Assembly: GCF_034627025.1 (NCBI RefSeq)
Contig: NZ_CP141048.1
Location: 1,934,001 to 1,998,000 of the forward strand
DNA from: Microvirga lotononidis
GTDB taxonomy: Bacteria > Pseudomonadota > Alphaproteobacteria > Rhizobiales > Beijerinckiaceae
Reading direction: 5' to 3'
Length of the DNA: 64,000 nucleotides
Part shown: positions 1 to 64,000 of the stretch, piece by piece
Position numbering within the stretch: position 1 is the first letter of the stretch
Layout: each line of letters starts with the position of its first letter
Translations under genes and position numbers: made by a program
Notes under the pieces: model-generated
The model's database searches: none
What the model was told of the DNA's origin: nothing
Seen by the model: the letters and a program-made list of their open reading frames with translations, nothing else

Positions 1-82
1 CCACGCGCTTCGGCTCGCCTCGCGCCGTGAAGGTCAGCTGGCCGCAGGCGCAGCCTCCCTGGCGGATGCGCATTTCGGTCAT
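1..82 (-). CDS. GFA-family (glutathione-dependent formaldehyde-activating-like) protein, N-terminus only
   Basis: Only the first 27 codons are in the window; the gene runs off the left edge. The start reads MTEMRIRQGGCACGQLTF. The GGCxCGxLxF pattern is typical of the N-terminus of GFA/CENP-V domain proteins, where the cysteines bind zinc. A second ATG at 73-71 is an alternative start. It begins 3 bp after the stop of the pterin dehydratase gene and is probably co-transcribed with it. The substrate cannot be told from this fragment; most GFA-like proteins are not proven formaldehyde enzymes. Confidence 0.65.
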   Translation of the reverse strand, partial: MTEMRIRQGGCACGQLTFTARGEPKRV

Positions 83-85
83 GGT

Positions 86-394
86 CTATCCCTTCACCAG
101 GCCGGCGGCCATCTGGTCCATGCGCTGCGCCAGTTCGATGTCACGGCGCGTCAGGCCCTTGGCGTCATGAGTGGCGAGCGTCACCTCCACCCGGTTGTAG
201 GTGTTCGACCATTCCGGATGGTGGTTCATGGCCTCGGCCACGAGCGCCACGCGGGTCATCCAACCGAAGGCCGCGTTGAAATCGCCGAAGACGAAACGTT
301 TGGTGATCGCGTCCCGGCCCTCCACGAGCGCCCATCCGTCAAGGGTGGGCAGGAGTTCGGAACGTTCCGAGTCGGTCAGGCGGGGCATGGGCAT
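86..394 (-). CDS. phhB: 4a-hydroxytetrahydrobiopterin dehydratase (pterin-4a-carbinolamine dehydratase)
   Basis: This 102-residue protein has the length and pattern of PCD/DCoH enzymes: N-terminal RLTxxER, then [20 protein letters not shown], and the active-site segment [22 protein letters not shown] with the conserved His-His-Pro, Trp and Asp. The family dehydrates 4a-hydroxytetrahydropterin after aromatic amino acid hydroxylation and can also act in pterin recycling. No phenylalanine hydroxylase lies in the window. The start could be the ATG at 394 or at 388 (MPRLT); most family members begin MP-x-LT, which slightly favours 388. It reads into the GFA-like gene 3 bp downstream. Confidence 0.9.
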
Positions 395-453
395 GCTTCA
401 TCGTAAGGAAAGGATCGCCTTATTGATGAAGCACGGCAGCGCGGTTTCAAGGG

Positions 454-1470
454 CTACAGGATCCCGAGCAGCCGGATGAGCCCCAGGCTGATCGCGATCA
501 GCACCAGGAGCGAGAGCGTGACCGCCAGCGTCACCCGGGCGCCGACGGTCCGGAGCGCCTTGAGGTCGACGCCCAGGCCCAGCGCCGCCATGGAGATGAC
601 GGTGAGCAGCGTGGCCGTCGGCACGATGGCGCGCAGGATCGCATCGGGCACGAGGCCGATGGAGCGCAGCAAGGCGAGGCCGAGGAAACCGACGATGAAC
701 CAGGGCACGAGCCGGTTCCAAGCGAGGCTCGGTTTCGCATCCGCCGTGCCGCGTCCCGCCACGAGGGACAGGGCGATCACCACCGGCCCCAGCATCAGCA
801 CGCGCACGAGCTTCACCAGGGTCCCGAGCTGCGTGCTGACGAGGCCGAGCGGCACGGTCGCGGCCAGCACCTGAGGCACTGCATAGACGGTCAGGCCCGC
901 AAGCACGCCGTATTGGGTCGCCGACAGGCCGAGCACGGGCACCAGCAGGGGCAGGGTGAGCACGACGATCACGCCGAGGACGGCCGTGAACGCGATGGAA
1001 GAGGCCACATCCTCCGGCTTGGCACCGATGACCGGCGCGACGGCGGCGATCGCCGAGTTGCCGCAGATGGAATTGCCGCAGGCGACCAGGATCGCCATGC
1101 GTCTCGGGAGCCCGAGCCAGCGCCCGAGCCCGTAGCTCGCCCCGATGGCGAGTGCCACCACGACGGCGATCCCGAGGATGAGTCCGAAACCCGCATCGAG
1201 CACGGCCTGGAAGCTGATCGATGCGCCGAGAAGCATCACGGCGAATTCAAGCAGGGTCTTGGCGGAAAAGCCGATGCCGGGCGCCCAGCGCTTGTCCGGC
1301 GTCCAGAAGGTTCTCACGACGGTGCCGATGAGGATCGCAATGACCAGGGCCTCGAGCCAGGGCCGCCCGGTCCAATGCTCCTCGATGGCTTGCAGGCCCA
1401 TGGCCGCAAACGCGACGGCCGCGCACAGAACGACGCCGGGCGCGAGTTGGGCGATGCGGGGGTGGATCAT
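454..1470 (-). CDS. YeiH/UPF0324-family putative sulfate exporter (inner membrane)
   Basis: The 338-residue protein is almost wholly hydrophobic, with about ten membrane segments, and fits the YeiH/YadS-like family (Cons_hypoth698). The diagnostic loop ACGNSICGNSAIAAVAPVIG lies around residues 130-150. GVDLKALRTVGARV near the C-terminus is also typical. Family members have been linked to export of sulfate or sulfite released during sulfonate degradation, but the substrate is poorly established and nothing nearby settles it. The start ATG at 1470 gives the normal family length. The gene is apparently monocistronic, with a paired-hairpin repeat upstream at 1583-1671. Confidence 0.88.
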   Translation of the reverse strand: MIHPRIAQLAPGVVLCAAVAFAAMGLQAIEEHWTGRPWLEALVIAILIGTVVRTFWTPDKRWAPGIGFSAKTLLEFAVMLLGASISFQAVLDAGFGLILGIAVVVALAIGASYGLGRWLGLPRRMAILVACGNSICGNSAIAAVAPVIGAKPEDVASSIAFTAVLGVIVVLTLPLLVPVLGLSATQYGVLAGLTVYAVPQVLAATVPLGLVSTQLGTLVKLVRVLMLGPVVIALSLVAGRGTADAKPSLAWNRLVPWFIVGFLGLALLRSIGLVPDAILRAIVPTATLLTVISMAALGLGVDLKALRTVGARVTLAVTLSLLVLIAISLGLIRLLGIL

Positions 1471-1582
1471 GGAGACGCTTCAGTCCTGAGTTTCGCCCAG
1501 GGGCTAGTCCCAAGGGCGGCAGGATGCAAGCGGGAAACAAGGGAACGGCCATGCCTTGAGGTCTGGCCCACAAACCGCCGAT

Positions 1583-1671
1583 GTCATGGCCGGGCTTGTC
1601 CCGGCCATCTCGACTGGAGGAGCGCAGCGCCTCACTCTATCGGGATCACCGGCACGAGACCGGTGATGACG
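1583..1671. repeat. Paired-hairpin intergenic repeat (BIME-like), copy 1
   Basis: The left hairpin is ATGGCCGGG (1586-1594), loop CTTGT, CCCGGCCAT (1600-1608). The right hairpin is ATCACCGG (1645-1652), a 7-nt loop, CCGGTGAT (1660-1667). A conserved linker resembling GGAGCGCAGCGCCT joins them. The same two-hairpin design recurs at 20080-20170 and 52953-53042, with single-hairpin versions elsewhere. It sits between the oppositely used ends of yeiH and the histidine phosphatase. Confidence 0.85.
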
Positions 1672-1753
1672 TGCGAGGGACAGGCAGCGCATCGCCAGTC
1701 TTGCAGGAGGTTCCAACGAGAGCCGAAGGGTGCGCCGATTTCCAGTCGGACGC

Positions 1754-2344
1754 TCAGCCCCCGAACCCGTCCTCGATGGCGCGCCAGTCCTGGGTGAGCG
1801 TGAACGAATCGCGGTCGATGAGGATGAAGCAGCCGCCGCCCGGATGCTGCGGGCGGCTTTCCCGGCCGATTTCGACCTTCTGGAGATAAGCGGTCAGCAG
1901 GCACCCGACGGCCCCGTGGGAGACGACGACGATATCGTCGGCGGTCTCGTCCTCGCGCAGGATCCGGCGGATGGCGTTCACGATGCGGGTCTGCGCGTCG
2001 ATGGCGCGCTCCCAGCCGCGGATGCTCTCGTACGGGCGGCCGAAGAACTCGCGCACCACGTCCCAGAACTCGGGCGGCGCGATGTAGCCCGTGGCGGAAC
2101 GGTCGTTCTCGCCCAGGTCTTCATCCGTTTCATAGGAGAGGCCGAGGGCCTCCGCCACGATGGCGGCTCCGTCCATGGCCTTCCGCTCGGTGCTGGAATA
2201 GACGGCGGACACGTCCCGGTCCGCGAGCATTTCCGCGAAACGCTCCATGCGGGCGCGGCCGGTGGCGTTCAGGGGCCATTCGGGAATGGGTCGGGCGGGG
2301 TCGATGACCACGTCGGGGTGCGTGATGAAGATGAGCGAAGCCAT
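1754..2344 (-). CDS. Histidine phosphatase superfamily protein (phosphoglycerate-mutase fold)
   Basis: 196 residues. The fold's two catalytic histidines are visible: His9 in FITHPDVV and His143 in VVVSHGAVGC. The segment YSSTERKAMDGA supplies the conserved arginine region. The usual RHG triad is replaced by THP here, so the arginine that normally precedes the phospho-histidine is missing while the histidine stays. The remaining pattern (NATGRARMERFAEML, AxDDIVVVSHG) supports a soluble phosphatase, perhaps on small phosphoesters; the substrate is unknown. It is followed 36 bp upstream on the same strand by thpR, so the two may form a small operon. Confidence 0.82.
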   Translation of the reverse strand: MASLIFITHPDVVIDPARPIPEWPLNATGRARMERFAEMLADRDVSAVYSSTERKAMDGAAIVAEALGLSYETDEDLGENDRSATGYIAPPEFWDVVREFFGRPYESIRGWERAIDAQTRIVNAIRRILREDETADDIVVVSHGAVGCLLTAYLQKVEIGRESRPQHPGGGCFILIDRDSFTLTQDWRAIEDGFGG

Positions 2345-2380
2345 GGGCGAGACGTAACGAAATCCGCCGCCGTCGTCGAG

Positions 2381-2917
2381 CTAGCTTAAGGGATAGGCCG
2401 CCTCGACGATGTAGGGGCCGCCGCCGACGGAGTTCCGGGACGAGTACAGGACGAAGCGGTCGGCCGTGAAGGTCAGCTTCGGAAAATGGCCCCGGGTGGC
2501 GATGTAGTCCGCCACATCGACGGGGGACACATTGCGAAGCCGCGCCAGGGTCACGTGCGGGGTGAACCGGCGCGTCTCCGGGGCTAAGCCGACCTGGCGC
2601 ACGAGGCGTTCCTGCTCCGCCTGCAGCTCGTTCAAGTCGCCGTTGCCGACAACGCGGGCGAAGACCGCGCGGGGCTTCCCGCCGCCGAAGGTGTCGAGCC
2701 CGTCGATGGTGATGATGAGCGGAGCGCGCTGGCGCCGTTCGCCGAGGATCGACGTGACGTCGTCCGCCATGCGCTCGTCGATGTCGCCGATGAACCGCAA
2801 GGTCAGGTGATAGTTCTCGGGATCGACCCAGCGTGCGCCAGGAAGGCCGCCGCGAAAGCTCGAAAGGGCCAAGCCGATCTCGGCCGGGATCTCGATGCCG
2901 GTGAACAGGCGGGGCAT
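2381..2917 (-). CDS. thpR: RNA 2',3'-cyclic phosphodiesterase (2'-5' RNA ligase family)
   Basis: The protein carries the two HxTL motifs of the 2H phosphoesterase superfamily: NYHLTLRFIG near residue 44 and FTPHVTLARL near residue 135. It begins MPRLFTGIEIP, the usual N-terminus. I place the start at the ATG at 2917 because GGGAGGTG precedes it by a few bases; a longer reading to 3001 would add a low-complexity leader overlapping a hairpin repeat. That gives 178 residues, normal for ThpR. The family hydrolyses 2',3'-cyclic phosphate ends and can ligate 2'-5' RNA in vitro; the cellular role is unclear. Confidence 0.9.
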   Translation of the reverse strand: MPRLFTGIEIPAEIGLALSSFRGGLPGARWVDPENYHLTLRFIGDIDERMADDVTSILGERRQRAPLIITIDGLDTFGGGKPRAVFARVVGNGDLNELQAEQERLVRQVGLAPETRRFTPHVTLARLRNVSPVDVADYIATRGHFPKLTFTADRFVLYSSRNSVGGGPYIVEAAYPLS

Positions 2918-2990
2918 GCGACACCTCCCGGGCTGCTGCTGTGATTGAGACGACTGGTGAGGAGGTTTGTTCCGCGTGGAACCAAGCCCC

Positions 2991-3025
2991 GACGTCATCA
3001 CCGGCCTCGTGCCGGTGATGACGTC
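2991..3025. repeat. Single-hairpin copy of the intergenic palindrome family, copy 2
   Basis: Perfect 15-bp arms (GACGTCATCACCGGC and its complement) surround the 5-nt loop CTCGT. It lies between the end of NAD-GDH and the start of thpR, both on the minus strand, so it could act as a transcript-stabilising or attenuating hairpin between them. Sequence and loop match one half of the paired repeats at 1583 and 20080. Confidence 0.85.
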
Positions 3026-3068
3026 GGAAGGGCTAACCCAGCTTCACCGCTCTCGCCTTCCTATCGGC

Positions 3069-6000
3069 TCAGCTCATCCGCGCCAGATCGCCGAGGAGGC
3101 TTGCCGCGACGGTGATCTTCGACAGGCTCAGGCCCGACGAGACGATGCCGTCGACCGCATTGCGGATGCGGTTGACGTCGGCGCCGCGCTTGTCGCTCCA
3201 GGCCTGCACGGCCTCGGCGCCGGACAGGTTTTGCGACGCGACCTCCGCCGTCAGCCCGCGATGGGCGTAGGCGATGCTGTCGATGGCGCGGTCGAGGGCC
3301 AGCCGGTCGAAATAATCGCTGACGGTGATCTCCTGCGCCGCCCCGATGAGCGCCCCGAGGCGGAACGACGCTTCGAGGGCGAAGTGGGTGCAGGCGATGT
3401 CGCTGACGGGCTTCCCGGTCTTCTGCGCGGTCTGCACGATATCGGGCGCGGCGACGAGGTCGGGAAGCGCGGCGATGCGCCGTGCCAGCTCCTCCGGCGT
3501 GCCCGCATCCACCAGAGCCCTGGTGCGCGCATTCCACGCCTCCTGGGCCTCGGGCGACAGCGTGTCGGTGAGGCTGCGCTCCACCTCGGCGATTCCGGTC
3601 CGGTAGGTACCGATGATCTCGTCGAGGGAATGGTTCACGAAATCCACGTTGCGGATGAACCAGACGATCCGGTTCATCAGCAAATCCTGGAGCTCGCCGT
3701 AGAGATGCAGCTGCATCTTGCCGGGCACGATCCCGTCGAGCGCGTCGATGGCGACGTTCATCTCGGTGAGGCCGAAGGAATCGCGCGTGGCCGCGTAGGC
3801 CGCCGCGATGGTCGGCGCGTCCGCGCCGGTCTGGTCCACGAGGCGGGCCACGATGGTCGGCCCGCCGCGGTTGATGATGGCGTTGGCGAGCTGCGTCGCG
3901 ATGATCTCGCGGCGCAGGCGGTGGGTCGCGATCGCATCCGGGAAGCGCTCGCGCATTTCGGCCGGGAAGTAGCGGTCGAGCTCCTTGCCGAGATAGGGAT
4001 CGTCGGGCACGGCGCTTTCCAGCAGTTCGTCGTGCAGCGCCAGCTTGGCATAGGCGAGCAGCACGGCGAGTTCCGGACGGGTGAGGGCCTCGCCCCGGCG
4101 GGCACGCTCCGTCAGGTTGTTGTCGTCGGGCAGATACTCGACCGTCCGGTTGAGGCGCCCTTGAGCCTCCAGCATGTGCATGAGCCGGCGCGCGAAGCCG
4201 AGATCGGCGGCGCCGCGCTGCTCGGAGAGCGAGAGCGCCAGGGTCTGGAGGTAGTTGTTGCGCAGCACGAGAGCCGCGACGTCATCGGTCATGTCCGCCA
4301 GGAGCTCGTTGCGTTGCTCCTGCGTCAGGCGTCCGTCGCGCTCCGGCGTCGTCAGCGCGATCTTGATGTTCACCTCCACGTCGGAGGTGTTGACGCCCGC
4401 CGAATTGTCGATGGCGTCCGTGTTGAGGCGAACGCCGCTCTGCGCCGCCTCGATGCGCCCGCGCTGCGTGACGCCGAGATTGGCGCCCTCGCCGATCACC
4501 TTGGCGCGCACCTCCGGGCCGGTGATGCGGATCGCGTCGTTGGCGCGGTCGCCCACCTGCTCGTCCGTCTCGATGGACGAGCGGATATAGGTTCCGATGC
4601 CGCCGAACCAGAGCAGGTCGACACGGGCCTTGAGGATCGCGTTCATCACCTCGGCCGGCGTCGCCTGCGGCTTGTCGATGTCGAGGAGCGTGCGGATCTC
4701 GTCCGAGAGCGGAATCGACTTCGCATTGCGCGGGAACACGCCGCCGCCTTTGGAGATCAGCGCCTTGTCGTAATCCTGCCAGCTCGACCGGGGCAGGTTG
4801 AACAGCCGCTCGCGCTCCACATACGAGGCTTCCGGATCCGGGTCCGGATCGATGAAGATGTCGCGGTGGTCGAAGGCCGCCACGAGCTTGAGCGCCCGCG
4901 ACAGCAGCATGCCGTTGCCGAACACGTCGCCCGACATGTCGCCCACGCCCGCCACCGTCACCGGCGTCGCCTGGATGTCGATGTCCATCTCGCGGAAGTG
5001 GCGCTTCACCGCTTCCCAGGCGCCGCGGGCCGTGATGCCCATCTTCTTGTGGTCGTAGCCCTGGCTGCCGCCGGACGCGAAGGCGTCGCCGAGCCAATGG
5101 CCCTTCTCGATGGAGAGCGCATTGGCGATGTCCGAGAAGGTGGCCGTGCCCTTGTCGGCTGCGACCACGAGGTAAGGGTCGTCGCCGTCGTGCCGCACCG
5201 TGTCCGCCGGGGGCACGATGCTGTCGCCGACGATGTTGTCGGTGAGCTGCAGCAGGGTCCGCACGAAGATGCGGTAGCTCTCGGTGCCTTCCGCCAGCCA
5301 GGCCTGCCGGTCGCTCATTGGCGGAAGGTGCTTGGGCACGAAGCCGCCCTTGGCGCCCACCGGCACGATGACGGCGTTCTTGACTTGCTGGGCCTTGACG
5401 AGGCCCAGCACTTCCGTGCGGAAGTCCTGCGGACGGTCGGACCAGCGCAGGCCGCCGCGCGCCACCTTGCCGAAGCGCAGATGCACGCCCTCGACCCGCG
5501 GCGAATAGACGAAGATCTCGTAGAGCGGCTTCGGCAGGGCCAGGCCTTCCACCCGGGCGCATTCGAACTTGAACGCGATGGTCTGGCGCGGCAGGCCGTT
5601 CTCTTCGAGCTGGAAGAAATTGGTGCGGATCGCGGCTTCGATCAGGTTGACGAAACGGCGCAGAATCCGGTCGTCGTCGAGGCTCGTGACCTCTTTCAGC
5701 TGGTTCTCGATGCGCTCGCGGATGGCCGCTTCGGCGGCTGCGCGTCCGTCGTCCTTGCGGGGATCGAAGCGGGCGTAGAACAGCTTGACGAGATCGGCCG
5801 TGATCGTGCCGTGGCGTGCGAGCGTCTCGGCGATGTAATCCTGCGCGTAGGTCACCTGGATCTGGCGGAGGTACCGGCCGAAGGCCCGCACCATGGCGAC
5901 GTCGCGCCAGCCGAGGCCCGCTTCCAGGACGAGGCGGTTGTAGCCGTCCGATTCCGCGAGCCCTCGGAAGAGCGCGAGCAGCGCCGCTTCGACGAGGGCC

Positions 6001-7892
6001 TGGATCTCGTCGATCTCGATCGTGCCGCCCGAGGCGCGCTCCAGGGTCATGTCATGGAGCCACACCCGGTCCGTGGCGCTGAAGGCGACCCGGTAGGTTC
6101 GCTCGTTGACGACGCGGAAGCCGAGATTTTCCAGAAGCGGCACGCGTTCCGACAGGGGCAGCGACATGTTGAGCGAGAACAGCTTCAGGTTCACGCGGGT
6201 TTCGTCGTCCGCTTCGCGGCGATAGAGGTCGACGGCGCGGGGCCGGGCCGCCGAGAGCTGTTCCAGGAGAGCGATGTCGGCAATGGCCTGCTCGGCCCCG
6301 AAGGCCTCGCGATAGGCCGCGCTGAAGGCTTCGCCGTAGCGCGACGCCAGGGCCCTGGCGCGGGCGCCGCCGACGCTGGCGTCGAGCGCATCGCGCAGCG
6401 CGTCGCTCCAGGTGCGCACGATGGCGGAAATGCCCTTTTCCAGAGCCTCGCGCGGCACGTCCGGGGTCTCGCCCTCGTCGCGCCCGATGATGTAATGGGT
6501 GCGGGCGAGCGGGCCCTCCGGGTAGTCCGGATAGGAGGCGGAGACGCGGCCGCCATAGATGCTGGCCAGGAATTGGCCGATGCGCTGGCGCGCCTGGGTG
6601 TCGTAGCGGTCCTTGGGCACGAAGACCAGCACCGAGACGAAGCGGTCGAACTCGTCCACGCGGGCGAGGGCCCTGACCCGCGGACGCTCCGACAGGTTCA
6701 TGATCTCGATAGCGAAGTGGTAGAGCGTGTCCTCGTCGATCTGGAACAGCTCGTCGCGCGGATAGCTTTCGAGCACGTTGAGGAGCGCACGGCCCGCATA
6801 GCTCGCCGGGTCGAAGCCCGCGCGGCCGACGATCTTTTCCACCTTGTGGCGCAGGTAGGGCACCTCGCCGGTGGTGTTGGTGTAGGCGCTCGCGGTGAAC
6901 AGGCCCACGATGCGCAGCTCGCCGCGCAGATGGCCGCTGTCGTCGAACAGCTTGACGCCGATATAATCCAGATGCGCCCGGCGGTGGACGCGCGATTTCA
7001 CGTTCGCCTTGGTGATGATGAGCGCCTTGGGACGCGCCAGGAAGGCGCGGATTTCCGGCGTCATCGCGACCAGTTCGCGGCCCCGGCGCAGCACGCGCAC
7101 GGAAGGGTCGCGCAGGAGGCCCAGGCCCGAGCCTTCGACGGGATTGGCCGCCGTGTCGCCGGACGGCAGCCGGTATTCGCGCAAGCCCAGGAACGTGAAG
7201 TTGTCCCGCGAGATCCAGTCGAGGAACGCGATGGCTTCCTTCACCTCGTCTTCCGGCAGCGGGGGAGGATTGAGGCGGTAATCGTGGACGATCTCGGCAA
7301 TCCGGGAGCGCATGCCCGGCCAGTCGTGGACCGCCACGGAAACGTCCCGGTGAACGAGGCGCATGGCCTCGATCAGGCGGGTGCGGGTCTCGGGATCGTC
7401 GAGGCGCGGCAGGTGGATATGGATGAAGCTTTCGCGCTTCACGCCGAGCCGCAGGGCGGCCGTGGCCTCGCCCACGAGGCGCACGAGGGCACCGCCCGCA
7501 TCCCGTTCCACGGCCAGGATCGGGTGGGCGACGAGCAGCGGCTCGTAGCCTTCGTCCACGACCTCGGAGAGGGTCGAATCGAGCAGGAAGGGCATGTTGT
7601 CGTTGACGATTTCCAGCACCGTCACGTCCTGGCGCCGGCCCTCGCGTTCGATCTCGAAGTCGAAGAGGCGGATATCGGCCCCGTCGCCGGTGCGGGAGGC
7701 CTTGAGATGCTCGAAGGCTTCCGCCGCCAGATCCGCCAGGGTCTTCGGCGAATAGGGCGCGAGATCCTCGGACGGGACGCGCCCGTACAGGTCGCGCACG
7801 AAGGTGGGTGGAATGGCCTTATGGCCCTTTTCCAGCACGGCGACGGCTTCCGCCGTCAACTCGCTTCCGCTGGTGGGGGTTTCCAGCTTCAT
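3069..7892 (-). CDS. gdhB: NAD-specific glutamate dehydrogenase, large (180-kDa class)
   Basis: This 1607-residue protein converts glutamate to 2-oxoglutarate and ammonium with NAD and belongs to the large-subunit class found in many proteobacteria. The N-terminal ~600 residues are the ACT/PAS-like regulatory part. The catalytic core includes GGLRWSDRPQDFRTEVLGLV near residue 810, the lysine-bearing VGAKGGFVPK near 845, GVGDMSGDVFGNGML near 980 and GEGANLGVTQRGRIE near 1135. A helical C-terminal region follows. The length matches the class. It appears to be its own transcription unit, 117 bp downstream of the hxlR-like gene, and is probably catabolic. The antisense strand is open through the whole gene, a GC-bias effect, not a second gene. 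Confidence 0.97.
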   Translation of the reverse strand: MKLETPTSGSELTAEAVAVLEKGHKAIPPTFVRDLYGRVPSEDLAPYSPKTLADLAAEAFEHLKASRTGDGADIRLFDFEIEREGRRQDVTVLEIVNDNMPFLLDSTLSEVVDEGYEPLLVAHPILAVERDAGGALVRLVGEATAALRLGVKRESFIHIHLPRLDDPETRTRLIEAMRLVHRDVSVAVHDWPGMRSRIAEIVHDYRLNPPPLPEDEVKEAIAFLDWISRDNFTFLGLREYRLPSGDTAANPVEGSGLGLLRDPSVRVLRRGRELVAMTPEIRAFLARPKALIITKANVKSRVHRRAHLDYIGVKLFDDSGHLRGELRIVGLFTASAYTNTTGEVPYLRHKVEKIVGRAGFDPASYAGRALLNVLESYPRDELFQIDEDTLYHFAIEIMNLSERPRVRALARVDEFDRFVSVLVFVPKDRYDTQARQRIGQFLASIYGGRVSASYPDYPEGPLARTHYIIGRDEGETPDVPREALEKGISAIVRTWSDALRDALDASVGGARARALASRYGEAFSAAYREAFGAEQAIADIALLEQLSAARPRAVDLYRREADDETRVNLKLFSLNMSLPLSERVPLLENLGFRVVNERTYRVAFSATDRVWLHDMTLERASGGTIEIDEIQALVEAALLALFRGLAESDGYNRLVLEAGLGWRDVAMVRAFGRYLRQIQVTYAQDYIAETLARHGTITADLVKLFYARFDPRKDDGRAAAEAAIRERIENQLKEVTSLDDDRILRRFVNLIEAAIRTNFFQLEENGLPRQTIAFKFECARVEGLALPKPLYEIFVYSPRVEGVHLRFGKVARGGLRWSDRPQDFRTEVLGLVKAQQVKNAVIVPVGAKGGFVPKHLPPMSDRQAWLAEGTESYRIFVRTLLQLTDNIVGDSIVPPADTVRHDGDDPYLVVAADKGTATFSDIANALSIEKGHWLGDAFASGGSQGYDHKKMGITARGAWEAVKRHFREMDIDIQATPVTVAGVGDMSGDVFGNGMLLSRALKLVAAFDHRDIFIDPDPDPEASYVERERLFNLPRSSWQDYDKALISKGGGVFPRNAKSIPLSDEIRTLLDIDKPQATPAEVMNAILKARVDLLWFGGIGTYIRSSIETDEQVGDRANDAIRITGPEVRAKVIGEGANLGVTQRGRIEAAQSGVRLNTDAIDNSAGVNTSDVEVNIKIALTTPERDGRLTQEQRNELLADMTDDVAALVLRNNYLQTLALSLSEQRGAADLGFARRLMHMLEAQGRLNRTVEYLPDDNNLTERARRGEALTRPELAVLLAYAKLALHDELLESAVPDDPYLGKELDRYFPAEMRERFPDAIATHRLRREIIATQLANAIINRGGPTIVARLVDQTGADAPTIAAAYAATRDSFGLTEMNVAIDALDGIVPGKMQLHLYGELQDLLMNRIVWFIRNVDFVNHSLDEIIGTYRTGIAEVERSLTDTLSPEAQEAWNARTRALVDAGTPEELARRIAALPDLVAAPDIVQTAQKTGKPVSDIACTHFALEASFRLGALIGAAQEITVSDYFDRLALDRAIDSIAYAHRGLTAEVASQNLSGAEAVQAWSDKRGADVNRIRNAVDGIVSSGLSLSKITVAASLLGDLARMS

Positions 7893-8009
7893 GCGCGCAT
7901 CCTCTCACATGTCTAGTTGCGGGAGCGTTGCCACAGTGCGGCAGGTTGCGCAACAAGAGCATAAGGTTCTGAACAAAGTAGGGTAAAGTTGTTGCATCGC
8001 ACAGCCAAT

Positions 8010-8351
8010 TTACGCTGCTTTCGCCTCCTCCGACGACAGATTCGCGTCCCCCCATTCCTTCATGGCCATCAGCACCGGCTCGAGCGACCGTCCGCGCGTC
8101 GAGAGCGTGTACTCGACTCGGGGCGGCACCTGGGCATAGACGGTCCGCACGATGAGGCCGTCGGCCTCCAGCTCGCGCAACTGGTGGGTGAGCATCCGCT
8201 GCGTGATGGACGGGATGAGCCGGCGCAATTCGTTGAAGCGCAAGGTCCCGCGCAGGAGCTTGTAGAGCACGATGATCTTCCACTTGCCGTCGATCAGGCT
8301 CATCGTCCTCTCGACGGAGCAGCCCTGCATTCTTGGCGCCTTCTGCGGCAT
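8010..8351 (-). CDS. HxlR-family winged-helix transcriptional regulator
   Basis: 113 residues from the ATG at 8351, preceded by GGATA; a GTG one codon earlier is possible. The HxlR pattern is clear: an N-terminal cysteine (QGCSVERTMSLIDGKWKIIV), the helix RFNELRRLIPSITQRMLTHQL, the wing segment EADGLIVRTVY and PPRVEYTLSTRGRSLEPVL. These regulators often sense electrophiles or redox state and control a divergent oxidoreductase gene. Here the divergent neighbour is a zinc-type alcohol dehydrogenase starting 95 bp away. A 13-bp direct repeat lies between the two starts and is a good operator candidate. Confidence 0.93.
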   Translation of the reverse strand: MPQKAPRMQGCSVERTMSLIDGKWKIIVLYKLLRGTLRFNELRRLIPSITQRMLTHQLRELEADGLIVRTVYAQVPPRVEYTLSTRGRSLEPVLMAMKEWGDANLSSEEAKAA

Positions 8352-8362
8352 CACGGTATCCT

Positions 8363-8413
8363 TTTCGACACTATGGGCTGTTTTTGTGCGTTCTTGCGGC
8401 TTTCGACACTATG
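8363..8413. promoter_or_regulatory. Direct-repeat operator candidate between hxlR-like and adh-like genes
   Basis: TTTCGACACTATG occurs at 8363-8375 and again at 8401-8413, 38 bp start to start, inside the short divergent intergenic region. Repeated 13-mers in such a small space are unlikely by chance. The simplest reading is two binding sites for the adjacent HxlR regulator, flanking or overlapping both promoters. Confidence 0.55.
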
Positions 8414-8446
8414 CCCAACTATGCTTCCGTCAACAGGAGACATGCC

Positions 8447-9463
8447 ATGCGCGCCGTCGGTTACCAGCAATCCCTTGCCATCGATCAGGACGCTTCCCTC
8501 GTCGACGTCGACCTGCCCCGTCCCGAACCCGGCCCGCGTGACCTGCTCGTCGAGATCAAGGCGGTGTCCCTGAACCCGGTCGACACGAAGGTCCGCATGC
8601 GGGCGCAACCCGAGCCGGGCGGCTGGAAGGTTCTTGGCTTCGATGCGGCCGGGATCGTTCGTGGGACGGGACGGGACGTTTCCCTGTTCAAGGAAGGCGA
8701 CGAGGTGTTCTACGCCGGCGCCATCACGCGGCAGGGCACCAATGCGGAATTCCACGTGGTGGACGAACGGCTCGTCGGCGCGAAGCCGAAATCCATCGGC
8801 TTCGAGGAGGCCGCCGCCCTGCCGCTGACCACGCTGACCGCCTGGGAGACCCTGTTCGACCGGCTGGAGGTCCGGCGTCCGGTGAAGGGCGCCGCCAACG
8901 CCATCCTGATCGTGGGCGCCGCAGGCGGCGTCGGCTCCATCGCGGTCCAGCTCGCGCGCAAGCTCACGGATCTCACCGTGATCGCCACCGCGTCGCGGCC
9001 GGACACGCAGGCATGGGTCACGGAGCTCGGCGCTCATCATGTGATCGATCACGGCAAGCCGCTCGCCGCGCAGGTGGAGGCCTTGGGCATCGGCGCGCCG
9101 GCCTTCGCGTTCTCGATCACCCACACGGAGAACCATTTCGCCGAGATCGCGAAAGCCCTTGCGCCGCAGGGCCGTTTCGCCCTCATCGACGATCCGAAGA
9201 CGCTCCTCGACATCAGCCTCATGAAGGGCAAGAGCGTGTCGATTCACTGGGAATCCATGTTCACCCGCTCGACCTTCCAGACCGCCGACATGGAGCGGCA
9301 GCACGAGATCCTGAACGAAGCATCCCGCCTCGTGGATGCGGGCACGATCAGGACCACGCTGGCCGAGGTCGTCGGGCCGATCGACGCCGCCAATCTCAAG
9401 CGCGCGCATTCCCTCGTCGAGAGCAACCGCACGCGGGGCAAGCTCGTCCTGTCGGGATTTTGA
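8447..9463 (+). CDS. Zinc-type alcohol dehydrogenase-like / quinone oxidoreductase (MDR superfamily)
   Basis: 338 residues. The N-terminal GroES-like domain begins MRAVGYQQSLAI and has EIKAVSLNPVDTKVRMR. The NADPH-binding Rossmann segment is ILIVGAAGGVGSIAVQLARK, around residues 150-170. The C-terminal motif RGKLVLSGF ends the protein as in YogA/ZAL-type enzymes. The start at 8447 follows AGGAGA by 7 bp; an in-frame extension to 8333 would overlap the divergent regulator. The zinc ligands of classical alcohol dehydrogenases are not evident, so a quinone or enone reductase role is more likely. It is probably controlled by the divergent HxlR protein. Confidence 0.92.
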   Translation: MRAVGYQQSLAIDQDASLVDVDLPRPEPGPRDLLVEIKAVSLNPVDTKVRMRAQPEPGGWKVLGFDAAGIVRGTGRDVSLFKEGDEVFYAGAITRQGTNAEFHVVDERLVGAKPKSIGFEEAAALPLTTLTAWETLFDRLEVRRPVKGAANAILIVGAAGGVGSIAVQLARKLTDLTVIATASRPDTQAWVTELGAHHVIDHGKPLAAQVEALGIGAPAFAFSITHTENHFAEIAKALAPQGRFALIDDPKTLLDISLMKGKSVSIHWESMFTRSTFQTADMERQHEILNEASRLVDAGTIRTTLAEVVGPIDAANLKRAHSLVESNRTRGKLVLSGF

Positions 9464-9483
9464 GTGCGTTCCAACTCTCACAC

Positions 9484-9513
9484 GTCGTCACCGGGCTTGT
9501 CCCGGTGATCTCG
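9484..9513. repeat. Single-hairpin palindrome, copy 3
   Basis: TCACCGGG, loop CTTGT, CCCGGTGA directly follows the adh-like stop codon. It is the same family as copies 1 and 2, with the CTTGT loop of the left-hand unit. Confidence 0.75.
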
Positions 9514-9530
9514 CGTTAACCAAAAAAAGA

Positions 9531-9561
9531 GGGCTTTGCGATCTGGACCATCGCAAAGCCC
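9531..9561 (-). terminator. Intrinsic terminator, perfect 12-bp stem with U-run on the minus strand
   Basis: GGGCTTTGCGAT, 7-nt loop, ATCGCAAAGCCC. On the minus strand it is followed by TCTTTTTTTGG. Since no minus-strand coding gene lies just upstream, it points to a non-coding transcript entering from about 9.7 kb. On the plus strand the tail is only TTTAG, so termination of the adh-like gene would be weaker. Confidence 0.7.
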
Positions 9562-9700
9562 TTTAGAACAGAGAAAAGGCTGCCTTGAAGGGCAGCCCTG
9601 TGTCTCGAGGGTGGCCCGGCCCTCCGTACGACTCGGAGGGCTGGGGGGCTGACGTGTCCAAGCCGTTCGATGAGCCGGGCCGTCGAGGCAACTTAAGCAT
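9531..9700 (-). ncRNA. Candidate structured small RNA ending in an intrinsic terminator
   Basis: Read on the minus strand, this gene-free stretch holds an outer stem GGCCCGG/CCGGGCC enclosing CCCTCCG-agtcgta-CGGAGGG. A second hairpin GGCTGCC-cttcaa-GGCAGCC follows. Last is a perfect 12-bp hairpin GGGCTTTGCGAT/ATCGCAAAGCCC (9531-9561) followed by seven U residues (9522-9528 on the complement). No open reading frame fits. The chain of stems plus terminator looks like a small RNA. I could not match it to 6S, SRP RNA or tmRNA from memory. The 5' end and promoter are not defined; the terminator is the firmest part and may also close the adh-like transcript from the other side. Confidence 0.4.
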
Positions 9701-9783
9701 TAACGGCATTCAGTGAGGCTCCATCACGGCGCGATTGAGGCAGGAATAAGATTTGCACGAGCCTGGGATTCGCGAGCGTGGAA

Positions 9784-9808
9784 TTCGAAAGTGGAATGCA
9801 CTTTCGAA
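9784..9808. repeat. Perfect 10-bp inverted repeat, upstream of DUF2794 gene
   Basis: TTCGAAAGTG, spacer GAATG, CACTTTCGAA. The rest of the stretch to 9976 (CCACTTTT then GCGATGCCC near 9871-9892) loosely resembles the 36-bp repeat found at 10421 and 34881, so this may be a decayed member of that family and not an operator. Confidence 0.5.
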
Positions 9809-9976
9809 ACCCTCTCGATGCGCATCTCCGAGTTGGCATAGGATCTTAGCGGAAGACCAAATCCACTTTTCCGCGCGATGCCCTCAAGATCCCGTGATTC
9901 ATTATGTCGTTATGGGTTGATCCCTTAGCCGTCGAAGCCCATCATCAGGCCATGGAAACGAGACATGGGAGGCTTC

Positions 9977-10357
9977 ATGAGCGAAGGTGACATCGCGGAG
10001 CCGTTGCGCGGCGGCTCGGTGCAGGGTTCGGCCCACATCGTTCCTTTCCCCGCCGCGCCGAGACAGGTGTCCTTCGACCGTTCCGAGTTGCAGGCCATTC
10101 TCAATCTCTACGGCCGCATGGTCGCTGCTGGCGAGTGGCGCGATTACGCTATCGATTTCCTGCCTGAAAAAGCCGTCTTCTCCATCTTCCGGCGCACGTC
10201 CGAAATGCCCCTCTACCGGATCGAGAAGGACCCGAAGCTTGCCAAGAAGCAGGGCGCCTATTCGGTCATCGTCTCGACGGGCCTGATCCTCAAGCGCGGG
10301 CACGAGCTCGCCCGCGTGCTGCGGGTGCTCGACAAGCCGAAGGTCGTGTCGGCCTAG
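9977..10357 (+). CDS. DUF2794 domain-containing protein
   Basis: 126 residues from the ATG at 9977, which has GGAGG 4 bp upstream; an earlier ATG at 9965 lacks one. The body matches the alphaproteobacterial DUF2794 family: ELQAILNLYGRMVAAGEWRD, AVFSIFRRTSEMPLYRIEKD, YSVIVSTGLILKRGHELARV. The family is short, cytosolic and functionally uncharacterised. It stands alone here, 513 bp after the adh-like gene and convergent with an MFS gene. Confidence 0.88.
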   Translation: MSEGDIAEPLRGGSVQGSAHIVPFPAAPRQVSFDRSELQAILNLYGRMVAAGEWRDYAIDFLPEKAVFSIFRRTSEMPLYRIEKDPKLAKKQGAYSVIVSTGLILKRGHELARVLRVLDKPKVVSA

Positions 10358-10420
10358 GGCATCGTGCGGACCCGCAGGGTCACGTCAGTGAAAAGCGGAT
10401 CCGGTTTTCCTGCCTCTTGA

Positions 10421-10456
10421 CGCGCAAAACTGGTTCCCACTTTTGCGTTCGATGCT
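10421..10456. repeat. 36-bp dispersed repeat, copy A
   Basis: It runs CGCGCAAAACTGGTTCCCAC followed by TTTTGCGTTCGATGCT. It differs from copy B at 34881-34916 at a single base (T for C in the 11th position) and abuts the stop codon of the minus-strand MFS gene at 10457. A GTGAAAAGCGGATCCGGTTTT segment just to the left is likely part of the wider element. Confidence 0.8.
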
Positions 10457-11701
10457 TCAGGGTTCGAGATCCTGAGGCAGGGCCAGAAGCCAGAGGGTCG
10501 AAGCGACCACTCCGAGCGCTCCGGCCCACAGGACCGCTCGGATTCCGATCCAATCGGCCGCGAAGCCCGCGCCCAAGGCAGCCACCAAGCCGAGGCCGCC
10601 GGTGAGCAGGTGCAATGTTCCCGCTTCCCGTCCGCGCAAGGAGTCCGGCGTCACCTTCTGGCGCAATACGGTCGCGTTCGTGGCGAAGACGACATAGAGC
10701 CCGTCGCTCAGGAGCTGTGCGATGCATAAGGATGCGACGGCCATCCACAGGGGCCCCTGAGCCAGCGGAATAAAGCAGATCATGAGGCCGTAGATCAGCA
10801 GAGTCCCGATCAGGAGAGTGCGTAACCGAAAGCGCCGTCCGGCCCAGGCCGCGAACTGCGCCCCGATCAAGGCGCTGATCCCGCCCAGCGCCACGACGAG
10901 GCCGAGAATCCCTGGCTGAATGCTCAGGTCGCGCACCGCGAACAGCACATAGAGCGGCGCAAAGAAGCTCATGAAGAATGCGAGGCTGGCGGAGCACAGC
11001 GTCAGCGGCCTGAGGACCGGGTGCCCGAACACGAAGCGAAGGCCTTCCCCCGTTTCCCGCCACAGATCGGGCGCATGCTCTCCGGTGACGAGAGGCGGCT
11101 CCCGCCGCTTGATGGAGGCCAGGAGCAGGGCCGACCAGACATAGGACAAGACATCGAACAGGATCGCAACAGGCGCGGTGACCAGCTGGATCGCGGTTCC
11201 CGCCAGAGCGGGGCCGGCGATTTCCGCCAGCGAGTCCGTCGTGGCGAGTTTAGCGTTGCCTTCCAGAAGCTGATCGCGGTTCACCAACGTCGGCAGATAG
11301 GCGTTGTCCGCAGTCTGGAAGAACATGGACAGAAAAGCCACGGCGGCCGATACGCCCATGACCTGTCCGATCGTGATGGAGCCGAACCAGGCCATGGCCG
11401 GAAGCGTCGCGAGCGCTGCGGCTCTCAGGAGATCGGCCACGATGAGCACGCGCCGGCGCCGCGTCCGGTCGATCCAAGCCCCGATGAACGGGCTGAGCAG
11501 AACCCCCGGCAGAAGGCTAAAGGCCACAAGCAGGCCGAGATCCTTTGCGGAAGCGTCGAGCGTCAGGGCTGCGATGATCGGCAACCCCTCGCGCGTGAAG
11601 CGTGAGCCGATGGCCGAAAGGGTCTGTGCCCCCCACAGCCGCAGGAAGTCGGGATTCTGCCAGAGACCCGTCTCCGGCAGACGAATGACCGTCGCTTTCA
11701 T
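10457..11701 (-). CDS. MFS efflux transporter (EntS/MFS_3-like)
   Basis: 414 residues with 12 predicted membrane segments. The N-terminus LWQNPDFLRLWGAQTLSAIG and the loop GAWIDRTRRRRVLIVADLLR are typical of the MFS_3/enterobactin-exporter-like branch, which exports drugs or siderophores. The start ATG at 11701 lies 8 bp beyond the stop of the acetyltransferase gene, so the two are likely co-transcribed: one protein modifies and one exports a small molecule. The substrate is not inferable from sequence. Confidence 0.88.
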   Translation of the reverse strand: MKATVIRLPETGLWQNPDFLRLWGAQTLSAIGSRFTREGLPIIAALTLDASAKDLGLLVAFSLLPGVLLSPFIGAWIDRTRRRRVLIVADLLRAAALATLPAMAWFGSITIGQVMGVSAAVAFLSMFFQTADNAYLPTLVNRDQLLEGNAKLATTDSLAEIAGPALAGTAIQLVTAPVAILFDVLSYVWSALLLASIKRREPPLVTGEHAPDLWRETGEGLRFVFGHPVLRPLTLCSASLAFFMSFFAPLYVLFAVRDLSIQPGILGLVVALGGISALIGAQFAAWAGRRFRLRTLLIGTLLIYGLMICFIPLAQGPLWMAVASLCIAQLLSDGLYVVFATNATVLRQKVTPDSLRGREAGTLHLLTGGLGLVAALGAGFAADWIGIRAVLWAGALGVVASTLWLLALPQDLEP

Positions 11702-11709
11702 CGATCATC

Positions 11710-12246
11710 TCAGGCGATAGGCCGCGTCGGCGCCTCCCTGGTGCCGCGTCCGAGGGGACGCTGCATCAGTACGGTGGAGAGCCAGCGGCCGTGCTTGTAG
11801 CCGATGCCCTTGAGGATGCCGACGGGTTCGAAGCCCAGGCTGCGGTGCAGCCCGATGGAACCCTTCGATTCCTCGTCGCCGATGACCGCCACCATGAGGC
11901 GGAAGTCCCGCGCCTCGCATTCCTCGATCAGCGCCGCGAGCAGCAGGCGTCCGATGCCCTGTCCCTGGGCGGACGGGGCGACATAGATCGAATCCTCCAC
12001 CGTCGAGCGATAGGCCGGGCGCGTCCGGTAGGCGCCCGCATAGGCGTATCCGAGGATCGCGCCGTCCTGTTCCGCCACCAGGTAGGGATAGCCGCCCTCG
12101 AGGATCGTGGCCCGGCGGCGCGCCATCTCGGCCCGGTCGGGCGGATCGAGCTCGAAGGAGGCCGTGCCATGCCTCACCGCATGGCCATAGATGGCGGTGA
12201 CGGCCTCGAGATCGGATTCGGACGAAGGGCGGACGAGAATGCTCAT
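11710..12246 (-). CDS. GNAT N-acetyltransferase, phosphinothricin acetyltransferase/MnaT-like
   Basis: 178 residues. The acetyl-CoA loop APSAQGQGIGRLLLAALIEE lies near residues 90-110. The phosphinothricin-acetyltransferase hallmarks GTASFELDPP, YAYAGAYRTRPAYRSTVEDS and LHRSLGFEPVGILKGIGYKHGRW are all present. Chromosomal family members acetylate phosphinothricin, methionine sulfoximine or methionine sulfone, and some act on amino acids. It precedes an MFS exporter by 8 bp and is divergent from a second MFS gene, giving a small resistance-like cluster. Confidence 0.9.
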   Translation of the reverse strand: MSILVRPSSESDLEAVTAIYGHAVRHGTASFELDPPDRAEMARRRATILEGGYPYLVAEQDGAILGYAYAGAYRTRPAYRSTVEDSIYVAPSAQGQGIGRLLLAALIEECEARDFRLMVAVIGDEESKGSIGLHRSLGFEPVGILKGIGYKHGRWLSTVLMQRPLGRGTREAPTRPIA

Positions 12247-12359
12247 GGGATTTTTCTAGATCAACTCAGGCGAAGGAGGGAATAGCATTCCGGCCTGGGA
12301 AGACTGTCTTTCCATCTCTCTCCTGCTCGACCATGATGCATCACGAGAAAGGCTGGAGC

Positions 12360-13835
12360 ATGAGCGAGGTCAGCCCGGGCAGGACGCAAACCATCGTGGT
12401 CTGGACCGCGATCCTGGCCTCCAGCATGGTCTTTGCCGACGGCGCCATCGTGACCGTGGCGATCCCGCAGATGCGTGAGAGCCTGCAGGCGTCCCTGCCG
12501 GAAATGCAGTGGATCACCAACGCCTACGCGCTGACGCTCTCCGCCTTCCTGCTCTTGGGCGGCGCGGCCGGGGATGCCTATGGGCTCAGGCGGGTCTTCA
12601 TGATCGGCATCGCGTGCTTCGGCCTGACCTCCCTGTGGTGCGGGCTGTCCGGTTCGGCCGGAATGCTGATCGCGGCCCGGACCTTCCAGGGGATCGGCGG
12701 CGCCCTGCTGGTGCCGGGATCGCTCGCCCTGATCAGCGCCCATTTCCCCAAGGAGGCACGGGGCAAGGCCATCGGCACCTGGGCGGCCGCCTCCGCCATC
12801 GCGGCCGCGCTCGGGCCGATCCTGGGCGGCTGGCTCATCGATGTCGGTCCCTGGCAGGCGATCTTCTGGATCAACGTGCCCGTCGCCGTGCTGGCGTTCT
12901 GGCTGTGCTGGCGGCAGGTGCCGGAAAGTCCCGTGTCGGGGCAGGCCGCCATGGATTGGCTCGGCGCCGTCCTGGCCGTCGCGGCGCTCGGCCTCGTCGC
13001 CTATGGGCTGACGGCGCTCGGCGACCGGGGCAGCCACCGGATCGTCGCCGTCCTGCTGACCCTCGCCGGCCTCGCGCTCCTCGGCCTGTTCCTGCGCCAC
13101 GAGAAACGCTGCGTCGCCCCCATGATGCCGCTCGACCTGTTCCGAGTCTCCGCCTTCGCCAATGTCAACGTCCTGACCCTCCTGCTCTATTTCGCCCTCG
13201 GTGGGGCCCTGTTCTTCCTGCCGACCGCGCTGATCGAGGCCCATGGCTATTCGGCCGCGAAAGCGGGCTCCGTGTTCCTGCCCTTCACCCTGGTGATGGC
13301 CGTGCTGTCCCGGCTCGGCGGCGTGATGGCCGACCGGTTCGGGACCCGCCTTCTCCTGACCGTGGGGCCGCTGGTCACGGGCCTGAGCTTCGCGCTTCTG
13401 GCCCCGGCCATCCTGCATGGCGGGTATTGGGTCGCGGTCGTGCCTGCCATGACCGTCATGGGGCTGGGCATGGGCATCACGGTCGCGCCGCTCTCGACCA
13501 CGGTGATGAACGCCGTGCCCGACGAGCGCATCGGCGTGGCGTCCGGCGTCAACAACGCGATCTCGCGCGTCGCCGGCCTCGTCGCCGTCGCGGGCCTCGG
13601 CATCGTCGCCACACTGGGCTTCCGGCAGGCCGCCGCCTGGGCGAGGCCCGACTTGGCGGATCTCTTCGCGCAGGCGAGCTTCGGCGCGAGGCCCCCGATG
13701 GCGGGGCTGCCGCCCGGCCCGTCGGGGGACGTCTATGCCACGGCCATGATCGGCGGCTTCGGGCTCGTGGCCCTGATCTGCGCCGCCGCGGCCATGGCGA
13801 GCGCCTGGTTCGGCTACCGCTCGGCACAGGGGTGA
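12360..13835 (+). CDS. MFS transporter, DHA2 (EmrB/QacA) family, 14-TM
   Basis: About 491 residues with 14 hydrophobic segments. Family motifs are VVWTAILASSMVFADGAIVTVAIPQM (TM1), QWITNAYALTLSAFLLLGGA, RTFQGIGGALLVPGSLALIS (motif C region) and FWINVPVAVLAF. I favour the ATG at 12360 because AGAAAGG lies 7 bp upstream; the ATG at 12333 has no visible ribosome binding site. Proton-driven drug export is the usual role. Transcription diverges from the acetyltransferase across about 110 bp. Confidence 0.9.
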   Translation: MSEVSPGRTQTIVVWTAILASSMVFADGAIVTVAIPQMRESLQASLPEMQWITNAYALTLSAFLLLGGAAGDAYGLRRVFMIGIACFGLTSLWCGLSGSAGMLIAARTFQGIGGALLVPGSLALISAHFPKEARGKAIGTWAAASAIAAALGPILGGWLIDVGPWQAIFWINVPVAVLAFWLCWRQVPESPVSGQAAMDWLGAVLAVAALGLVAYGLTALGDRGSHRIVAVLLTLAGLALLGLFLRHEKRCVAPMMPLDLFRVSAFANVNVLTLLLYFALGGALFFLPTALIEAHGYSAAKAGSVFLPFTLVMAVLSRLGGVMADRFGTRLLLTVGPLVTGLSFALLAPAILHGGYWVAVVPAMTVMGLGMGITVAPLSTTVMNAVPDERIGVASGVNNAISRVAGLVAVAGLGIVATLGFRQAAAWARPDLADLFAQASFGARPPMAGLPPGPSGDVYATAMIGGFGLVALICAAAAMASAWFGYRSAQG

Positions 13836-13845
13836 CCAAAACAAA

Positions 13846-13869
13846 AGCCCCGGCCTTTCGGCCGGGGCT
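13846..13869 (-). terminator. Intrinsic terminator of the Bax-inhibitor-1 gene
   Basis: AGCCCCGGCC, TTTC, GGCCGGGGCT. Read on the minus strand it is followed by TTTTGTTTTGG. It also sits just after the stop of the plus-strand MFS gene and may serve both. Confidence 0.8.
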
Positions 13870-13893
13870 CGGGATCGTCCGATCCGTTCGTCC

Positions 13894-14676
13894 TTACTCG
13901 TTGCGGTTGCCCACGAGAGCGAGGAGGAACTGGAACATGTTGATGAAGTCCAGGTAGAGCGTCAGGGCGCCGAACACGGAGGCCTTGCCGGCGGCTTCGC
14001 TATCGAAGTTGCCGTAGAGATACATCTCCTTCAGCTTCTGCGTGTCGTAGGCGGTCAGGCCCGCGAAGATCAGCACGCCGATCACGGAGATGCCGAACTG
14101 CAGGGCGCTCGACGCGACGAAGATGTTCACGATCGAGGCCAGGATCAGGCCGACCAGACCCATGATCAGGAACGAGCCCATGCCCGACAGGCTGCGGTTC
14201 GTGGTGTAGCCCCAGAGCGACAGCGAGCCGAAGGCCGCCGCCGTGATGAAGAACACCTGCACGACGCTCGCGCCCGTGTAGCGGATGAGAAGCGTCGAGA
14301 GCGAAGCGCCCATCACCGCCGCGAAGGCGAAGAAGGTGCCGCGGGCCGAGGCCGCCGTCATCCGGTCCATGCGGAACGAGAAGAAGAAGATGAACGCCAG
14401 GGGCGCCAGCGCCACGATCCACATCAGCGGCGACGTGTAGAGCGTCACGCCGAACTGGGTCAGGCCGACGCCACCGATGCGGGCGACCGCCTGAGACGGA
14501 TCGCTCGTCGTGGCGAGCATGTTGACGCCAAGCGCGACCAGGGCCGAGATGGCAAGGCCCAGGACCATGTTGTTGTAGACGCCGAGCATGAAGGCGCGCA
14601 GGCCCTGGTCGACCTGTGCCGCCGTCCGGGCAAAGCCGGTGCCATAGGCGTTTTGGTTTTGCTCATACGGTTGCAT
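13894..14676 (-). CDS. Bax inhibitor-1/YccA-family membrane protein
   Basis: 260 residues with seven hydrophobic segments and a short charged N-terminus (MQPYEQNQNAYG). Typical BI-1 features: GLAISALVALGVNML in TM1, YTSPLMWIVALAPL, and the TM6-7 motif GLTAYDTQKLKEMYL, whose Asp is part of the pH-sensing pair. Bacterial members (YetJ, YccA) act as pH-dependent calcium leak channels or modulate FtsH. The start at 14676 is supported by AAGGACT. It is monocistronic with its own terminator at 13846. Confidence 0.94.
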   Translation of the reverse strand: MQPYEQNQNAYGTGFARTAAQVDQGLRAFMLGVYNNMVLGLAISALVALGVNMLATTSDPSQAVARIGGVGLTQFGVTLYTSPLMWIVALAPLAFIFFFSFRMDRMTAASARGTFFAFAAVMGASLSTLLIRYTGASVVQVFFITAAAFGSLSLWGYTTNRSLSGMGSFLIMGLVGLILASIVNIFVASSALQFGISVIGVLIFAGLTAYDTQKLKEMYLYGNFDSEAAGKASVFGALTLYLDFINMFQFLLALVGNRNE

Positions 14677-14828
14677 CGGAGTCCTTTCTCGCGGTGTCCC
14701 GTGTGTTTCCTCGAAAAGCCGAAAAGCCAGCCTTCGGCCGCCGCTGAATCCGGCGACATGCAAAATATGAGGGGCGGGCCTGCGTTGCGCAAGGGGCAAC
14801 GCCAAGCTTCAAGTCTTCGTGATGGAAG

Positions 14829-14860
14829 AAAAATGAGGAGCAGAGTTGATGCTGCCCCTC
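14829..14860 (-). terminator. Intrinsic terminator after the ybbP-like gene
   Basis: On the minus strand GAGGGGCAG pairs with CTGCTCCTC (one G-U) across an 8-nt loop, then ATTTTTC follows. It lies about 50 bp past the permease stop codon. The rest of the 231-bp gap holds the Bax-inhibitor promoter region; no other gene is seen. Confidence 0.65.
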
Positions 14861-14907
14861 GTTCCATTTTCCGCGCTCATTCGGAACGCCGCCGCGCGAG
14901 CGGAGCC

Positions 14908-17496
14908 TTAAAGATTTCTCAAGTAGAGCGCCGGTTTTTGACTTAGGATCCGCCATGTGCCCATGAGGCCTAGACCCACGCTCACCAGAACCGCGAGCGC
15001 TGAGGCCAGGACGGCTCCCGACAAGTCTAAGGTAAAGCTTAAGGACATCACGCGGGTGATGATGAAATAGGCCGCAAGCGTTCCCGCCAAGATCCCGAAT
15101 ACCGCCGTGGCGAGACCGAGGAGGCCGTATTCGAGCGCGTAGGCCGAGACCAGCCGCGCGCGGGTCGCGCCCAGGGTCTTCAGAACGACCGCATCGTAGA
15201 GCCGCGCCCGGTGGCCGGCCGCCAGCGCCCCGGCCAGGACCAGGAGGCTCGCGATCAGCGCGATGGAGCTCGCGCCCCGGATCGCCATGACGAGCTGCGA
15301 GACCACGTCGTTCACCGCCTCCAGGGCATCCTTCACCCGCACGCTCGTAACCATGGGGTAAGCCTGGGCGGAGCTGCGCAGGATGCGGGCATCGAGGGCC
15401 GCGTCCGAGCCGTGCGGGAAGGTGACGGTGGCGAGATGCGTGTGCGGGGCGCCCGCGAAGGCGTTGGGCGAGAACACCATGACGAAGTTGATGCCCATGG
15501 AGCGCCATTCGATCTCGCGCAGGTTGGCGATGGTGGCGCTGATGTTGCGCCCGAGCACGTTCACGGTGATCTCGTCGCCGATCTTGAGGCCGAGGCCCTC
15601 GGCGATCTTGCGGTCGAAGGAGACGAGCGGCTTGCCCCGATAGCCTTCGGGCCACCACTCGCCCTGCACCACGTTCGAGCCCTCCGGCGGCTTGTTGGCG
15701 TAGGTGATGCCCCGGTCGCCCTCCAGCACCCAGGAGATGTCCTCGGGGGCCTTGACCTCGGCCACCGGCCGTCCGCCGAGGGTCACGAGACGCCCGCGCA
15801 TCATCGGCACGCGCTCGATATGGGCCTCGGGCGCCTGTTGCTTCAGGAAGCCTTCGAAGGCATCCGCCTGCTGGTTCGGGATGTCCAGGAAGAAGAAGCT
15901 CGGCGCCCGTTCCGGCAGGCTCTGGGTGAGCTGGCGCGTCAGGTTGGTGTCGATGACCGAGAGCGTCACGAGGAGCGTGATGCCCAACCCCAGCGACAGC
16001 ACCAGCGACGGGGTGAGCGCGCCGGGCCGGTGGATGTTGGCGAGCGCGAGCCGAGGGGCGGTGCGGCGGGGGCGCGGCAGGCGGCGGGCGAGCGCCATGA
16101 TCCCCATCGCCACCAGCCGCAGGAGCACGAAGGACCCGGTGGCCGCGCCCACGAACATGAGGGCGATGCGCCGGTCGTAAGCCGCGAGCAGGGACAGGCC
16201 CACGAGGGCCGTCACGGACAGGACGAGCGCCGTCACGTAGCGCTTGCGCGGCCAGCGCCGCTCCGGGTCGATCTGGTCGCGGAACAGTCCCGACACCGGC
16301 ACGTCGTGGGCACGCCCCAAGGGGGCGAGCGCGAAGACCAGGGCCGTGAGGACCCCGTAGAGCAGCGCGATGCCGAGCTCGCTCCAGGCGAGGGTCGGCT
16401 GGATCGGGATCGGCAGGAGATGGCCGAAGAGCCCGGTGACCACGAAGGGCAGCATGGTCCCGAAGGCCAGCCCCAAGGCGATGCCGACCAGGGCGATCAG
16501 CATCACCTGCGTGAGGTAGAGCAGCACCACCTGCCCGCCCGGCGCGCCGAGGCTCTTGAGCGTGGCGATCGAGGCGCGCTTGCGGTCGACGAAGCCCCGC
16601 ACCGCATTGGCGACGCCGACGCCGCCGACCAGGAGCGCCGTGAGGCCGACCAGGGTGAGGAACTGGGTGAAGCGCTCGATGTTGCGGGCAAAGCGCGGAT
16701 CGGCGTTGAGGCGCGTGCGGATGTTCCAGCCGGCCTCCGGCAGGACGCGGTTCGCCTCCGCCTCGATCTGCGTCAGGCCCGATTCGGTCGAAAGCTCCGG
16801 CGGCAGGGTCAGCCGGTAGGTCCAGCGCACGAGGCTGCCGGGCTGGACGAGGCCGGTGGCCTTCAACGCCTCCTGCGAGAGCAGGAGGCGTGGGCCGAAC
16901 CCGATGCCGTCGGCGATCTTGTCGGGCTCGGACACGAGGCTCGCCCGCAACTCCATGTTGGCCGCGCCGACCGTCACCCGGTCGCCCACCTTCAGGTCGA
17001 GGCGCGCGAGGAGGGCCGGATCGACCGCGGCCCCGAAGGCGCCGTTCTTCTCGGCGAAGAGGTCGGCGGGGGACAGGGGCGGATCGGTCTCGAGGGCACC
17101 GACGGTCGGGTAGCCCCCGTCGACGGCCTTCATCTCCACGAGCCCCGAGCCCTTCTCGCCGGCCACCGCCATGGCCCGTAAGGTGGCGATCACGTTGACC
17201 CGGCCCTTGGATTCCAGGAACGTCCGCTCGGGCGCCGTCGCGTCCCGCTGGAGCAGGGAGAAGGCCATGTCGCCGCCGAGGATCCGGCGGCCCTCGCGGG
17301 AGATGCCCTCCGTGAGCGAGCGGGACAGGGTCGAGACGCTGGCGATGGCCGCGACGCCGAGCGCGATGCAGGCGAGAAAAATGCCGAACCCTTTCAGGCC
17401 GCCGCGCAGCTCGCGGAAGGCGAGGCGCAGCAGGAGCGGCAGGCGCGACGGGGAGGCGGGGTGACGCTGGGGCGTGGCGGGAAGGGAACCGTGCAT
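14908..17496 (-). CDS. ABC transporter permease, FtsX-like (YbbP family)
   Basis: 862 residues from the ATG at 17496 (MHGSLPATPQ), with GAGGG upstream. A long periplasmic loop follows TM1 (GFGIFLACIALGVAAIASVS). The central FtsX block is near residues 270-400 (LVGLTALLVGGVGVANAVRGF, KSLGAPGGQVVLLYLTQV). A second set of membrane helices includes SLVLSLGLGITLLVTLSVID, and a final FtsX block begins LVLAGALAAGHRARLYDAVV. This duplicated layout is that of YbbP, partner of YbbA. The pair forms a type VII (MacB-like) mechanotransmission ABC complex in the inner membrane. It lies 13 bp after the ATPase gene. Confidence 0.92.
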   Translation of the reverse strand: MHGSLPATPQRHPASPSRLPLLLRLAFRELRGGLKGFGIFLACIALGVAAIASVSTLSRSLTEGISREGRRILGGDMAFSLLQRDATAPERTFLESKGRVNVIATLRAMAVAGEKGSGLVEMKAVDGGYPTVGALETDPPLSPADLFAEKNGAFGAAVDPALLARLDLKVGDRVTVGAANMELRASLVSEPDKIADGIGFGPRLLLSQEALKATGLVQPGSLVRWTYRLTLPPELSTESGLTQIEAEANRVLPEAGWNIRTRLNADPRFARNIERFTQFLTLVGLTALLVGGVGVANAVRGFVDRKRASIATLKSLGAPGGQVVLLYLTQVMLIALVGIALGLAFGTMLPFVVTGLFGHLLPIPIQPTLAWSELGIALLYGVLTALVFALAPLGRAHDVPVSGLFRDQIDPERRWPRKRYVTALVLSVTALVGLSLLAAYDRRIALMFVGAATGSFVLLRLVAMGIMALARRLPRPRRTAPRLALANIHRPGALTPSLVLSLGLGITLLVTLSVIDTNLTRQLTQSLPERAPSFFFLDIPNQQADAFEGFLKQQAPEAHIERVPMMRGRLVTLGGRPVAEVKAPEDISWVLEGDRGITYANKPPEGSNVVQGEWWPEGYRGKPLVSFDRKIAEGLGLKIGDEITVNVLGRNISATIANLREIEWRSMGINFVMVFSPNAFAGAPHTHLATVTFPHGSDAALDARILRSSAQAYPMVTSVRVKDALEAVNDVVSQLVMAIRGASSIALIASLLVLAGALAAGHRARLYDAVVLKTLGATRARLVSAYALEYGLLGLATAVFGILAGTLAAYFIITRVMSLSFTLDLSGAVLASALAVLVSVGLGLMGTWRILSQKPALYLRNL

Positions 17497-17509
17497 GGCT
17501 GAAATTCCC

Positions 17510-18208
17510 TCAGGCCACGGCCGAGGCCGCGCCGGTCTCGACCTGCCCGGAGCGCAGGCGCACCATGCGGTCGCAGAGGCGGGCGAGGGCAAGATCGTGG
17601 GTCACGAGAACGAGAGTCGCGCCCCGGTCGCGCTTCAGGGCGAAGAGCAGGTCGACGATGGACTGGCCGGTGGTCTCGTCCAGGTTGCCGGTGGGTTCGT
17701 CGGCCACGAGGATCGCCGGATTGGGCACGATCGCGCGGGCGATGGCGACGCGCTGCTGCTCGCCGCCCGAGAGCTGCGCCGGGTAATGGTGCAGGCGATG
17801 GCCCAGACCCACGGATTGCAGCTCGGCCTCGGCCCGCTCGAAGGCTTCGCCCTCGCCGGCGAGTTCCAGGGGCAGGGCCACGTTCTCCAGGGCCGTCATG
17901 GTGGGGACGAGGTGGAAGGACTGGAACACGATGCCGATCCGCCGGCCGCGGAAACGGGCGAGCGCATCCTCGTCCAGGCCCGACAGGTCGGTGCCGTCCA
18001 CGATCACCTTGCCCGAATCCGGGCGCTCGAGGCCGGCCATGGTCATGAGCAGGGTCGACTTGCCCGAGCCCGAGGGGCCGATCAGCCCGACGGCCTCGCC
18101 CCGGTCGACGCCAAGGGAAATCCCCTTGAGGATATGCACCCGCGCAGCCCCGCGCCCGAGGCTCAAATCCACATCGTGCAGCGCGATGGCCTTGTCCTGC
18201 ATACCCAT
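17510..18208 (-). CDS. ybbA: ABC transporter ATP-binding protein (YbbA/LolD-like)
   Basis: 232 residues with all ABC motifs: Walker A GPSGSGKST, Q-loop FQSFHLVPTMTALENV, signature LSGGEQQRVAIARAIV, Walker B ILVADEPTGNLD, and switch VLVTHD. The LolD/MacB-type spacing fits the YbbA subfamily. It is the first gene of the ybbA-ybbP operon and divergent from tesA across roughly 50-65 bp. That is the same gene association seen in Escherichia coli, where TesA and YbbAP are thought to act together on lipids or hydrophobic compounds at the envelope. Confidence 0.93.
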   Translation of the reverse strand: MGMQDKAIALHDVDLSLGRGAARVHILKGISLGVDRGEAVGLIGPSGSGKSTLLMTMAGLERPDSGKVIVDGTDLSGLDEDALARFRGRRIGIVFQSFHLVPTMTALENVALPLELAGEGEAFERAEAELQSVGLGHRLHHYPAQLSGGEQQRVAIARAIVPNPAILVADEPTGNLDETTGQSIVDLLFALKRDRGATLVLVTHDLALARLCDRMVRLRSGQVETGAASAVA

Positions 18209-18273
18209 TCACCCGATCTGTTGGAAACTGTCAGAGACGTCCGTGTAGTTCTGCCTAGATGGGAAGCCTATCG

Positions 18274-18957
18274 ATGAAGCGCCAATCCGGCCCATTCATG
18301 ACGATCATTTTTGCGTGTGCGGCGGCCCTTGCCGCTCTGGCCGCCCCCCTCCCGACCCGGGCCCAGACTCCCTCTCAGCCCCCTACCCAAACCAAGCCGA
18401 TCCGCCTCGTGGCCCTGGGCGACAGCCTGAGCGCCGGCTACAACCTGCCGCAGGAGGCGGCCTTCCCGGTCGTGCTGGAGAAGGCCCTGAAGGCCAAGGG
18501 TCACAACGTGGAGGTCGCCAACGCGGGCGTCTCCGGCGACACCTCCTCGGGCGGCCTCGACCGGCTCGACTGGTCCGTGCCCGACGGCACCGACGGGGTG
18601 ATCCTGGAACTCGGCGCCAACGACATGCTGCGCGGCCTCGACCCCGCCGGGACCCGCAAGAACCTGGAGACCATCGTCGAGCGCCTGAAAAGCCGCAACA
18701 TCCCCGTGATGCTCGCGGGCATGTACGCCTCGCGCAATCTCGGGCCGGATTATGTGCAGAAATTCGACAGCATCTATCCGGACATTGCGAAGAAGTACGA
18801 CCTTGTGCTCTATCCCTTCTTCCTGGACGGAGTCGCCGGCGAGAAGTCTCTCAACCTGTCCGACGGGATGCACCCGACGGCCAAGGGGGTCGAGGTCATC
18901 GTCGAGCGCATCCTGCCCAGCGTCGAGAGCTTTCTCGCCCGCATTTCCCAACGCTGA
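18274..18957 (+). CDS. tesA: GDSL/SGNH-family arylesterase, TesA-like (thioesterase I / lysophospholipase)
   Basis: 227 residues from the ATG at 18274, with GGGAAG 7 bp upstream; an ATG at 18259 lacks a ribosome site. A signal peptide (MKRQSGPFMTIIFACAAAL... ending near TRAQ) indicates periplasmic export. The SGNH blocks are complete: GDSLSAGY with Ser51, NAGVSGDTSSGG, ELGANDMLRG, and SDGMHPTAKG with Asp197 and His200. The family hydrolyses acyl-thioesters, lysophospholipids and aryl esters. It is divergent from ybbA, a conserved pairing. Confidence 0.95.
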   Translation: MKRQSGPFMTIIFACAAALAALAAPLPTRAQTPSQPPTQTKPIRLVALGDSLSAGYNLPQEAAFPVVLEKALKAKGHNVEVANAGVSGDTSSGGLDRLDWSVPDGTDGVILELGANDMLRGLDPAGTRKNLETIVERLKSRNIPVMLAGMYASRNLGPDYVQKFDSIYPDIAKKYDLVLYPFFLDGVAGEKSLNLSDGMHPTAKGVEVIVERILPSVESFLARISQR

Positions 18958-19021
18958 ACCCCTTCAGCGCCTCATTCTTGCCTGAACGCGGCGGATCACT
19001 TCGCTGCGAGGAGCTTACCCC

Positions 19022-20065
19022 ATGGAATACCGCCGCCTCGGCCGCACGGATCTCAATGTCAGCCTCATCTGCCTCGGCACCATGACCTGGGGCCAGCAGA
19101 ACACCGAGGCCGAAGGCCATGCGCAGATGGACTACGCTCTCGATCAGGGCATCAACTTCTTCGACACGGCCGAGCTCTACTCGATCCCGCCCCGTCCCGA
19201 GACGCAGGGCTCCACGGAGCGGTTCATCGGCTCCTGGTTCAAGGCCCGGGGCAGCCGCGACAAGGTGATCCTCGCCACCAAGGTGATCGGCCGTTCCGAC
19301 AACACCTGGTTCCGGGACGACGGCTCGAAGGGCGAGCTCTCGCGGGCCCAGGTCGAGGAGGCGGTGAACAAGAGCCTGAAGCGGCTCCAGACCGACTACA
19401 TCGACCTCTACCAGATCCACTGGCCCGACCGCCCCATGCCCTGGGGCTCGAACCCGACCATCTACCGCCACCAGGAGGGCCCTTCCCATCCCATCGACGA
19501 GACGGTCGAGATCATGACCGACCTGGTGAAGGCCGGGAAGATCCGCCATTTCGGCCTCTCCAACGAGAGTGCCTGGGGCACCATGACCTTCCTCAAGCAC
19601 GCGGACGCCAAGGGGCAGGCTCGGGTGCAATCGGTGCAGAACGCCTACAACCTCCTCAACCGCACCTACGAGGTGGCGCTGGCGGAGGTCTCCCTGCGCG
19701 AGAATGTGAGCCTGCTCGCCTATTCGCCGCTGGCTCAAGGGTATCTCACCGGCAAGTACCTCGACGGCGCCCGGCCCGCGGGAACGCGCACGACCCTGTT
19801 CAACCGGGGCCAGCGCTACGAGAACCCCACCGCCGAGGCCGCGATCCGCAAGTACATCGCGCTGGCGAAGGAATTCGGCCTCGATCCGGCCCAGATGGCG
19901 CTCGCCTTCGTCAATTCCCGCCCCTTCCTCACGTCGAACATCATCGGCGCGACCTCGATGGAGCAGCTGAAGACGGACATCGCGTCCATCGACGTGACGA
20001 TCACGCCGGAACTGGAAGAGCGCATCAACGCGATCCACGTCGAACACTGCAATCCGTGCCCGTAA
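19022..20065 (+). CDS. NADP(H)-dependent aldo-keto reductase (Tas-like)
   Basis: 347 residues of a TIM-barrel aldo-keto reductase. Catalytic residues are visible: Asp and Tyr in FFDTAELYS, Lys in ILATKVIG, His in LYQIHWPDRP. The NADP-binding C-terminal region includes LAYSPLAQGYLTGKY and SNIIGATSMEQLKTDI. The long insert with NPTIYRHQEGPSHPIDETVE matches the Tas/YghZ-like subgroup. It reduces aldehydes or ketones; the physiological substrate is unknown. It starts 64 bp after tesA and may be read through from it. Confidence 0.93.
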   Translation: MEYRRLGRTDLNVSLICLGTMTWGQQNTEAEGHAQMDYALDQGINFFDTAELYSIPPRPETQGSTERFIGSWFKARGSRDKVILATKVIGRSDNTWFRDDGSKGELSRAQVEEAVNKSLKRLQTDYIDLYQIHWPDRPMPWGSNPTIYRHQEGPSHPIDETVEIMTDLVKAGKIRHFGLSNESAWGTMTFLKHADAKGQARVQSVQNAYNLLNRTYEVALAEVSLRENVSLLAYSPLAQGYLTGKYLDGARPAGTRTTLFNRGQRYENPTAEAAIRKYIALAKEFGLDPAQMALAFVNSRPFLTSNIIGATSMEQLKTDIASIDVTITPELEERINAIHVEHCNPCP

Positions 20066-20079
20066 GGTCGAAGTCTCAC

Positions 20080-20170
20080 GTCGTCACCGGCCTCGTGCCG
20101 GTGATCTAGATGCCTTGGAGCGCCGCGCTTCACACAATCGGGATGGCCGGCACAAGACCGGCCATGCCGT
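20080..20170. repeat. Paired-hairpin intergenic repeat, copy 4
   Basis: Left unit: TCACCGGC, CTCGT, GCCGGTGA (about 20084-20103). Right unit: ATGGCCGG (20143-20150), CACAAGA, CCGGCCAT (20158-20165). The linker contains GGAGCGCCGCGCTTCAC, close to the linkers of copies 1 and 6. The two hairpin types are in the opposite order to copy 1, so stem sequences appear to exchange between the two positions. Confidence 0.85.
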
Positions 20171-20239
20171 GGCGGGTTGCTTCCCTGATGACGTTCCTCC
20201 TGCCCCGTCCCATATGAAGCGGAGCAGAAGGAGACGCTC

Positions 20240-20560
20240 ATGATCATCACCACCACGCCGAGCATCGAAGGCCGCCGCATCGCCTCCTATCGTGGCATCG
20301 TTTCGGGCGAGGCGATCCTCGGCGCCAACGTGTTCCGCGATTTCTTCGCGTCCATCCGCGACGTGGTCGGAGGACGGGCCGGCTCCTACGAGCGCGTGCT
20401 GCGCGACGGGCGCGACACGGCCCTGCAGGAGATGATCGAGGAGGCGCAGCGCCTCGGCGCCCATGCCATCGTGGGCGTGCACCTCGATTACGGCGCCCTC
20501 GGCAAGAACGAGGGCATGATGATGGTCTCGGTCAGCGGCACGGCGGTGACGCTGGAATAA
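20240..20560 (+). CDS. YbjQ/UPF0145-family protein
   Basis: 106 residues, full family length, with [19 protein letters not shown], the [24 protein letters not shown] segment and the C-terminal [16 protein letters not shown]. The fold is a pentameric heavy-metal-binding-like domain with no settled function. AAGGAG precedes the start. Convergent with the UMF1-type transporter, whose stop is 7 bp away. Confidence 0.9.
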
Positions 20561-20567
20561 GAAGCGC

Positions 20568-21947
20568 TCACACGCGCTTCACGCCGCTCAACAGCCAGAA
20601 CCCCACGAGCAGGAACAGGATCAGCACCGCCGGCCCGGCGGCCTGCGTCTGGAACAAGGCCGTCGCGACGGCGACCGCGAGCGGCGCCATGAAGGACGTG
20701 ACCTTGCCCGACAGGGCCAGCAGGCCGAAATAGCGGCCCGCCTCCCGGGCCGGGACGAGCCGGGCCAGCAGGCTGCGCGAGGAGGCCTGAAGCGGGCCCG
20801 CCACGGCCCCGATGACGAGGCCGAGCAGGACGAACAGCTTCTCGGGCGTGGAGCCGTAGAGGCCGTCATCGGGCCCGGGCGGCGCGGTCGGCACCACGAA
20901 CAGGATATGCTCGCGCCCGAGCGACAGCACGCCCAGGCAGACGAGGGCGAGGATCAGGATCGCGCCCAGGATCACGGGCTTTGCGCCGATGCGGTCGTCG
21001 AGGCGCCCGCCGATCAGTGCCCCGAGGGTGCCCGTGACGGTGAGCAGGATGCCGAAGATGCCGAGCTCGATGGCCTGCCAGCCGAACACGCCGGCCCCGT
21101 AGATGCCCCCGAAGGCGAAGAGCGCCACCAGGGCGTCCTGGTAGACCATGTTGGCGATCAGGAAGCGGCCGACGCTCTCGTGCCGCCGCGCATCCGCGAT
21201 GGTGCTCCGCACCTGATCGATCCCCTGCCGGGCCGCTTGCCCGAGGCTCATGCCCGAACGGGGGATGTCGGGCGTGACGAGGAAGAGCGGCAGCACGAAG
21301 ACGAGGAACCACAATGCCGAGAACGGTCCCGTGATCCGGTCGCCCTCGCGCGCCGCCGGATCGAGGCCGAACAGGGGATTGAGGCCGAAGACCGTCTTCA
21401 TCGTCACGGGATCGGCGGCGAGAAAACCGAGCACGATCACGAGCGACACGAGACCGCCCAGATAGCCCATCGCCCAGCCGGTGCCCGAGAGGCGGCCGTA
21501 GCGCTCCGGCGGCACGAGATGCGGGATCATGGCATTGTTGAACACCGCCGCGACCTCCACGGCGATGGTCCCGAAGGCGAAGCCGACGAGGGCCACCGCG
21601 ATGGCATGGGGCTGCCCCGGCGCCGCGTACCACAGGGCGAAGGACGCGATGAACAGCACCAGGCCGCAGGATGCGATCCAGGGCTTCTTCGGCCCCGTCG
21701 CGTCGGCGATGGAGCCGAGGACCGGCGAGAGGAAGGCCAGCACGAGCCCGGCCGCCGCCGTGGCATAGCCCCACAGGCTCTGCCCGCTCACCGGATCGGG
21801 CGCGAGCGCGGAGGCGAAATAGGGGGCGAACACGAAGGTGGTGATCAGGGTGAAGAAGGGCTGGCAGGCCCAGTCGAACAGCAGCCAGCCGAGGATCGCC
21901 GGCCGCGAGGCATTCTGCGAAGGCGAGAGGGGGTCGATGGTTTTCAA
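20568..21947 (-). CDS. MFS transporter, UMF1/Atg22-like, with a TTG start
   Basis: 459 residues if the start is the TTG at 21947 (fMet-KTIDPLSPSQ). No ATG or GTG occurs in frame before the first helix, and the next internal Met is deep in the protein. The opening helix WLLFDWACQPFFTLITTFVF is the UMF1/Atg22 signature. SPVLGSIADATGPKKPW and NNAMIPHLVPPERYGRLSGTG follow, with about 12 membrane segments in total. The frame stays open upstream over the L,D-transpeptidase gene, but that part is low-complexity shadow. Function is probably efflux of a small solute. Confidence 0.85.
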   Translation of the reverse strand: MKTIDPLSPSQNASRPAILGWLLFDWACQPFFTLITTFVFAPYFASALAPDPVSGQSLWGYATAAAGLVLAFLSPVLGSIADATGPKKPWIASCGLVLFIASFALWYAAPGQPHAIAVALVGFAFGTIAVEVAAVFNNAMIPHLVPPERYGRLSGTGWAMGYLGGLVSLVIVLGFLAADPVTMKTVFGLNPLFGLDPAAREGDRITGPFSALWFLVFVLPLFLVTPDIPRSGMSLGQAARQGIDQVRSTIADARRHESVGRFLIANMVYQDALVALFAFGGIYGAGVFGWQAIELGIFGILLTVTGTLGALIGGRLDDRIGAKPVILGAILILALVCLGVLSLGREHILFVVPTAPPGPDDGLYGSTPEKLFVLLGLVIGAVAGPLQASSRSLLARLVPAREAGRYFGLLALSGKVTSFMAPLAVAVATALFQTQAAGPAVLILFLLVGFWLLSGVKRV

Positions 21948-22039
21948 GGCGTCGGTTTCCAGGCTGAGGGTCGGTGCCCTTCTAGCACCGAAACACTCTG
22001 CGACAGGAGGCCTTGCCGTTCCGTTTCGTTGCGGTCGGC

Positions 22040-22546
22040 CTACCGCTCCACCACCACCCTGGTTCCCACGCTCACCTGCTCGTAGAGGTCGACGATGTCC
22101 TCGTTGAGCATGCGGATGCAGCCATAGGACGCGTAAGTGCCGATGGAGCTCGGGCGGTTCGTGCCGTGGATGGCGTATTCGTCGAGATCGAGGGTCAGCG
22201 CCCGGGCGCCCATGGGATTGTTCGGCGCACCGCCGGGGATCACGTCGGGCAGGCGCGGGTTGTCGCGCTTGACCTCCGCGGGCGGGGCCCAGGCGGGGCG
22301 GACGTATTTGCCGTCGATCCGCGCCTCGCCGAACCATTGCTTGCCCGGCTTGCCGACCGCCACCCGGTAGCGCAGGGCGGTGCCGTCGCCGCGCACGTAA
22401 TAGAGCCGCCGCTCCCCTGTCTTGATCACGATGGTCCCCGGCGACACGCGCCCCTCGAAGGGCACGATCTCGCGGGCCGATGCGGCTGTCGCGGTGAAAG
22501 CGATGCCGATGACGGCCACGATGGCGAATGCGGCGCGCGCGCCCAT
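22040..22546 (-). CDS. L,D-transpeptidase (YkuD domain), exported
   Basis: 168 residues with a signal peptide (MGARAAFAIVAVIGIAFTAT, cleavage near ASA-RE). The catalytic motif is complete: IHGTNRPSSIGTYASYGCIR, with the nucleophile Cys143. The family makes 3-3 peptidoglycan crosslinks or anchors outer membrane proteins to the wall, which is common in Hyphomicrobiales. GGAGGG lies upstream of the ATG. It is followed by the transporter gene about 90 bp downstream on the same strand. Confidence 0.95.
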   Translation of the reverse strand: MGARAAFAIVAVIGIAFTATAASAREIVPFEGRVSPGTIVIKTGERRLYYVRGDGTALRYRVAVGKPGKQWFGEARIDGKYVRPAWAPPAEVKRDNPRLPDVIPGGAPNNPMGARALTLDLDEYAIHGTNRPSSIGTYASYGCIRMLNEDIVDLYEQVSVGTRVVVER

Positions 22547-22629
22547 GTCCCGAACCCTCCTGCGAACGATGCACGAGGGTGAGACGCGAAAGATAAGGCT
22601 ACGGTTCCGGCGAGCCTTTCATGTCATTG

Positions 22630-22729
22630 GTGTCATTCCCGGCCGGAGCACAGCGGAGGGGAAGGGAATCCACGATCAGGCGCAACGCCATGGATCCCCT
22701 TCCCGGCCTTCGGCCGCCGGGGATGACAC
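22630..22729. repeat. 100-bp imperfect palindrome, long-stem repeat
   Basis: The outer arms GTGTCATTCCCGG (22630-22642) and CCGGGGATGACAC (22717-22729) pair with one wobble. The inner arms GGAAGGGAATCCA and TGGATCCCCTTCC pair with one mismatch around a short centre. This long hairpin resembles the GTCATTCCCGG-type dispersed elements common in Hyphomicrobiales genomes. It lies between acs and the L,D-transpeptidase gene. Confidence 0.75.
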
Positions 22730-22739
22730 CCTTCTCGTT

Positions 22740-22762
22740 ATGGCCGGCACAGGGCCGGCCAT
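22740..22762. repeat. Single-hairpin palindrome, copy 5
   Basis: ATGGCCGGC, loop ACAGG, GCCGGCCAT, 23 bp before the acs stop codon on the plus strand, i.e. just downstream of acs. It matches the right-hand unit of copy 4 and may stabilise or end the acs transcript. Confidence 0.8.
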
Positions 22763-22785
22763 GACGTGGAGGATAAGCGACCGGC

Positions 22786-24744
<1,959 letters not shown>

Positions 24745-24977
24745 GGCGCTTCTCCCAGATGCTCCCATGATGGATTTAGAGCTAGGTTTACGGAAAGAGA
24801 GTGGGGCGGGGCAAGCGGGATCGCGATCGCACTTTGGTCGCGGCTTGTTTGGGGGGCAGAGTGGGGGAGAGGTGTTCCCACTCCCCTGGGCTTTCAGGCA
24901 GTCAACAGGAGAGTGCCCGGGTACCGTCCCGTTGCCGCATCGTGCTTACACGAAGTCACGGTATCGCGCGGTCGCCT

Positions 24978-25271
24978 TTACGCTTTCATTTGAAGAATGA
25001 CCGGACCTTCCGACACTTTCGGTGCGCTCGCGCCAATATTAGACGCATTCTGCCCGATCCAATCCTTGGCTTTCTGAACGCTCTCATCCGCGCCAACCTT
25101 GTCCTGACAGATCGTAACGGAGATGCCTCCATCGCCAGTGCGGATCAGGGAATAGCCGACAAATCCCTTGACCGTTCGCATCAGGCTTTCGACATCCCGC
25201 TTGCGCTGCTCCAGCACATCAAAGAGATCCTTGGCTCCTTCACCGGAATAGGTTCTGATCACGGCGTGCAT
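24978..25271 (-). CDS. Small hypothetical protein, ferredoxin-like/ABM-type fold suspected
   Basis: 97 residues with the pattern MHAVIRTYSGEGAKDLFDVL, a helix, then VKGFVGYSLIRTGDGGISVT and a second helix DESVQKAKDWIGQNASN. The beta-alpha-beta order and the GFVGYxLxRTGDG segment resemble antibiotic-biosynthesis-monooxygenase-like dimers, but no catalytic residue can be named. It seems to be a real gene because the pattern is protein-like and the start is clean. The 233 bp to acs hold nothing else I can identify. Confidence 0.6.
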   Translation of the reverse strand: MHAVIRTYSGEGAKDLFDVLEQRKRDVESLMRTVKGFVGYSLIRTGDGGISVTICQDKVGADESVQKAKDWIGQNASNIGASAPKVSEGPVILQMKA

Positions 25272-25428
25272 GGCTCAGTCCTCCGTTAAGCGTCTCCTGC
25301 GAATGACACAGACGAATGCCCCGGCCCGCACGTCGACTGTGCGCCTTCAGTCATTGCACGTCCACAACTATCGCTCGGGAACAGCGAAGGCGATAAGGCC
25401 GCGCGGTACGGACGATTGACTGCCGGCC

Positions 25429-25755
25429 TCACCGCGACATGAGATTGCGTGCGAGCGTCACCGCCGCGGCATCGGTGGAACCTCCCGTTGCCGTCGGCAT
25501 GAGGTTTCCGGCCTTGAGCGTGAGTTCGGTCATGACATGCAGGATCCACGCGTCCGATTCCTGAATGCCTGCGGCGTCGAAGTCCTTGCGGATCTTGCTG
25601 AACACGTCGCTGTGCGCGGGATCGAGCGCCTTCCTGGCGAGGGAATCCGCATAAGCTTCGGCGTCCCGGCCCGTCATTCCCAGTTTTTCGGCGGCCCACC
25701 GGCCGAGGAGCTTGTTGCGGAGGATCGTCCTTGCCCCATCGTCGACGCTGGCCAT
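25429..25755 (-). CDS. DUF1476 family protein, short form lacking the N-terminal inhibitor segment
   Basis: 108 residues from the ATG at 25755, with GGAGAA 6 bp upstream. The core RNKLLGRWAAEKLGMTGRDA and the following EAYADSLARKALD and VFSKIRKDFDAAGI match DUF1476, the alphaproteobacterial zeta-subunit family whose founding member inhibits the F1Fo-ATPase. The usual N-terminal stretch (a helix with FENKFAHDEE-like sequence that inserts into F1) is absent. The C-terminus is replaced by a divergent helix ending AAAVTLARNLMSR. It is likely a paralogue with a changed or lost inhibitory role. Confidence 0.72.
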   Translation of the reverse strand: MASVDDGARTILRNKLLGRWAAEKLGMTGRDAEAYADSLARKALDPAHSDVFSKIRKDFDAAGIQESDAWILHVMTELTLKAGNLMPTATGGSTDAAAVTLARNLMSR

Positions 25756-25924
25756 GCGACATTCTCCCATTGCCGATCGTGGAATGCCCTCTCTGGCCCC
25801 TTGGCTTCGGAGCCCGGACGGATCTCGTCCTTGAGATGAATCCATTGGAATAGGGTACGCCAACGAGAGCGGCGACGACAGCGTGAAATGGCAAAAAACG
25901 GCGGTCAAGGGATGGACTCTGATC

Positions 25925-26338
25925 TCAGAGTCCGCCCATCCGGCACACGATGGCCCATTCCTCGTCCGTCACCGGCTGCACCGAGAGACGGGAATTGTTC
26001 ACCAGGATCATCTTTTCGAGACCCGGCTCCTTCTTGATCTCGTCGAGGGTCACCGGGCGCTTGAAGGGCTTGACGGCCTTGATGTCCACCATGCCGAACC
26101 TGCCCGTCTCGTCCGTGTGGTCGGGGTAGTATTCCTTGATGACCTCGACGATGCCCACCACCGCCTTGCCTTCGTTGGAATGATAGAAGAAGCCCTGCTC
26201 GCCTAGTTTCATGGCCATCAGGTTCTGCTTGGCCACGTGGTTGCGGACGCCGTTCCAGTGCGTACCCTTGCCGCCTTCGGCGACCTGCCGGTCCCAGGAC
26301 CAGACGGAGGGTTCGGATTTGTAGAGCCAATGGGCCAT
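25925..26338 (-). CDS. EVE domain-containing protein (Thymocyte nuclear protein 1-like)
   Basis: 137 residues, a complete EVE domain: MAHWLYKSEPSVWSWD at the start, WNGVRNHVAKQNLMAMKLGE, FFYHSNEGKAVVGIVEVIKEY and RLSVQPVTDEEWAIV. EVE belongs to the PUA-like group that reads modified bases; bacterial single-domain members may bind modified nucleic acid. It follows gpsA by 30 bp on the same strand and is probably in the tsaD-gpsA transcript. Confidence 0.93.
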   Translation of the reverse strand: MAHWLYKSEPSVWSWDRQVAEGGKGTHWNGVRNHVAKQNLMAMKLGEQGFFYHSNEGKAVVGIVEVIKEYYPDHTDETGRFGMVDIKAVKPFKRPVTLDEIKKEPGLEKMILVNNSRLSVQPVTDEEWAIVCRMGGL

Positions 26339-26368
26339 GGTCTTCTGCTCTCGCCCTTTCGTTGTTGC

Positions 26369-27364
26369 TTATTGCTCGGATTTGACGGGACGGTTCATCA
26401 GCGCATCGACCGCCTGATCGAGGGACCATGCGCCGGACAGGACCTGCTCGACCGCTTCCGCGATCGGCATGTCGATGTTCTTCGCCTTCGCCAAGGCCAC
26501 GAGGGCGCTCGCCGTCGCGGCGCCCTCCACCAGCTTGCCGCCGGCGGCTTCCGCGACGCTCAGGCCTTGCCCGAGGCGCTGGCCGAACGCGAAGTTGCGG
26601 GAATGAGCCGAGGAACAGGTGAGCACCAGGTCTCCAAGCCCCGAGAGCCCCATCAGGGTCTCCGCCTCGCCGCCATAGGCGCGGGCGAAGCGCAGGAGCT
26701 CCGCGAAGCCACGGGCGATCAGGGCCGCCTTGGCGCTCTCGCCCAGGCCCTTGCCGGCCACGGCCCCGCACGCGATGGCGAGCACGTTCTTGGCTGCCCC
26801 GCCGATCTCGACGCCGCGCAGATCGGTGCGGTGATAGACCCGCAGCGTCGGGCCGGAGAGGGCGGTGGCCAGCGCCTCGGCCAGCGCCGCGTCCCGGCAG
26901 GCGAGCGTCACGGCGGTGGGCAGGCCCCGGGCCACGTCGTCGGCGAAGCTGGGTCCCGAGAGCACTCCGACGGGCGAGCCGGGGCGCACGGCTTCCACCA
27001 CGTCGCAGAGGAAGGCCCGGCTCTCCCGCTCGATGCCCTTGGCGCAGAGCACCAGGGGCGTTCCGGGCGGCAGCACGTCGGCGAGGGCCGCGCCCATCTC
27101 CCGGGTGGTCTGGGCGGGCGTGACGAGCAGCACCGCGCGGGCGGCCGCCAGATCGGCCAGGGCGGCGGTCGGCCGGATGCGGTCATGGAGCTTCACGCCG
27201 GGCAGGAAGCGCTCGTTGGTGCGCGCCGCCGCCAGAGCCGCCGCGTGCTCGGGCGACCGCATCCAGAGCACCACGTCGTTGCCCGCGATGGCGGCCGCGT
27301 TGGCGAGCGCCGTTCCCCAGGCGCCCGCTCCGGCGATGCCGATGGTTTGGGCGGGTGAGGTCAT
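26369..27364 (-). CDS. gpsA: Glycerol-3-phosphate dehydrogenase [NAD(P)+]
   Basis: 331 residues. The Rossmann start TIGIAGAGAWGTALANAAA carries GxGxxG. Further signatures are LLVTPAQTTREMGA, VLCAKGIERE with the catalytic lysine, and GGAAKNVLAIACGAVAGKGLG with the second catalytic Lys. The enzyme makes sn-glycerol-3-phosphate from dihydroxyacetone phosphate for phospholipid synthesis, in the cytosol. It lies 148 bp downstream of tsaD on the same strand, a common alphaproteobacterial order. Confidence 0.96.
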   Translation of the reverse strand: MTSPAQTIGIAGAGAWGTALANAAAIAGNDVVLWMRSPEHAAALAAARTNERFLPGVKLHDRIRPTAALADLAAARAVLLVTPAQTTREMGAALADVLPPGTPLVLCAKGIERESRAFLCDVVEAVRPGSPVGVLSGPSFADDVARGLPTAVTLACRDAALAEALATALSGPTLRVYHRTDLRGVEIGGAAKNVLAIACGAVAGKGLGESAKAALIARGFAELLRFARAYGGEAETLMGLSGLGDLVLTCSSAHSRNFAFGQRLGQGLSVAEAAGGKLVEGAATASALVALAKAKNIDMPIAEAVEQVLSGAWSLDQAVDALMNRPVKSEQ

Positions 27365-27512
27365 GTCAGAGCGCTGCCTCCATGGATATCATCCCGAGAG
27401 ATTGAGCCTTAGAGCGGGACCAGCCCTCCTCCCCCCAAGGGGGAGGGAGACGATCGCCATGCCTTGCAGTGAATCGGCCGTGTTGATGTGCCAGCTTCTG
27501 ACGACGTCCTTG

Positions 27513-28568
27513 TCACGCCTTCGCTCCGGCCTCGTCCCGGCTGGTGTCGAGGGGCCAGCGGGCGCGGGCGGGGGCGGTGATGTCGTCGATGAGGCCGAGG
27601 CGCATCCGCTCGAGGCCCGCCCAGGCGATCATGGCGCCGTTGTCGCCGCACAGGGCCAGCGGCGGGGCGACGAGCTTGAGGCCGGCCTCGACGGCGAGGC
27701 GCTGCAGCCCCTGGCGCATGCCCTGGTTCGCCGCGACGCCGCCCGCCACCACGAGGGCGGTCGGGTGGCCGGCGATCTCGCGGAAGGCGCGAAGCCCGAC
27801 CCGGGTGCGGTCCACCACCACGTCCACGATGGCGGCCTGGAAGCTGGCGCAGAGATCGGCGATGTCGCTCGCCGTCAACGGCGCGATCTTCTCCGCCTCG
27901 ATCCGCACGGCGGTCTTGAGGCCGGAGAGCGAGAAATTCGGCTCCGCACGGCCCTGCAGCGGGCGCGGGAAGGCGAAGCGCTCCGGATTGCCCTTGGCGG
28001 CCTCCTGCTCCACGTGCGGCCCGCCGGGATAGGGCAGGCCGAGCATCTTGGCGACCTTGTCGAAGGCCTCGCCGATCGCGTCGTCGATGGTGGTGCCGAG
28101 GCGCACGTAATCACCGACGCCGCGCACCGCGACGAGCTGGGTATGGCCGCCGGAGGCGAGCAGCAGCAGGTAGGGAAATCCGATGCCGTCGGTCAGCCGC
28201 GCGGTGAGCGCGTGGGCCTCGAGGTGGTTCACCGCCATCAGGGGCTTACGGGTCACGAGCGCGATGGCCTTGGCGGTGGTCAGCCCCACCAGCACGCCGC
28301 CGATGAGGCCGGGGCCCGCCGCCACGGCGATGCCGTCGATGTCCTTCATGGAGCATTGGGCGCTCTTCATCGCCCGGGCCACGAGCCGGTCGATCACCTC
28401 CACATGGGCGCGGGCGGCGATCTCGGGCACGACGCCGCCATAGCGGGCATGCTCGGCGATCTGGCTCAAGACCTCGTTGGAGAGGATCTCGCCGCGTCCG
28501 TCGAAGCCGACGCCGACCACGGCGGCCGCGGTCTCGTCGCAGGTGGTCTCGATGCCTAGAATGCGCAT
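27513..28568 (-). CDS. tsaD: tRNA N6-adenosine threonylcarbamoyltransferase
   Basis: 351 residues. It begins [20 protein letters not shown], the standard TsaD/Kae1 N-terminus, and carries the metal-binding HxxxH in [14 protein letters not shown] and the ASUKHA motifs [11 protein letters not shown] and [13 protein letters not shown]. It transfers the threonylcarbamoyl group to A37 of ANN-decoding tRNAs, with TsaB and TsaE encoded elsewhere. It is divergent from hemC across 120 bp, an arrangement widely kept in this order. Confidence 0.97.
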
Positions 28569-28688
28569 GATCGGGGGCCGCTCGATTAAGGTGTTGTCCG
28601 GGCTTCCGGCCCGGCGCTCCTCCCCCTATAGTCCGCCGCGCCGCACAAGATCAAACCAGATCGTTCAAGACAGGAGCACTCAGGCAGA

Positions 28689-29615
28689 ATGGCCGCATCA
28701 CCCACCCTGGTCATCGGTACGCGAGGAAGCCCGCTGGCCCTCGCCCAGGCCCACGAGACGCAAGACAGGCTGGTCGCCGCCCATGGCTGGACCGTGGAGC
28801 ACCTGCCCCTTTCGATCATCAAGACCACGGGCGATGCCATCCAGGACCGGCCCCTGTCGGAGGCCGGCGGCAAGGGGCTCTTCACCAAGGAACTCGACAT
28901 CGCGCTCCTCGACGGCTCCATCGATCTCGCGGTCCATTCCGCCAAGGACCTGCCGACGGCCCTGCCGGAGGGGATCGTCATCGCGGGCTTCCTGCCGCGC
29001 GAGGACGTGCGCGACGCCTTCATCAGCCACCGCTACAGGAGCCTGAGCGACCTGCCGCAGGGCGCCGTGGTCGGCTCCGCTTCCCTGCGGCGGCAGGCTC
29101 AAGTTCGCCGCCTGCGGCCGGACCTCCAGGTCACGCTCCTGCGCGGCAACGTGCAGACGCGGCTCGCCAAGCTCGAGCGCGGCGAGGTCGACGCGACGCT
29201 GCTCGCCATGGCGGGCTTGAGGCGCCTCGGTCTCACCGACCATGTGACCACCGTGCTCGAAACGGACGATTTCCTCCCGGCCGTGGGGCAGGGCGCCATC
29301 GCGATTGCGATTCGCGCCGAGGACGAGCGGGTGCGGGCGGCGCTCGCGCCCATCCTCGACATGGCCACCGCCCACGCGCTCGCGGCCGAGCGGGCCTTCC
29401 TCACCATCCTCGACGGCTCCTGCCGCACGCCGATCGCCGGCCATGCGCGGCTCGTCGGCGGCGAACTCGAAATCCGCGGCCTGGTGCTGCGCCCCGACGG
29501 ATCCGAATGCCTGGAGGCCATCCGCCGCGGCTCGCCGGACGATGCGGCGGCGCTCGGGCGCGAAGCCGGATCGGAGCTGCGCTCCCGCATGCCCCCGGAC
29601 TTCCTGACATCATGA
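28689..29615 (+). CDS. hemC: Porphobilinogen deaminase (hydroxymethylbilane synthase)
   Basis: 308 residues. It joins four porphobilinogens into hydroxymethylbilane. The start IGTRGSPLALAQAHETQ, the substrate-binding AVHSAKDLPTALPEG and SLRRQAQVRRLRPDL, and the dipyrromethane attachment cysteine Cys245 in LDGSCRTPIAG are all present. Its stop overlaps the hemD start by ATGA (29612-29615), implying translational coupling. Confidence 0.97.
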   Translation: MAASPTLVIGTRGSPLALAQAHETQDRLVAAHGWTVEHLPLSIIKTTGDAIQDRPLSEAGGKGLFTKELDIALLDGSIDLAVHSAKDLPTALPEGIVIAGFLPREDVRDAFISHRYRSLSDLPQGAVVGSASLRRQAQVRRLRPDLQVTLLRGNVQTRLAKLERGEVDATLLAMAGLRRLGLTDHVTTVLETDDFLPAVGQGAIAIAIRAEDERVRAALAPILDMATAHALAAERAFLTILDGSCRTPIAGHARLVGGELEIRGLVLRPDGSECLEAIRRGSPDDAAALGREAGSELRSRMPPDFLTS

Positions 29616-30310
29616 CCCGGATCCTCGTCACCCGCTCGCCCGAGGATGCGGCGCGCACCGCCGAGAGGCTGAAGGCGCTTGGGTTCGATGCGTGCCAGGC
29701 ACCCGTCACCCGGATCGTCCCGACAGGCGATCCCGCTCCTGATGCACCTTACGATGCTCTCATCGTGACCAGCGCCCATGCGGCGGATGCTCTCGCGGGC
29801 CTGGATCGGCTGAAGCTCGTCTTCGCCGTGGGCGAGCACACGGCCGAGGTGATCCGCCCACAAGGATACACCCGGGTCATCGTGGCGGACGGCGACGCGG
29901 TGTCCCTGTCGCGGCTGATTCGCGAGCAGCTGCCGCCAGGCCTTGTCCTGCTCCACGTGACGGCCCGGCACCACAAGGAGGAGCCCGCCCTGTCCCTGCG
30001 CCAGGCCGGGTTCACGGTGCTGCAATGGGAGGCCTACGAGGCGCAAGCCGTCGAGACCTTGCCCGAGGCCGCCGTCGAGGCCCTGCGCACTGGCCAAATC
30101 GGCGCCGCGCTCCATTATTCACGGCGGAGCGCGGATCTCGTCGTCCGGCTGGTCAGGGAGGCGGGGTTGGCGTCCAACCTCCAGGCCTTTCCGCATCTCT
30201 GCCTCTCGGCCGATGTGGCGGCGCCCCTGATGGCGGTCGGCGCCGCGGTCCGGGTGGCGGAGGGGCCTTCCGAGGATGCGCTTCTCCGGCTTCTCGATTC
30301 GCTCCCCTGA
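29612..30310 (+). CDS. hemD: Uroporphyrinogen-III synthase
   Basis: 232 residues. The family is divergent, but the start MTRILVTRSPEDAARTAERL, the mid-region AVGEHTAEVIRPQGYTRVIV and LLHVTARHHKEEPALSLRQA, and the tyrosine-containing ALHYSRRSADLVVRLV fit HemD. It cyclises hydroxymethylbilane with D-ring inversion. Position directly after hemC with an ATGA overlap makes the call firm. Confidence 0.93.
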   Translation: MTRILVTRSPEDAARTAERLKALGFDACQAPVTRIVPTGDPAPDAPYDALIVTSAHAADALAGLDRLKLVFAVGEHTAEVIRPQGYTRVIVADGDAVSLSRLIREQLPPGLVLLHVTARHHKEEPALSLRQAGFTVLQWEAYEAQAVETLPEAAVEALRTGQIGAALHYSRRSADLVVRLVREAGLASNLQAFPHLCLSADVAAPLMAVGAAVRVAEGPSEDALLRLLDSLP

Positions 30311-30517
30311 AATCCGGTGCCGGGTCGTCGACGGTCCGGCCTGGAGCCCGCCGACGGAGCTTTGCCATACGAGGACAATCGTGGTCCGATGGACCATTCG
30401 TTTTTGGAACGTACCGCAGGAAGGGAACGAAACGCTGCGCCCAAGCTTGCCTCAATTGCATTTCACACTGACCTTTTGAAGATCCCGCGCCTGACGCGAC
30501 CCGTGCAAGAGTGACCC

Positions 30518-32257
30518 GTGACCGATTCATCTGATCCCCGACGCCCGAAATCGTCCCGCAAGAAGCCCTCGCGTGAGCCGGCGACCATCGACCTGAAAGC
30601 GACCGTGATCGACGAGGGTTCCGCCCCGGTCGCCAGTCCGGGCGCCGGGACTCAGGACACGCTGGGGCAGGAGACCTTGGGGCAGGACATGTCGGGCAAG
30701 GACACGTTGGGCAAGGACACGTTGGGTAAGGACACCCTTGGGCCGGACACCCTTGGGCCGGACACTCTCGCGGCCGGGGCTCCCGCCCCGGAGACGATCA
30801 CCGGAGGTGCGGTCCCTGAGGTGAAGCCCGACGAGACCATCGCGGCCGGCCACGAGCCCCCGGCCGAGGACCTGGTCGCCTCGCCGGAGGCCACGCTCGA
30901 TTCAGGGGCCGGGACCGATACGCTCCCGTCCAGCGCTGCTATCGGGGAGGCTGGCAGGCCGGATGCCGGTCTATCTGACAGCTCCTACCAGGAGTCTACC
31001 GCGTCGAACGCGCGCGACGAGGCCGTCCCTCCGCGCCCGGTTCCCGAGCGTCGCGGCTCCGCCGGCGCGCTGATCGGATCCGGCCTGCTCGGCGGCGTCA
31101 TCGGCGCAGGATTGCTCTACGGATTGCAGACCTGGCAGGAGAATCCGGGCCAGAACCAGCCGGTGGAACTGCGCCTGGCTCAGCTTGAACAGCGCGTCGG
31201 CGCTCTCCGGCAACCGGCCCCCTCCCCCTCCGGTCAGCCGCAGGGGAATGTCCAGGCTCTGACGGAGCGCCTCCAGACGCTCGAGTCGGCTCGGGGCGAG
31301 CTGGACCAGCGCCTCCAGGCTATCCAGGACACGGCCCGCCAGGCGGCGAGTCAGGCCCAGGAAGCCCTGAACCGTCCCATGCCTGAGGCGCCCCAGCCGC
31401 CGCCGGCCCAGAACGAGGCGGCGCTGACCGACCTGTCCAACCGGCTGACCGAGCTGTCCAATGGCCTATCCGGCCGCTTGTCGGGCCTGGAAGAACAGGC
31501 CCAGGCGAACGCCCAGGGCGCGGAGAAAGCTGCGAATGCGGCCCAGCAGCTCGACGGCCGGATCGCGGATCTCGACCGGCGTCTCGCCGACCAGGACCGC
31601 CGGTTCGGCGAGGCGGAAAGGCGCTTCTCCGAAACGGAGCGCCGCTTCACGGACACCGACCGCCGGATTTCCGAGCAGGAACAGCGCCTTGCGACCCTCT
31701 CGCAGCAGGCGGCGGAGAACACCCGGAACGCCGAGGCGGCGAGCCAGACCGGCACCAAGGTCGTTCTCGCCGGCCGCCTGAACGACGCGCTGAACAGCGG
31801 CACCCCCTATGCCGAGGTGCTCGACGGCGTGAAGAAGGCCGGGGCCGATCCGAGCCGCGTCGCGCCCCTGGAGCCCTTTGCCGAAAAGGGCGCCCCCACG
31901 GCGGCGGCGCTCGCCCGAAGCTTCGATCCGGTGGAAACGGCGATCCTGAGGGAAAGCCGCGGTCCGACGAACAGCTGGTCCGACCGGCTCCTGCGCATGG
32001 CCGACCGGGTGGTGACGGTCAAGCCGGTGAACGAACAGGGGACCACGGGCGTTTCGGCTCTTGTCGTCCGCATCCGGCAGGCCCTGGAGCGCGGCGACGT
32101 GGTGGAGGCCGCGACCGCCTGGGATGCCCTGCCCGAGCCGTCGCGGCGGCTCTCCGAGGAATGGGGCCGGCAGGTCAAGGCGGTCGCCGAGGCGCATCGC
32201 GCCGCGCAGGCGATCAGCTCGGACGCCCTCGCCACCCTCAACCGTACGACGCAATAA
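30518..32257 (+). CDS. Mitofilin/Mic60-like inner membrane protein (COG4223), with N-terminal pentapeptide repeats
   Basis: 579 residues. The N-terminal cytoplasmic part is acidic and holds eight 5-residue repeats of the form DTLG[KPQ] (residues 47-86). One membrane helix lies near residues 182-204 (ALIGSGLLGGVIGAGLLYG). A long periplasmic coiled coil follows to about residue 410, including six heptads ending in RR (residues 349-390). The C-terminal part from about 415 is the mitofilin-like domain (VVLAGRLNDALNSGTPYAEV, ALERGDVVEAATAWDALPEP). Alphaproteobacterial Mic60 homologues sit between hemD and hemY exactly as here and shape intracytoplasmic membranes. It follows hemD by 207 bp and precedes hemY by 15 bp. 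Confidence 0.88.
   Translation: MTDSSDPRRPKSSRKKPSREPATIDLKATVIDEGSAPVASPGAGTQDTLGQETLGQDMSGKDTLGKDTLGKDTLGPDTLGPDTLAAGAPAPETITGGAVPEVKPDETIAAGHEPPAEDLVASPEATLDSGAGTDTLPSSAAIGEAGRPDAGLSDSSYQESTASNARDEAVPPRPVPERRGSAGALIGSGLLGGVIGAGLLYGLQTWQENPGQNQPVELRLAQLEQRVGALRQPAPSPSGQPQGNVQALTERLQTLESARGELDQRLQAIQDTARQAASQAQEALNRPMPEAPQPPPAQNEAALTDLSNRLTELSNGLSGRLSGLEEQAQANAQGAEKAANAAQQLDGRIADLDRRLADQDRRFGEAERRFSETERRFTDTDRRISEQEQRLATLSQQAAENTRNAEAASQTGTKVVLAGRLNDALNSGTPYAEVLDGVKKAGADPSRVAPLEPFAEKGAPTAAALARSFDPVETAILRESRGPTNSWSDRLLRMADRVVTVKPVNEQGTTGVSALVVRIRQALERGDVVEAATAWDALPEPSRRLSEEWGRQVKAVAEAHRAAQAISSDALATLNRTTQ
30656..30775 (+). repeat. In-frame tandem repeat of a 15-bp unit, eight copies
   Basis: The units read GACACGTTGGGCAAG and close variants, encoding D/E-T/M-L/S-G-K/P/Q pentapeptides at residues 47-86 of the Mic60-like protein. 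Adjacent units are near-identical in DNA (two GACACGTTGGG-AAG copies, two GACACCCTTGGGCCG copies), which suggests recent slippage. Copy number is likely to vary among strains. Confidence 0.85.
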
Positions 32258-32272
32258 AAGGATCTGCCCCGC

Positions 32273-33868
32273 ATGTGGCGCGCACTCGTTTTCATCGGTC
32301 TTCTCTGCGTCGCGGCCTTCGGCGCGGTCTGGCTGGCCGACCGGCCGGGCACGGTCCTGATCACCTTCGGCGGTTACGAAATCCAGATGTCGGTGGCGGT
32401 GGCGGCCATCGCGCTGGCAGGCCTTGCCCTGGCCTTGGCCCTGCTCTGGTCCCTGGTGACCGGCCTCATCCAGCTTCCCTCCCGCCTGACCTTCGCCTCA
32501 CGGGCGCGCCGCCGCTCCCGGGGCTACCAGGCCGTTTCCCGGGGCATGGTGGCGGTCGGCGCCGGCGACACCATCGCGGCCCGCCGCTATGCCAACGAGG
32601 CGGAACGCCTTCTCGGCAAGGAGCCGCTGACGCTCCTCCTCAAGGCGCAGGCCGCCCAGGTGTCCGGCAACCGGGAGGTGGCCGAGGCCGCGTTCCTGCA
32701 GATGATGGACGAGGACGAGACCCGGGTTCTGGGCCTGCGCGGCCTCTTCGTCGAGGCCCGCCGCCGGGGCGATGCGGCCTCGGCCCATCAATATGCCACC
32801 GAGGCCGTGCGTCTGGCGCCGGCGGCCGCCTGGGCAAGCGATGCGGTCCTCGAGGCCCGTTGCGCCGAAGGGGATTGGCGCGGCGCTCTCGAAACCGTGG
32901 AGCGGCGGACGTCGCTCGGCCTTCTCGACAAGAAAACCGCTAGGCGCCACCGGGCCGTCCTCCTCACGGCGGACGCCCTGGAACGGGCGGATCGCGATCC
33001 CGACGGCGCCCTGAGAAGCGCCCAGGACGCGGTGAGGCTCGCGCCCGACCTCGTGCCCGCCGCGGCGCTCGCCGGCCGTCTGCTCTCGCGCAAGGGGGAT
33101 CTGCGCAAGGCCGCCAAGGTGGTGGAAACCGCCTGGCGCAGCCTGCCGCATCCGGATCTGGCCGAGGTCTACCTGAACTTGCGTCCGGGTGATTCGGGCC
33201 TCGACCGCCTCAAGCGCGCCGAGACGCTCTCCCGCCTCTCCAATGGGGCGCCGGAGGGCCGGCTCGCCGTGGCGCGTTCCGCCCTCGAAGCCCGCGAGTT
33301 CGACCGGGCCCGCGACGCCCTGGAACCGCTGTTGCAGGACAGGCCGACCATGCGGGTGTGCCTGCTCATGTCCGACCTGGAACAGGCGGAGCACGGCTCG
33401 ACCGGCAAGGGACGCGAATGGCTCGCCCGCGCCACTCGCGCGCCGCGCGACCCGGCCTGGATCGCCGACGGGGTCGTCTCGGACCACTGGGCCCCGGTCT
33501 CGCCGGTCACCGGCCGTCTCGACGCCTTCGTCTGGCAGGCGCCCCCGGATGTGCTGATCGCGCCCGAACTGACCCTGCACGACGACGTGACGGCGGATCT
33601 CGACGACGAGGTCAGGGTGCTGCCCATCGCGGCTGCGGAAGAGCCCGCTCCGGCTCCGGTGAGCGAGTCTGGTCCGGTGCCGGCTTCCGAGCCTCTGCCG
33701 GCCGGGATCAGGACCGAGGCCGTCGTCGCCGGGCCCGTCAAGGAAGAGGTGAAGGAGGAGATCCCCGCTCCTCAGCCTGAGCCCGTGGTTTTCCCGACCA
33801 CGCCGCCCGACGTGCCGAAGCCCAAGGAACAGGCGTCCGCGCGTCGCAGCGTTTTTTCGGTCTGGTAG
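32273..33868 (+). CDS. hemY: HemY-like protoheme IX biogenesis protein with TPRs
   Basis: 531 residues. Two N-terminal membrane helices (ALVFIGLLCVAAFGAVWLAD and AAIALAGLALALALLWSLVT) are followed by a HemY_N domain and tetratricopeptide-like helices through about residue 400 (ANEAERLLGKEPLTLLLKAQ, AAFLQMMDEDETRVLGLRGL). The tail from about 440 is rich in Pro, Glu and Val. This is the proteobacterial HemY of the hemCD operon, not the Bacillus protoporphyrinogen oxidase of the same name. Its role in heme synthesis or export is not settled. It closes the hem cluster. Confidence 0.92.
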   Translation: MWRALVFIGLLCVAAFGAVWLADRPGTVLITFGGYEIQMSVAVAAIALAGLALALALLWSLVTGLIQLPSRLTFASRARRRSRGYQAVSRGMVAVGAGDTIAARRYANEAERLLGKEPLTLLLKAQAAQVSGNREVAEAAFLQMMDEDETRVLGLRGLFVEARRRGDAASAHQYATEAVRLAPAAAWASDAVLEARCAEGDWRGALETVERRTSLGLLDKKTARRHRAVLLTADALERADRDPDGALRSAQDAVRLAPDLVPAAALAGRLLSRKGDLRKAAKVVETAWRSLPHPDLAEVYLNLRPGDSGLDRLKRAETLSRLSNGAPEGRLAVARSALEAREFDRARDALEPLLQDRPTMRVCLLMSDLEQAEHGSTGKGREWLARATRAPRDPAWIADGVVSDHWAPVSPVTGRLDAFVWQAPPDVLIAPELTLHDDVTADLDDEVRVLPIAAAEEPAPAPVSESGPVPASEPLPAGIRTEAVVAGPVKEEVKEEIPAPQPEPVVFPTTPPDVPKPKEQASARRSVFSVW

Positions 33869-33947
33869 GCCATTCCGGCCCTTCCCTCCCTTGCCAAGCG
33901 GCGGGGGAGCGGGTAAGAGGGCGCCTCTCGGATCGCAGAGCCGCGAT

Positions 33948-34023
33948 GCCGCAATAGCTCAGCTGGTAGAGCACCTCATTCGTAATGAGGGGGTCGGGGG
34001 TTCGAATCCCTCTTGCGGCACCA
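33948..34023 (+). tRNA. tRNA-Thr (anticodon CGU)
   Basis: The acceptor stem GCCGCAA pairs with TTGCGGC. The D-arm AGCTCAGCTGGTAGAGC, the anticodon stem-loop CCTCATT-CGT-AATGAGG (anticodon 33981-33983) and the T-loop GGTTCGAATCC are canonical. A73 and an encoded CCA end the 76-nt gene. First of three clustered tRNAs read on the plus strand. Confidence 0.97.
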
Positions 34024-34138
34024 TCTTCTTCCTTGATCGACAAGGACTTAGAAGTGGGTTGCCCTTGTGGCAGGTTGCAGTTATGTCTTCGGGAGGACCA
34101 GGGACGCACGACGATGAGCGTGCTGTCCTGTCAGATCA

Positions 34139-34214
<76 letters not shown>

Positions 34215-34237
34215 AATCTGACGAGGTATCGGAGCGT

Positions 34238-34312
34238 GCGGGTGTAGCTCAGGGGTAGAGCACAACCTTGCCAAGGTTGGGGTCGAGGGTTCGAATCCCT
34301 TCGCCCGCTCCA
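34238..34312 (+). tRNA. tRNA-Gly (anticodon GCC)
   Basis: The acceptor GCGGGTG pairs with CGCCCGC. The anticodon arm is CAACCTT-GCC-AAGGTTG with the anticodon at 34270-34272, the T-loop is GGTTCGAATCC, and CCA is encoded. 75 nt. It follows tRNA-Ala by 23 bp and is probably cut from the same transcript. Confidence 0.97.
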
Positions 34313-34340
34313 ATTCCTTCCATTGCGAAGATTAATCGAC

Positions 34341-34362
34341 AAGGCGCCTTCGGGGCGCCTTT
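34341..34362 (+). terminator. Intrinsic terminator of the tRNA cluster
   Basis: AAGGCGCC, TTCGG, GGCGCCTT followed by T, 28 bp after tRNA-Gly. A short GC-rich stem with an extra-stable loop is a typical end for a tRNA transcript. Confidence 0.75.
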
Positions 34363-34752
34363 CGCGTTTTGGCCCGGCGCAACGAAACGGGCCCATTCCG
34401 TAGGTGGAGCGGGCCCGCGGTGACTCGAAGTCACACGTCATTGACGTTCATCCGGCTCAGCCGGTCAAGGAATACAGAATGTCGAGCCGAAGGGTGCCTC
34501 CAAAGCTCAGCATCTCGGAGCGGAGGGGGTCTTCAGCCCAGGCGATATCGCGATGCGAGCCTCCATCCGTTCAAGCCGGGGCGGGTGCCCGGTTCATCGA
34601 TATCGCGGAACAGGCTTCGGTGAGGAACCCGCTCGAACAAGCATGCCGTTCCGCTCTCTGCGACGGGGCTTTCTCCAGGAGCGAGATCACGTCCCGTCGG
34701 GAAGTAAAAAACGCTCGCACCCTGCTTGTTTCAGCGTAGCGGAAAAGAAAAA

Positions 34753-34778
34753 AAGCCCGGCACGCGATGGCCGGGCTT
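34753..34778 (-). terminator. Intrinsic terminator of the first chemoreceptor gene
   Basis: AAGCCCGGC, 8-nt loop, GCCGGGCTT. On the minus strand it is followed by TTTTTCTTTTCC. It lies 145 bp past the chemoreceptor stop codon, with the 36-bp repeat in between. Confidence 0.75.
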
Positions 34779-34880
34779 CGGAGGTAAGTTTCGAAGGGAG
34801 GGAATGGGTTTCGTCTCGTGCTTCGGACGTGAAATCGAACTCACGTCCGATGCTCTAAGGTTTTGATTTTTGCATCTTTC

Positions 34881-34916
34881 CGCGCAAAACCGGTTCCCAC
34901 TTTTGCGTTCGATGCT
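34881..34916. repeat. 36-bp dispersed repeat, copy B
   Basis: CGCGCAAAACCGGTTCCCAC then TTTTGCGTTCGATGCT, one base different from copy A at 10421-10456. Like copy A it lies immediately downstream of a minus-strand gene (stop codon at 34924), in the same orientation relative to that gene. Confidence 0.8.
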
Positions 34917-34923
34917 CTAGATC

Positions 34924-36615
34924 CTAGGCCGCCTTGACGTCCTGGAGGAAGGTCGCCACCTCGCGGCCGAGGTCGTGGGAGTGGCGCGACAACTCCTGAG
35001 CGGCGCCGAGCACCTGGGAGGCGGCCGAACCGGTTTCCCCGGCGCCATGCTGCACATCGACGATGTTGCCGGTAACCGTTTCCGTACCGCGAGCCGCCTC
35101 CTGGACATTGCGGGCGATCTCGGCCGTCGCCGCGCCCTGCTCCTCCATGGCGGCCGCTATGGAGACGGAAATCTGCGACATCTCGGTGATGGTGCGGGCG
35201 ATTTCCTGGATGGCCGCGACCGTCTGCTGCGTCGCCTGCTGCACCGAGGCGATCTGGCCCGAGATCTCCTCAGTCGCCCGGGCGGTCTGGTTGGCCAGGT
35301 CTTTCACCTCCGAGGCCACCACGGCAAAGCCCTTGCCGGCTTCTCCCGCGCGGGCCGCCTCGATGGTGGCGTTGAGCGCCAGCAGGTTGGTCTGCCCGGC
35401 GATGGTGTTGATGAGCTGTACCACGTCGCCGATCTTGTCCGCCATGGAGGCGAGTTCCTGGACGGTCCCGTTGGTGCGCTGAGCCCCTTCGACGGCCCGC
35501 TCGGCGATCTGCGAGGACTGCGCGACCTGGCCGGCGATCTCGCGGATCGAGATCGACAGCTCCTCGGTAGCCGCTGCCACCGTCTGCACGTTGGCCGAAG
35601 TCTGCTGCGCGACCGAGGCCACGGCAACGGACTGGTTGGTCGTCTGCCCGGCGATGGCCGTCATGGACTGGGCCGTGGCCTCCATCTCGGTGGCCGCCGA
35701 GGACAGCCCCTGCGTCAGGGCCGAGACGTTGAGCTCGAAGCGCTTGGTGAGCTGGTCGAGGAGTTCGGCGCGGCGCATCTTGGCCTGGTTCTCGGCCTCC
35801 TGCGCGGCGGCGAGCCGGCGCGCCTCGACGGCATTGTCCTTGAACACCTGCAACGAGCGGGCGAGCGCCCCGACCTCGTCCTTGCGCTCGGTGCCGCTCA
35901 CGCTCACCGACAGGTCGCCGTTCGCCAGCCGGTTCATGGAACCGGCAACGCCGTTCAATGGACGGGCAACGCCATAGACCATGATGGCCGCCAGCAGCGA
36001 GGTGGCGAGCGTCAGGCCGATGACGGAAGCGACGATCAGCTGCGTCGAGGTGAACGACGCGAGATCGGCTGCGTGGATTTTCCCCTGGTTGAGAGCCTGG
36101 ACGTTGGCCTCGATCCTCTGGTCGAGCATCTGCATCGCCTTGTCGTGCAAGGCTTGTCCCTCGCCCGTCGACAGCTTGAAAGCTTCGTCGCTTTCGTTGA
36201 GCTGCGTGTGGGCAATGCTCCGCCCCATGACGTCGAAGTATTCCTCGACGGTCTTCTTCAGCGCCTCGTTGGAGCTGCGGATCTCGGGCGTATCGGACAA
36301 AGCGATGAGAGTGTCGAAGTCCCTGAGCGTCGCTTCCTTGGCATTCTTGAAGTGCTGGTCATAGATGAGGATCTGCTCGATCCGCGTCTCGATGATCAGG
36401 TTCTTTTCCTGAATCGCCGCCTCGTTGACATTCGCCTTGGCGCTGAGCGCCGTGCTGCGGCGGGCAGCCTGCACGTCGACGATCTGCTGGGTCGCGCTGG
36501 CGAGCGTGTCGAGGCTGGATTTGGCAAAGACGATCAAGCCGATCGTCACGGCGATGAACAATGCCACCGGAATGGTCAGTTTCGTAATCAGCTTAAAATT
36601 GTTGAGAGCTCTCAT
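34924..36615 (-). CDS. Methyl-accepting chemotaxis protein, four-helix-bundle sensor (paralogue 1)
   Basis: 563 residues from the ATG at 36615 ([20 protein letters not shown]). TM1 is near residues 11-31. A helical periplasmic sensor domain runs to about 185 and TM2 is near 188-208. The HAMP domain begins at [21 protein letters not shown] cytoplasmic signalling domain follows, with the hairpin tip [20 protein letters not shown], the usual [20 protein letters not shown], and a C-terminal coil ending LQDVKAA without a CheR pentapeptide. It senses a ligand and signals to CheA. It is a tandem paralogue of the next gene, with its own terminator at 34753. Confidence 0.94.
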
Positions 36616-36776
36616 TGTCTTCTCGCTATCCTGTCCACGTTCCCGCGGACGGTGCATGCGTCCTGCGACGCGCAGAAATTTCAGCCTGTCAGGAATTAGC
36701 TCCTGGAGCTTGTGCCAAGCTGAGCTTTTTATGGAGCTGTCGCCGGAGGGCGGGTAAGGGCTCGCCATGAAACGAA

Positions 36777-36800
36777 AGGGCCGCTGTTCGCAGCGGCCCT
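36777..36800 (-). terminator. Intrinsic terminator of the second chemoreceptor gene
   Basis: AGGGCCGCTG, TTCG, CAGCGGCCCT; on the minus strand the tail is TTCGTTTC. It lies 29 bp after the stop of the upstream paralogue, so the two chemoreceptors are probably separate transcripts. Confidence 0.75.
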
Positions 36801-36828
36801 CTGATTCTGCGAGGATGTATCCGGCGCC

Positions 36829-38526
36829 TCAGGCGGCTTTGACACCCTGGAGGAAGGTCTCGACCTCGCGGCCCAGATCATGGGAATGGCGCGACAGTTC
36901 CTGAGCGGCGCCGAGCACTTGGCTGGCCGCTGCCCCGGTCTCTCCGGCGCCATGCTGCACGTCTTCGATGCTGCCCGTGACCGCCTCGGTGCCACGTGCC
37001 GCCTCCTGCACGTTGCGGGCGATCTCGGCGGTCGCCGCGCCCTGCTCCTCCATGGCGGCCGCAATCGACGTCGAGATCTGGCTCATCTCGGTGATGGTGC
37101 GGGCGATCTCCTGGATGGCCGCGACCGTCTGCTGCGTCGCCTGCTGCACCGAGGCGATCTGGCTCGAGATTTCGTCGGTCGCCTTGGCCGTCTGGCTCGC
37201 CAGCTCCTTGACCTCGGTCGCCACCACGGCAAAGCCCTTGCCGGCTTCGCCCGCGCGGGCCGCCTCGATGGTGGCGTTGAGCGCCAGCAGGTTCGTCTGC
37301 CCGGCGATGGTGTTGATGAGTTGCACCACGTCGCCGATCTTGGCCGCGGTCGAGGCCAGATCCTGCACCGCCGCATCGGTGCGGCGCGCTCCCTGGACGG
37401 CCCTGTCGGCGATCTGCGACGACTGCGCCACCTGGCCGGCGATCTCGCGGATCGAGATCGACAGCTCCTCGGTAGCCGCCGCCACCGTCTGCACGTTGGC
37501 CGAAGTCTGCTGGGCAGCGGACGAGACAGTGACGGATTGCTGCGTGGTCTGTCCGGCGATCGCGGTCATGGACTGGGCGGTGGCCTCCATCTCGGTGGCC
37601 GCCGAGGACAGCCCTTGCGTCAGGGCCGAGACGTTGAGCTCGAAGCGCTTGGTGAGCTGATCGAGGAGTTCGGCGCGGCGCATCTTGGCCTGGTTCTCGG
37701 CCTCCTGCGCGGCGGCGAGCTGGCGCGCCTCGACGGCGTTGTCCTTGAACACCTGCAGCGAGCGGGCGAGCGCCCCGACCTCGTCCTTGCGCTCCGTGCC
37801 GCTCACGCTCACCGACAGGTCGCCGTTCGCCAACTGTCCCATGGAGCCGGTAACCCGGTTCAGCGGACGCGTAATGGCCATCACGACGATGGAGCCGAGC
37901 AAAGCGATGGCGATGCTCAGGCCGATGACTGACGACACGATGAGCGTGGTGGAGGTGCTGGATGCCAGCGCTTCCGCGTCCTCCGACGCCTGGTCGAGCG
38001 CCTTCTGATTGACGGCGATGCGCTCGTTCAGAAGGTCGCGAACCTTCATGCGGAGATCGCGTCCTTCGCCGTTGGAGATCTGAAGGGCGGAGAAATCGTC
38101 GTCCTGCATGCCATGAGCGACGCTCTTGTCCATGAGCGCGAAGTATTTGCCGAGAGTCGCCTTGATGTCCTCGTTGACGGCACGGCGCTCCGCATTCTCG
38201 GAAAGGGCAATCAGCTCGTCGGCACGTTGCATGGCGAGCTTCTTGTATTGCTGATAGACGGCTTCCGCGCTCTTGAGCCGGTCCTGCTCGGTCGAGGAGA
38301 ACAGGATCAGGTTCTTTTCCTGGATGCTGGCCTCGTTCACTTCGGCGTTGATGCTCAGGATGGCGACCAGACGGGCCGTTTCGACATCCGTCACTTTCTT
38401 GGCGTCGGCACTGAGGGTGTCCAATCCGTTTTTCGCAACCGCGATCAAGCCGATGGTGATAGCGACAAAGATCGTTGTCGGAATCGCCAGTTTGACGATC
38501 AATTTCAAGTTGTTCAGAAAACGCAT
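36829..38526 (-). CDS. Methyl-accepting chemotaxis protein, four-helix-bundle sensor (paralogue 2)
   Basis: 565 residues from the ATG at 38526 ([20 protein letters not shown]). Layout as in paralogue 1: TM1, helical periplasmic domain, TM2, HAMP, signalling domain. From the HAMP onward the two proteins are nearly identical, including the exact segment [20 protein letters not shown] and the tip [17 protein letters not shown]. The periplasmic sensors differ at most positions. So the pair arose by tandem duplication and then diverged only in ligand sensing, or the cytoplasmic half is kept alike by gene conversion. The AT-rich stretch upstream at 38600-38720 probably holds its promoter. Confidence 0.94.
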
Positions 38527-38589
38527 GGTCCCTCGACAGCCTGCCCGCAACCCCGCGGAAGGCGCGCGCCCCCACGACGCGCTTACAGC

Positions 38590-38777
38590 AGGCCTTTTTA
38601 CTTAATAGCGTTGTCTGTTACGTGTCGCATTACGGGAAATTACTTAGATGATGGGTTTTTTGTAGTAAAATATCTTGAATTTTCTGATGGTCGTTAATCA
38701 TATTTTCATATCTAAATGATGCCGCAGGTTAAAGACGCAGTCTCTGCCGGCCTGTTCTCTCCTTGAGGAGAGAACAG
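38590..38777. promoter_or_regulatory. AT-rich intergenic region with a 12-bp palindrome
   Basis: From about 38600 to 38720 the base composition drops far below that of the flanking genes (runs such as TTTTTTGTAGTAAAATATCTTG and TCATATTTTCATATC). It ends with CTGTTCTCTCCT-TG-AGGAGAGAACAG at 38752-38777. The first part probably carries the chemoreceptor promoter. The palindrome lies 69 bp past the trpS stop and has no U-run, so it may be an operator or a processing hairpin. No gene is seen here. Confidence 0.5.
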
Positions 38778-38845
38778 ATACATCCTGCTTGAATAATCTC
38801 GACCCAGACTGGATGCGGTGCCGAGATCAGGCAGGTATTGGAGCT

Positions 38846-39913
38846 TTAAGACGCGGCTATACTCTGTCTTTGACGATGCGTCCCGAGCCTCGCCTCCGCG
38901 AAGGTGAACAACCCGAGGCCCGCGCGGATCTCGTCCAAGGTCGCCTGGGTCCGGGTCCGTGCCGCCGAAGTGCCGGTCCGCAGCAGATCCAGAACATAGC
39001 CGGCGTCGCGCTCCAGGGCCGAGCGGCGCTCCCGAATCGGCGCGAGAAGGCTCTGGAGGATATCCTCCAGACGGCGCTTGACCGCAGCATCCCCGAGGCC
39101 TCCGTGGCGATACCGCGCCTTCAGATCTTCGACCGCTGCACGGTCGTCGTCGAAGGCGTCGAGATAGGTGAAGACGACGTTGCCTTCCACCGTGCCCGGG
39201 TCGGAAGCACGCAGGTGGTTGGGGTCCGTGTACATGCGCCGCACGGCGTCGCGGATCTCATCGGGCGTGGCGGACAGGGAAATGGCATTGCCCTGGGACT
39301 TGCTCATCTTCGCCTTGCCGTCGACGCCGGGCAGGCGCCCGACGGCAGGGATCAGGGCCCGCGCTTCGGGAAGAACATCGCGGCCGACCTGCCGGTTGAG
39401 ACGACGGACGATCTCGTTGGTCTGCTCGATCAGCGGAGCCTGATCTTCGCCCACGGGAACGACATTCGCCTTGAATCCGGTGATGTCGGCCGCCTGCGCG
39501 GCCGGGTAGCAGAGGAAGCCTGCGGGAATATCGCGCCCGAAGCCGCGAGCCTGAATCTCGTCCTTGATCGTCGGGTTGCGCTCGAGGCGCGCGACGGTGA
39601 CGAAGTTGAGATAGAGCAGGGTCAGTTCGGCAAGCGCCGGCAGGCCCGATTGCACGCAGATCGTCGTCTGGTCCGGATCGATGCCGACGGCCAGATAATC
39701 GAGCGCGACCTCGAGCACGTTCCGGCGCACCTTGGCGGGGTCGGACGCATTGTCGGTGAGGGCCTGCGTATCGGCCAGAAGCAGATACTGCCTGTGGCTA
39801 TGCTGCAGGGCGACGCGGTTCTTCAGGGATCCGACATAATGGCCGAGATGAAGCGGGCCGGTGGTCCGGTCTCCGGTCAGAATGACGGGGCGTTGGTCGA
39901 TGTCGACGGACAT
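38846..39913 (-). CDS. trpS: Tryptophanyl-tRNA synthetase, streptococcal/TrpRS-II-like type
   Basis: 355 residues of a class I synthetase. HIGH appears as [15 protein letters not shown] (residues 19-33) and KMSKS as [13 protein letters not shown] (around 202). [39 protein letters not shown] and [20 protein letters not shown] look like the enzyme of streptococci and lactobacilli rather than the usual alphaproteobacterial TrpRS, whose start normally reads SGVQPTGNLHLGNYLG. This is probably a second, auxiliary enzyme; the housekeeping copy would be elsewhere. A structured 200-bp leader precedes it. Confidence 0.9.
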
Positions 39914-39929
39914 GGGGCTTCTCCAGATG

Positions 39930-40080
39930 AGAGCCGCCGTGACGTAGGACTGGATCGGAAAATGACGAACGATGCCTGCCGTACACGGCGGCTACGTTCG
40001 TTGTGATAGACATGACGACGTGCCGCTCCTGTCAGGAGCGCCACCAAAGAATTGCGGTCGTGGTCGCACGGTCTATCATG
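39930..40080 (-). promoter_or_regulatory. Structured leader upstream of trpS
   Basis: Read on the minus strand there is GCTCCT-GA-CAGGAGC, then ACGAACG pairing with CGTTCGT across 23 nt that themselves hold GCCG-ccgtgta-CGGC. A short open frame starting ATGTCTATCACAACG overlaps the stems but has no run of Trp codons, so it is not a classical trp attenuator. It could be a protein- or RNA-responsive leader, or chance folding in GC-rich DNA. Confidence 0.35.
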
Positions 40081-40128
40081 GGCGAAGGAATGCCACGGGC
40101 GCGGCACTCCCGCAAGAGCCCTGACGGC

Positions 40129-41016
40129 TCAGAGCACCACGATGCCGGCGTGCTTGGCCTTGTTGTCGGGCTCCACGTGGATTGTGATGAGCGCGTCCTT
40201 CACGTCCTCCTTGAGGGCGCGCTCAAGGCGGTCGCAGATGTCGTGGGCGTCGGTCACGCTCATCTGGCCCGGCACGACGAGATGAAAGTCGATGAAGGTC
40301 ATCCGGCCGGCATGACGCGTGCGCAGGTCGTGGGCCTCGATGGCGCCTTGCGCATTGACGGCGATGATCTCGCGGACGCGGCTCAACGTGGTCTCGGGAA
40401 GAGCCTCGTCCATGAGGCCGCCGATGCTTTCCTTCATCAGGCCCCAGCCGGACCAGAGAATGTTGACGGCAACCAGGGCCGCGAGGGCGGAATCGAGCCA
40501 GTGCCATCCGGTGAAGGGAACGAGCAGAAGACCGATCAGGACGCCCGCCGAGGTCATCACATCCGTGAAGAGGTGGCGTCCGTCGGCCACGAGGGCGGGC
40601 GAGCGCATCCGCCGTCCGCGGTTGATCAGCACCCAGGACCAGAATGCATTGATGACGCCGGCGATCGCATTGATCGCAAGGCCCTCCATGGGAGCATCGA
40701 TCATCTTCGGCGAGAGGAATCCGTAATAGGATTCCCGCAGGATGGCCAGCGCCGCCACGATGATCAGCACGCCTTCGAGAACGGCGGAAAAATATTCTAC
40801 CTTGTGATGTCCGTAAGGATGGTTCGCATCCGCCGGTGCAGCGCTCACGCGCACGGCCAGAAAGGCCGCAACCGCCGTCACCACGTTGATGACGCTCTCC
40901 AGCGCATCCGAATAGAGCGCAATGCTGCCCGTGATGTAATAGGCGGCATATTTCAGGCCGAAAACAACGGCGCCGATGAATATGCTGCCGAGGGCAAGTT
41001 TCTGAATCTTGTCCAT
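40129..41016 (-). CDS. Cation diffusion facilitator family metal transporter
   Basis: 295 residues with six membrane helices. The CDF hallmarks are LYSDALESVINVVTAVAAFL (TM2 metal-site Asp), NHPYGHHKVEYFSAVLEG after it, and the TM5 HxxxD-type site in LVADGRHLFTDVMTSAGVLI. The cytoplasmic C-terminal domain (HDLRTRHAGRMTFIDFHLVV, ITIHVEPDNKAKHAG) has the ferredoxin-like metal-sensing fold. It exports Zn, Co, Mn or Fe by proton antiport; the His-rich sites favour zinc. The ATG at 41016 gives the proper N-terminus; a longer frame to 41106 adds no homology. Confidence 0.93.
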   Translation of the reverse strand: MDKIQKLALGSIFIGAVVFGLKYAAYYITGSIALYSDALESVINVVTAVAAFLAVRVSAAPADANHPYGHHKVEYFSAVLEGVLIIVAALAILRESYYGFLSPKMIDAPMEGLAINAIAGVINAFWSWVLINRGRRMRSPALVADGRHLFTDVMTSAGVLIGLLLVPFTGWHWLDSALAALVAVNILWSGWGLMKESIGGLMDEALPETTLSRVREIIAVNAQGAIEAHDLRTRHAGRMTFIDFHLVVPGQMSVTDAHDICDRLERALKEDVKDALITIHVEPDNKAKHAGIVVL

Positions 41017-41206
41017 GGCGCGATACGTAACTGAGAGTGCGGCGGGAAACGAGGCGCTCTTATAGACCGTGTTCTGCGAGGCGCAAGATCTTGTTTTTAC
41101 TTGCAATTCGTTTGCAAAATCATGTCAGGGAAAAGTGTTTCCTGTGCAGGTCGGGCCTGAGATCGGCCAAGCAGAGACAGTGAGGATCATGGCCGCGGCG
41201 GACCGA

Positions 41207-43183
41207 TCATTCCGGGAGGGCGGTCGCCTTGAGCAGAAGCTTCCCGTAATACGCCGACAGGGAGGGGACGAGCGTCTGGCAGCGGCGGGCGAGTTCGAGC
41301 GCTTCCACGCGCCGGCCGGCGCGGATGCTGTCGAGCAGCGTGCGATGCAGATCCATCAGCTCCACCAGGGCCGGATCTTGGCGCTGCGAGGCGGGCGCAA
41401 CGATGGTGAAGATCGCCGTCTTCTCGGCACGCCCCTTCACGGCGATGCGATCGAGCTCGATCAGCACGAAATGGTCCTGCAGCGCTTTTGCCGTTGCGGG
41501 ACCGAGCACGATGGAGACGCCGTATTCCTTCGACAGGCTTTCCAGGCGTGAAGCGAGGTTCACCGTATCGCCGAGGACGGAGTAATCGTAGCGCCAGCGC
41601 GAGCCGACATTGCCGACCACGCAATCGCCGGTATTGATACCGACGCCGATGGCGAAGGAGGGGGCATCCTCGCCCTGTTCGCGCCGCAGTTCGGCATTCA
41701 GGATCTTGACCGCATCCAGCATGCCCATGGCCGCGCGGGCGGCGCGCAGAGGATGGTCGGGGCTCGGCAGCGGCGCATTCCAGAACGCCATGACGCAGTC
41801 GCCGATATACTTGTCGATGGTGCCGCCTTCCGTGAGCACGGCGGCGGACAACGGATCGAGCAGGCGGTTGATCAATGTCGTCAGCCGCTCCGGCTCGTCC
41901 TTCAGCTTCTCCGACAGGGTCGTGAAGCCGCGCACGTCGCAGAACAGGATCGAGAGATTGCGGCGCTCGCCTCCGAGCTTCAAGGCGGCCGGGTCGCGCG
42001 CGAGCTGCGCCACGAGGTCCGGCGAGAGATAGCGCGAGAAGGCCTCCGACACCGTGCGACGCAGCTGGCGCTCGCGAGCGTAGTCGAGACCGAACCGCGC
42101 GCCGAACACCGCCAGCGCTGCTGCCGCCGGCATGGCGGGCGGCATCCAGACTCGGCCGAAGCGGAGCACGACCCAGGATCCCGCGATGAAGAAGGCGAGC
42201 AGGAAGGCTGCCGCGAGCCCGGTCCGCCAGGAGACACCATGGGCCGAGAAGGCAGCGGCGAGCAGGGCTCCAGCAATCACCAGAAGCGCCATGACGAGCC
42301 GCGGCACGGGCAGAACGTAGAGATTATGGCGAAGATTATCGAGGATCGTGGCCTGTGCTTCCACGCCGGCCGTAAGAGTTCCTTCGGTCAGCGTATAGGG
42401 CGTCGGGAAGGTATCGGGCGCGCCGATATCGGCGGTGGTCGCCTGCTTGAGGCTCAGGCCCACCAGGACGACCTGATCCTTGAAGAAGCCGGGCGGCAGA
42501 AAATGCGTCGGATCGAGAGCCTGATAATAGGAGACGGTCGGGTAGGAGCGGGCCGGCCCGAAGAACTGGATCAGCGCGCCCGAGGGAGCTACGGCCTGCG
42601 GTTCGCCCTTCAGGCGCAGCGCTTCGGCGGCGAAGCTGTCCTGCATCTGCGGCATGCGGCGCAGATAGGCATCCCCGTCGAGATCTACGGAGGCCACGCC
42701 GGTGGCCGCACCGGCATCGAGGAAGGGATCGAGCGGACTGACGCGGGTCACCTGAACGCCTTGAGACAGGAGCGTCGTCACGTCGTCGGCGGCCAGCACC
42801 ACGTCGGGACCGAGCACCTTCGCGAAAGCCGCATCGGCTTCCTCCGTAGTGGGATCGGCGAAGATGACGTCGAAAGCGATCGCCTTCGCGCCCGCGGCAC
42901 GCAGACTCTCGACCAGTCTGGCGTGAAGCTCCCGCGACCAGGGCCAGCGCTGGCCGATCTCCCCGATGGACGGTTCGTCGATGGCCACGATCACGGCGCC
43001 AGGCCGCGTCGGCAGGGGCGGCGAGACGACCGAGAGAATGTCGTAGAGCCGCGCTTCGATGAGATGGAAGGGTGGGAAATAGAGGACCGGCATCAGCAGC
43101 GCCGCGATGAGCCCCGCCATGACGAAATGGCGCCAGAGAGGCTCGCGCCCGTGATCGACCGCTGCCGGCCTTTCGCCGCTCAC
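41207..43183 (-). CDS. CHASE2-domain adenylate cyclase (class III)
   Basis: 658 residues from a GTG start at 43183. TM1 (VMAGLIAALLMPVLYFPPF) is followed by an extracytoplasmic CHASE2 sensor to about residue 300 (VAIDEPSIGEIGQRWPWSRE, AKAIAFDVIFADPTTEEADA). Three more membrane helices lie at about 310-375 and the cyclase domain at about 405-600. The metal aspartates are Asp416 (FCDVRGFTTLSEK) and Asp462 (DKYIGDCVMAFWNAP). Lys458 and the YSVLGDTVNLASRLE segment match ATP, not GTP, specificity. The start is 1 bp past the stop of the FecR-barrel gene, so the two are translationally coupled. Confidence 0.94.
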   Translation of the reverse strand: MSGERPAAVDHGREPLWRHFVMAGLIAALLMPVLYFPPFHLIEARLYDILSVVSPPLPTRPGAVIVAIDEPSIGEIGQRWPWSRELHARLVESLRAAGAKAIAFDVIFADPTTEEADAAFAKVLGPDVVLAADDVTTLLSQGVQVTRVSPLDPFLDAGAATGVASVDLDGDAYLRRMPQMQDSFAAEALRLKGEPQAVAPSGALIQFFGPARSYPTVSYYQALDPTHFLPPGFFKDQVVLVGLSLKQATTADIGAPDTFPTPYTLTEGTLTAGVEAQATILDNLRHNLYVLPVPRLVMALLVIAGALLAAAFSAHGVSWRTGLAAAFLLAFFIAGSWVVLRFGRVWMPPAMPAAAALAVFGARFGLDYARERQLRRTVSEAFSRYLSPDLVAQLARDPAALKLGGERRNLSILFCDVRGFTTLSEKLKDEPERLTTLINRLLDPLSAAVLTEGGTIDKYIGDCVMAFWNAPLPSPDHPLRAARAAMGMLDAVKILNAELRREQGEDAPSFAIGVGINTGDCVVGNVGSRWRYDYSVLGDTVNLASRLESLSKEYGVSIVLGPATAKALQDHFVLIELDRIAVKGRAEKTAIFTIVAPASQRQDPALVELMDLHRTLLDSIRAGRRVEALELARRCQTLVPSLSAYYGKLLLKATALPE

Positions 43184-43184
43184 T

Positions 43185-46100
43185 CTAGAACCGAGCCTTG
43201 ACGGAGGCCGCGACCGTGCGGCCGGGAGCCGGAATGTCGAAGCCGAAATCGTAGCGTTGGTCGAACAGGTTGAGCGCCGTCACGCCGAACTGGAAGCGCC
43301 GGTCGGGCGTCTCCCAGGTGATCGCCGCGTCCGTCGTCCAATAGGCTGCCAGCCGGTCGTTGTCGTAGGAGCCGGACCGTTCGCCGATGTAGTTCTGGGT
43401 CAGCGTGAACCGCAGGCGGCTCGGATGCACGAACGTCATCCCGAACCGTGCGAAGCGTTCCGGAACATAGGGGATCGGCTCACCCACGCCCTGACCGTCT
43501 CGGAACGCCGCGGTCGCCAGAATTTTCGAAGTGGCTCCGCCGACGGAGCCGAACACGCCGATGCCGTGACCGAGCCAGACATTGATCGTGGCGGCGAGCC
43601 ACTCGGCGCGCGCCTTCTCGATATCGTCGAAGCTGGTCAGCGTGTTGATTCTCGGGACGTTGAGGTCATTCAGCGTCTGCCGCTGATATTCCAGGGCCGT
43701 GAAGACGTGCGGCGTCCATTCCGCATCCCAACGCAGAACAATGCTCTTCGTCGGTCCGCTCGCGGGCGTGTCGTTCGGGATCAGCCCGACCGTGGTCGCA
43801 GGTGCGAGAGAGTAGCTCAGATAGGTATCGGCATTCTCGATATAGGCCGCGCGCAGCCATTGCCCTTCCAGCGGCGACACGCCGATACCGAAGCGCGGCG
43901 ACACCCAGACATCGGGATCGGCGTTCTTCACGTCGAGGAAGGTGCGATGGATGCCGGCCTGAGCCTCGAACCGATCGTTCGGCCGCCACGACAGATCGGC
44001 GTAGGCACGGCCGCCCCGGAAGGGACTGTCGAAGGCCGTCGCGTCCTGCAGATCGTCCTCTGATCCGGAGAACCAAGATAGGTGACTGTTGCTGAGGCCG
44101 CTGTATCGCAGCTGGCCAGCCTGAGCTTCCAGGCCGTAGCGCAGATTGAAGTCGCCGATCCCGATGGCGTGGCTCACCGCCCCGACGACGCCGTCGACGC
44201 GCTGCTTCTCGGTCCACAACGTGTGAATGACATCAGGAAATCCGAACTCCGCCGGTGCGGAATAGTCCCATCGATTCCCACGGTCGAGCGTCTCATTCCG
44301 CGTCGCGAACACGGCAGCCGAGAGGACATTGCGGTAGCCGAACGTGTGGCTCCAGCCGGCCACGCCGAAGAGGGTCGTCTCGTCCCGATCGATATGTTCG
44401 GTGAGATCGAGACGGTTGACATCCGTCAGGCCCGGCCTGCCCTCGGTCGCCCAGCCCATGAACATGAACCGGTCGGCTGCGCTCGGTGCCGAACCGATGC
44501 TGAGCGTGATGCCTTTTGCTCTCTCGTTGTCGGCCGTCAGGTTGCCTTTGGCCTCGCCGGCGCTCGCGGACAGGCTGAAGCTCGTCGGCACCGGCTCGTT
44601 GGAGAAGCCGTTGACCAGCACGCCCGCGTCCCAGCCGACCTTGCCGCCGCGCACCACGGGACCGCCTCCGATCTCGGTATCGAGAAACGGTCTGCGGATG
44701 GGGTCGAAGCGCCCGATGCGGCCGGAAACGGCCAGGGGGTCGAGGAGCAACCCCTGAATCGAGAGATTCAGGGCCGCGCTGTTGAGGTCCGTGCCTTCTG
44801 CCGCATCGAGGGTAGGCTCCGTCGGGAACAGGCCCGGCCTGCTGGCGATCGCCTGGTCGAAATAGCCTTGCGCCTCGAAGGGATCGAAGGTCCGGTCGGC
44901 ATAGAAGCGCGCCCAGTCATGCAGGTTGATGAAGCGGTAGGCCTCCACCGGGTATGAGCCGGTCTGCTTGGTGACTGACAGGCCCGCATAGTCCCCGCCG
45001 CGATCCCGGTAGCGCCGCAGGGCCTCGCGCGCGGCGAGGATCGCCTCGTCGGCCATGTAGAGATCGAGGGCGAAAGCCGTGCGCAGGATGGGCACGATGG
45101 GGGCCCTGGGATCGAGCCGGTCGGCATTGTCGAGGGTCTGCCAGGCGAGTTCGTAATCGCCGTTCTGGAAATAGGCATCGGCCAGGATGAGCTGATCGTT
45201 CGAACGGGCCGGATTGACGGCGGATCCGGCCAGCAAGGACTCGATGGCCTGAGCCATCTTGCCCTTCTGCAGAAGATAGCGCCCGCGGGCCGAGTAGGCC
45301 GTGGGTGGGTCGAGGGCCAGCGCCTTGTCGATGAGAATGCCTGCCTCTTCCACCCGGCTCTGATCGAGGAGAAGGATGGCCAAGTTGACGTAGGGAATCG
45401 GGTTCTGCGGCTCCATCTCGATGGCCCGCCGGAAGGCGGCCTCGGCCTCGATCAAGGCGCCCCGGCCCTGTTCGAGAAGGCCGATCTGGTTGAAGAGCGA
45501 GAAACTCGGATCGGACTTCACAACCCTGTAGAGATCGGCCAGCGCTCCGTCGATGTCGCGGGCATAATCCGCCTTGATCGTCGCCCCGAAGGCCACCACG
45601 TCCGGATCCGCGGCGTCGATCGCCTTGGCGCGTTCATAGGCTGCGTACATGTCCTCGCGATGGTCGAGGTCCTGGGCGAGGGAGGCCGAGAGCAGGGCAA
45701 GCCCGGCATCTTTCGGAAACAGCTTCTCGGATGCCGCGGCCTCGGCGGCGGCGGCTTTGAGATCTTGGCGGAAACCGGTGAGATAGGCGTTGATTTCCGC
45801 CGTCCTCGGATCCCGGACCGGAACCTTCGGGGCGGGCTGCACCCGCTTCGGATCCGCCAGGGAGGCCGCGGCATAGCGGCCGTATTCGGCCCAGCCGCGC
45901 CGCCGGGGATCGAGGCCCGGCTTCGCACGCTCGAACAGCCTCATCGCATCCTGCCAGCGGCGATCCGCACCGGCCATGAGAGCTTCGAGATAATCGGCGC
46001 GAGCCCGCTGTGCCTTGGTCATCGGGCGGTTCCTGGCTTCCGCGAGAGGGATTGCCGCCGCGCGCCTGTTACCCGCATTCATGAGGCTTTCGGCAAGGGT

Positions 46101-46841
46101 GAGCCAGTCTTCCGTCGTGCGGCTCGCGGACGGCAGGGCCTCGATCCGGGTTTTTTCAGCCTCGAATTGTGTATTGCTCAGGGTTGTCGTCGGCAGGTTG
46201 ATGAACACCTCCCGCATCGACATGTAGAAGAGCATCTGCTCGCGGTCGTTCGGGCTGACGAGAACGAATTTCGTCGGCGCCTGGCCGACGGCCGCCACGG
46301 CTCCCTCGCCTTGACGAACCGTCACCGCGCCTTGCGGATTCTTGAGCTCGACGATGCCTTCGAGCACAACGAGCGAGGTCTTGCCGGTGCCATCCACCGC
46401 CAGCGACCAGTCCGTGCCGCGGATCGCCGCAACCGCCGCCGGCGTCTTGACGTCGACCCCCGAGCCGCCGCGGGCGGCACGGGCCCAGATGTTGCCGCCC
46501 TGAAGGCTGAGCTGGGTCGCGTCGGTCGGTCCGCTCGCCACCTCGTTGACGCTCAGGGTCGAGTTGCGCCCGACGCGGATCTGGGTCTGGTCGTTGAACA
46601 GGATCGCCAGGTTGCCGACGGCGTTGGTGCGCAGGGTATCGCCGCCGACGAGGCTCTGCTGCAGCTGGGCGGCGCGCCAGAGATCCTCGCGCACGAAGCG
46701 CATTTCCTCGCCGCCCTTGGCCGCCACGATGGCGCCTGCGGCGGGTGCCTGGCGCGGCACGGGAACTTGGGCCCGCGCGGCGGCACAGGAGAGCGCCAGG
46801 ACGCTTGTGGCGGCCAGAAGCGTGACGGATCGGAACGACAT
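43185..46841 (-). CDS. FecR-domain / TPR / C-terminal outer-membrane beta-barrel fusion protein
   Basis: 1218 residues with a signal peptide (SVTLLAATSVLALSCAAARA, cleavage near residue 24). A FecR domain lies at about 40-185 (RAAQLQQSLVGGDTLRTNAV, ILFNDQTQIRVGRNSTLSV, AAVAAIRGTDWSLAVDGTGK). TPR helices run from about 240 to 640 (DPDVVAFGATIKADYARDID, EAEAAFRRAIEMEPQNPIPY). From about 690 to the end the sequence alternates as transmembrane beta strands, ends in aromatic Phe (TVAASVKARF) and holds the TonB-receptor-like RFQFGVTALNLFDQRYDFGF. There is no TonB box or plug domain. It is likely an outer-membrane barrel with a periplasmic TPR and FecR part, coupled to the CHASE2 cyclase. Function unknown. 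Confidence 0.82.
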   Translation of the reverse strand: MSFRSVTLLAATSVLALSCAAARAQVPVPRQAPAAGAIVAAKGGEEMRFVREDLWRAAQLQQSLVGGDTLRTNAVGNLAILFNDQTQIRVGRNSTLSVNEVASGPTDATQLSLQGGNIWARAARGGSGVDVKTPAAVAAIRGTDWSLAVDGTGKTSLVVLEGIVELKNPQGAVTVRQGEGAVAAVGQAPTKFVLVSPNDREQMLFYMSMREVFINLPTTTLSNTQFEAEKTRIEALPSASRTTEDWLTLAESLMNAGNRRAAAIPLAEARNRPMTKAQRARADYLEALMAGADRRWQDAMRLFERAKPGLDPRRRGWAEYGRYAAASLADPKRVQPAPKVPVRDPRTAEINAYLTGFRQDLKAAAAEAAASEKLFPKDAGLALLSASLAQDLDHREDMYAAYERAKAIDAADPDVVAFGATIKADYARDIDGALADLYRVVKSDPSFSLFNQIGLLEQGRGALIEAEAAFRRAIEMEPQNPIPYVNLAILLLDQSRVEEAGILIDKALALDPPTAYSARGRYLLQKGKMAQAIESLLAGSAVNPARSNDQLILADAYFQNGDYELAWQTLDNADRLDPRAPIVPILRTAFALDLYMADEAILAAREALRRYRDRGGDYAGLSVTKQTGSYPVEAYRFINLHDWARFYADRTFDPFEAQGYFDQAIASRPGLFPTEPTLDAAEGTDLNSAALNLSIQGLLLDPLAVSGRIGRFDPIRRPFLDTEIGGGPVVRGGKVGWDAGVLVNGFSNEPVPTSFSLSASAGEAKGNLTADNERAKGITLSIGSAPSAADRFMFMGWATEGRPGLTDVNRLDLTEHIDRDETTLFGVAGWSHTFGYRNVLSAAVFATRNETLDRGNRWDYSAPAEFGFPDVIHTLWTEKQRVDGVVGAVSHAIGIGDFNLRYGLEAQAGQLRYSGLSNSHLSWFSGSEDDLQDATAFDSPFRGGRAYADLSWRPNDRFEAQAGIHRTFLDVKNADPDVWVSPRFGIGVSPLEGQWLRAAYIENADTYLSYSLAPATTVGLIPNDTPASGPTKSIVLRWDAEWTPHVFTALEYQRQTLNDLNVPRINTLTSFDDIEKARAEWLAATINVWLGHGIGVFGSVGGATSKILATAAFRDGQGVGEPIPYVPERFARFGMTFVHPSRLRFTLTQNYIGERSGSYDNDRLAAYWTTDAAITWETPDRRFQFGVTALNLFDQRYDFGFDIPAPGRTVAASVKARF

Positions 46842-47015
46842 GGGAGACCGGCTCGAACGAAGGGTTACCTGCTCTAACGTTACGAGAACTTAGCAGGATG
46901 TCCCTGGGAACAAAGCCGATTCACATCATGAATGATGTGTTTTGCAGCACAAGGTGAACGACTGCGGCATTAGGGCCACAGACTCAGCCTCCCGAGCGAC
47001 GATCAAATTCTGGGG

Positions 47016-47405
47016 TCAGGCCGTCCTGCCGCAGGCAATCAGGAGCTTCTGCTTCAGATCGTGCTGGGCAAAGGGCTTCTGCAGGACCGGACGATCACGG
47101 AAGGCGTCACGAATGCCTGCGCTGCCGTAGCCGGTCGAGAAGACGAAGGGGATCGAACGCTGCGCCAGGGCTTCGGCGACCGGATAGATGGGCTCGCCGG
47201 CGACGTTCACGTCGAGGATGGCCAGATCGACCTGTTCGCGCGCCACGGCGTCCAGGGCCGCGGACAGGCGGGCTGCCGGACCGATCACCTCGCAGCCGAA
47301 ATCGAGAAGCATGTCTTCCAGGAGCAGGGAGATCGCGGCTTCATCCTCGACGACGAGGATACGCAGGCCATTGAGATCTCCATCGCTCGTTACGCTGTCG
47401 GTCAC
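47016..47405 (-). CDS. Single-domain response regulator, FATGUY-like (SdrG-type)
   Basis: About 129 residues from the GTG at 47405; GTG 47423 or TTG 47489 are alternatives, as no strong ribosome site decides. A lone receiver domain: ILVVEDEAAISLLLEDMLLD with the acidic pocket, phospho-Asp in VDLAILDVNVAGEP, and RSIPFVFSTGYGSAGIRDAF then LQKPF with the conserved Lys. The FxFxTGY segment is the mark of FATGUY regulators, which feed HWE/HisKA_2 kinases in the alphaproteobacterial general stress response; here Ser replaces the usual Ala. It lies 174 bp downstream of the FecR-barrel start on the same strand. Confidence 0.85.
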   Translation of the reverse strand: MTDSVTSDGDLNGLRILVVEDEAAISLLLEDMLLDFGCEVIGPAARLSAALDAVAREQVDLAILDVNVAGEPIYPVAEALAQRSIPFVFSTGYGSAGIRDAFRDRPVLQKPFAQHDLKQKLLIACGRTA

Positions 47406-47816
47406 GGGTTCACTTTCTTTCACGCTCGGATGCTGGCTGATCAGCCAGCAAAACACGGAACAAGATGCGCCGGATCTTCCGGACTTCAAGGCTGGAATCA
47501 GGTGCTTCTATCACTTTTGAGGATCCGTGCAAAAACCGGGCACGCTCGCAATCGTACATAATATCGTTATGGACCGATCCTGGGTCGGCGGCAAGCTTCG
47601 CCCAGAGGATCGAACCCACGCGTCCATTCCGTTTCCGGTCTTGATCTGAGTTCCGTCATGCGCCTGGTCTCCCGGTCCGTCTCCGGCCTGGGAATTGCGA
47701 CTCCGCGGGCTGCCGATGCCCCTTGCGGAGAAGGCATCTTATCCCGAATAATCGGGTTATGGTCTCGCGTGATCTCCTACCTTTCGTCATGAACGCCTCC
47801 GCATCGGGTCGAAACC
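47406..47816. other. Gene-free stretch between response regulator and amidotransferase
   Basis: The regulator's true start may take up to 84 bp of it. The rest shows no reading frame I trust. Two small hairpins, CTCCGC/GCGGAG (47701-47730) and CCCGA-ATAA-TCGGG (about 47743-47756), lie before the amidotransferase start. The two promoters diverge here. Confidence 0.45.
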
Positions 47817-48557
47817 ATGCCTAGGCGGCGTCCCAAAGCACCCATTCTCATCGTCCTGCATCAGGAACACTCGACGCCCGGCCGGGTCGGGCGCCTGCTC
47901 CTGGAGCGCGGCTACCACCTCGACATCCGCCGCCCGCGCTTCGGGGATTCTTTGCCCGAGACGCTCGCCGAGCACACGGGAGCCGTGATCTTCGGCGGCC
48001 CGATGAGCGCCAACGATCCGGACGATTTCATCAAGGCTGAGATCGACTGGATCGAGGTGCCGCTCAAGGAGAACAAGCCCTATCTCGGCCTCTGCCTGGG
48101 TGCACAGATGATGGCGAAGCAGCTCGGCGGTCGCGTCTGGTCCCACCCCGAAGGCCGGGCTGAGATTGGTTATTATCCCCTGCTGCCTACGGCCGCCGGC
48201 GAGGCATTGAGCGAAGATTGGGGCGTGCCCTGGCCGAGCCATGTCTATCACTGGCACCGGGAAGGCTTCGATTGCCCCACGGGTGCCGAGACCCTGGCCA
48301 CGGGAGACGATTTTCCGACCCAGGCGATCCGGGCCGGCGAGAAGGCCTTCGGCCTCCAGTTCCACCCCGAGGTCACCCACGCCATGATGTGCCGCTGGAC
48401 GGTTCATGCGGAGGAGCGGCTGAAGATGCCGGGTGCGCAGGACCGGGTGCGCCAGCTCGCCGGGCGCTTCCAGCACGATCCGCACGTCTCCCGCTGGCTC
48501 GACCGGTTCCTCGACCATTGGCTTGATGACCCCATGCCGAAGCGCCTGCGGACCTGA
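47817..48557 (+). CDS. Class I glutamine amidotransferase-like protein
   Basis: 246 residues of a stand-alone GATase1 domain. The catalytic triad is Cys93 in LGLCLGAQMMAK, His183 and Glu185 in FGLQFHPEVTHAM. The oxyanion strand VIFGGPMSANDPDD also fits. It resembles the GMP-synthase-like subgroup that releases ammonia from glutamine or cleaves gamma-glutamyl bonds; the acceptor is unknown. Convergent with the ScfR-type regulator, 3 bp apart at the stops. Confidence 0.92.
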   Translation: MPRRRPKAPILIVLHQEHSTPGRVGRLLLERGYHLDIRRPRFGDSLPETLAEHTGAVIFGGPMSANDPDDFIKAEIDWIEVPLKENKPYLGLCLGAQMMAKQLGGRVWSHPEGRAEIGYYPLLPTAAGEALSEDWGVPWPSHVYHWHREGFDCPTGAETLATGDDFPTQAIRAGEKAFGLQFHPEVTHAMMCRWTVHAEERLKMPGAQDRVRQLAGRFQHDPHVSRWLDRFLDHWLDDPMPKRLRT

Positions 48558-48560
48558 CGG

Positions 48561-49994
48561 TCACGTCGCGTCGAACTCGAAGGGCGAGACGCCGCGCTTC
48601 ATCTCGTCGACGATCAGGGCGTGCATGAGGGGCGGGGCGGCGCGTTGCGGGCAGGCGACGCGTTCGCACAGGCGGCAATTGATGCCGATGGGGGTCGCAT
48701 CCGCCGAGGACAGGTCGAGCCCCCGCGCGTAGACGAGGCGATGGGCGTATTTCAGCTCGCAGCCGAGGCCCACGACGAATTGCGGATCGGGCGCTCCCCA
48801 AGGGTTGAAGGCGCGCTTCACCGTGCGGGCGATGGAGAACCAGCGCGAGGTGTCCGGCAGCTCGATCACCTGCGTGGCCACCTGTCCCGGGGTCCGGAAG
48901 GTGGAATGAAGGTTCCAGAGCGGGCAGGTGCCGCCGAATTGCGAGAACGGGAAACGGCCGGAGGAGAACCGCTTCGAGACGTTGCCGGCCGAATCCACCC
49001 GCACCAGGAAGAACGGAATGCCCCGGGCACCGGGGCGGGCCAGCGTCGTGAGCCGGTGCGCCACCTGCTCGAAGCTCGCGCCGAAACGGGCGCCCAGCAC
49101 CTCCACGTCGTAGCCGAGCGCTTCCGCAGCCGCATGGAATTTGCCATAGGGCATCATGAGGGCGCCGGCAAAGTAATTGCCGAAGGAGACGCGCAGCAGC
49201 CGCCGGGCGGGCCCGTCCACCGGCTCGAGACGGGCCGCGAGGGCGTCGATGGTTTCGCGCATCTCGGTGAAAGCCAGCTGGTAGGCGGCCTGGAAGGTCC
49301 TGCCAGATGGATCGACAAGCTCGGATATCAGGAGCTGTCGCCGGTGGTGGTCGTAGCGGCGTAAGGAATCCGGCATCACGTCGATGGGCATGACGCGCAC
49401 GCGGATCCCGTGCCGGGCGTGCAGGCGCTCGGCGATGGCGAAGAAGGGCTCGTGGCCCGTCAGGGCGAGGTCCGACGCCAGGGTCTCGGCGGCCTCGTCC
49501 AGCTCGGCGAAATGGTTCTTGGCCTCGTGGATCAGCTCCCTGACCCGGTCGACCGGGTTGACCTGGGGCGCATCCTCCGCCCGGTCCCGGTCGCTGAGGC
49601 TCGTGGGCACGGCCTCGCGGGCGCCGCGCATGGCCTGATAGGCCCGGTAGAGCCGGTTGATGGCATCGACCAGGGAGGGGGCGCTCTCCACGGTCTCGCG
49701 CAATTCGAGCCGGGCGACCGGGGTCGAGCGGAACAGCGGGTCGGCGAAAACCTCCTCCAGTTCCGAGACGGTGCGCTCGCGATCGTCGTTGGCGAATTCG
49801 CGCGGGTCGAGCTGATAGGCATGGGCAAGGCGGATCAGCACCTGGGCGGTGATCGGGCGCTGGTTGCGCTCCATCAGGTTCAGATAGCTCGGTGAGAGGC
49901 CGAGCTCCTCGGCCATGCGGGACTGGCTCATGTTGAGTTCCCGCCGCAGCCGCTTGAGCCGGGGGCCAACGAAAAGCTTTCTGCTCTCATCCAT
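48561..49994 (-). CDS. Short-chain fatty acyl-CoA regulator family protein (ScfR/RamB-like)
   Basis: 477 residues. An N-terminal helix-turn-helix (LRRELNMSQSRMAEELGLSP, residues ~14-33) is followed by an IrrE/M78-like central domain (about 170-290) in which no HExxH motif is visible. The C-terminal DUF2083 domain has the cysteine cluster NCRLCERVACPQR. This layout is that of RamB/ScfR regulators, which sense acyl-CoA status and control isocitrate lyase and acetate genes. Divergent from aceA, with a palindrome TTGTAAA-N4-TTTACAA touching its own start, so autoregulation and control of aceA are likely. Confidence 0.93.
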   Translation of the reverse strand: MDESRKLFVGPRLKRLRRELNMSQSRMAEELGLSPSYLNLMERNQRPITAQVLIRLAHAYQLDPREFANDDRERTVSELEEVFADPLFRSTPVARLELRETVESAPSLVDAINRLYRAYQAMRGAREAVPTSLSDRDRAEDAPQVNPVDRVRELIHEAKNHFAELDEAAETLASDLALTGHEPFFAIAERLHARHGIRVRVMPIDVMPDSLRRYDHHRRQLLISELVDPSGRTFQAAYQLAFTEMRETIDALAARLEPVDGPARRLLRVSFGNYFAGALMMPYGKFHAAAEALGYDVEVLGARFGASFEQVAHRLTTLARPGARGIPFFLVRVDSAGNVSKRFSSGRFPFSQFGGTCPLWNLHSTFRTPGQVATQVIELPDTSRWFSIARTVKRAFNPWGAPDPQFVVGLGCELKYAHRLVYARGLDLSSADATPIGINCRLCERVACPQRAAPPLMHALIVDEMKRGVSPFEFDAT

Positions 49995-49995
49995 G

Positions 49996-50046
49996 TTGTA
50001 AATCTTTTTACAATTTTACACGATCAGTCGAGTCAAAGCTTTACAA
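49996..50046. promoter_or_regulatory. Operator candidate for the ScfR/RamB-like regulator
   Basis: A perfect inverted repeat TTGTAAA-TCTT-TTTACAA occupies 49996-50013, one base upstream of the regulator's start codon. Further half-sites follow: TTTACAC at 50015-50021, TTTACAA at 50040-50046, and TGTAAA at 50163-50168 just before the aceA ribosome site. Repeated TTTACAA elements across the divergent region suggest cooperative binding controlling both genes. Confidence 0.7.
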
Positions 50047-50181
50047 GGCGACTTTTCTTTTGAAATCCGGCGTTGAAACAAACGTTTCTTCGCGGATTAT
50101 ACCCTCAAGACGTCCTGCTGCTCTGCAACAATTCTGGCCAGCAGAAGAGTTTTGTCAAGAAATGTAAAAGAAAGGACCGCC

Positions 50182-51501
<1,320 letters not shown>

Positions 51502-51539
51502 TTCAATCCCTCAAACCCTTTGCACCAATGGAGACCGTC

Positions 51540-51749
51540 ATGATGAAGTCACGTTTCTGGGTGGTCGGCGGCGAGTACACCTCCTGCGACTGCGAAACCA
51601 TCGTCCAGGGCACCGAGCGGGTGGTCGGTCCCTTCGACAGCCGGACCGAGGCCGAGCGCACCTGGCGCAGCCTGTCCGAGGATCATCGTCCCCAGGCCCA
51701 GGTCCGCTTCACCATCGCCCAGGAGCCCCCGTCGACCCTGAGCGCCTGA
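51540..51749 (+). CDS. DUF4170 domain-containing small protein
   Basis: 69 residues from the ATG at 51540, with GGAG 6 bp upstream (ATG 51528 is an in-frame alternative). FWVVGGEYTSCDCETIVQGT, VGPFDSRTEAERTWRSLSE and VRFTIAQ match the DUF4170 family of small alphaproteobacterial proteins with no known function. It lies 38 bp after aceA and is probably in its transcript. Confidence 0.85.
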   Translation: MMKSRFWVVGGEYTSCDCETIVQGTERVVGPFDSRTEAERTWRSLSEDHRPQAQVRFTIAQEPPSTLSA

Positions 51750-51778
51750 AGAGGCCATCACGGACGCTCACGGCCAGC

Positions 51779-51809
51779 CCCGCCGGAGGACGAGCGTTCC
51801 TCCGGCGGG
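51779..51809 (+). terminator. Hairpin terminator candidate after aceA-DUF4170
   Basis: A perfect 12-bp stem CCCGCCGGAGGA/TCCTCCGGCGGG with a 7-nt loop, followed by ATCCTTTG. The U-run is weak, but the stem is strong and sits 29 bp past the DUF4170 stop. Confidence 0.55.
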
Positions 51810-51928
51810 ATCCTTTGCCGCCACATGAAGTTTTTAACCTCCGGTTTCATTCTTCCGGAGCCACCCCCCTGCCGAAACCGCCCGACTGTCCTAGAACCAG
51901 CAGGGCAAGGATTCTCAAGGGGTTTCGC

Positions 51929-52843
51929 ATGAAGACCGTCCTCACATCGCTCACCTTTGCCGCCGCGCTGGCGTTCGCCGGGGCGGGCGCCGCCAAGGCC
52001 GACGTGGTCGTCTCGTCCAAGATCGACACCGAAGGCTCGGTCCTGGGCAACATCATCCTGCTGACCCTCGACGCCAACGGCATCAAGACCCAGGACCGGA
52101 TCCAGCTCGGCGCCACCCCGGTGGTGCGCAAGGCGATCACGGCGGGCGAGATCGACATCTATCCCGAATATACCGGCAATGCGGGCTTCTTCTTCAACAA
52201 GGCGGACGACCCGGTCTGGAAGGATGCGGCCAAGGGCTTCGAGACGGCCAAGAAGCTCGATTACGACGCCAACAAGATCGTCTGGCTCGATCCCTCGCCG
52301 GCCAACAACACCTGGGCCATAGCGCTGCGCAAGGACGTGGCCGATTCCAACAAGCTCAAGACCCTGTCCGAGTTCGGCCAGTGGGTGACGAAGGGCGGCA
52401 AGGTGGTGCTGGCGGCCTCCGCCGAGTTCGTGAATTCGGACGCGGCCCTGCCGGCCTTCCAGAAGACCTATAACTTCAAGATGAAGCCGGAGCAGCTCAT
52501 CGTGCTCTCCGGCGGCGACACGGCGGCGACCATCAAGGCGGCGGCCGAGCAGACCAACGGCGCCAACGCGGCCATGGTCTACGGCACCGACGGCGGCATC
52601 GCCCCATCGGGCCTCACGGTGCTGGACGACGACAAGAACGTGCAGCCGGTCTATGCTCCGGCGCCGATCATCCGCGAATCCGTCCTGAAGGAGAACCCGA
52701 AGATCGCCGAGATCCTGAAGCCCGTCTTCGCATCCCTCGACCTCACCACGCTCCAGGGGCTGAATGCCCGGGTCCAGGTCGGCGGCGAGCCCGCGAAGGC
52801 GGTGGCGACGGATTACCTGAAGTCCAAGGGTTTCTTGAAATGA
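51929..52843 (+). CDS. osmF: Osmoprotectant/glycine betaine ABC transporter substrate-binding protein (OsmF/YehZ-like)
   Basis: 304 residues with a signal peptide (MKTVLTSLTFAAALAFAGAG, cleavage near AKA-D). The OpuAC-type fold shows DVVVSSKIDTEGSVLGNIIL, AITAGEIDIYPEYTGNAGFF and NNTWAIALRKDVAD. YehZ-type proteins bind glycine betaine weakly and are induced under osmotic or stationary-phase stress. Gene order with the following permease, ATPase and permease is YehZ-Y-X-W as in Escherichia coli. A repeat hairpin pair separates it from the permease gene. Confidence 0.92.
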   Translation: MKTVLTSLTFAAALAFAGAGAAKADVVVSSKIDTEGSVLGNIILLTLDANGIKTQDRIQLGATPVVRKAITAGEIDIYPEYTGNAGFFFNKADDPVWKDAAKGFETAKKLDYDANKIVWLDPSPANNTWAIALRKDVADSNKLKTLSEFGQWVTKGGKVVLAASAEFVNSDAALPAFQKTYNFKMKPEQLIVLSGGDTAATIKAAAEQTNGANAAMVYGTDGGIAPSGLTVLDDDKNVQPVYAPAPIIRESVLKENPKIAEILKPVFASLDLTTLQGLNARVQVGGEPAKAVATDYLKSKGFLK

Positions 52844-52952
52844 TCTGAGGTTCTGGTTTCGACCGACGAGGGCGTTCCTGGGAGCGCTGGATCCTCCTGC
52901 GAGACGCGGCTAGGCTGCTCCCCGGCGTCCGGCTCGAAAGTGAGACCTTCCC

Positions 52953-53042
52953 GTCATGGCCGGCCTTGTGCCGGCCATCCCGATTGTGTGAAGCGCCGCG
53001 CCTTTCCCATCGGGATCACCGACAATAAGGCCGGTGATGACG
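52953..53042. repeat. Paired-hairpin intergenic repeat, copy 6
   Basis: Left: ATGGCCGGC (52956-52964), CTTGT, GCCGGCCAT (52970-52978). Right: ATCACCG...CCGGTGAT (53015-53038), imperfect. The linker GAAGCGCCGCGCCTTTCCCAT is the best match to copy 4. It sits between the binding-protein gene and the permease gene of one transporter, where a stable hairpin can set unequal expression. Confidence 0.85.
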
Positions 53043-53114
53043 AGGCAGGATGATGGAGGGCTCGATGAGCCATACTTTCGGAATTCATACGGTGCGATAA
53101 GGGCCGGAAACTTT

Positions 53115-54317
53115 GTGACGACGATCTCTTCCCGAACGACCGCGCCCGGCATGTCCTCCTTGCGTTCCTCCCTGTCCCCGGACCGGCTCGGGAGCGTGAT
53201 CGCCGTCCTGATCGGCGTCGCGCTCTTCGCCTCGCCCTTCGTCATCTACCGGGCGAACCGCATCGTGGCCGGCGTGGGGCGGATGCTGACCGATGCGCTG
53301 CCGACGCCCGGTGCCGTCGGCATGATGGTCGTGGCGCTCGCCGTGGCGTTGTGCGCGGCCCTGGTCCGTGCGCCGCTGATCCGCCTCGCGGCCGCGTCCA
53401 TCGGCCTGTGCGCAATCTTCCCCGCGGTCGGATACTCGGCAGGTTTCGTCACGCCGCCCGGCAACACCTTCGCCCGCGTCTCGCCCGCCCTGGGCTTCTG
53501 GCTCCTGGCCTTGGCCTTCGCGCTGCTTGCGGCCGATGCGTTGACGCGGATGCGCCTCGGGCCCTGGGCGAGGCTCGCCGCCCTGGCCGTGGCGGCGGGC
53601 GCGACGGCGCTGCTGCTCGTTTCGGGGGCCTGGGACAACCTTTCGCTGCTCAAGGAATATGCGAGCCGGGCGGATACCTTCTGGCGCGAGGCGCGCGAGC
53701 ACCTGTGGCTCGCTTTCGGCTCGATGATCGCCGCCTGCCTGCTCGGTCTGCCGCTGGGCATTCTCGGCCATCGCGTCCCGCGCTTGCGAAATGCGATCCT
53801 GCAGGTGCTCAACATCGTCCAGACGATTCCGAGCATCGCGCTCTTCGGCATCCTGATCGCGCCGCTCGGGTATCTCGCCGCCCACGTGTCTTTGGCGGCG
53901 GCCCTGGGCATTCGCGGCATCGGGGCCGCGCCCGCCTTCATCGCGCTTTTTCTCTACTCGCTGCTGCCGGTCGTCGCCAACACCGTCACCGGGTTGAAGC
54001 AGGTACCGGCGGCCGTGACCGACGCTGCGCGCGGCATGGGCTTGTCCGCGCGCCAACGCCTGTGGCAGGTGGAGCTTCCGCTCGCGCTGCCGGTCATTCT
54101 CGCGGGCATCCGCATCGTGCTGGTGCAGAACCTCGGATTGGCCACCGTGGCGGCGCTGATCGGGGGAGGGGGCTTCGGCACCTTCGTGTTCCAGGGCATC
54201 GGCCAGACGGCGATCGACCTCGTGCTTCTGGGCGCCATTCCCACGGTCGCCCTGTCGTTCGCCGCCGCCATCATCCTCGATGCCTTGATCGATCTGACCA
54301 GACGGGGCTCTCCATGA
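53115..54317 (+). CDS. ABC transporter permease (YehY-like)
   Basis: 400 residues from a GTG at 53115 with GGAAA just upstream; ATG 53151 is the alternative and gives 388 residues. About nine membrane helices: an N-terminal set that YehY carries in addition to the core (SVIAVLIGVALFASPFVIY, MMVVALAVALCAALVRAPL) and the binding-protein-dependent transport core with AARGMGLSARQRLWQVELPL, the EAA-type loop contacting the ATPase. Its last codons overlap the ATPase start by ATGA (54314-54317). Confidence 0.9.
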   Translation: MTTISSRTTAPGMSSLRSSLSPDRLGSVIAVLIGVALFASPFVIYRANRIVAGVGRMLTDALPTPGAVGMMVVALAVALCAALVRAPLIRLAAASIGLCAIFPAVGYSAGFVTPPGNTFARVSPALGFWLLALAFALLAADALTRMRLGPWARLAALAVAAGATALLLVSGAWDNLSLLKEYASRADTFWREAREHLWLAFGSMIAACLLGLPLGILGHRVPRLRNAILQVLNIVQTIPSIALFGILIAPLGYLAAHVSLAAALGIRGIGAAPAFIALFLYSLLPVVANTVTGLKQVPAAVTDAARGMGLSARQRLWQVELPLALPVILAGIRIVLVQNLGLATVAALIGGGGFGTFVFQGIGQTAIDLVLLGAIPTVALSFAAAIILDALIDLTRRGSP

Positions 54318-55252
54318 TCGAGATCGAGCATCTCACCAAGCGCTACGGCGCCACGATCGTCGTCGACGACGTGTCCCTCCGGGTCGACGAGGGAACGATC
54401 ACCGTCGTGGTCGGCACGTCGGGCGCGGGCAAGTCGACCCTGCTGCGCATGATCAACCGGCTGGTGGAACCGAGCGAGGGCCGTGTGCTCATCGACGGCC
54501 AAGATACCATGGCGATCCCCGAGGACCAGCTGCGGCACCGAATCGGCTACGTCATCCAGGGCTACGGGCTGTTTCCTCACCGCGATGTCGCCGAGAACAT
54601 CGCCACCGTGCCGCGTCTTCTCGGCTGGGACAAACGAAAGATCGCAGCCCGCGTCGAGGAGCTGCTGGACCTTTTCCAGCTCGACCCGGCGGAATTCGCG
54701 AAGAAGTTTCCGCATGAACTCTCCGGCGGACAGCAGCAGCGCGTCGGCGTCGCGCGCGCCTTGGCGGCGAAGCCCGCGGTCCTGCTGATGGACGAGCCGT
54801 TCGGCGCGCTCGATCCGGTCATTCGCAGCAAGGCGCAGGACGATCTCGTCGCGATCCAGCGCCGTCTCGGCACGACGGTGGTTCTCGTCACGCACGACAT
54901 GAACGAGGCGTTCCAGCTCGGCGACAGGATCGCCGTGATGGATCAGGCGCGGCTCCTGCAATACGCAACGCCCGCGGAGCTGCTGACGCGGCCGGCGGAG
55001 GCCTTCGTCGAGCAGCTCGTGGGAACGGCGGAAAGGCCATTCCGGCTCCTCTCCCTGCTGAAGGTGCGGGAGGCCCTCGAACCAGGACATGCCGAGGGCG
55101 AGCCCGTGCTCGTCACCGATTCCCTGCGGGATGCTCTCTCGCGGCTGATCTGGGCCGGACGGGAGGCATTGCCCGTCGCGGATGCATCGGGCGCTCTCGT
55201 CGGTCGCGTCAGCGTGAGGGGCATCGTGGCGCATGGGCGGTCCGTACCATGA
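54314..55252 (+). CDS. ABC transporter ATP-binding protein (YehX/OsmV-like)
   Basis: 312 residues. Walker A GTSGAGKST, Q-loop VIQGYGLFPHRDVAENIATV, signature ELSGGQQQRVGVARALA, Walker B VLLMDEPFGALDP, switch VLVTHDMNEAFQLGD. The C-terminal 80 residues form a CBS-like remnant (LVTDSLRDALSRLIWAGREA, RVSVRGIVAHG), as in ProV/OpuCA-type ATPases that sense ionic strength. Both ends overlap neighbours by ATGA. Confidence 0.95.
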   Translation: MIEIEHLTKRYGATIVVDDVSLRVDEGTITVVVGTSGAGKSTLLRMINRLVEPSEGRVLIDGQDTMAIPEDQLRHRIGYVIQGYGLFPHRDVAENIATVPRLLGWDKRKIAARVEELLDLFQLDPAEFAKKFPHELSGGQQQRVGVARALAAKPAVLLMDEPFGALDPVIRSKAQDDLVAIQRRLGTTVVLVTHDMNEAFQLGDRIAVMDQARLLQYATPAELLTRPAEAFVEQLVGTAERPFRLLSLLKVREALEPGHAEGEPVLVTDSLRDALSRLIWAGREALPVADASGALVGRVSVRGIVAHGRSVP

Positions 55253-56004
55253 GCGCCCGTTCGCTGCTCTGGCGCGCGGCGGCGCTGCTCCTGCTGGTGC
55301 TCTTCATCACCGCGCCGCAGCTCTTCGCCTTTGCCTTCAGGCCGATGACCACGAACGGCGCGCCAGCGATCTACAACCAGGGCAGCCTGCTCTCCCTGAC
55401 CCTCTCGCATCTGCGGATCGTGTTCCTGGCGACGCTGGCGAGCACCGTTCTGGCGCTCGGGCTCGGCATCTTCGTCACGCGGCCGTCGGGCCGCGAGTTC
55501 CTGCCGCTGTCGCGCAGTCTGGTGAATATCGGCCAGACCTTCCCGCCCGTCGCGGTTCTGGCGATCGCCGTGCCGCTCGTCGGCTTCGGCGAGAAGCCGA
55601 CCTTCATCGCGCTGTTTCTCTACGGGCTCCTGCCCATCTTCGAGAACACGCTCACCGGCCTGATGGAAGTGTCGCCGCAGACGCTCGAAGCCGCCAAGGG
55701 CATGGGCATGAACCCGCGCCAGCGCCTGTTCCAGGTGGAGCTGCCCCTCGCGCTTCCGGTGATCCTGGCGGGAATCCGCCTCTCGGTGATCATCAGCTTA
55801 GGGACGGCCACCATCGGCTCGACGGTGGCGGCCAAGGGGCTGGGCGAGGTCATCATCGCGGGCCTTCAGTCCAACAACGTTGCTTTCGTATTGCAGGGCG
55901 GATTGGTGGTTGCGCTGCTCGCCGTTCTGATCCACGACGGGTTGGGAATGGTCGAACGGCTCGTCGCCGTGAAACTGGGTCGCCGTGCAGACGAGGTGTC
56001 ATGA
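55249..56004 (+). CDS. ABC transporter permease (YehW-like)
   Basis: 251 residues with about six membrane helices and the EAA-type loop AAKGMGMNPRQRLFQVELPL. The N-terminal loop FRPMTTNGAPAIYNQGSLLS is periplasmic. Together with the permease above it completes the osmoprotectant transporter. It overlaps the heme oxygenase start by ATGA (56001-56004), so the transporter and light-sensing genes are translationally coupled. Confidence 0.93.
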   Translation: MSARSLLWRAAALLLLVLFITAPQLFAFAFRPMTTNGAPAIYNQGSLLSLTLSHLRIVFLATLASTVLALGLGIFVTRPSGREFLPLSRSLVNIGQTFPPVAVLAIAVPLVGFGEKPTFIALFLYGLLPIFENTLTGLMEVSPQTLEAAKGMGMNPRQRLFQVELPLALPVILAGIRLSVIISLGTATIGSTVAAKGLGEVIIAGLQSNNVAFVLQGGLVVALLAVLIHDGLGMVERLVAVKLGRRADEVS

Positions 56005-56567
56005 CGCTTCTCGAACGATTGAAGATCGAAACCCGTGACGCCCACGACCGGATCGAGACCGCCATGGATCTCGACCGCCGCATCTCGTCGCGCGAGGCTT
56101 ACAGGGATCTGCTGATCCGCTTCCATGGTTTTCACGCGGCGTGGGAAAGCGAGGCCGCCGAGCGGGCGCCCGACCGGGCCTTCTTTCAGAGCCGCTGCAA
56201 GACCCGGCTTCTTGCGAAGGATCTCGAGGTCCTAGGACTAAAATCTGACGACATCATGGGTTTGCCACAATGCCGTCCTCTGATGCCCCTGCCAGCCCCG
56301 GAGGCGGTGCTGGGAAGCATGTATGTGGTCGAGGGCTCCACGCTCGGCGGCGCGATCATCGCACGCGAGGTGGAGAACCGGCTTGGACTGACGGCGGAAA
56401 CGGGGTGTGCCTATTTCCGCAGCTATGGACGAAATGTTGCAGCCATGTGGAAGTCGTTCGGCGCAGTGCTCCTGGAAGCCTCGTCGCCGGAGGCCGACGA
56501 TCTGATCGTCGGGGCCGCACAGGATACCTTCACCGTGATGCATGACTGGCTGTGCGAGACCCCATGA
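56001..56567 (+). CDS. bphO: Biliverdin-producing heme oxygenase (bacteriophytochrome-linked)
   Basis: 188 residues. The proximal heme ligand is likely His15 in KIETRDAHDRIE, and the distal-helix segment GSMYVVEGSTLGGAIIAREV is diagnostic. It opens heme to biliverdin, iron and CO, giving the chromophore of the next gene's phytochrome. The four-base ATGA overlaps on both sides (56001-56004, 56564-56567) show tight coupling with the permease and the phytochrome. Confidence 0.95.
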   Translation: MTLLERLKIETRDAHDRIETAMDLDRRISSREAYRDLLIRFHGFHAAWESEAAERAPDRAFFQSRCKTRLLAKDLEVLGLKSDDIMGLPQCRPLMPLPAPEAVLGSMYVVEGSTLGGAIIAREVENRLGLTAETGCAYFRSYGRNVAAMWKSFGAVLLEASSPEADDLIVGAAQDTFTVMHDWLCETP

Positions 56568-58804
56568 CCCTGCAAACGCAAGATATCGACCTGACCGCCT
56601 GCGAGCGCGAGCCGATCCACATTCCGGGCAACATCCAGCCGCACGGCATCCTCCTCGCGGTCAGGCTGTCCGACAGGACGATCGCCTATGCCAGCGCCAA
56701 CGTCGCCGAGGTCTTCGGCTTCCAGGCGGCCGATGCGCTCGGCCGGCCCTTCGCCCAGGTTCTGCCGGCCCTGAGCGCGGAGTTCGAGACGCAGCTGGAC
56801 GATCCGCCGACGGTGGGAAATACCCGCTTCGTTCGGACCATCCGGATAAGGACGGTCCAGGAGGAACGGATGTTCGAGACGGCGATCTCCCGTTCGGGCG
56901 ATTGCGCGCTTCTCGAACTGGAGGAGCCCCCCGTCGGTTCGGTCTCCAGCATCGATGCGCTCTATCCCACTCTGCGCCGGTTCGTTGAGCAGCTCCAGAA
57001 CGCGTCGTCCATCGACGTCCTGTGCGATCTGGCCGCGCAGGACGTCCGCCGCATGACCGGCTTCGACCGGGTGCTGGTCTATCGCTTCGACGACCAGTGG
57101 AACGGCACCGTCGTGGCCGAGAGCCGCAACGAGGTGTTGCCGTCCTATCTCGACCTGCGGTTTCCGGCATCCGACATCCCGGCCCAGGCGCGGGAGCTCT
57201 ATCGGCGCAACCGGCTGCGCATCATTCCCGATGCCGGCTACACGCCCGTTCCCATTCAGTCGCACGATCCGGCGCCGCTGGACCTGAGCGACTCGGTGCT
57301 GCGCAGCGTCTCGCCCGTGCATCTCGAATACATGCGCAACATGGGGACGCTCGCCTCCATGTCGATCTCCATCCTGCGCGAGGGCCAGCTGTGGGGCCTG
57401 ATCTCCTGCCACAACAAGGACCCGAAGCGGGTCTCGCTCCAGGTGCGCAACGCCTGCGATTTCCTCACGCAGATCTTCTCGCTGCAGCTGGAGGCGCGGG
57501 AGAACACGATGCTGGCCGAGAACCGCGTGCGTCTCGGTGCCGTGCAGACGCGGCTCCTCGCCCATATGGCGGCCGAGGAGCATTTCATCGCGGGCCTCGT
57601 GAACCATCCGGACGACCTGATGATGCTCGCCGGCGCGCAGGGCGCCGCCGTCCTGACCCAGGACCATTGCTGGTGCCTCGGCCAGGCTCCGGCCAAGGAG
57701 CAGGTGAGGGCGCTCTTCGACTGGCTCTCCGAACATCATCAGGAGGACGTCTTCGCCACCGACAACCTGTCGGAGGTCTATCCGGCGGCGAAGGCCTTTG
57801 CCGACCGGGCGAGCGGCCTTCTGTCCATCTCCGTGTCGAAGGTGCATTCGAGCTACGTGCTCTGGTTCCGCCCCGAGGTGGTTCAGACCGTGAAATGGGG
57901 CGGCAATCCGCAGAAGCCGGTCCAGGAGGAGGCGGGATCCTTGAGGCTCCACCCCCGGCGCTCCTTCGAGATCTGGAAGGAGACGGTGCGGGACCGCTCC
58001 CTGGCCTGGGACCGGAGCGAGGTCGAGGCCGTGAAGGAGCTGCGCAACGCCATCGTGGGCATCGTGCTGCGCCGGGCCGAGGAGATGGCGTCGCTCACGG
58101 AGGAACTGCGCCGCAGCAACAAGGAGCTGGAGGCCTTCTCCTATTCGGTCTCCCACGACCTGCGGGCCCCGTTCCGCCACATCGTCGGCTATTCCGAGCT
58201 GTTGAAGAAGCAGGAAGCGGGCGACATGTCCGAGAAGGGCAAGCGCTACGTCGACACGATCATCGAGGCCGCCTACACGGCCGGGACCCTGGTCGACAAC
58301 CTGCTGCGTTTCTCTCACATGGGCCGCACGGCCTTGAAGCCGCGACAGGTGGACGTCGCGAAGCTGGTCGACGAGATCAGGCAGAAGCTCTCGGCGGAAC
58401 AGGGCGACCGCCGGATCCAGTGGGTCGTCGGGGATCTCGTTCCGGTGAACGCCGATCCGGTGCTGATCCGGCTGGTCTTCGAGAACCTGCTCGACAATGC
58501 GGTCAAGTACACCCGCACCCGGGAGAAAGCGCGCATCGAGATCGGCTCCAGCCGCAAGGATGGGGAGACGGTCTATTTCGTGCGCGACAACGGCGTCGGG
58601 TTCGATATGAAGTACATCGACAAGCTGTTCGGCGTGTTCCAGCGCCTGCACCGGATGGAAGAATTCGAGGGGACGGGGATCGGACTGGCCAATGTCCGCC
58701 GGATCGTCGAAAGACATGGAGGCCGGGCCTGGGCCGAAGGGGCGCTCGACAAGGGAGCGACCTTCTCCATCGCCCTGCCGGATCAGAACGAAGGAGCCGC
58801 GTGA
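56564..58804 (+). CDS. bphP: Bacteriophytochrome histidine kinase
   Basis: 746 residues. The biliverdin-binding cysteine is Cys13 in LTACEREPIHIPGNIQPHG. Domains in order: PAS (~20-115), GAF (~135-300, with FPASDIPAQARELY and SPVHLEYMRNMGTLASMSIS), PHY (~320-505, tongue motif HPRRSF), HisKA with phospho-His531 (FSYSVSHDLRAPFRHIVGYS) and HATPase (NLLDNAVKYT, GVGFDMKYIDKLFGVF, GTGIGLANVRRIVE). It senses red/far-red light and phosphorylates a regulator, most likely the Rcp1-like protein that starts at its stop codon. Its chromophore is supplied by the preceding gene. Confidence 0.97.
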   Translation: MTLQTQDIDLTACEREPIHIPGNIQPHGILLAVRLSDRTIAYASANVAEVFGFQAADALGRPFAQVLPALSAEFETQLDDPPTVGNTRFVRTIRIRTVQEERMFETAISRSGDCALLELEEPPVGSVSSIDALYPTLRRFVEQLQNASSIDVLCDLAAQDVRRMTGFDRVLVYRFDDQWNGTVVAESRNEVLPSYLDLRFPASDIPAQARELYRRNRLRIIPDAGYTPVPIQSHDPAPLDLSDSVLRSVSPVHLEYMRNMGTLASMSISILREGQLWGLISCHNKDPKRVSLQVRNACDFLTQIFSLQLEARENTMLAENRVRLGAVQTRLLAHMAAEEHFIAGLVNHPDDLMMLAGAQGAAVLTQDHCWCLGQAPAKEQVRALFDWLSEHHQEDVFATDNLSEVYPAAKAFADRASGLLSISVSKVHSSYVLWFRPEVVQTVKWGGNPQKPVQEEAGSLRLHPRRSFEIWKETVRDRSLAWDRSEVEAVKELRNAIVGIVLRRAEEMASLTEELRRSNKELEAFSYSVSHDLRAPFRHIVGYSELLKKQEAGDMSEKGKRYVDTIIEAAYTAGTLVDNLLRFSHMGRTALKPRQVDVAKLVDEIRQKLSAEQGDRRIQWVVGDLVPVNADPVLIRLVFENLLDNAVKYTRTREKARIEIGSSRKDGETVYFVRDNGVGFDMKYIDKLFGVFQRLHRMEEFEGTGIGLANVRRIVERHGGRAWAEGALDKGATFSIALPDQNEGAA

Positions 58805-59254
58805 ATGGCGGAGCTGAAACCGATTCTTCTGGTTGAGGACAACCCGAAGGATCTCGAACTGACGCTGGCCGCCCTGGAGCAGAGCCAGCTCGCCAACGAG
58901 GTCGTCGTGGTGCGCGACGGCGAGGAGGCGCTCGACTTCCTCTACCGCCGCGGCGCCCATGAAAGCCGCAACACCAGCGACCCGGCCGTGGTCCTGCTCG
59001 ACCTCAAGCTGCCGAAGGTCGACGGGCTCGAGGTGCTGGAGAAGGTCAAGGCGGATCCGCACCTTCGGCAGACGCCGGTCGTCATGCTCACCTCCTCGCG
59101 GGAGGAAAGCGATCTCGTGCGCAGCTACGAGCTCGGGGTGAACGCCTTCGTGGTCAAGCCCGTGGGCTTCCGCGAGTTCTTCGACGCGATCCAGGACCTC
59201 GGCGTGTTCTGGGCGATCCTCAACGAGCCGCCGCCGCGGCGCAACGGCATTTAA
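58805..59254 (+). CDS. Response regulator, Rcp1-like single receiver domain
   Basis: 149 residues. Receiver with phospho-Asp66 (VVLLDLKLPKVDGLEVLEKV), acidic pair in ILLVEDNPKDLELTLAALEQ, TPVVMLTSSREESDLVRSYE and the conserved Lys in FVVKPVGFREFFDAI. The ELTLAALEQSQLANEVVVVRDG segment is that of Rcp1, the dedicated partner of phytochrome kinases. No output domain. It begins directly after the bphP stop with no gap. Confidence 0.95.
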   Translation: MAELKPILLVEDNPKDLELTLAALEQSQLANEVVVVRDGEEALDFLYRRGAHESRNTSDPAVVLLDLKLPKVDGLEVLEKVKADPHLRQTPVVMLTSSREESDLVRSYELGVNAFVVKPVGFREFFDAIQDLGVFWAILNEPPPRRNGI

Positions 59255-59262
59255 GGCTGCCG

Positions 59263-60312
59263 ATGGACCGGGCTTCCGTCATCTCATCCGACCGGGTGCT
59301 GCGCATCCTCCTTCTGGAGGACAGCGCGCTCGACGCCGAGTTGGTGACGGAAACCCTCGTCGCTTCCGGGCTGTCCGTCTCGGTCGAGCGCGTGGTCTCG
59401 GCGGACGAGTTCACCAGGGCCGTCCGCGACGAGACCTGGGATCTTATCCTTGCCGATTACCTTCTGCCCGCCTTCAACGGCCTGCATGCGCTCGAGATCG
59501 CCCGGGAGATGTCCCGCGCCACGCCGTTCGTCTTCGTCTCCGGTGCCCTCGGCGAAGAGGTCGCCGTCGAGGCCCTGAAGCGCGGTGCGACGGATTACGT
59601 GCTCAAGGACAAGCTCGACCGGCTGCCTCCCACCGTGCTGCGCGCTCTGGCCGAGGCTCGCGAGCGCGGCGAGAAGGAGCGGGCGCAGGATGCCCTGCGT
59701 CAGATGCTCGACGAGCGCACGGCGCTCCTGCACGAACTCGACCACCGGGTGAAGAACAATCTCCAGCTCCTGCTCTCGCTGATCGGCATCGAGTACCGCC
59801 AGGCCGAGGACGGACCCGCGCGCCAGGTGCTCGGACGCATGAAGGAGCGCATGCAGGCGCTCGCCGCCGCTCACCGCGACCTCTACGACGGGCAGGGCTC
59901 GACCCGTTTCGACGCGTCGCGTTTCGCCAGAGGATTGTGCGAGGAACTGACCTCCTCGGTTCCGGGCGTAAGGATCACGCCGGAATTCGAGACCGACACC
60001 GTGGAAGTCGAAGCCGCCAAGGCGGCCCCCATGGCGCTCCTGTTCAATGAGATCGTCGTCAATGCGCTCACCCATGCCTACAAGGAGCGGCAGGGGAAAC
60101 TGAAGCTCCTGCTGCGGATCGAGCATGGCACGCTGGTCTTCCAGATCGCCGACGATGCCTTCAGCCCGCAGGAGAAGCAGCACGCGAAGGACAGCGCCTC
60201 CGGGAGGATCCTGAAAGCCCTCGCACGCCAGCTCGACGCGGCCGTCGAATGGCCGCTCGACGATCCCGCCATCCTGGTGCGTGTCGCCATGCCGGTTCAG
60301 GATGGCAGTTAG
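59263..60312 (+). CDS. REC-HisKA_2 histidine kinase (PakF-like layout)
   Basis: 349 residues. An N-terminal receiver domain with phospho-Asp65 (WDLILADYLLPAFNGLHALE) and FVFVSGALGEEVAVEALKRG leads to a linker. A HisKA_2 dimerisation helix with phospho-His161 (LLHELDHRVKNNLQLLLSLI) and a HATPase (FNEIVVNALTHAYKERQGKL) follow. It is soluble, without membrane helices. This REC-then-HisKA_2 order is that of PakF-type kinases in the general stress response, which are driven by phosphorylated partners. It starts 8 bp after the Rcp1-like gene and abuts the next kinase gene. Confidence 0.92.
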   Translation: MDRASVISSDRVLRILLLEDSALDAELVTETLVASGLSVSVERVVSADEFTRAVRDETWDLILADYLLPAFNGLHALEIAREMSRATPFVFVSGALGEEVAVEALKRGATDYVLKDKLDRLPPTVLRALAEARERGEKERAQDALRQMLDERTALLHELDHRVKNNLQLLLSLIGIEYRQAEDGPARQVLGRMKERMQALAAAHRDLYDGQGSTRFDASRFARGLCEELTSSVPGVRITPEFETDTVEVEAAKAAPMALLFNEIVVNALTHAYKERQGKLKLLLRIEHGTLVFQIADDAFSPQEKQHAKDSASGRILKALARQLDAAVEWPLDDPAILVRVAMPVQDGS

Positions 60313-62451
60313 ATGATCGGCCGAAGATCATACTCCGTGCCATCGACCGGGGACCTGTCCCAGGGCGCCCGGACCTCCCTGCGGCAGGTGCTGTGGGGCC
60401 TGGTGCTGGTTCTCGCCCTGCCGACCATCCTGGTGGCGGCCGCGGGGCTCTATTCCGCCCATCAATCCGAGCGGGAGGCCACCGACCTGCGCATGCAGGA
60501 AACGGCGCGCGCGCTGAGTCTGTCGCTCGATCGCGAAATCGAGAAATTCGTGGTGGCGCTGCGGGTTCTGTCGCGGGCGCCCAGCCTCGCCCGAGGAGAC
60601 TACGAGGCCTTCTATCGCCTAGCGGAAAGCACCGAACTCGCGTCCCCCTCCTGGATCGCTCTGTTCGAACCCGGCGGGCGCATTCTTCTCAATACCCGCG
60701 TGCCCTACGGCGTTATTCTGGAGAACAGCAAACGCCAGGATGTATTGCGGCGCGTCGAGGAAACCCGGAAGCCGTATGTATCGGATCTCTATGCGGGGTC
60801 GCTGACGGGGCAACGGCTCATCACCGTCAACGTCCCGGTGATCATCGACGAGCGGGTCGCCTACATCCTGTCGCTCGCGATCACGCCGGACGTCTTCCAG
60901 AACATCATCCGCGATCAGAGGGTCGCCGACAACTGGAACGCCGCGGTTCTCGACCGGAGCCGGAGGCTTGTGGCGCGCTCCCGGTCGCCGGAGCGCTTCG
61001 TCGGACAGCCCGCCAGCGCCAATATCCAGGAAGCCCTCGCGGCACAGCCGGAAGGACTCCTCCGGAGCGTGACGCTCGACGGCATTCCGGTGCGCACCTA
61101 TTTCAGCCAGTCGCCAACCTATGGCTGGTCCTTCGTCATCAGCATCCCGGAGACGGAGCTTGCGAAATCGGCCCAGCGCTCGCTCTTCTGGCTCACGGTT
61201 CTCGGAGCGGTCATCCTCTGCGGCATCCTCCTGGCCGTTCTGCTCTCTCGCTCCATCTCGAAGCCGGTCGACCGGCTGGTGACGGCGGCCCAAGCCCTCG
61301 GCCGCGGGAACGAAGTCACCGATCGGGCCACCACGCGGGTGCTCGAATTCGACATGATCAAGAAGGCCCTCGTGGAAGCGGCCACCGGCATCCGCAACCA
61401 TGAGCGGGAGCGCGAAGAGGTTCTCGCCCATATGGCCGAGAGCGAGGCACGCCTGCGCCTGGCTCTCAACGCGGGGAATCTCGGCTCCTGGGAATACACG
61501 CCCTCGACGGGAGGACTGACGACGTCGCCCACATGCCGCGCGCATTTCGGGCGCGGCATGGACGAGCCGCTCTCCTATGCGGATCTCGTCGCTCAGATCC
61601 ATCCCGACGACCGCGCCATGCAGGCTGAGGCGGTCGCGCGGGCAATTGCAGCCCGTGCCGATCTTCACGCGGAATACCGCGTGATCTGGCCCGACGGCAG
61701 CGAGCATTGGATCCGGGTGAGCGGCCGCATGAGAAGCGGTCCTGACGGACAGCCTTCCATGGTCGGGGTGTCACAGGACATCACCGAGCGTCGGCTTGCC
61801 GAAGAGCGGCAGGCGCTTCTGCTGCACGAGCTCAACCACCGGGTCAAGAATACGCTGGCGACCGTTCAGTCGATTGCCTCCCTGACCCGGCGCTCCGCCG
61901 ACAACAGCGATCCCGCTGCTTGGAGCGCCTTCATGGACCGGCTGCACGGGATGGCCAAGACACACGATCTTCTCACGGCCACCCACTGGCAGGGCGCGCT
62001 CCTGGAAGACGTGCTGAAGAACGAGCTGGAGCCCTACCAGGACGGCATGGGGCAGCGCATCCGCCTGCGCGGCCCCCGCATCAACCTGCAGCCGAGCGCC
62101 GTTCTCGCCTTGGGACTTGCCGTCCACGAGCTGGCGACGAACGCGGTCAAATACGGATCGCTCTCGGTCCCGGAAGGCAAGGTCCATGTGATGTGGGCCC
62201 TCACGCCGGGGAGTGGTCAATCCGCGCTTCTCGTGGAATGGGTCGAAAGCGGTGGCCCGCTGGTGAAGAAGCCCGAACGCCAGGGCTTCGGCTCCAAGCT
62301 GATCCAGCGCGGCCTCGCGCAGCAGCTGGGCGGCGAGATCAAGCTCGATTTCGCCCCCGCGGGCATTCGCTGCGTCATCACCTTTCCGATCTCGACCATG
62401 ACGGCGGACCAGACCGGCGTGGCCGAGACCCAGGAGCGCTATGCGTCGTGA
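60313..62451 (+). CDS. Membrane-bound HWE/HisKA_2-family sensor histidine kinase with Cache-like sensor and PAS
   Basis: 712 residues. TM1 is near 24-44 (VLWGLVLVLALPTILVAAAG). A large periplasmic sensor with a dCache-like pattern runs to about 290 (ISRAPSLARGDYEAFY-type ligand helix, VPVIIDERVAYILSLAITPD). TM2 is near 292-314, then a HAMP-like linker, PAS around 375-480, and the kinase with phospho-His509 (LLLHELNHRVKNTLATVQSI). HWE/HisKA_2 HATPase motifs follow (LAVHELATNAVKYGSLSVPE, LVEWVESGGP). Its start codon directly follows the stop of the REC-kinase gene. Ligand unknown. Confidence 0.93.
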   Translation: MIGRRSYSVPSTGDLSQGARTSLRQVLWGLVLVLALPTILVAAAGLYSAHQSEREATDLRMQETARALSLSLDREIEKFVVALRVLSRAPSLARGDYEAFYRLAESTELASPSWIALFEPGGRILLNTRVPYGVILENSKRQDVLRRVEETRKPYVSDLYAGSLTGQRLITVNVPVIIDERVAYILSLAITPDVFQNIIRDQRVADNWNAAVLDRSRRLVARSRSPERFVGQPASANIQEALAAQPEGLLRSVTLDGIPVRTYFSQSPTYGWSFVISIPETELAKSAQRSLFWLTVLGAVILCGILLAVLLSRSISKPVDRLVTAAQALGRGNEVTDRATTRVLEFDMIKKALVEAATGIRNHEREREEVLAHMAESEARLRLALNAGNLGSWEYTPSTGGLTTSPTCRAHFGRGMDEPLSYADLVAQIHPDDRAMQAEAVARAIAARADLHAEYRVIWPDGSEHWIRVSGRMRSGPDGQPSMVGVSQDITERRLAEERQALLLHELNHRVKNTLATVQSIASLTRRSADNSDPAAWSAFMDRLHGMAKTHDLLTATHWQGALLEDVLKNELEPYQDGMGQRIRLRGPRINLQPSAVLALGLAVHELATNAVKYGSLSVPEGKVHVMWALTPGSGQSALLVEWVESGGPLVKKPERQGFGSKLIQRGLAQQLGGEIKLDFAPAGIRCVITFPISTMTADQTGVAETQERYAS

Positions 62452-62464
62452 CGCGGAAGACGCA

Positions 62465-62500
62465 CCGCCTTTCCAATCGAGATTACCGGCACAAGGCCCG
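62465..62500. repeat. Half copy of the paired-hairpin repeat, copy 7 (degenerate)
   Basis: CCGCCTTTCCAATCGAGATTACCGG then CACAAGGCCCGTG matches the linker and right hairpin of copies 1, 4 and 6, with several changes that weaken the stem. It follows the last kinase stop and precedes the amidase start. Confidence 0.55.
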
Positions 62501-62550
62501 TGCCCTTCCTGTCCAACCCTCGAACCATCGTCCCCTCATCCGGTGCCTTC

Positions 62551-63849
62551 ATGACCACGACCCGAGACAAGCTTGAAACCATTCTGGCGCGCCTTGCCGG
62601 GCGCAAGGACGAGGAGCGGGTCTTTCTGCGCATCTACGAGGACGCGGCGCGCATCGCCGCCGATGCCGCCGATGCACGGCAGCGCGCGGGTCTCACGCTC
62701 GGCCCACTCGACGGTGTCATCGTGTCGATCAAGGATTTGTTCGACGTGGCGGGCGAGACGACGCTCGCAGGCTCGATCGCCCTGCGCGACGCGCCGCCCG
62801 CCGACAAGGACGCGACCATCGTTCGCCGCCTGCGTCAGGCGGGCGCCGTCATCCTGGGCAAGACCAACATGGTGGAGTTCGCGTTCTCCGGCATCGGGCT
62901 CAATCCTCATTACGGCACGCCCGGCAATGCGGCGGATCCCTCGCGCATTCCGGGCGGCTCGTCCTCGGGAGCGGGCGTGACGGTGGCGGAAGGGACGAGC
63001 GAGATTTCCATCGGCAGCGATACCGGCGGCTCCGTGCGCATTCCGGCGGCTCTCAACGGCGTCGTCGGGTTCAAGCCGACCGCCCATCGCGTTCCGCTCG
63101 ACGGCGCGTTTCCGCTCGCGCCGAGCCTCGATTCCATCGGGCCCCTCGCGCGCGATGTGCAGGATTGCGCGTTCGCGGATGCGATCATGGCGGGCGAGGA
63201 GCCACGCCTGTTGAATGCGCATCCCCTGGTGGGTCTGCGGATCGGCGTGCCGCGCGGACGCCTGTTCGCCCAGACGGAGCCCATGGTGGAGAAGGCCTTC
63301 GAGGCTGCGTTGAAGCATCTGTCGGGAGCCGGCGCGCGGATCGTCGATCATGGCATCGACGATCTGCTCGAAGCCATGGCGGATACCACCGTCACATCCT
63401 CGATCGCGTCCATCGAAGCCTCCGAGGTTCACGCGGATTGGCTCGAGGCGAAGGTCGCCGAGATCGACCCGCGCGTGCATTGGTGGATCGCGCGCAGCGG
63501 CAAGGTGCCGGCGCCGATCTATATCCGCATGCTGCGCCGCAGACGCACCCTCGTCGCCGCGATGGACGAGCGATTGGCGCCTCTCGACGTGCTGGCGTTG
63601 CCCACCACCGCTATCTCCGCCCCTCTGATCGCTCCGCTCGAGGCCGACATCAAGCTCTATAACAAGACCGACGACCTGATCCTGCGCAACACCACGTTCG
63701 GCAACCAGTTCGACCTCACCGGCATCTCCCTGCCGATCCCCGGTACCGAGCGGCCGGTCGGTCTCATGCTGGTGGCGCGCCACGGCCATGACCAGCGGCT
63801 CCTCGACATTGCCGCAAGCGTCGAGACCATGTTGGCTCAAGGGGTGTGA
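62551..63849 (+). CDS. Amidase signature family protein
   Basis: 432 residues from the ATG at 62551. The Ser-cisSer-Lys triad is present: Lys61 in IVSIKDLFDVAG, the GGSSSG serines 137-139, and the nucleophile Ser161 in SDTGGSVRIPAALNGVVGFK. The family hydrolyses amides, including GatA-like and AtzF-like enzymes. The substrate-binding segments are not specific enough to choose, and there is no GatB/C beside it. It follows the kinase by about 100 bp. Confidence 0.93.
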   Translation: MTTTRDKLETILARLAGRKDEERVFLRIYEDAARIAADAADARQRAGLTLGPLDGVIVSIKDLFDVAGETTLAGSIALRDAPPADKDATIVRRLRQAGAVILGKTNMVEFAFSGIGLNPHYGTPGNAADPSRIPGGSSSGAGVTVAEGTSEISIGSDTGGSVRIPAALNGVVGFKPTAHRVPLDGAFPLAPSLDSIGPLARDVQDCAFADAIMAGEEPRLLNAHPLVGLRIGVPRGRLFAQTEPMVEKAFEAALKHLSGAGARIVDHGIDDLLEAMADTTVTSSIASIEASEVHADWLEAKVAEIDPRVHWWIARSGKVPAPIYIRMLRRRRTLVAAMDERLAPLDVLALPTTAISAPLIAPLEADIKLYNKTDDLILRNTTFGNQFDLTGISLPIPGTERPVGLMLVARHGHDQRLLDIAASVETMLAQGV

Positions 63850-63913
63850 GCGGCACGAAACCGGAGAACGGCGCGTTCTGCCCGTTCCGATCCGTCCGGC
63901 GAGAGACACGACG

Positions 63914-64000
63914 ATGCGGCTCTTCTTCCTCAGCCTCGGCTATGCGAGCCTCGCGCTCGGTATCATCGGCATTTTCCTGCCGGTTCTGCCGACGACGCCG
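63914..64000 (+). CDS. YbaN/DUF454-family membrane protein, N-terminus only
   Basis: The first 29 codons read MRLFFLSLGYASLALGIIGI then FLPVLPTTP, the usual start of YbaN/DUF454 small inner membrane proteins (TM1 plus the LPVLPTTP loop). It is cut by the window edge. The start lies 64 bp after the amidase stop. Confidence 0.8.
   Translation, partial: MRLFFLSLGYASLALGIIGIFLPVLPTTP

Follow-up and report, generated by a model that had tools for sequence, protein, structure and literature searches.

The yehZYXW (OsmF) operon of Escherichia coli follows the order binding protein-permease-ATPase-permease and, to our knowledge, carries no phytochrome or kinase genes behind the importer, unlike the Microvirga locus described here. 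Similarly, we know of no ABC importer linked to the response regulators Rcp1 and RcpA or to that of the Agrobacterium BphP, again unlike in Microvirga. In the betaproteobacterium Ramlibacter tataouinensis, the phytochrome RtBphP1 is encoded in a putative operon hmuO-bphP1-cheY-hybrid kinase, the description of which names no importer, and Ramlibacter phytochromes have been linked with scarce desert water (PMC6848086). For P. syringae, phytochrome-mediated anticipation of water loss has been reported (Hatfield et al. 2023, as presented in the reviews PMC12627116 and PMC12573638). According to these two reviews, BphP1 readies this non-photosynthetic terrestrial bacterium for drying through a transcriptional response, whereas in Microvirga such a link would be built into one operon.

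We analyzed a 64,000-nucleotide stretch of Microvirga lotononidis DNA (the window), in which the genes osmF, P1, ATPase and P2 of an importer are followed by those encoding a heme oxygenase, a bacteriophytochrome, an Rcp-like response regulator, a REC-HisKA_2 kinase and a dCache-HWE kinase. From P1 through the HWE kinase gene, all genes lie on the same strand (+) and are spaced by at most 8 bp. The sequence and the list of open reading frames (ORFs) agree on ATGA overlaps at the P1/ATPase (54314-54317), ATPase/P2 (55249-55252), P2/heme oxygenase (56001-56004) and heme oxygenase/phytochrome (56564-56567) junctions. The phytochrome stop (58804) directly precedes the response regulator start (58805; 0-bp gap), 8 bp separate the stop of the latter (59254) from the start of the REC-HisKA_2 kinase gene (59263), and the gap between the two kinase genes is 0 bp (60312/60313). 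The four overlaps (starting at 54314, 55249, 56001 and 56564) and the three spacings had been noted in a first-pass annotation of this DNA and are correct, as are its gene identities, with which the Pfam and NCBIfam matches agree. Its wording that the transporter is "genetically fused" to the phytochrome module is too strong, since only the reading frames overlap and the proteins are separate.

The substrate-binding gene osmF, the first member of the set, was absent from that annotation. The P1 start used here is the same GTG (53115), located 271 bp downstream of the end of osmF (52843); a further in-frame GTG is present upstream, at 53034. Given the size of the osmF-P1 gap, a transcription start inside it is possible. 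The gap also contains a REP-like palindrome (52956..52978, + strand), whose pattern occurs 48 times in its own genome and 0 times in the backwards control. No tandem repeats were found within 51000-64000, and an Rfam search of 46000-64000 returned two matches at E values up to 1, both under their gathering scores and belonging to eukaryotic or archaeal-type families.

The osmF product (51929..52843, + strand), a periplasmic betaine-binding protein also known as YehZ, scores 513.5 bits against the OsmF equivalog NF049931 (GlyBetbindOsmF; cut-off 400), a score obtained with the longer frame starting at 51296. Its PDB matches include OsmF itself (4wep, E 1.6e-108), a close match, and 5teu (E 1.6e-147). 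The other components are the YehY-like permease P1 (53115..54317, + strand, 400 aa; PF00528, 86.1 bits), the YehX-like ATPase (54314..55252, + strand; PF00005, 125.3 bits), which scores 291.8 bits against the proV family TIGR01186, under its cut-off of 326.6, and the YehW-like permease P2 (55249..56004, + strand; PF00528, 83.4 bits). The order of the four genes is that of OsmF/YehZYXW, and osmF-P1-ATPase-P2 is predicted to be a betaine ABC importer of this type. The importer type assigned by the first-pass annotation thus stands, and the osmoprotectant role that it assumed is uncertain: E. coli YehZYXW is described as low-affinity and non-osmoregulatory in the title of Lang et al. 2015 (as cited in PMC6207618).

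The module behind the importer begins with a bphO-type heme oxygenase (56001..56567, + strand, 188 aa; PF01126, 53.9 bits, cut-off 23), whose His15 is kept in 39/39 copies. The phytochrome BphP (56564..58804, + strand, 746 aa) has the PAS_2-GAF-PHY-HisKA-HATPase_c architecture of bacteriophytochromes according to Pfam. Cys13, presumably the biliverdin attachment site, is kept in 41/41 copies. The PASDIP Asp, the GAF His, the PRxSF tongue and the kinase His, which we take to be the phytochrome motifs, are intact in all 39 full-length copies, the only gaps occurring in a copy cut by a contig end (G005) and an interrupted one (G013). Judged by these residues, the window BphP is a bacteriophytochrome with intact chromophore and catalytic sites and is predicted to undergo red/far-red photoconversion. 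Since it scores 366.3 bits against the NCBIfam BphP equivalog NF041576 (cut-off 1040), it is a PHY-domain phytochrome outside that narrow family.

The Rcp-like single-domain response regulator (58805..59254, + strand; PF00072) keeps Asp66 in 40/40 copies and matches 5brj (E 2.5e-65), presumably the Agrobacterium BphP response regulator, as well as 5ic5, RcpA (1k68) and Rcp1 (1i3c). The REC-HisKA_2 kinase (59263..60312, + strand; PF00072 and PF07568) keeps Asp65 and His161 in 40/40 copies, and its best PDB match is LvrB (8vc9, E 9e-27, residues 14-200). The dCache-HAMP-PAS-HWE histidine kinase (60313..62451, + strand; PF02743, PF08447 and PF07536, with PF00672 under its cut-off) is the least conserved member of the set: the copies of G046 and G029 are short, that of G045 is missing its N and WE blocks, and G044 gives no match. 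No DNA-binding domain was detected by Pfam in any protein of the module or operon. The amidase gene further downstream (62551..63849, + strand; PF01425) probably lies outside the unit; in 30 genomes of the overlap clade described below, the matching amidase start lies -4 to 765 bp from the HWE kinase gene, at 23 distinct distances. Its start is likelier the ATG at 62551 than the listed GTG at 62500, because the family matches begin at residue 18 (NF004622).

The first four parts of this module (heme oxygenase, BphP, response regulator and REC kinase) are those of the RtBphP1 operon, contiguous and in the same order, as compared by gene content and order (PMC6848086). We found no literature that joins a phytochrome module with an osmolyte importer, in a search that was thin on subscription papers. 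The photoreceptor module is therefore known from Ramlibacter, and its docking onto an osmolyte importer looks new.

We searched 48 Microvirga genomes for the phytochrome orthologue and the importer neighbourhood. The orthologue is present in 41, and in 40 of these 41 carriers BphP comes next after P2, whether or not a heme oxygenase gene stands between them. Adjacency of importer and phytochrome is conserved through most of the genus and is thus more than the accident of one genome, which removes the first of the refuting conditions named in the first-pass annotation, adjacency confined to this genome. Of the 39 genomes that have a heme oxygenase gene at the importer locus, 33 show the exact 4-bp P2/heme oxygenase overlap. 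Six genomes have a gap of 67-108 bp instead, and one further genome is gapped without a heme oxygenase gene at that place. Among the overlap-type genomes, the P2/heme oxygenase joint is -4 in 33/33 by definition of the class, the ATPase/P2 joint in 32/32 and the heme oxygenase/BphP joint in 32/33; the last of these overlaps is found in 38/39 genomes overall, including all six in which the heme oxygenase gene does not overlap the importer. Outside Microvirga, none of seven sampled genomes carrying both systems (0/7) has them side by side.

In seven genomes the importer is present and the module is absent at that place, so the importer does not need the module. Module absence always takes the whole heme oxygenase-to-kinase set. 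An apparent 4-bp P2/amidase overlap in G011 is an artefact of start choice, the likely amidase ATG being 56 bp downstream. As a control, we scored three non-operon genes upstream of osmF by the same criterion: of 29 Microvirga loci, 25-26 contain them, a frequency equal to that of BphP (24/29). Background synteny is thus high, and adjacency alone does not prove selection.

The importer tree groups 32 overlap genomes with one module-less genome in a single clade (support 0.99); in the BphP tree, the 32 usable overlap copies form a clade (support 0.98), and so do all 38 adjacent copies (support 0.94). Importer and BphP distances are correlated (Mantel r 0.95, n 37, 0 of 2000 permutations), as expected from joint descent. 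On these trees, the 4-bp P2/heme oxygenase overlap arose once, next to the gapped relatives. Fitch parsimony gives five presence/absence changes of the module, and support is low at several basal nodes of the importer tree (0.31-0.79); we therefore infer, short of proof, a single docking of the module behind the importer.

At the importer/heme oxygenase joint, a consensus scan detected no promoter and no terminator; this is a weak test, since it detected no promoter anywhere in 51600-62700. On the + strand the scan gave one terminator-like site, which falls within the HWE kinase gene (60662), at chance level overall. A candidate promoter element upstream of osmF (51867..51895, + strand) was seen by eye and post hoc and is weak: the corresponding regular expression matches 29/45 Microvirga osmF upstream regions, the window itself differing at one position, and its shuffle control gave 0 of 900, a result biased by the expression having been written with the sequences already in view. 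We also considered a conserved promoter hidden at the 3' end of P2, and discarded it on a weak test: fourfold-site identity does not rise there (0.52-0.58 in the last three scored bins versus a gene mean of 0.58). The consensus of the EcfG box is GGAAC-N16-GTT. Within 260 bp upstream of osmF, neither GGAAC-N15-18-GTT nor GGAA-N16-19-CGTT was found in any of 45 Microvirga genomes (0/45), and the best near-matches were no better than those in shuffles. The genome carries a NepR-family gene, beside presumed phyR and ecfG ORFs. In L142, the EcfG pattern matches both strands of the interval separating the phyR-like ORF from nepR, and another four matches fall within the same 3.1-kb stretch; L143 has none. 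The genes from osmF through the HWE kinase gene may form one transcript.

Our main reading, to which we give a probability of about 0.5, is a compound co-expression operon in which red-light sensing would be paired with betaine import, plausibly in anticipation of drying. A heme oxygenase/phytochrome two-component module, free-standing in related genera, would have docked behind an OsmF-type importer at an early stage of Microvirga evolution, and in one large clade the two would have become welded by the 4-bp stop/start overlap. The importer promoter upstream of osmF would read through the heme oxygenase, BphP, response regulator and REC-HisKA_2 kinase genes. Heme oxygenase would convert heme to biliverdin, which BphP would bind, and red/far-red light would set the kinase activity of BphP. 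BphP would presumably hand phosphate on to the Rcp-like regulator, to the REC domain of the HisKA_2 kinase, or to both. The HisKA_2 and dCache-HWE kinases may together feed a stress-response phosphorelay and its presumed target. Red-light perception would thereby be made in step with betaine import, with a putative role under water stress; this is what would be expected if light serves to anticipate drying. A light link to osmolyte uptake, as the first-pass annotation had suggested, remains plausible. Since no DNA-binding domain was detected in the module, light controlling uptake is no likelier than co-expression, or than light signalling that depends on expression of the importer.

Alternatively, the module may have landed by chance behind the importer, whose promoter, or one hidden in P2, it would simply use, the two systems being functionally unrelated. 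We give this explanation a substantial chance, short of even. The high background synteny fits it, as do the uncertain role of OsmF-type importers noted above and the retention of the importer where the module is missing (G003, G008, G010, G011, G030 and G043). Against it, the overlap clade never reopened the joint (of its 33 members in the importer tree, 32 retain the overlap unchanged and the other has lost the entire module), the heme oxygenase-to-kinase set is always absent as a whole, and the one phytochrome located away from the importer, that of G021, falls outside the clade of adjacent copies.

A stricter form of the main reading, hard-wired photo-anticipation, is tentative and on the unlikely side: with sensor and importer made from the same transcript, the cell would become able to perceive light just as solute import is turned on. 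The light signal would, via the REC-HisKA_2 and dCache-HWE kinases, ready the cell for desiccation ahead of drying at the soil surface.

It is improbable that the two systems were joined because both belong to a general stress regulon. In E. coli osmF is listed as RpoS-dependent (PMC10654073, and the title of Checroun and Gutierrez 2004, cited there), and so is the P. aeruginosa phytochrome operon according to the title of Barkovits 2008 (cited in PMC5654926). From this dependence in gammaproteobacteria, EcfG dependence might be supposed in Microvirga, and the NepR-family gene with its neighbours would suit it; an EcfG-driven operon is weakened by the lack of a box upstream of osmF in a search whose pattern does occur beside nepR in L142. 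Finally, that heme oxygenase recycles heme iron and the operon couples iron or heme status to osmolyte uptake, the other half of the first-pass suggestion, is very improbable despite the placement of its gene between importer and phytochrome, because heme oxygenase follows the phytochrome (42/42 phytochrome-bearing Microvirga genomes against 0/6 without one), overlapping its gene even where it does not overlap the importer, and so looks like chromophore supply. The joined unit to which the annotation drew attention does exist and is kept through most of the genus.

Phytochromes are common in non-photosynthetic bacteria, and their purpose is often unclear. In Microvirga, a soil bacterium, a betaine importer and a red-light sensor placed end to end in an apparent single operon suggest that the cell produces its light-sensing and water-stress transport systems jointly. 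An operon that, in most of a genus, ties a photoreceptor to the import of compatible solutes offers a concrete and simple genetic test of light-anticipated drying, for which Microvirga supplies natural comparison strains: overlapped, gapped and module-less.

The gene boundaries proposed in the first-pass annotation were confirmed by rechecking the sequence and its open reading frames: four ATGA overlaps are followed by gaps of 0, 8 and 0 bp in this stretch (G000:C1:1934001-1998000) of a 7.3-Mb Microvirga genome. The genes listed there are all present, and the one overlooked is the first, osmF (51929-52843), encoding an OpuAC/OsmF binding protein (NF049931, 513.5 bits versus a cut-off of 400). 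Judged by their domains, the genes following osmF encode a permease (P1), an ATPase, a second permease (P2), a heme oxygenase (HO; PF01126), a phytochrome (BphP; PAS_2-GAF-PHY-HisKA-HATPase), a response regulator (RR) consisting of a receiver domain only, a REC-HisKA_2 kinase and a dCache-HAMP-PAS-HWE kinase, whose HAMP domain scores under its cut-off; an amidase gene is located 3' of the latter. A profile search of the genome for the PHY domain gave one match, the phytochrome in the window. Genes encoding an ScfR-type regulator and isocitrate lyase are located at 48561-51501, upstream of osmF.

The joined importer-phytochrome unit, which the annotator had not known from elsewhere, proved to be present across most of Microvirga. 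Among 48 genomes, own included, the importer was found in 47 (P2 identity at least 76%), the sole exception being G017, which has only 34-37% paralogues. Phytochrome orthologues (identity 57-100%) are present in 41 genomes; a 42nd match, in G017, is only a 37% relative, and no match at E 1e-60 was found in G003, G008, G010, G011, G030 and G043. HO occurs once per genome in 42 genomes, exactly those having a phytochrome match, and in none of the six lacking one. Measurement of the junctions in the fetched loci showed that the phytochrome follows P2 in 40 of the 41 orthologue carriers, counting G005, whose contig ends inside bphP; the one non-adjacent carrier, G021, has its copy (57%) on a different contig. 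P2 and HO overlap by 4 bp in 33 genomes and are separated by 67-108 bp in six (G002, G013, G022, G023, G040 and G044). In G004 (locus L139), P2 is followed directly by BphP across an 83-bp gap without HO in between, and the single HO match is located on a different contig (C187). The biliverdin-binding Cys is present in 41/41 phytochromes, the receiver Asp in 40/40 for both RR and the REC kinase, and the HisKA_2 His in 40/40. An interruption of bphP follows residue 226 in G013 (locus L132); the HO, RR and kinase genes there are still open, making this a natural case in which the photoreceptor is possibly dead.

Wider samples of the family (248 genomes), order (297) and class (367), which overlap mutually and differ in E cut-off, contained seven non-Microvirga genomes with both proteins (G057, G097, G138, G406, G431, G503 and G547). 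These are adjacent in none of the seven, being on separate contigs in six and about 370 kb apart in G138; the class sample held no co-carrier other than Microvirga. Among the best 80 of 440 P2 matches, neither HO nor BphP was detected at 60 bits in fetched flanks of 10 kb or less around the 51 non-Microvirga loci, and the same search detected BphP at 25 of the 29 Microvirga loci. The fetched stretches of family genus g9 contain BphP, RR, a REC protein and then a HisKA-like kinase match, and no HO match was found in them; those of genus g11 contain HO, BphP, RR, REC and then an HWE-type match, without the importer.

Adjacency alone is weak evidence, because a conserved neighbourhood is the background state at these loci. 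A flank control covered 29 Microvirga loci, of which three span less than 20 kb, with hits counted at 45% identity and 40% query coverage. Three genes on the 5' side of osmF, encoding GATase, the ScfR-type regulator and REC, were found in 25-26 loci, the ScfR-type regulator itself in 25, and isocitrate lyase in 18, compared to 28 for osmF, 24 for BphP, 23 for the HWE kinase and 18 for the amidase. We also compared junctions in the 33 overlap-type genomes, where the P2/HO value of -4 is true by definition of the class. The ATPase/P2 junction is -4 in 32/32 and HO/BphP in 32/33, and the HWE/amidase distance, using one consistent amidase start, varies between -4 and 765 in 30 of these genomes, with 23 distinct values, being inflated or blurred in G029, G045 and G046, where the HWE gene is broken or short.

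A tree built from the importer's three proteins (46 Microvirga tips, five outgroups; the fragmentary G034 and importer-less G017 excluded) placed 32 overlap genomes and one module-less genome in one clade (support 0.99), with three gap-type genomes as its sister; some basal branches are weak (0.31-0.79). Under Fitch parsimony the overlap needs two changes, where 1000 shuffles never gave fewer than 8; module presence or absence needs five. In the BphP tree, which took seven of the nine fetched g9 copies and excluded the incomplete G005 and G013, the 38 usable adjacent copies group together (0.94) with g9 as sister, the 32 usable overlap copies remain one clade (0.98), and the G021 copy branches outside the adjacent group. 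Across the 37 tips common to both trees, importer distances correlate with BphP distances (r 0.95). From these trees we infer one docking of the module, one closing of the P2/HO joint and several losses. Module absence in G011, within the overlap clade, is a clear loss; for the basal genomes G010 and G021 it may be the ancestral state. At the G011 locus (L098, 9000-11100), a natural deletion inside the overlap clade, the entire HO-to-HWE module is gone and P2 ends 56 bp upstream of the probable ATG of the amidase.

A sigma-70 scan of 51600-62700 found no promoter, and says little because none was found even upstream of osmF. Terminator-like sites in this region are at chance level (6 versus 5.3 expected); one, on the + strand, is inside the HWE gene. 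The osmF-P1 gap is 271 bp in the window and contains a REP-like palindrome (52956-52978) whose pattern has 48 exact matches across the genome. Of the 45 Microvirga genomes measured, ten have a long gap of 217-379 bp, in three of which the palindrome was matched, and the remaining 35 have one of 29-63 bp. Importer (E. coli osmF; PMC10654073, and Checroun and Gutierrez 2004 cited there) and phytochrome (the P. aeruginosa operon; Barkovits 2008, cited in PMC5654926) have each been reported to be RpoS-dependent in gammaproteobacteria, whereas the alphaproteobacterial counterpart, the EcfG box, was not found upstream of osmF in 45/45 Microvirga genomes, near-matches being no better than shuffles. 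The box is present between the nepR and phyR-like ORFs of locus L142. At E ≤0.1, NepR-family matches number 15 in the own genome (L142-L149 and other places), and seven of them exceed the curated cut-off, possibly an expanded group of general-stress anti-sigma factors.

The unit consists of two known parts, an importer and the photoreceptor module docked to it. The proposal that light or heme status is tied to osmolyte uptake is partly supported: the order of the genes, their joints, their conservation and the intactness of key residues were observed directly, and a single transcript, the flow of phosphate and a role in water stress are inferred. The Ramlibacter RtBphP1 operon shares its four-gene module with Microvirga, as outlined in PMC6848086, which also links Ramlibacter phytochromes with drying. 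A Pseudomonas syringae phytochrome has likewise been tied to drying (Hatfield et al. 2023, as described in PMC12627116 and PMC12573638). The idea that the Microvirga unit may serve in drying agrees with this published work in both organisms.
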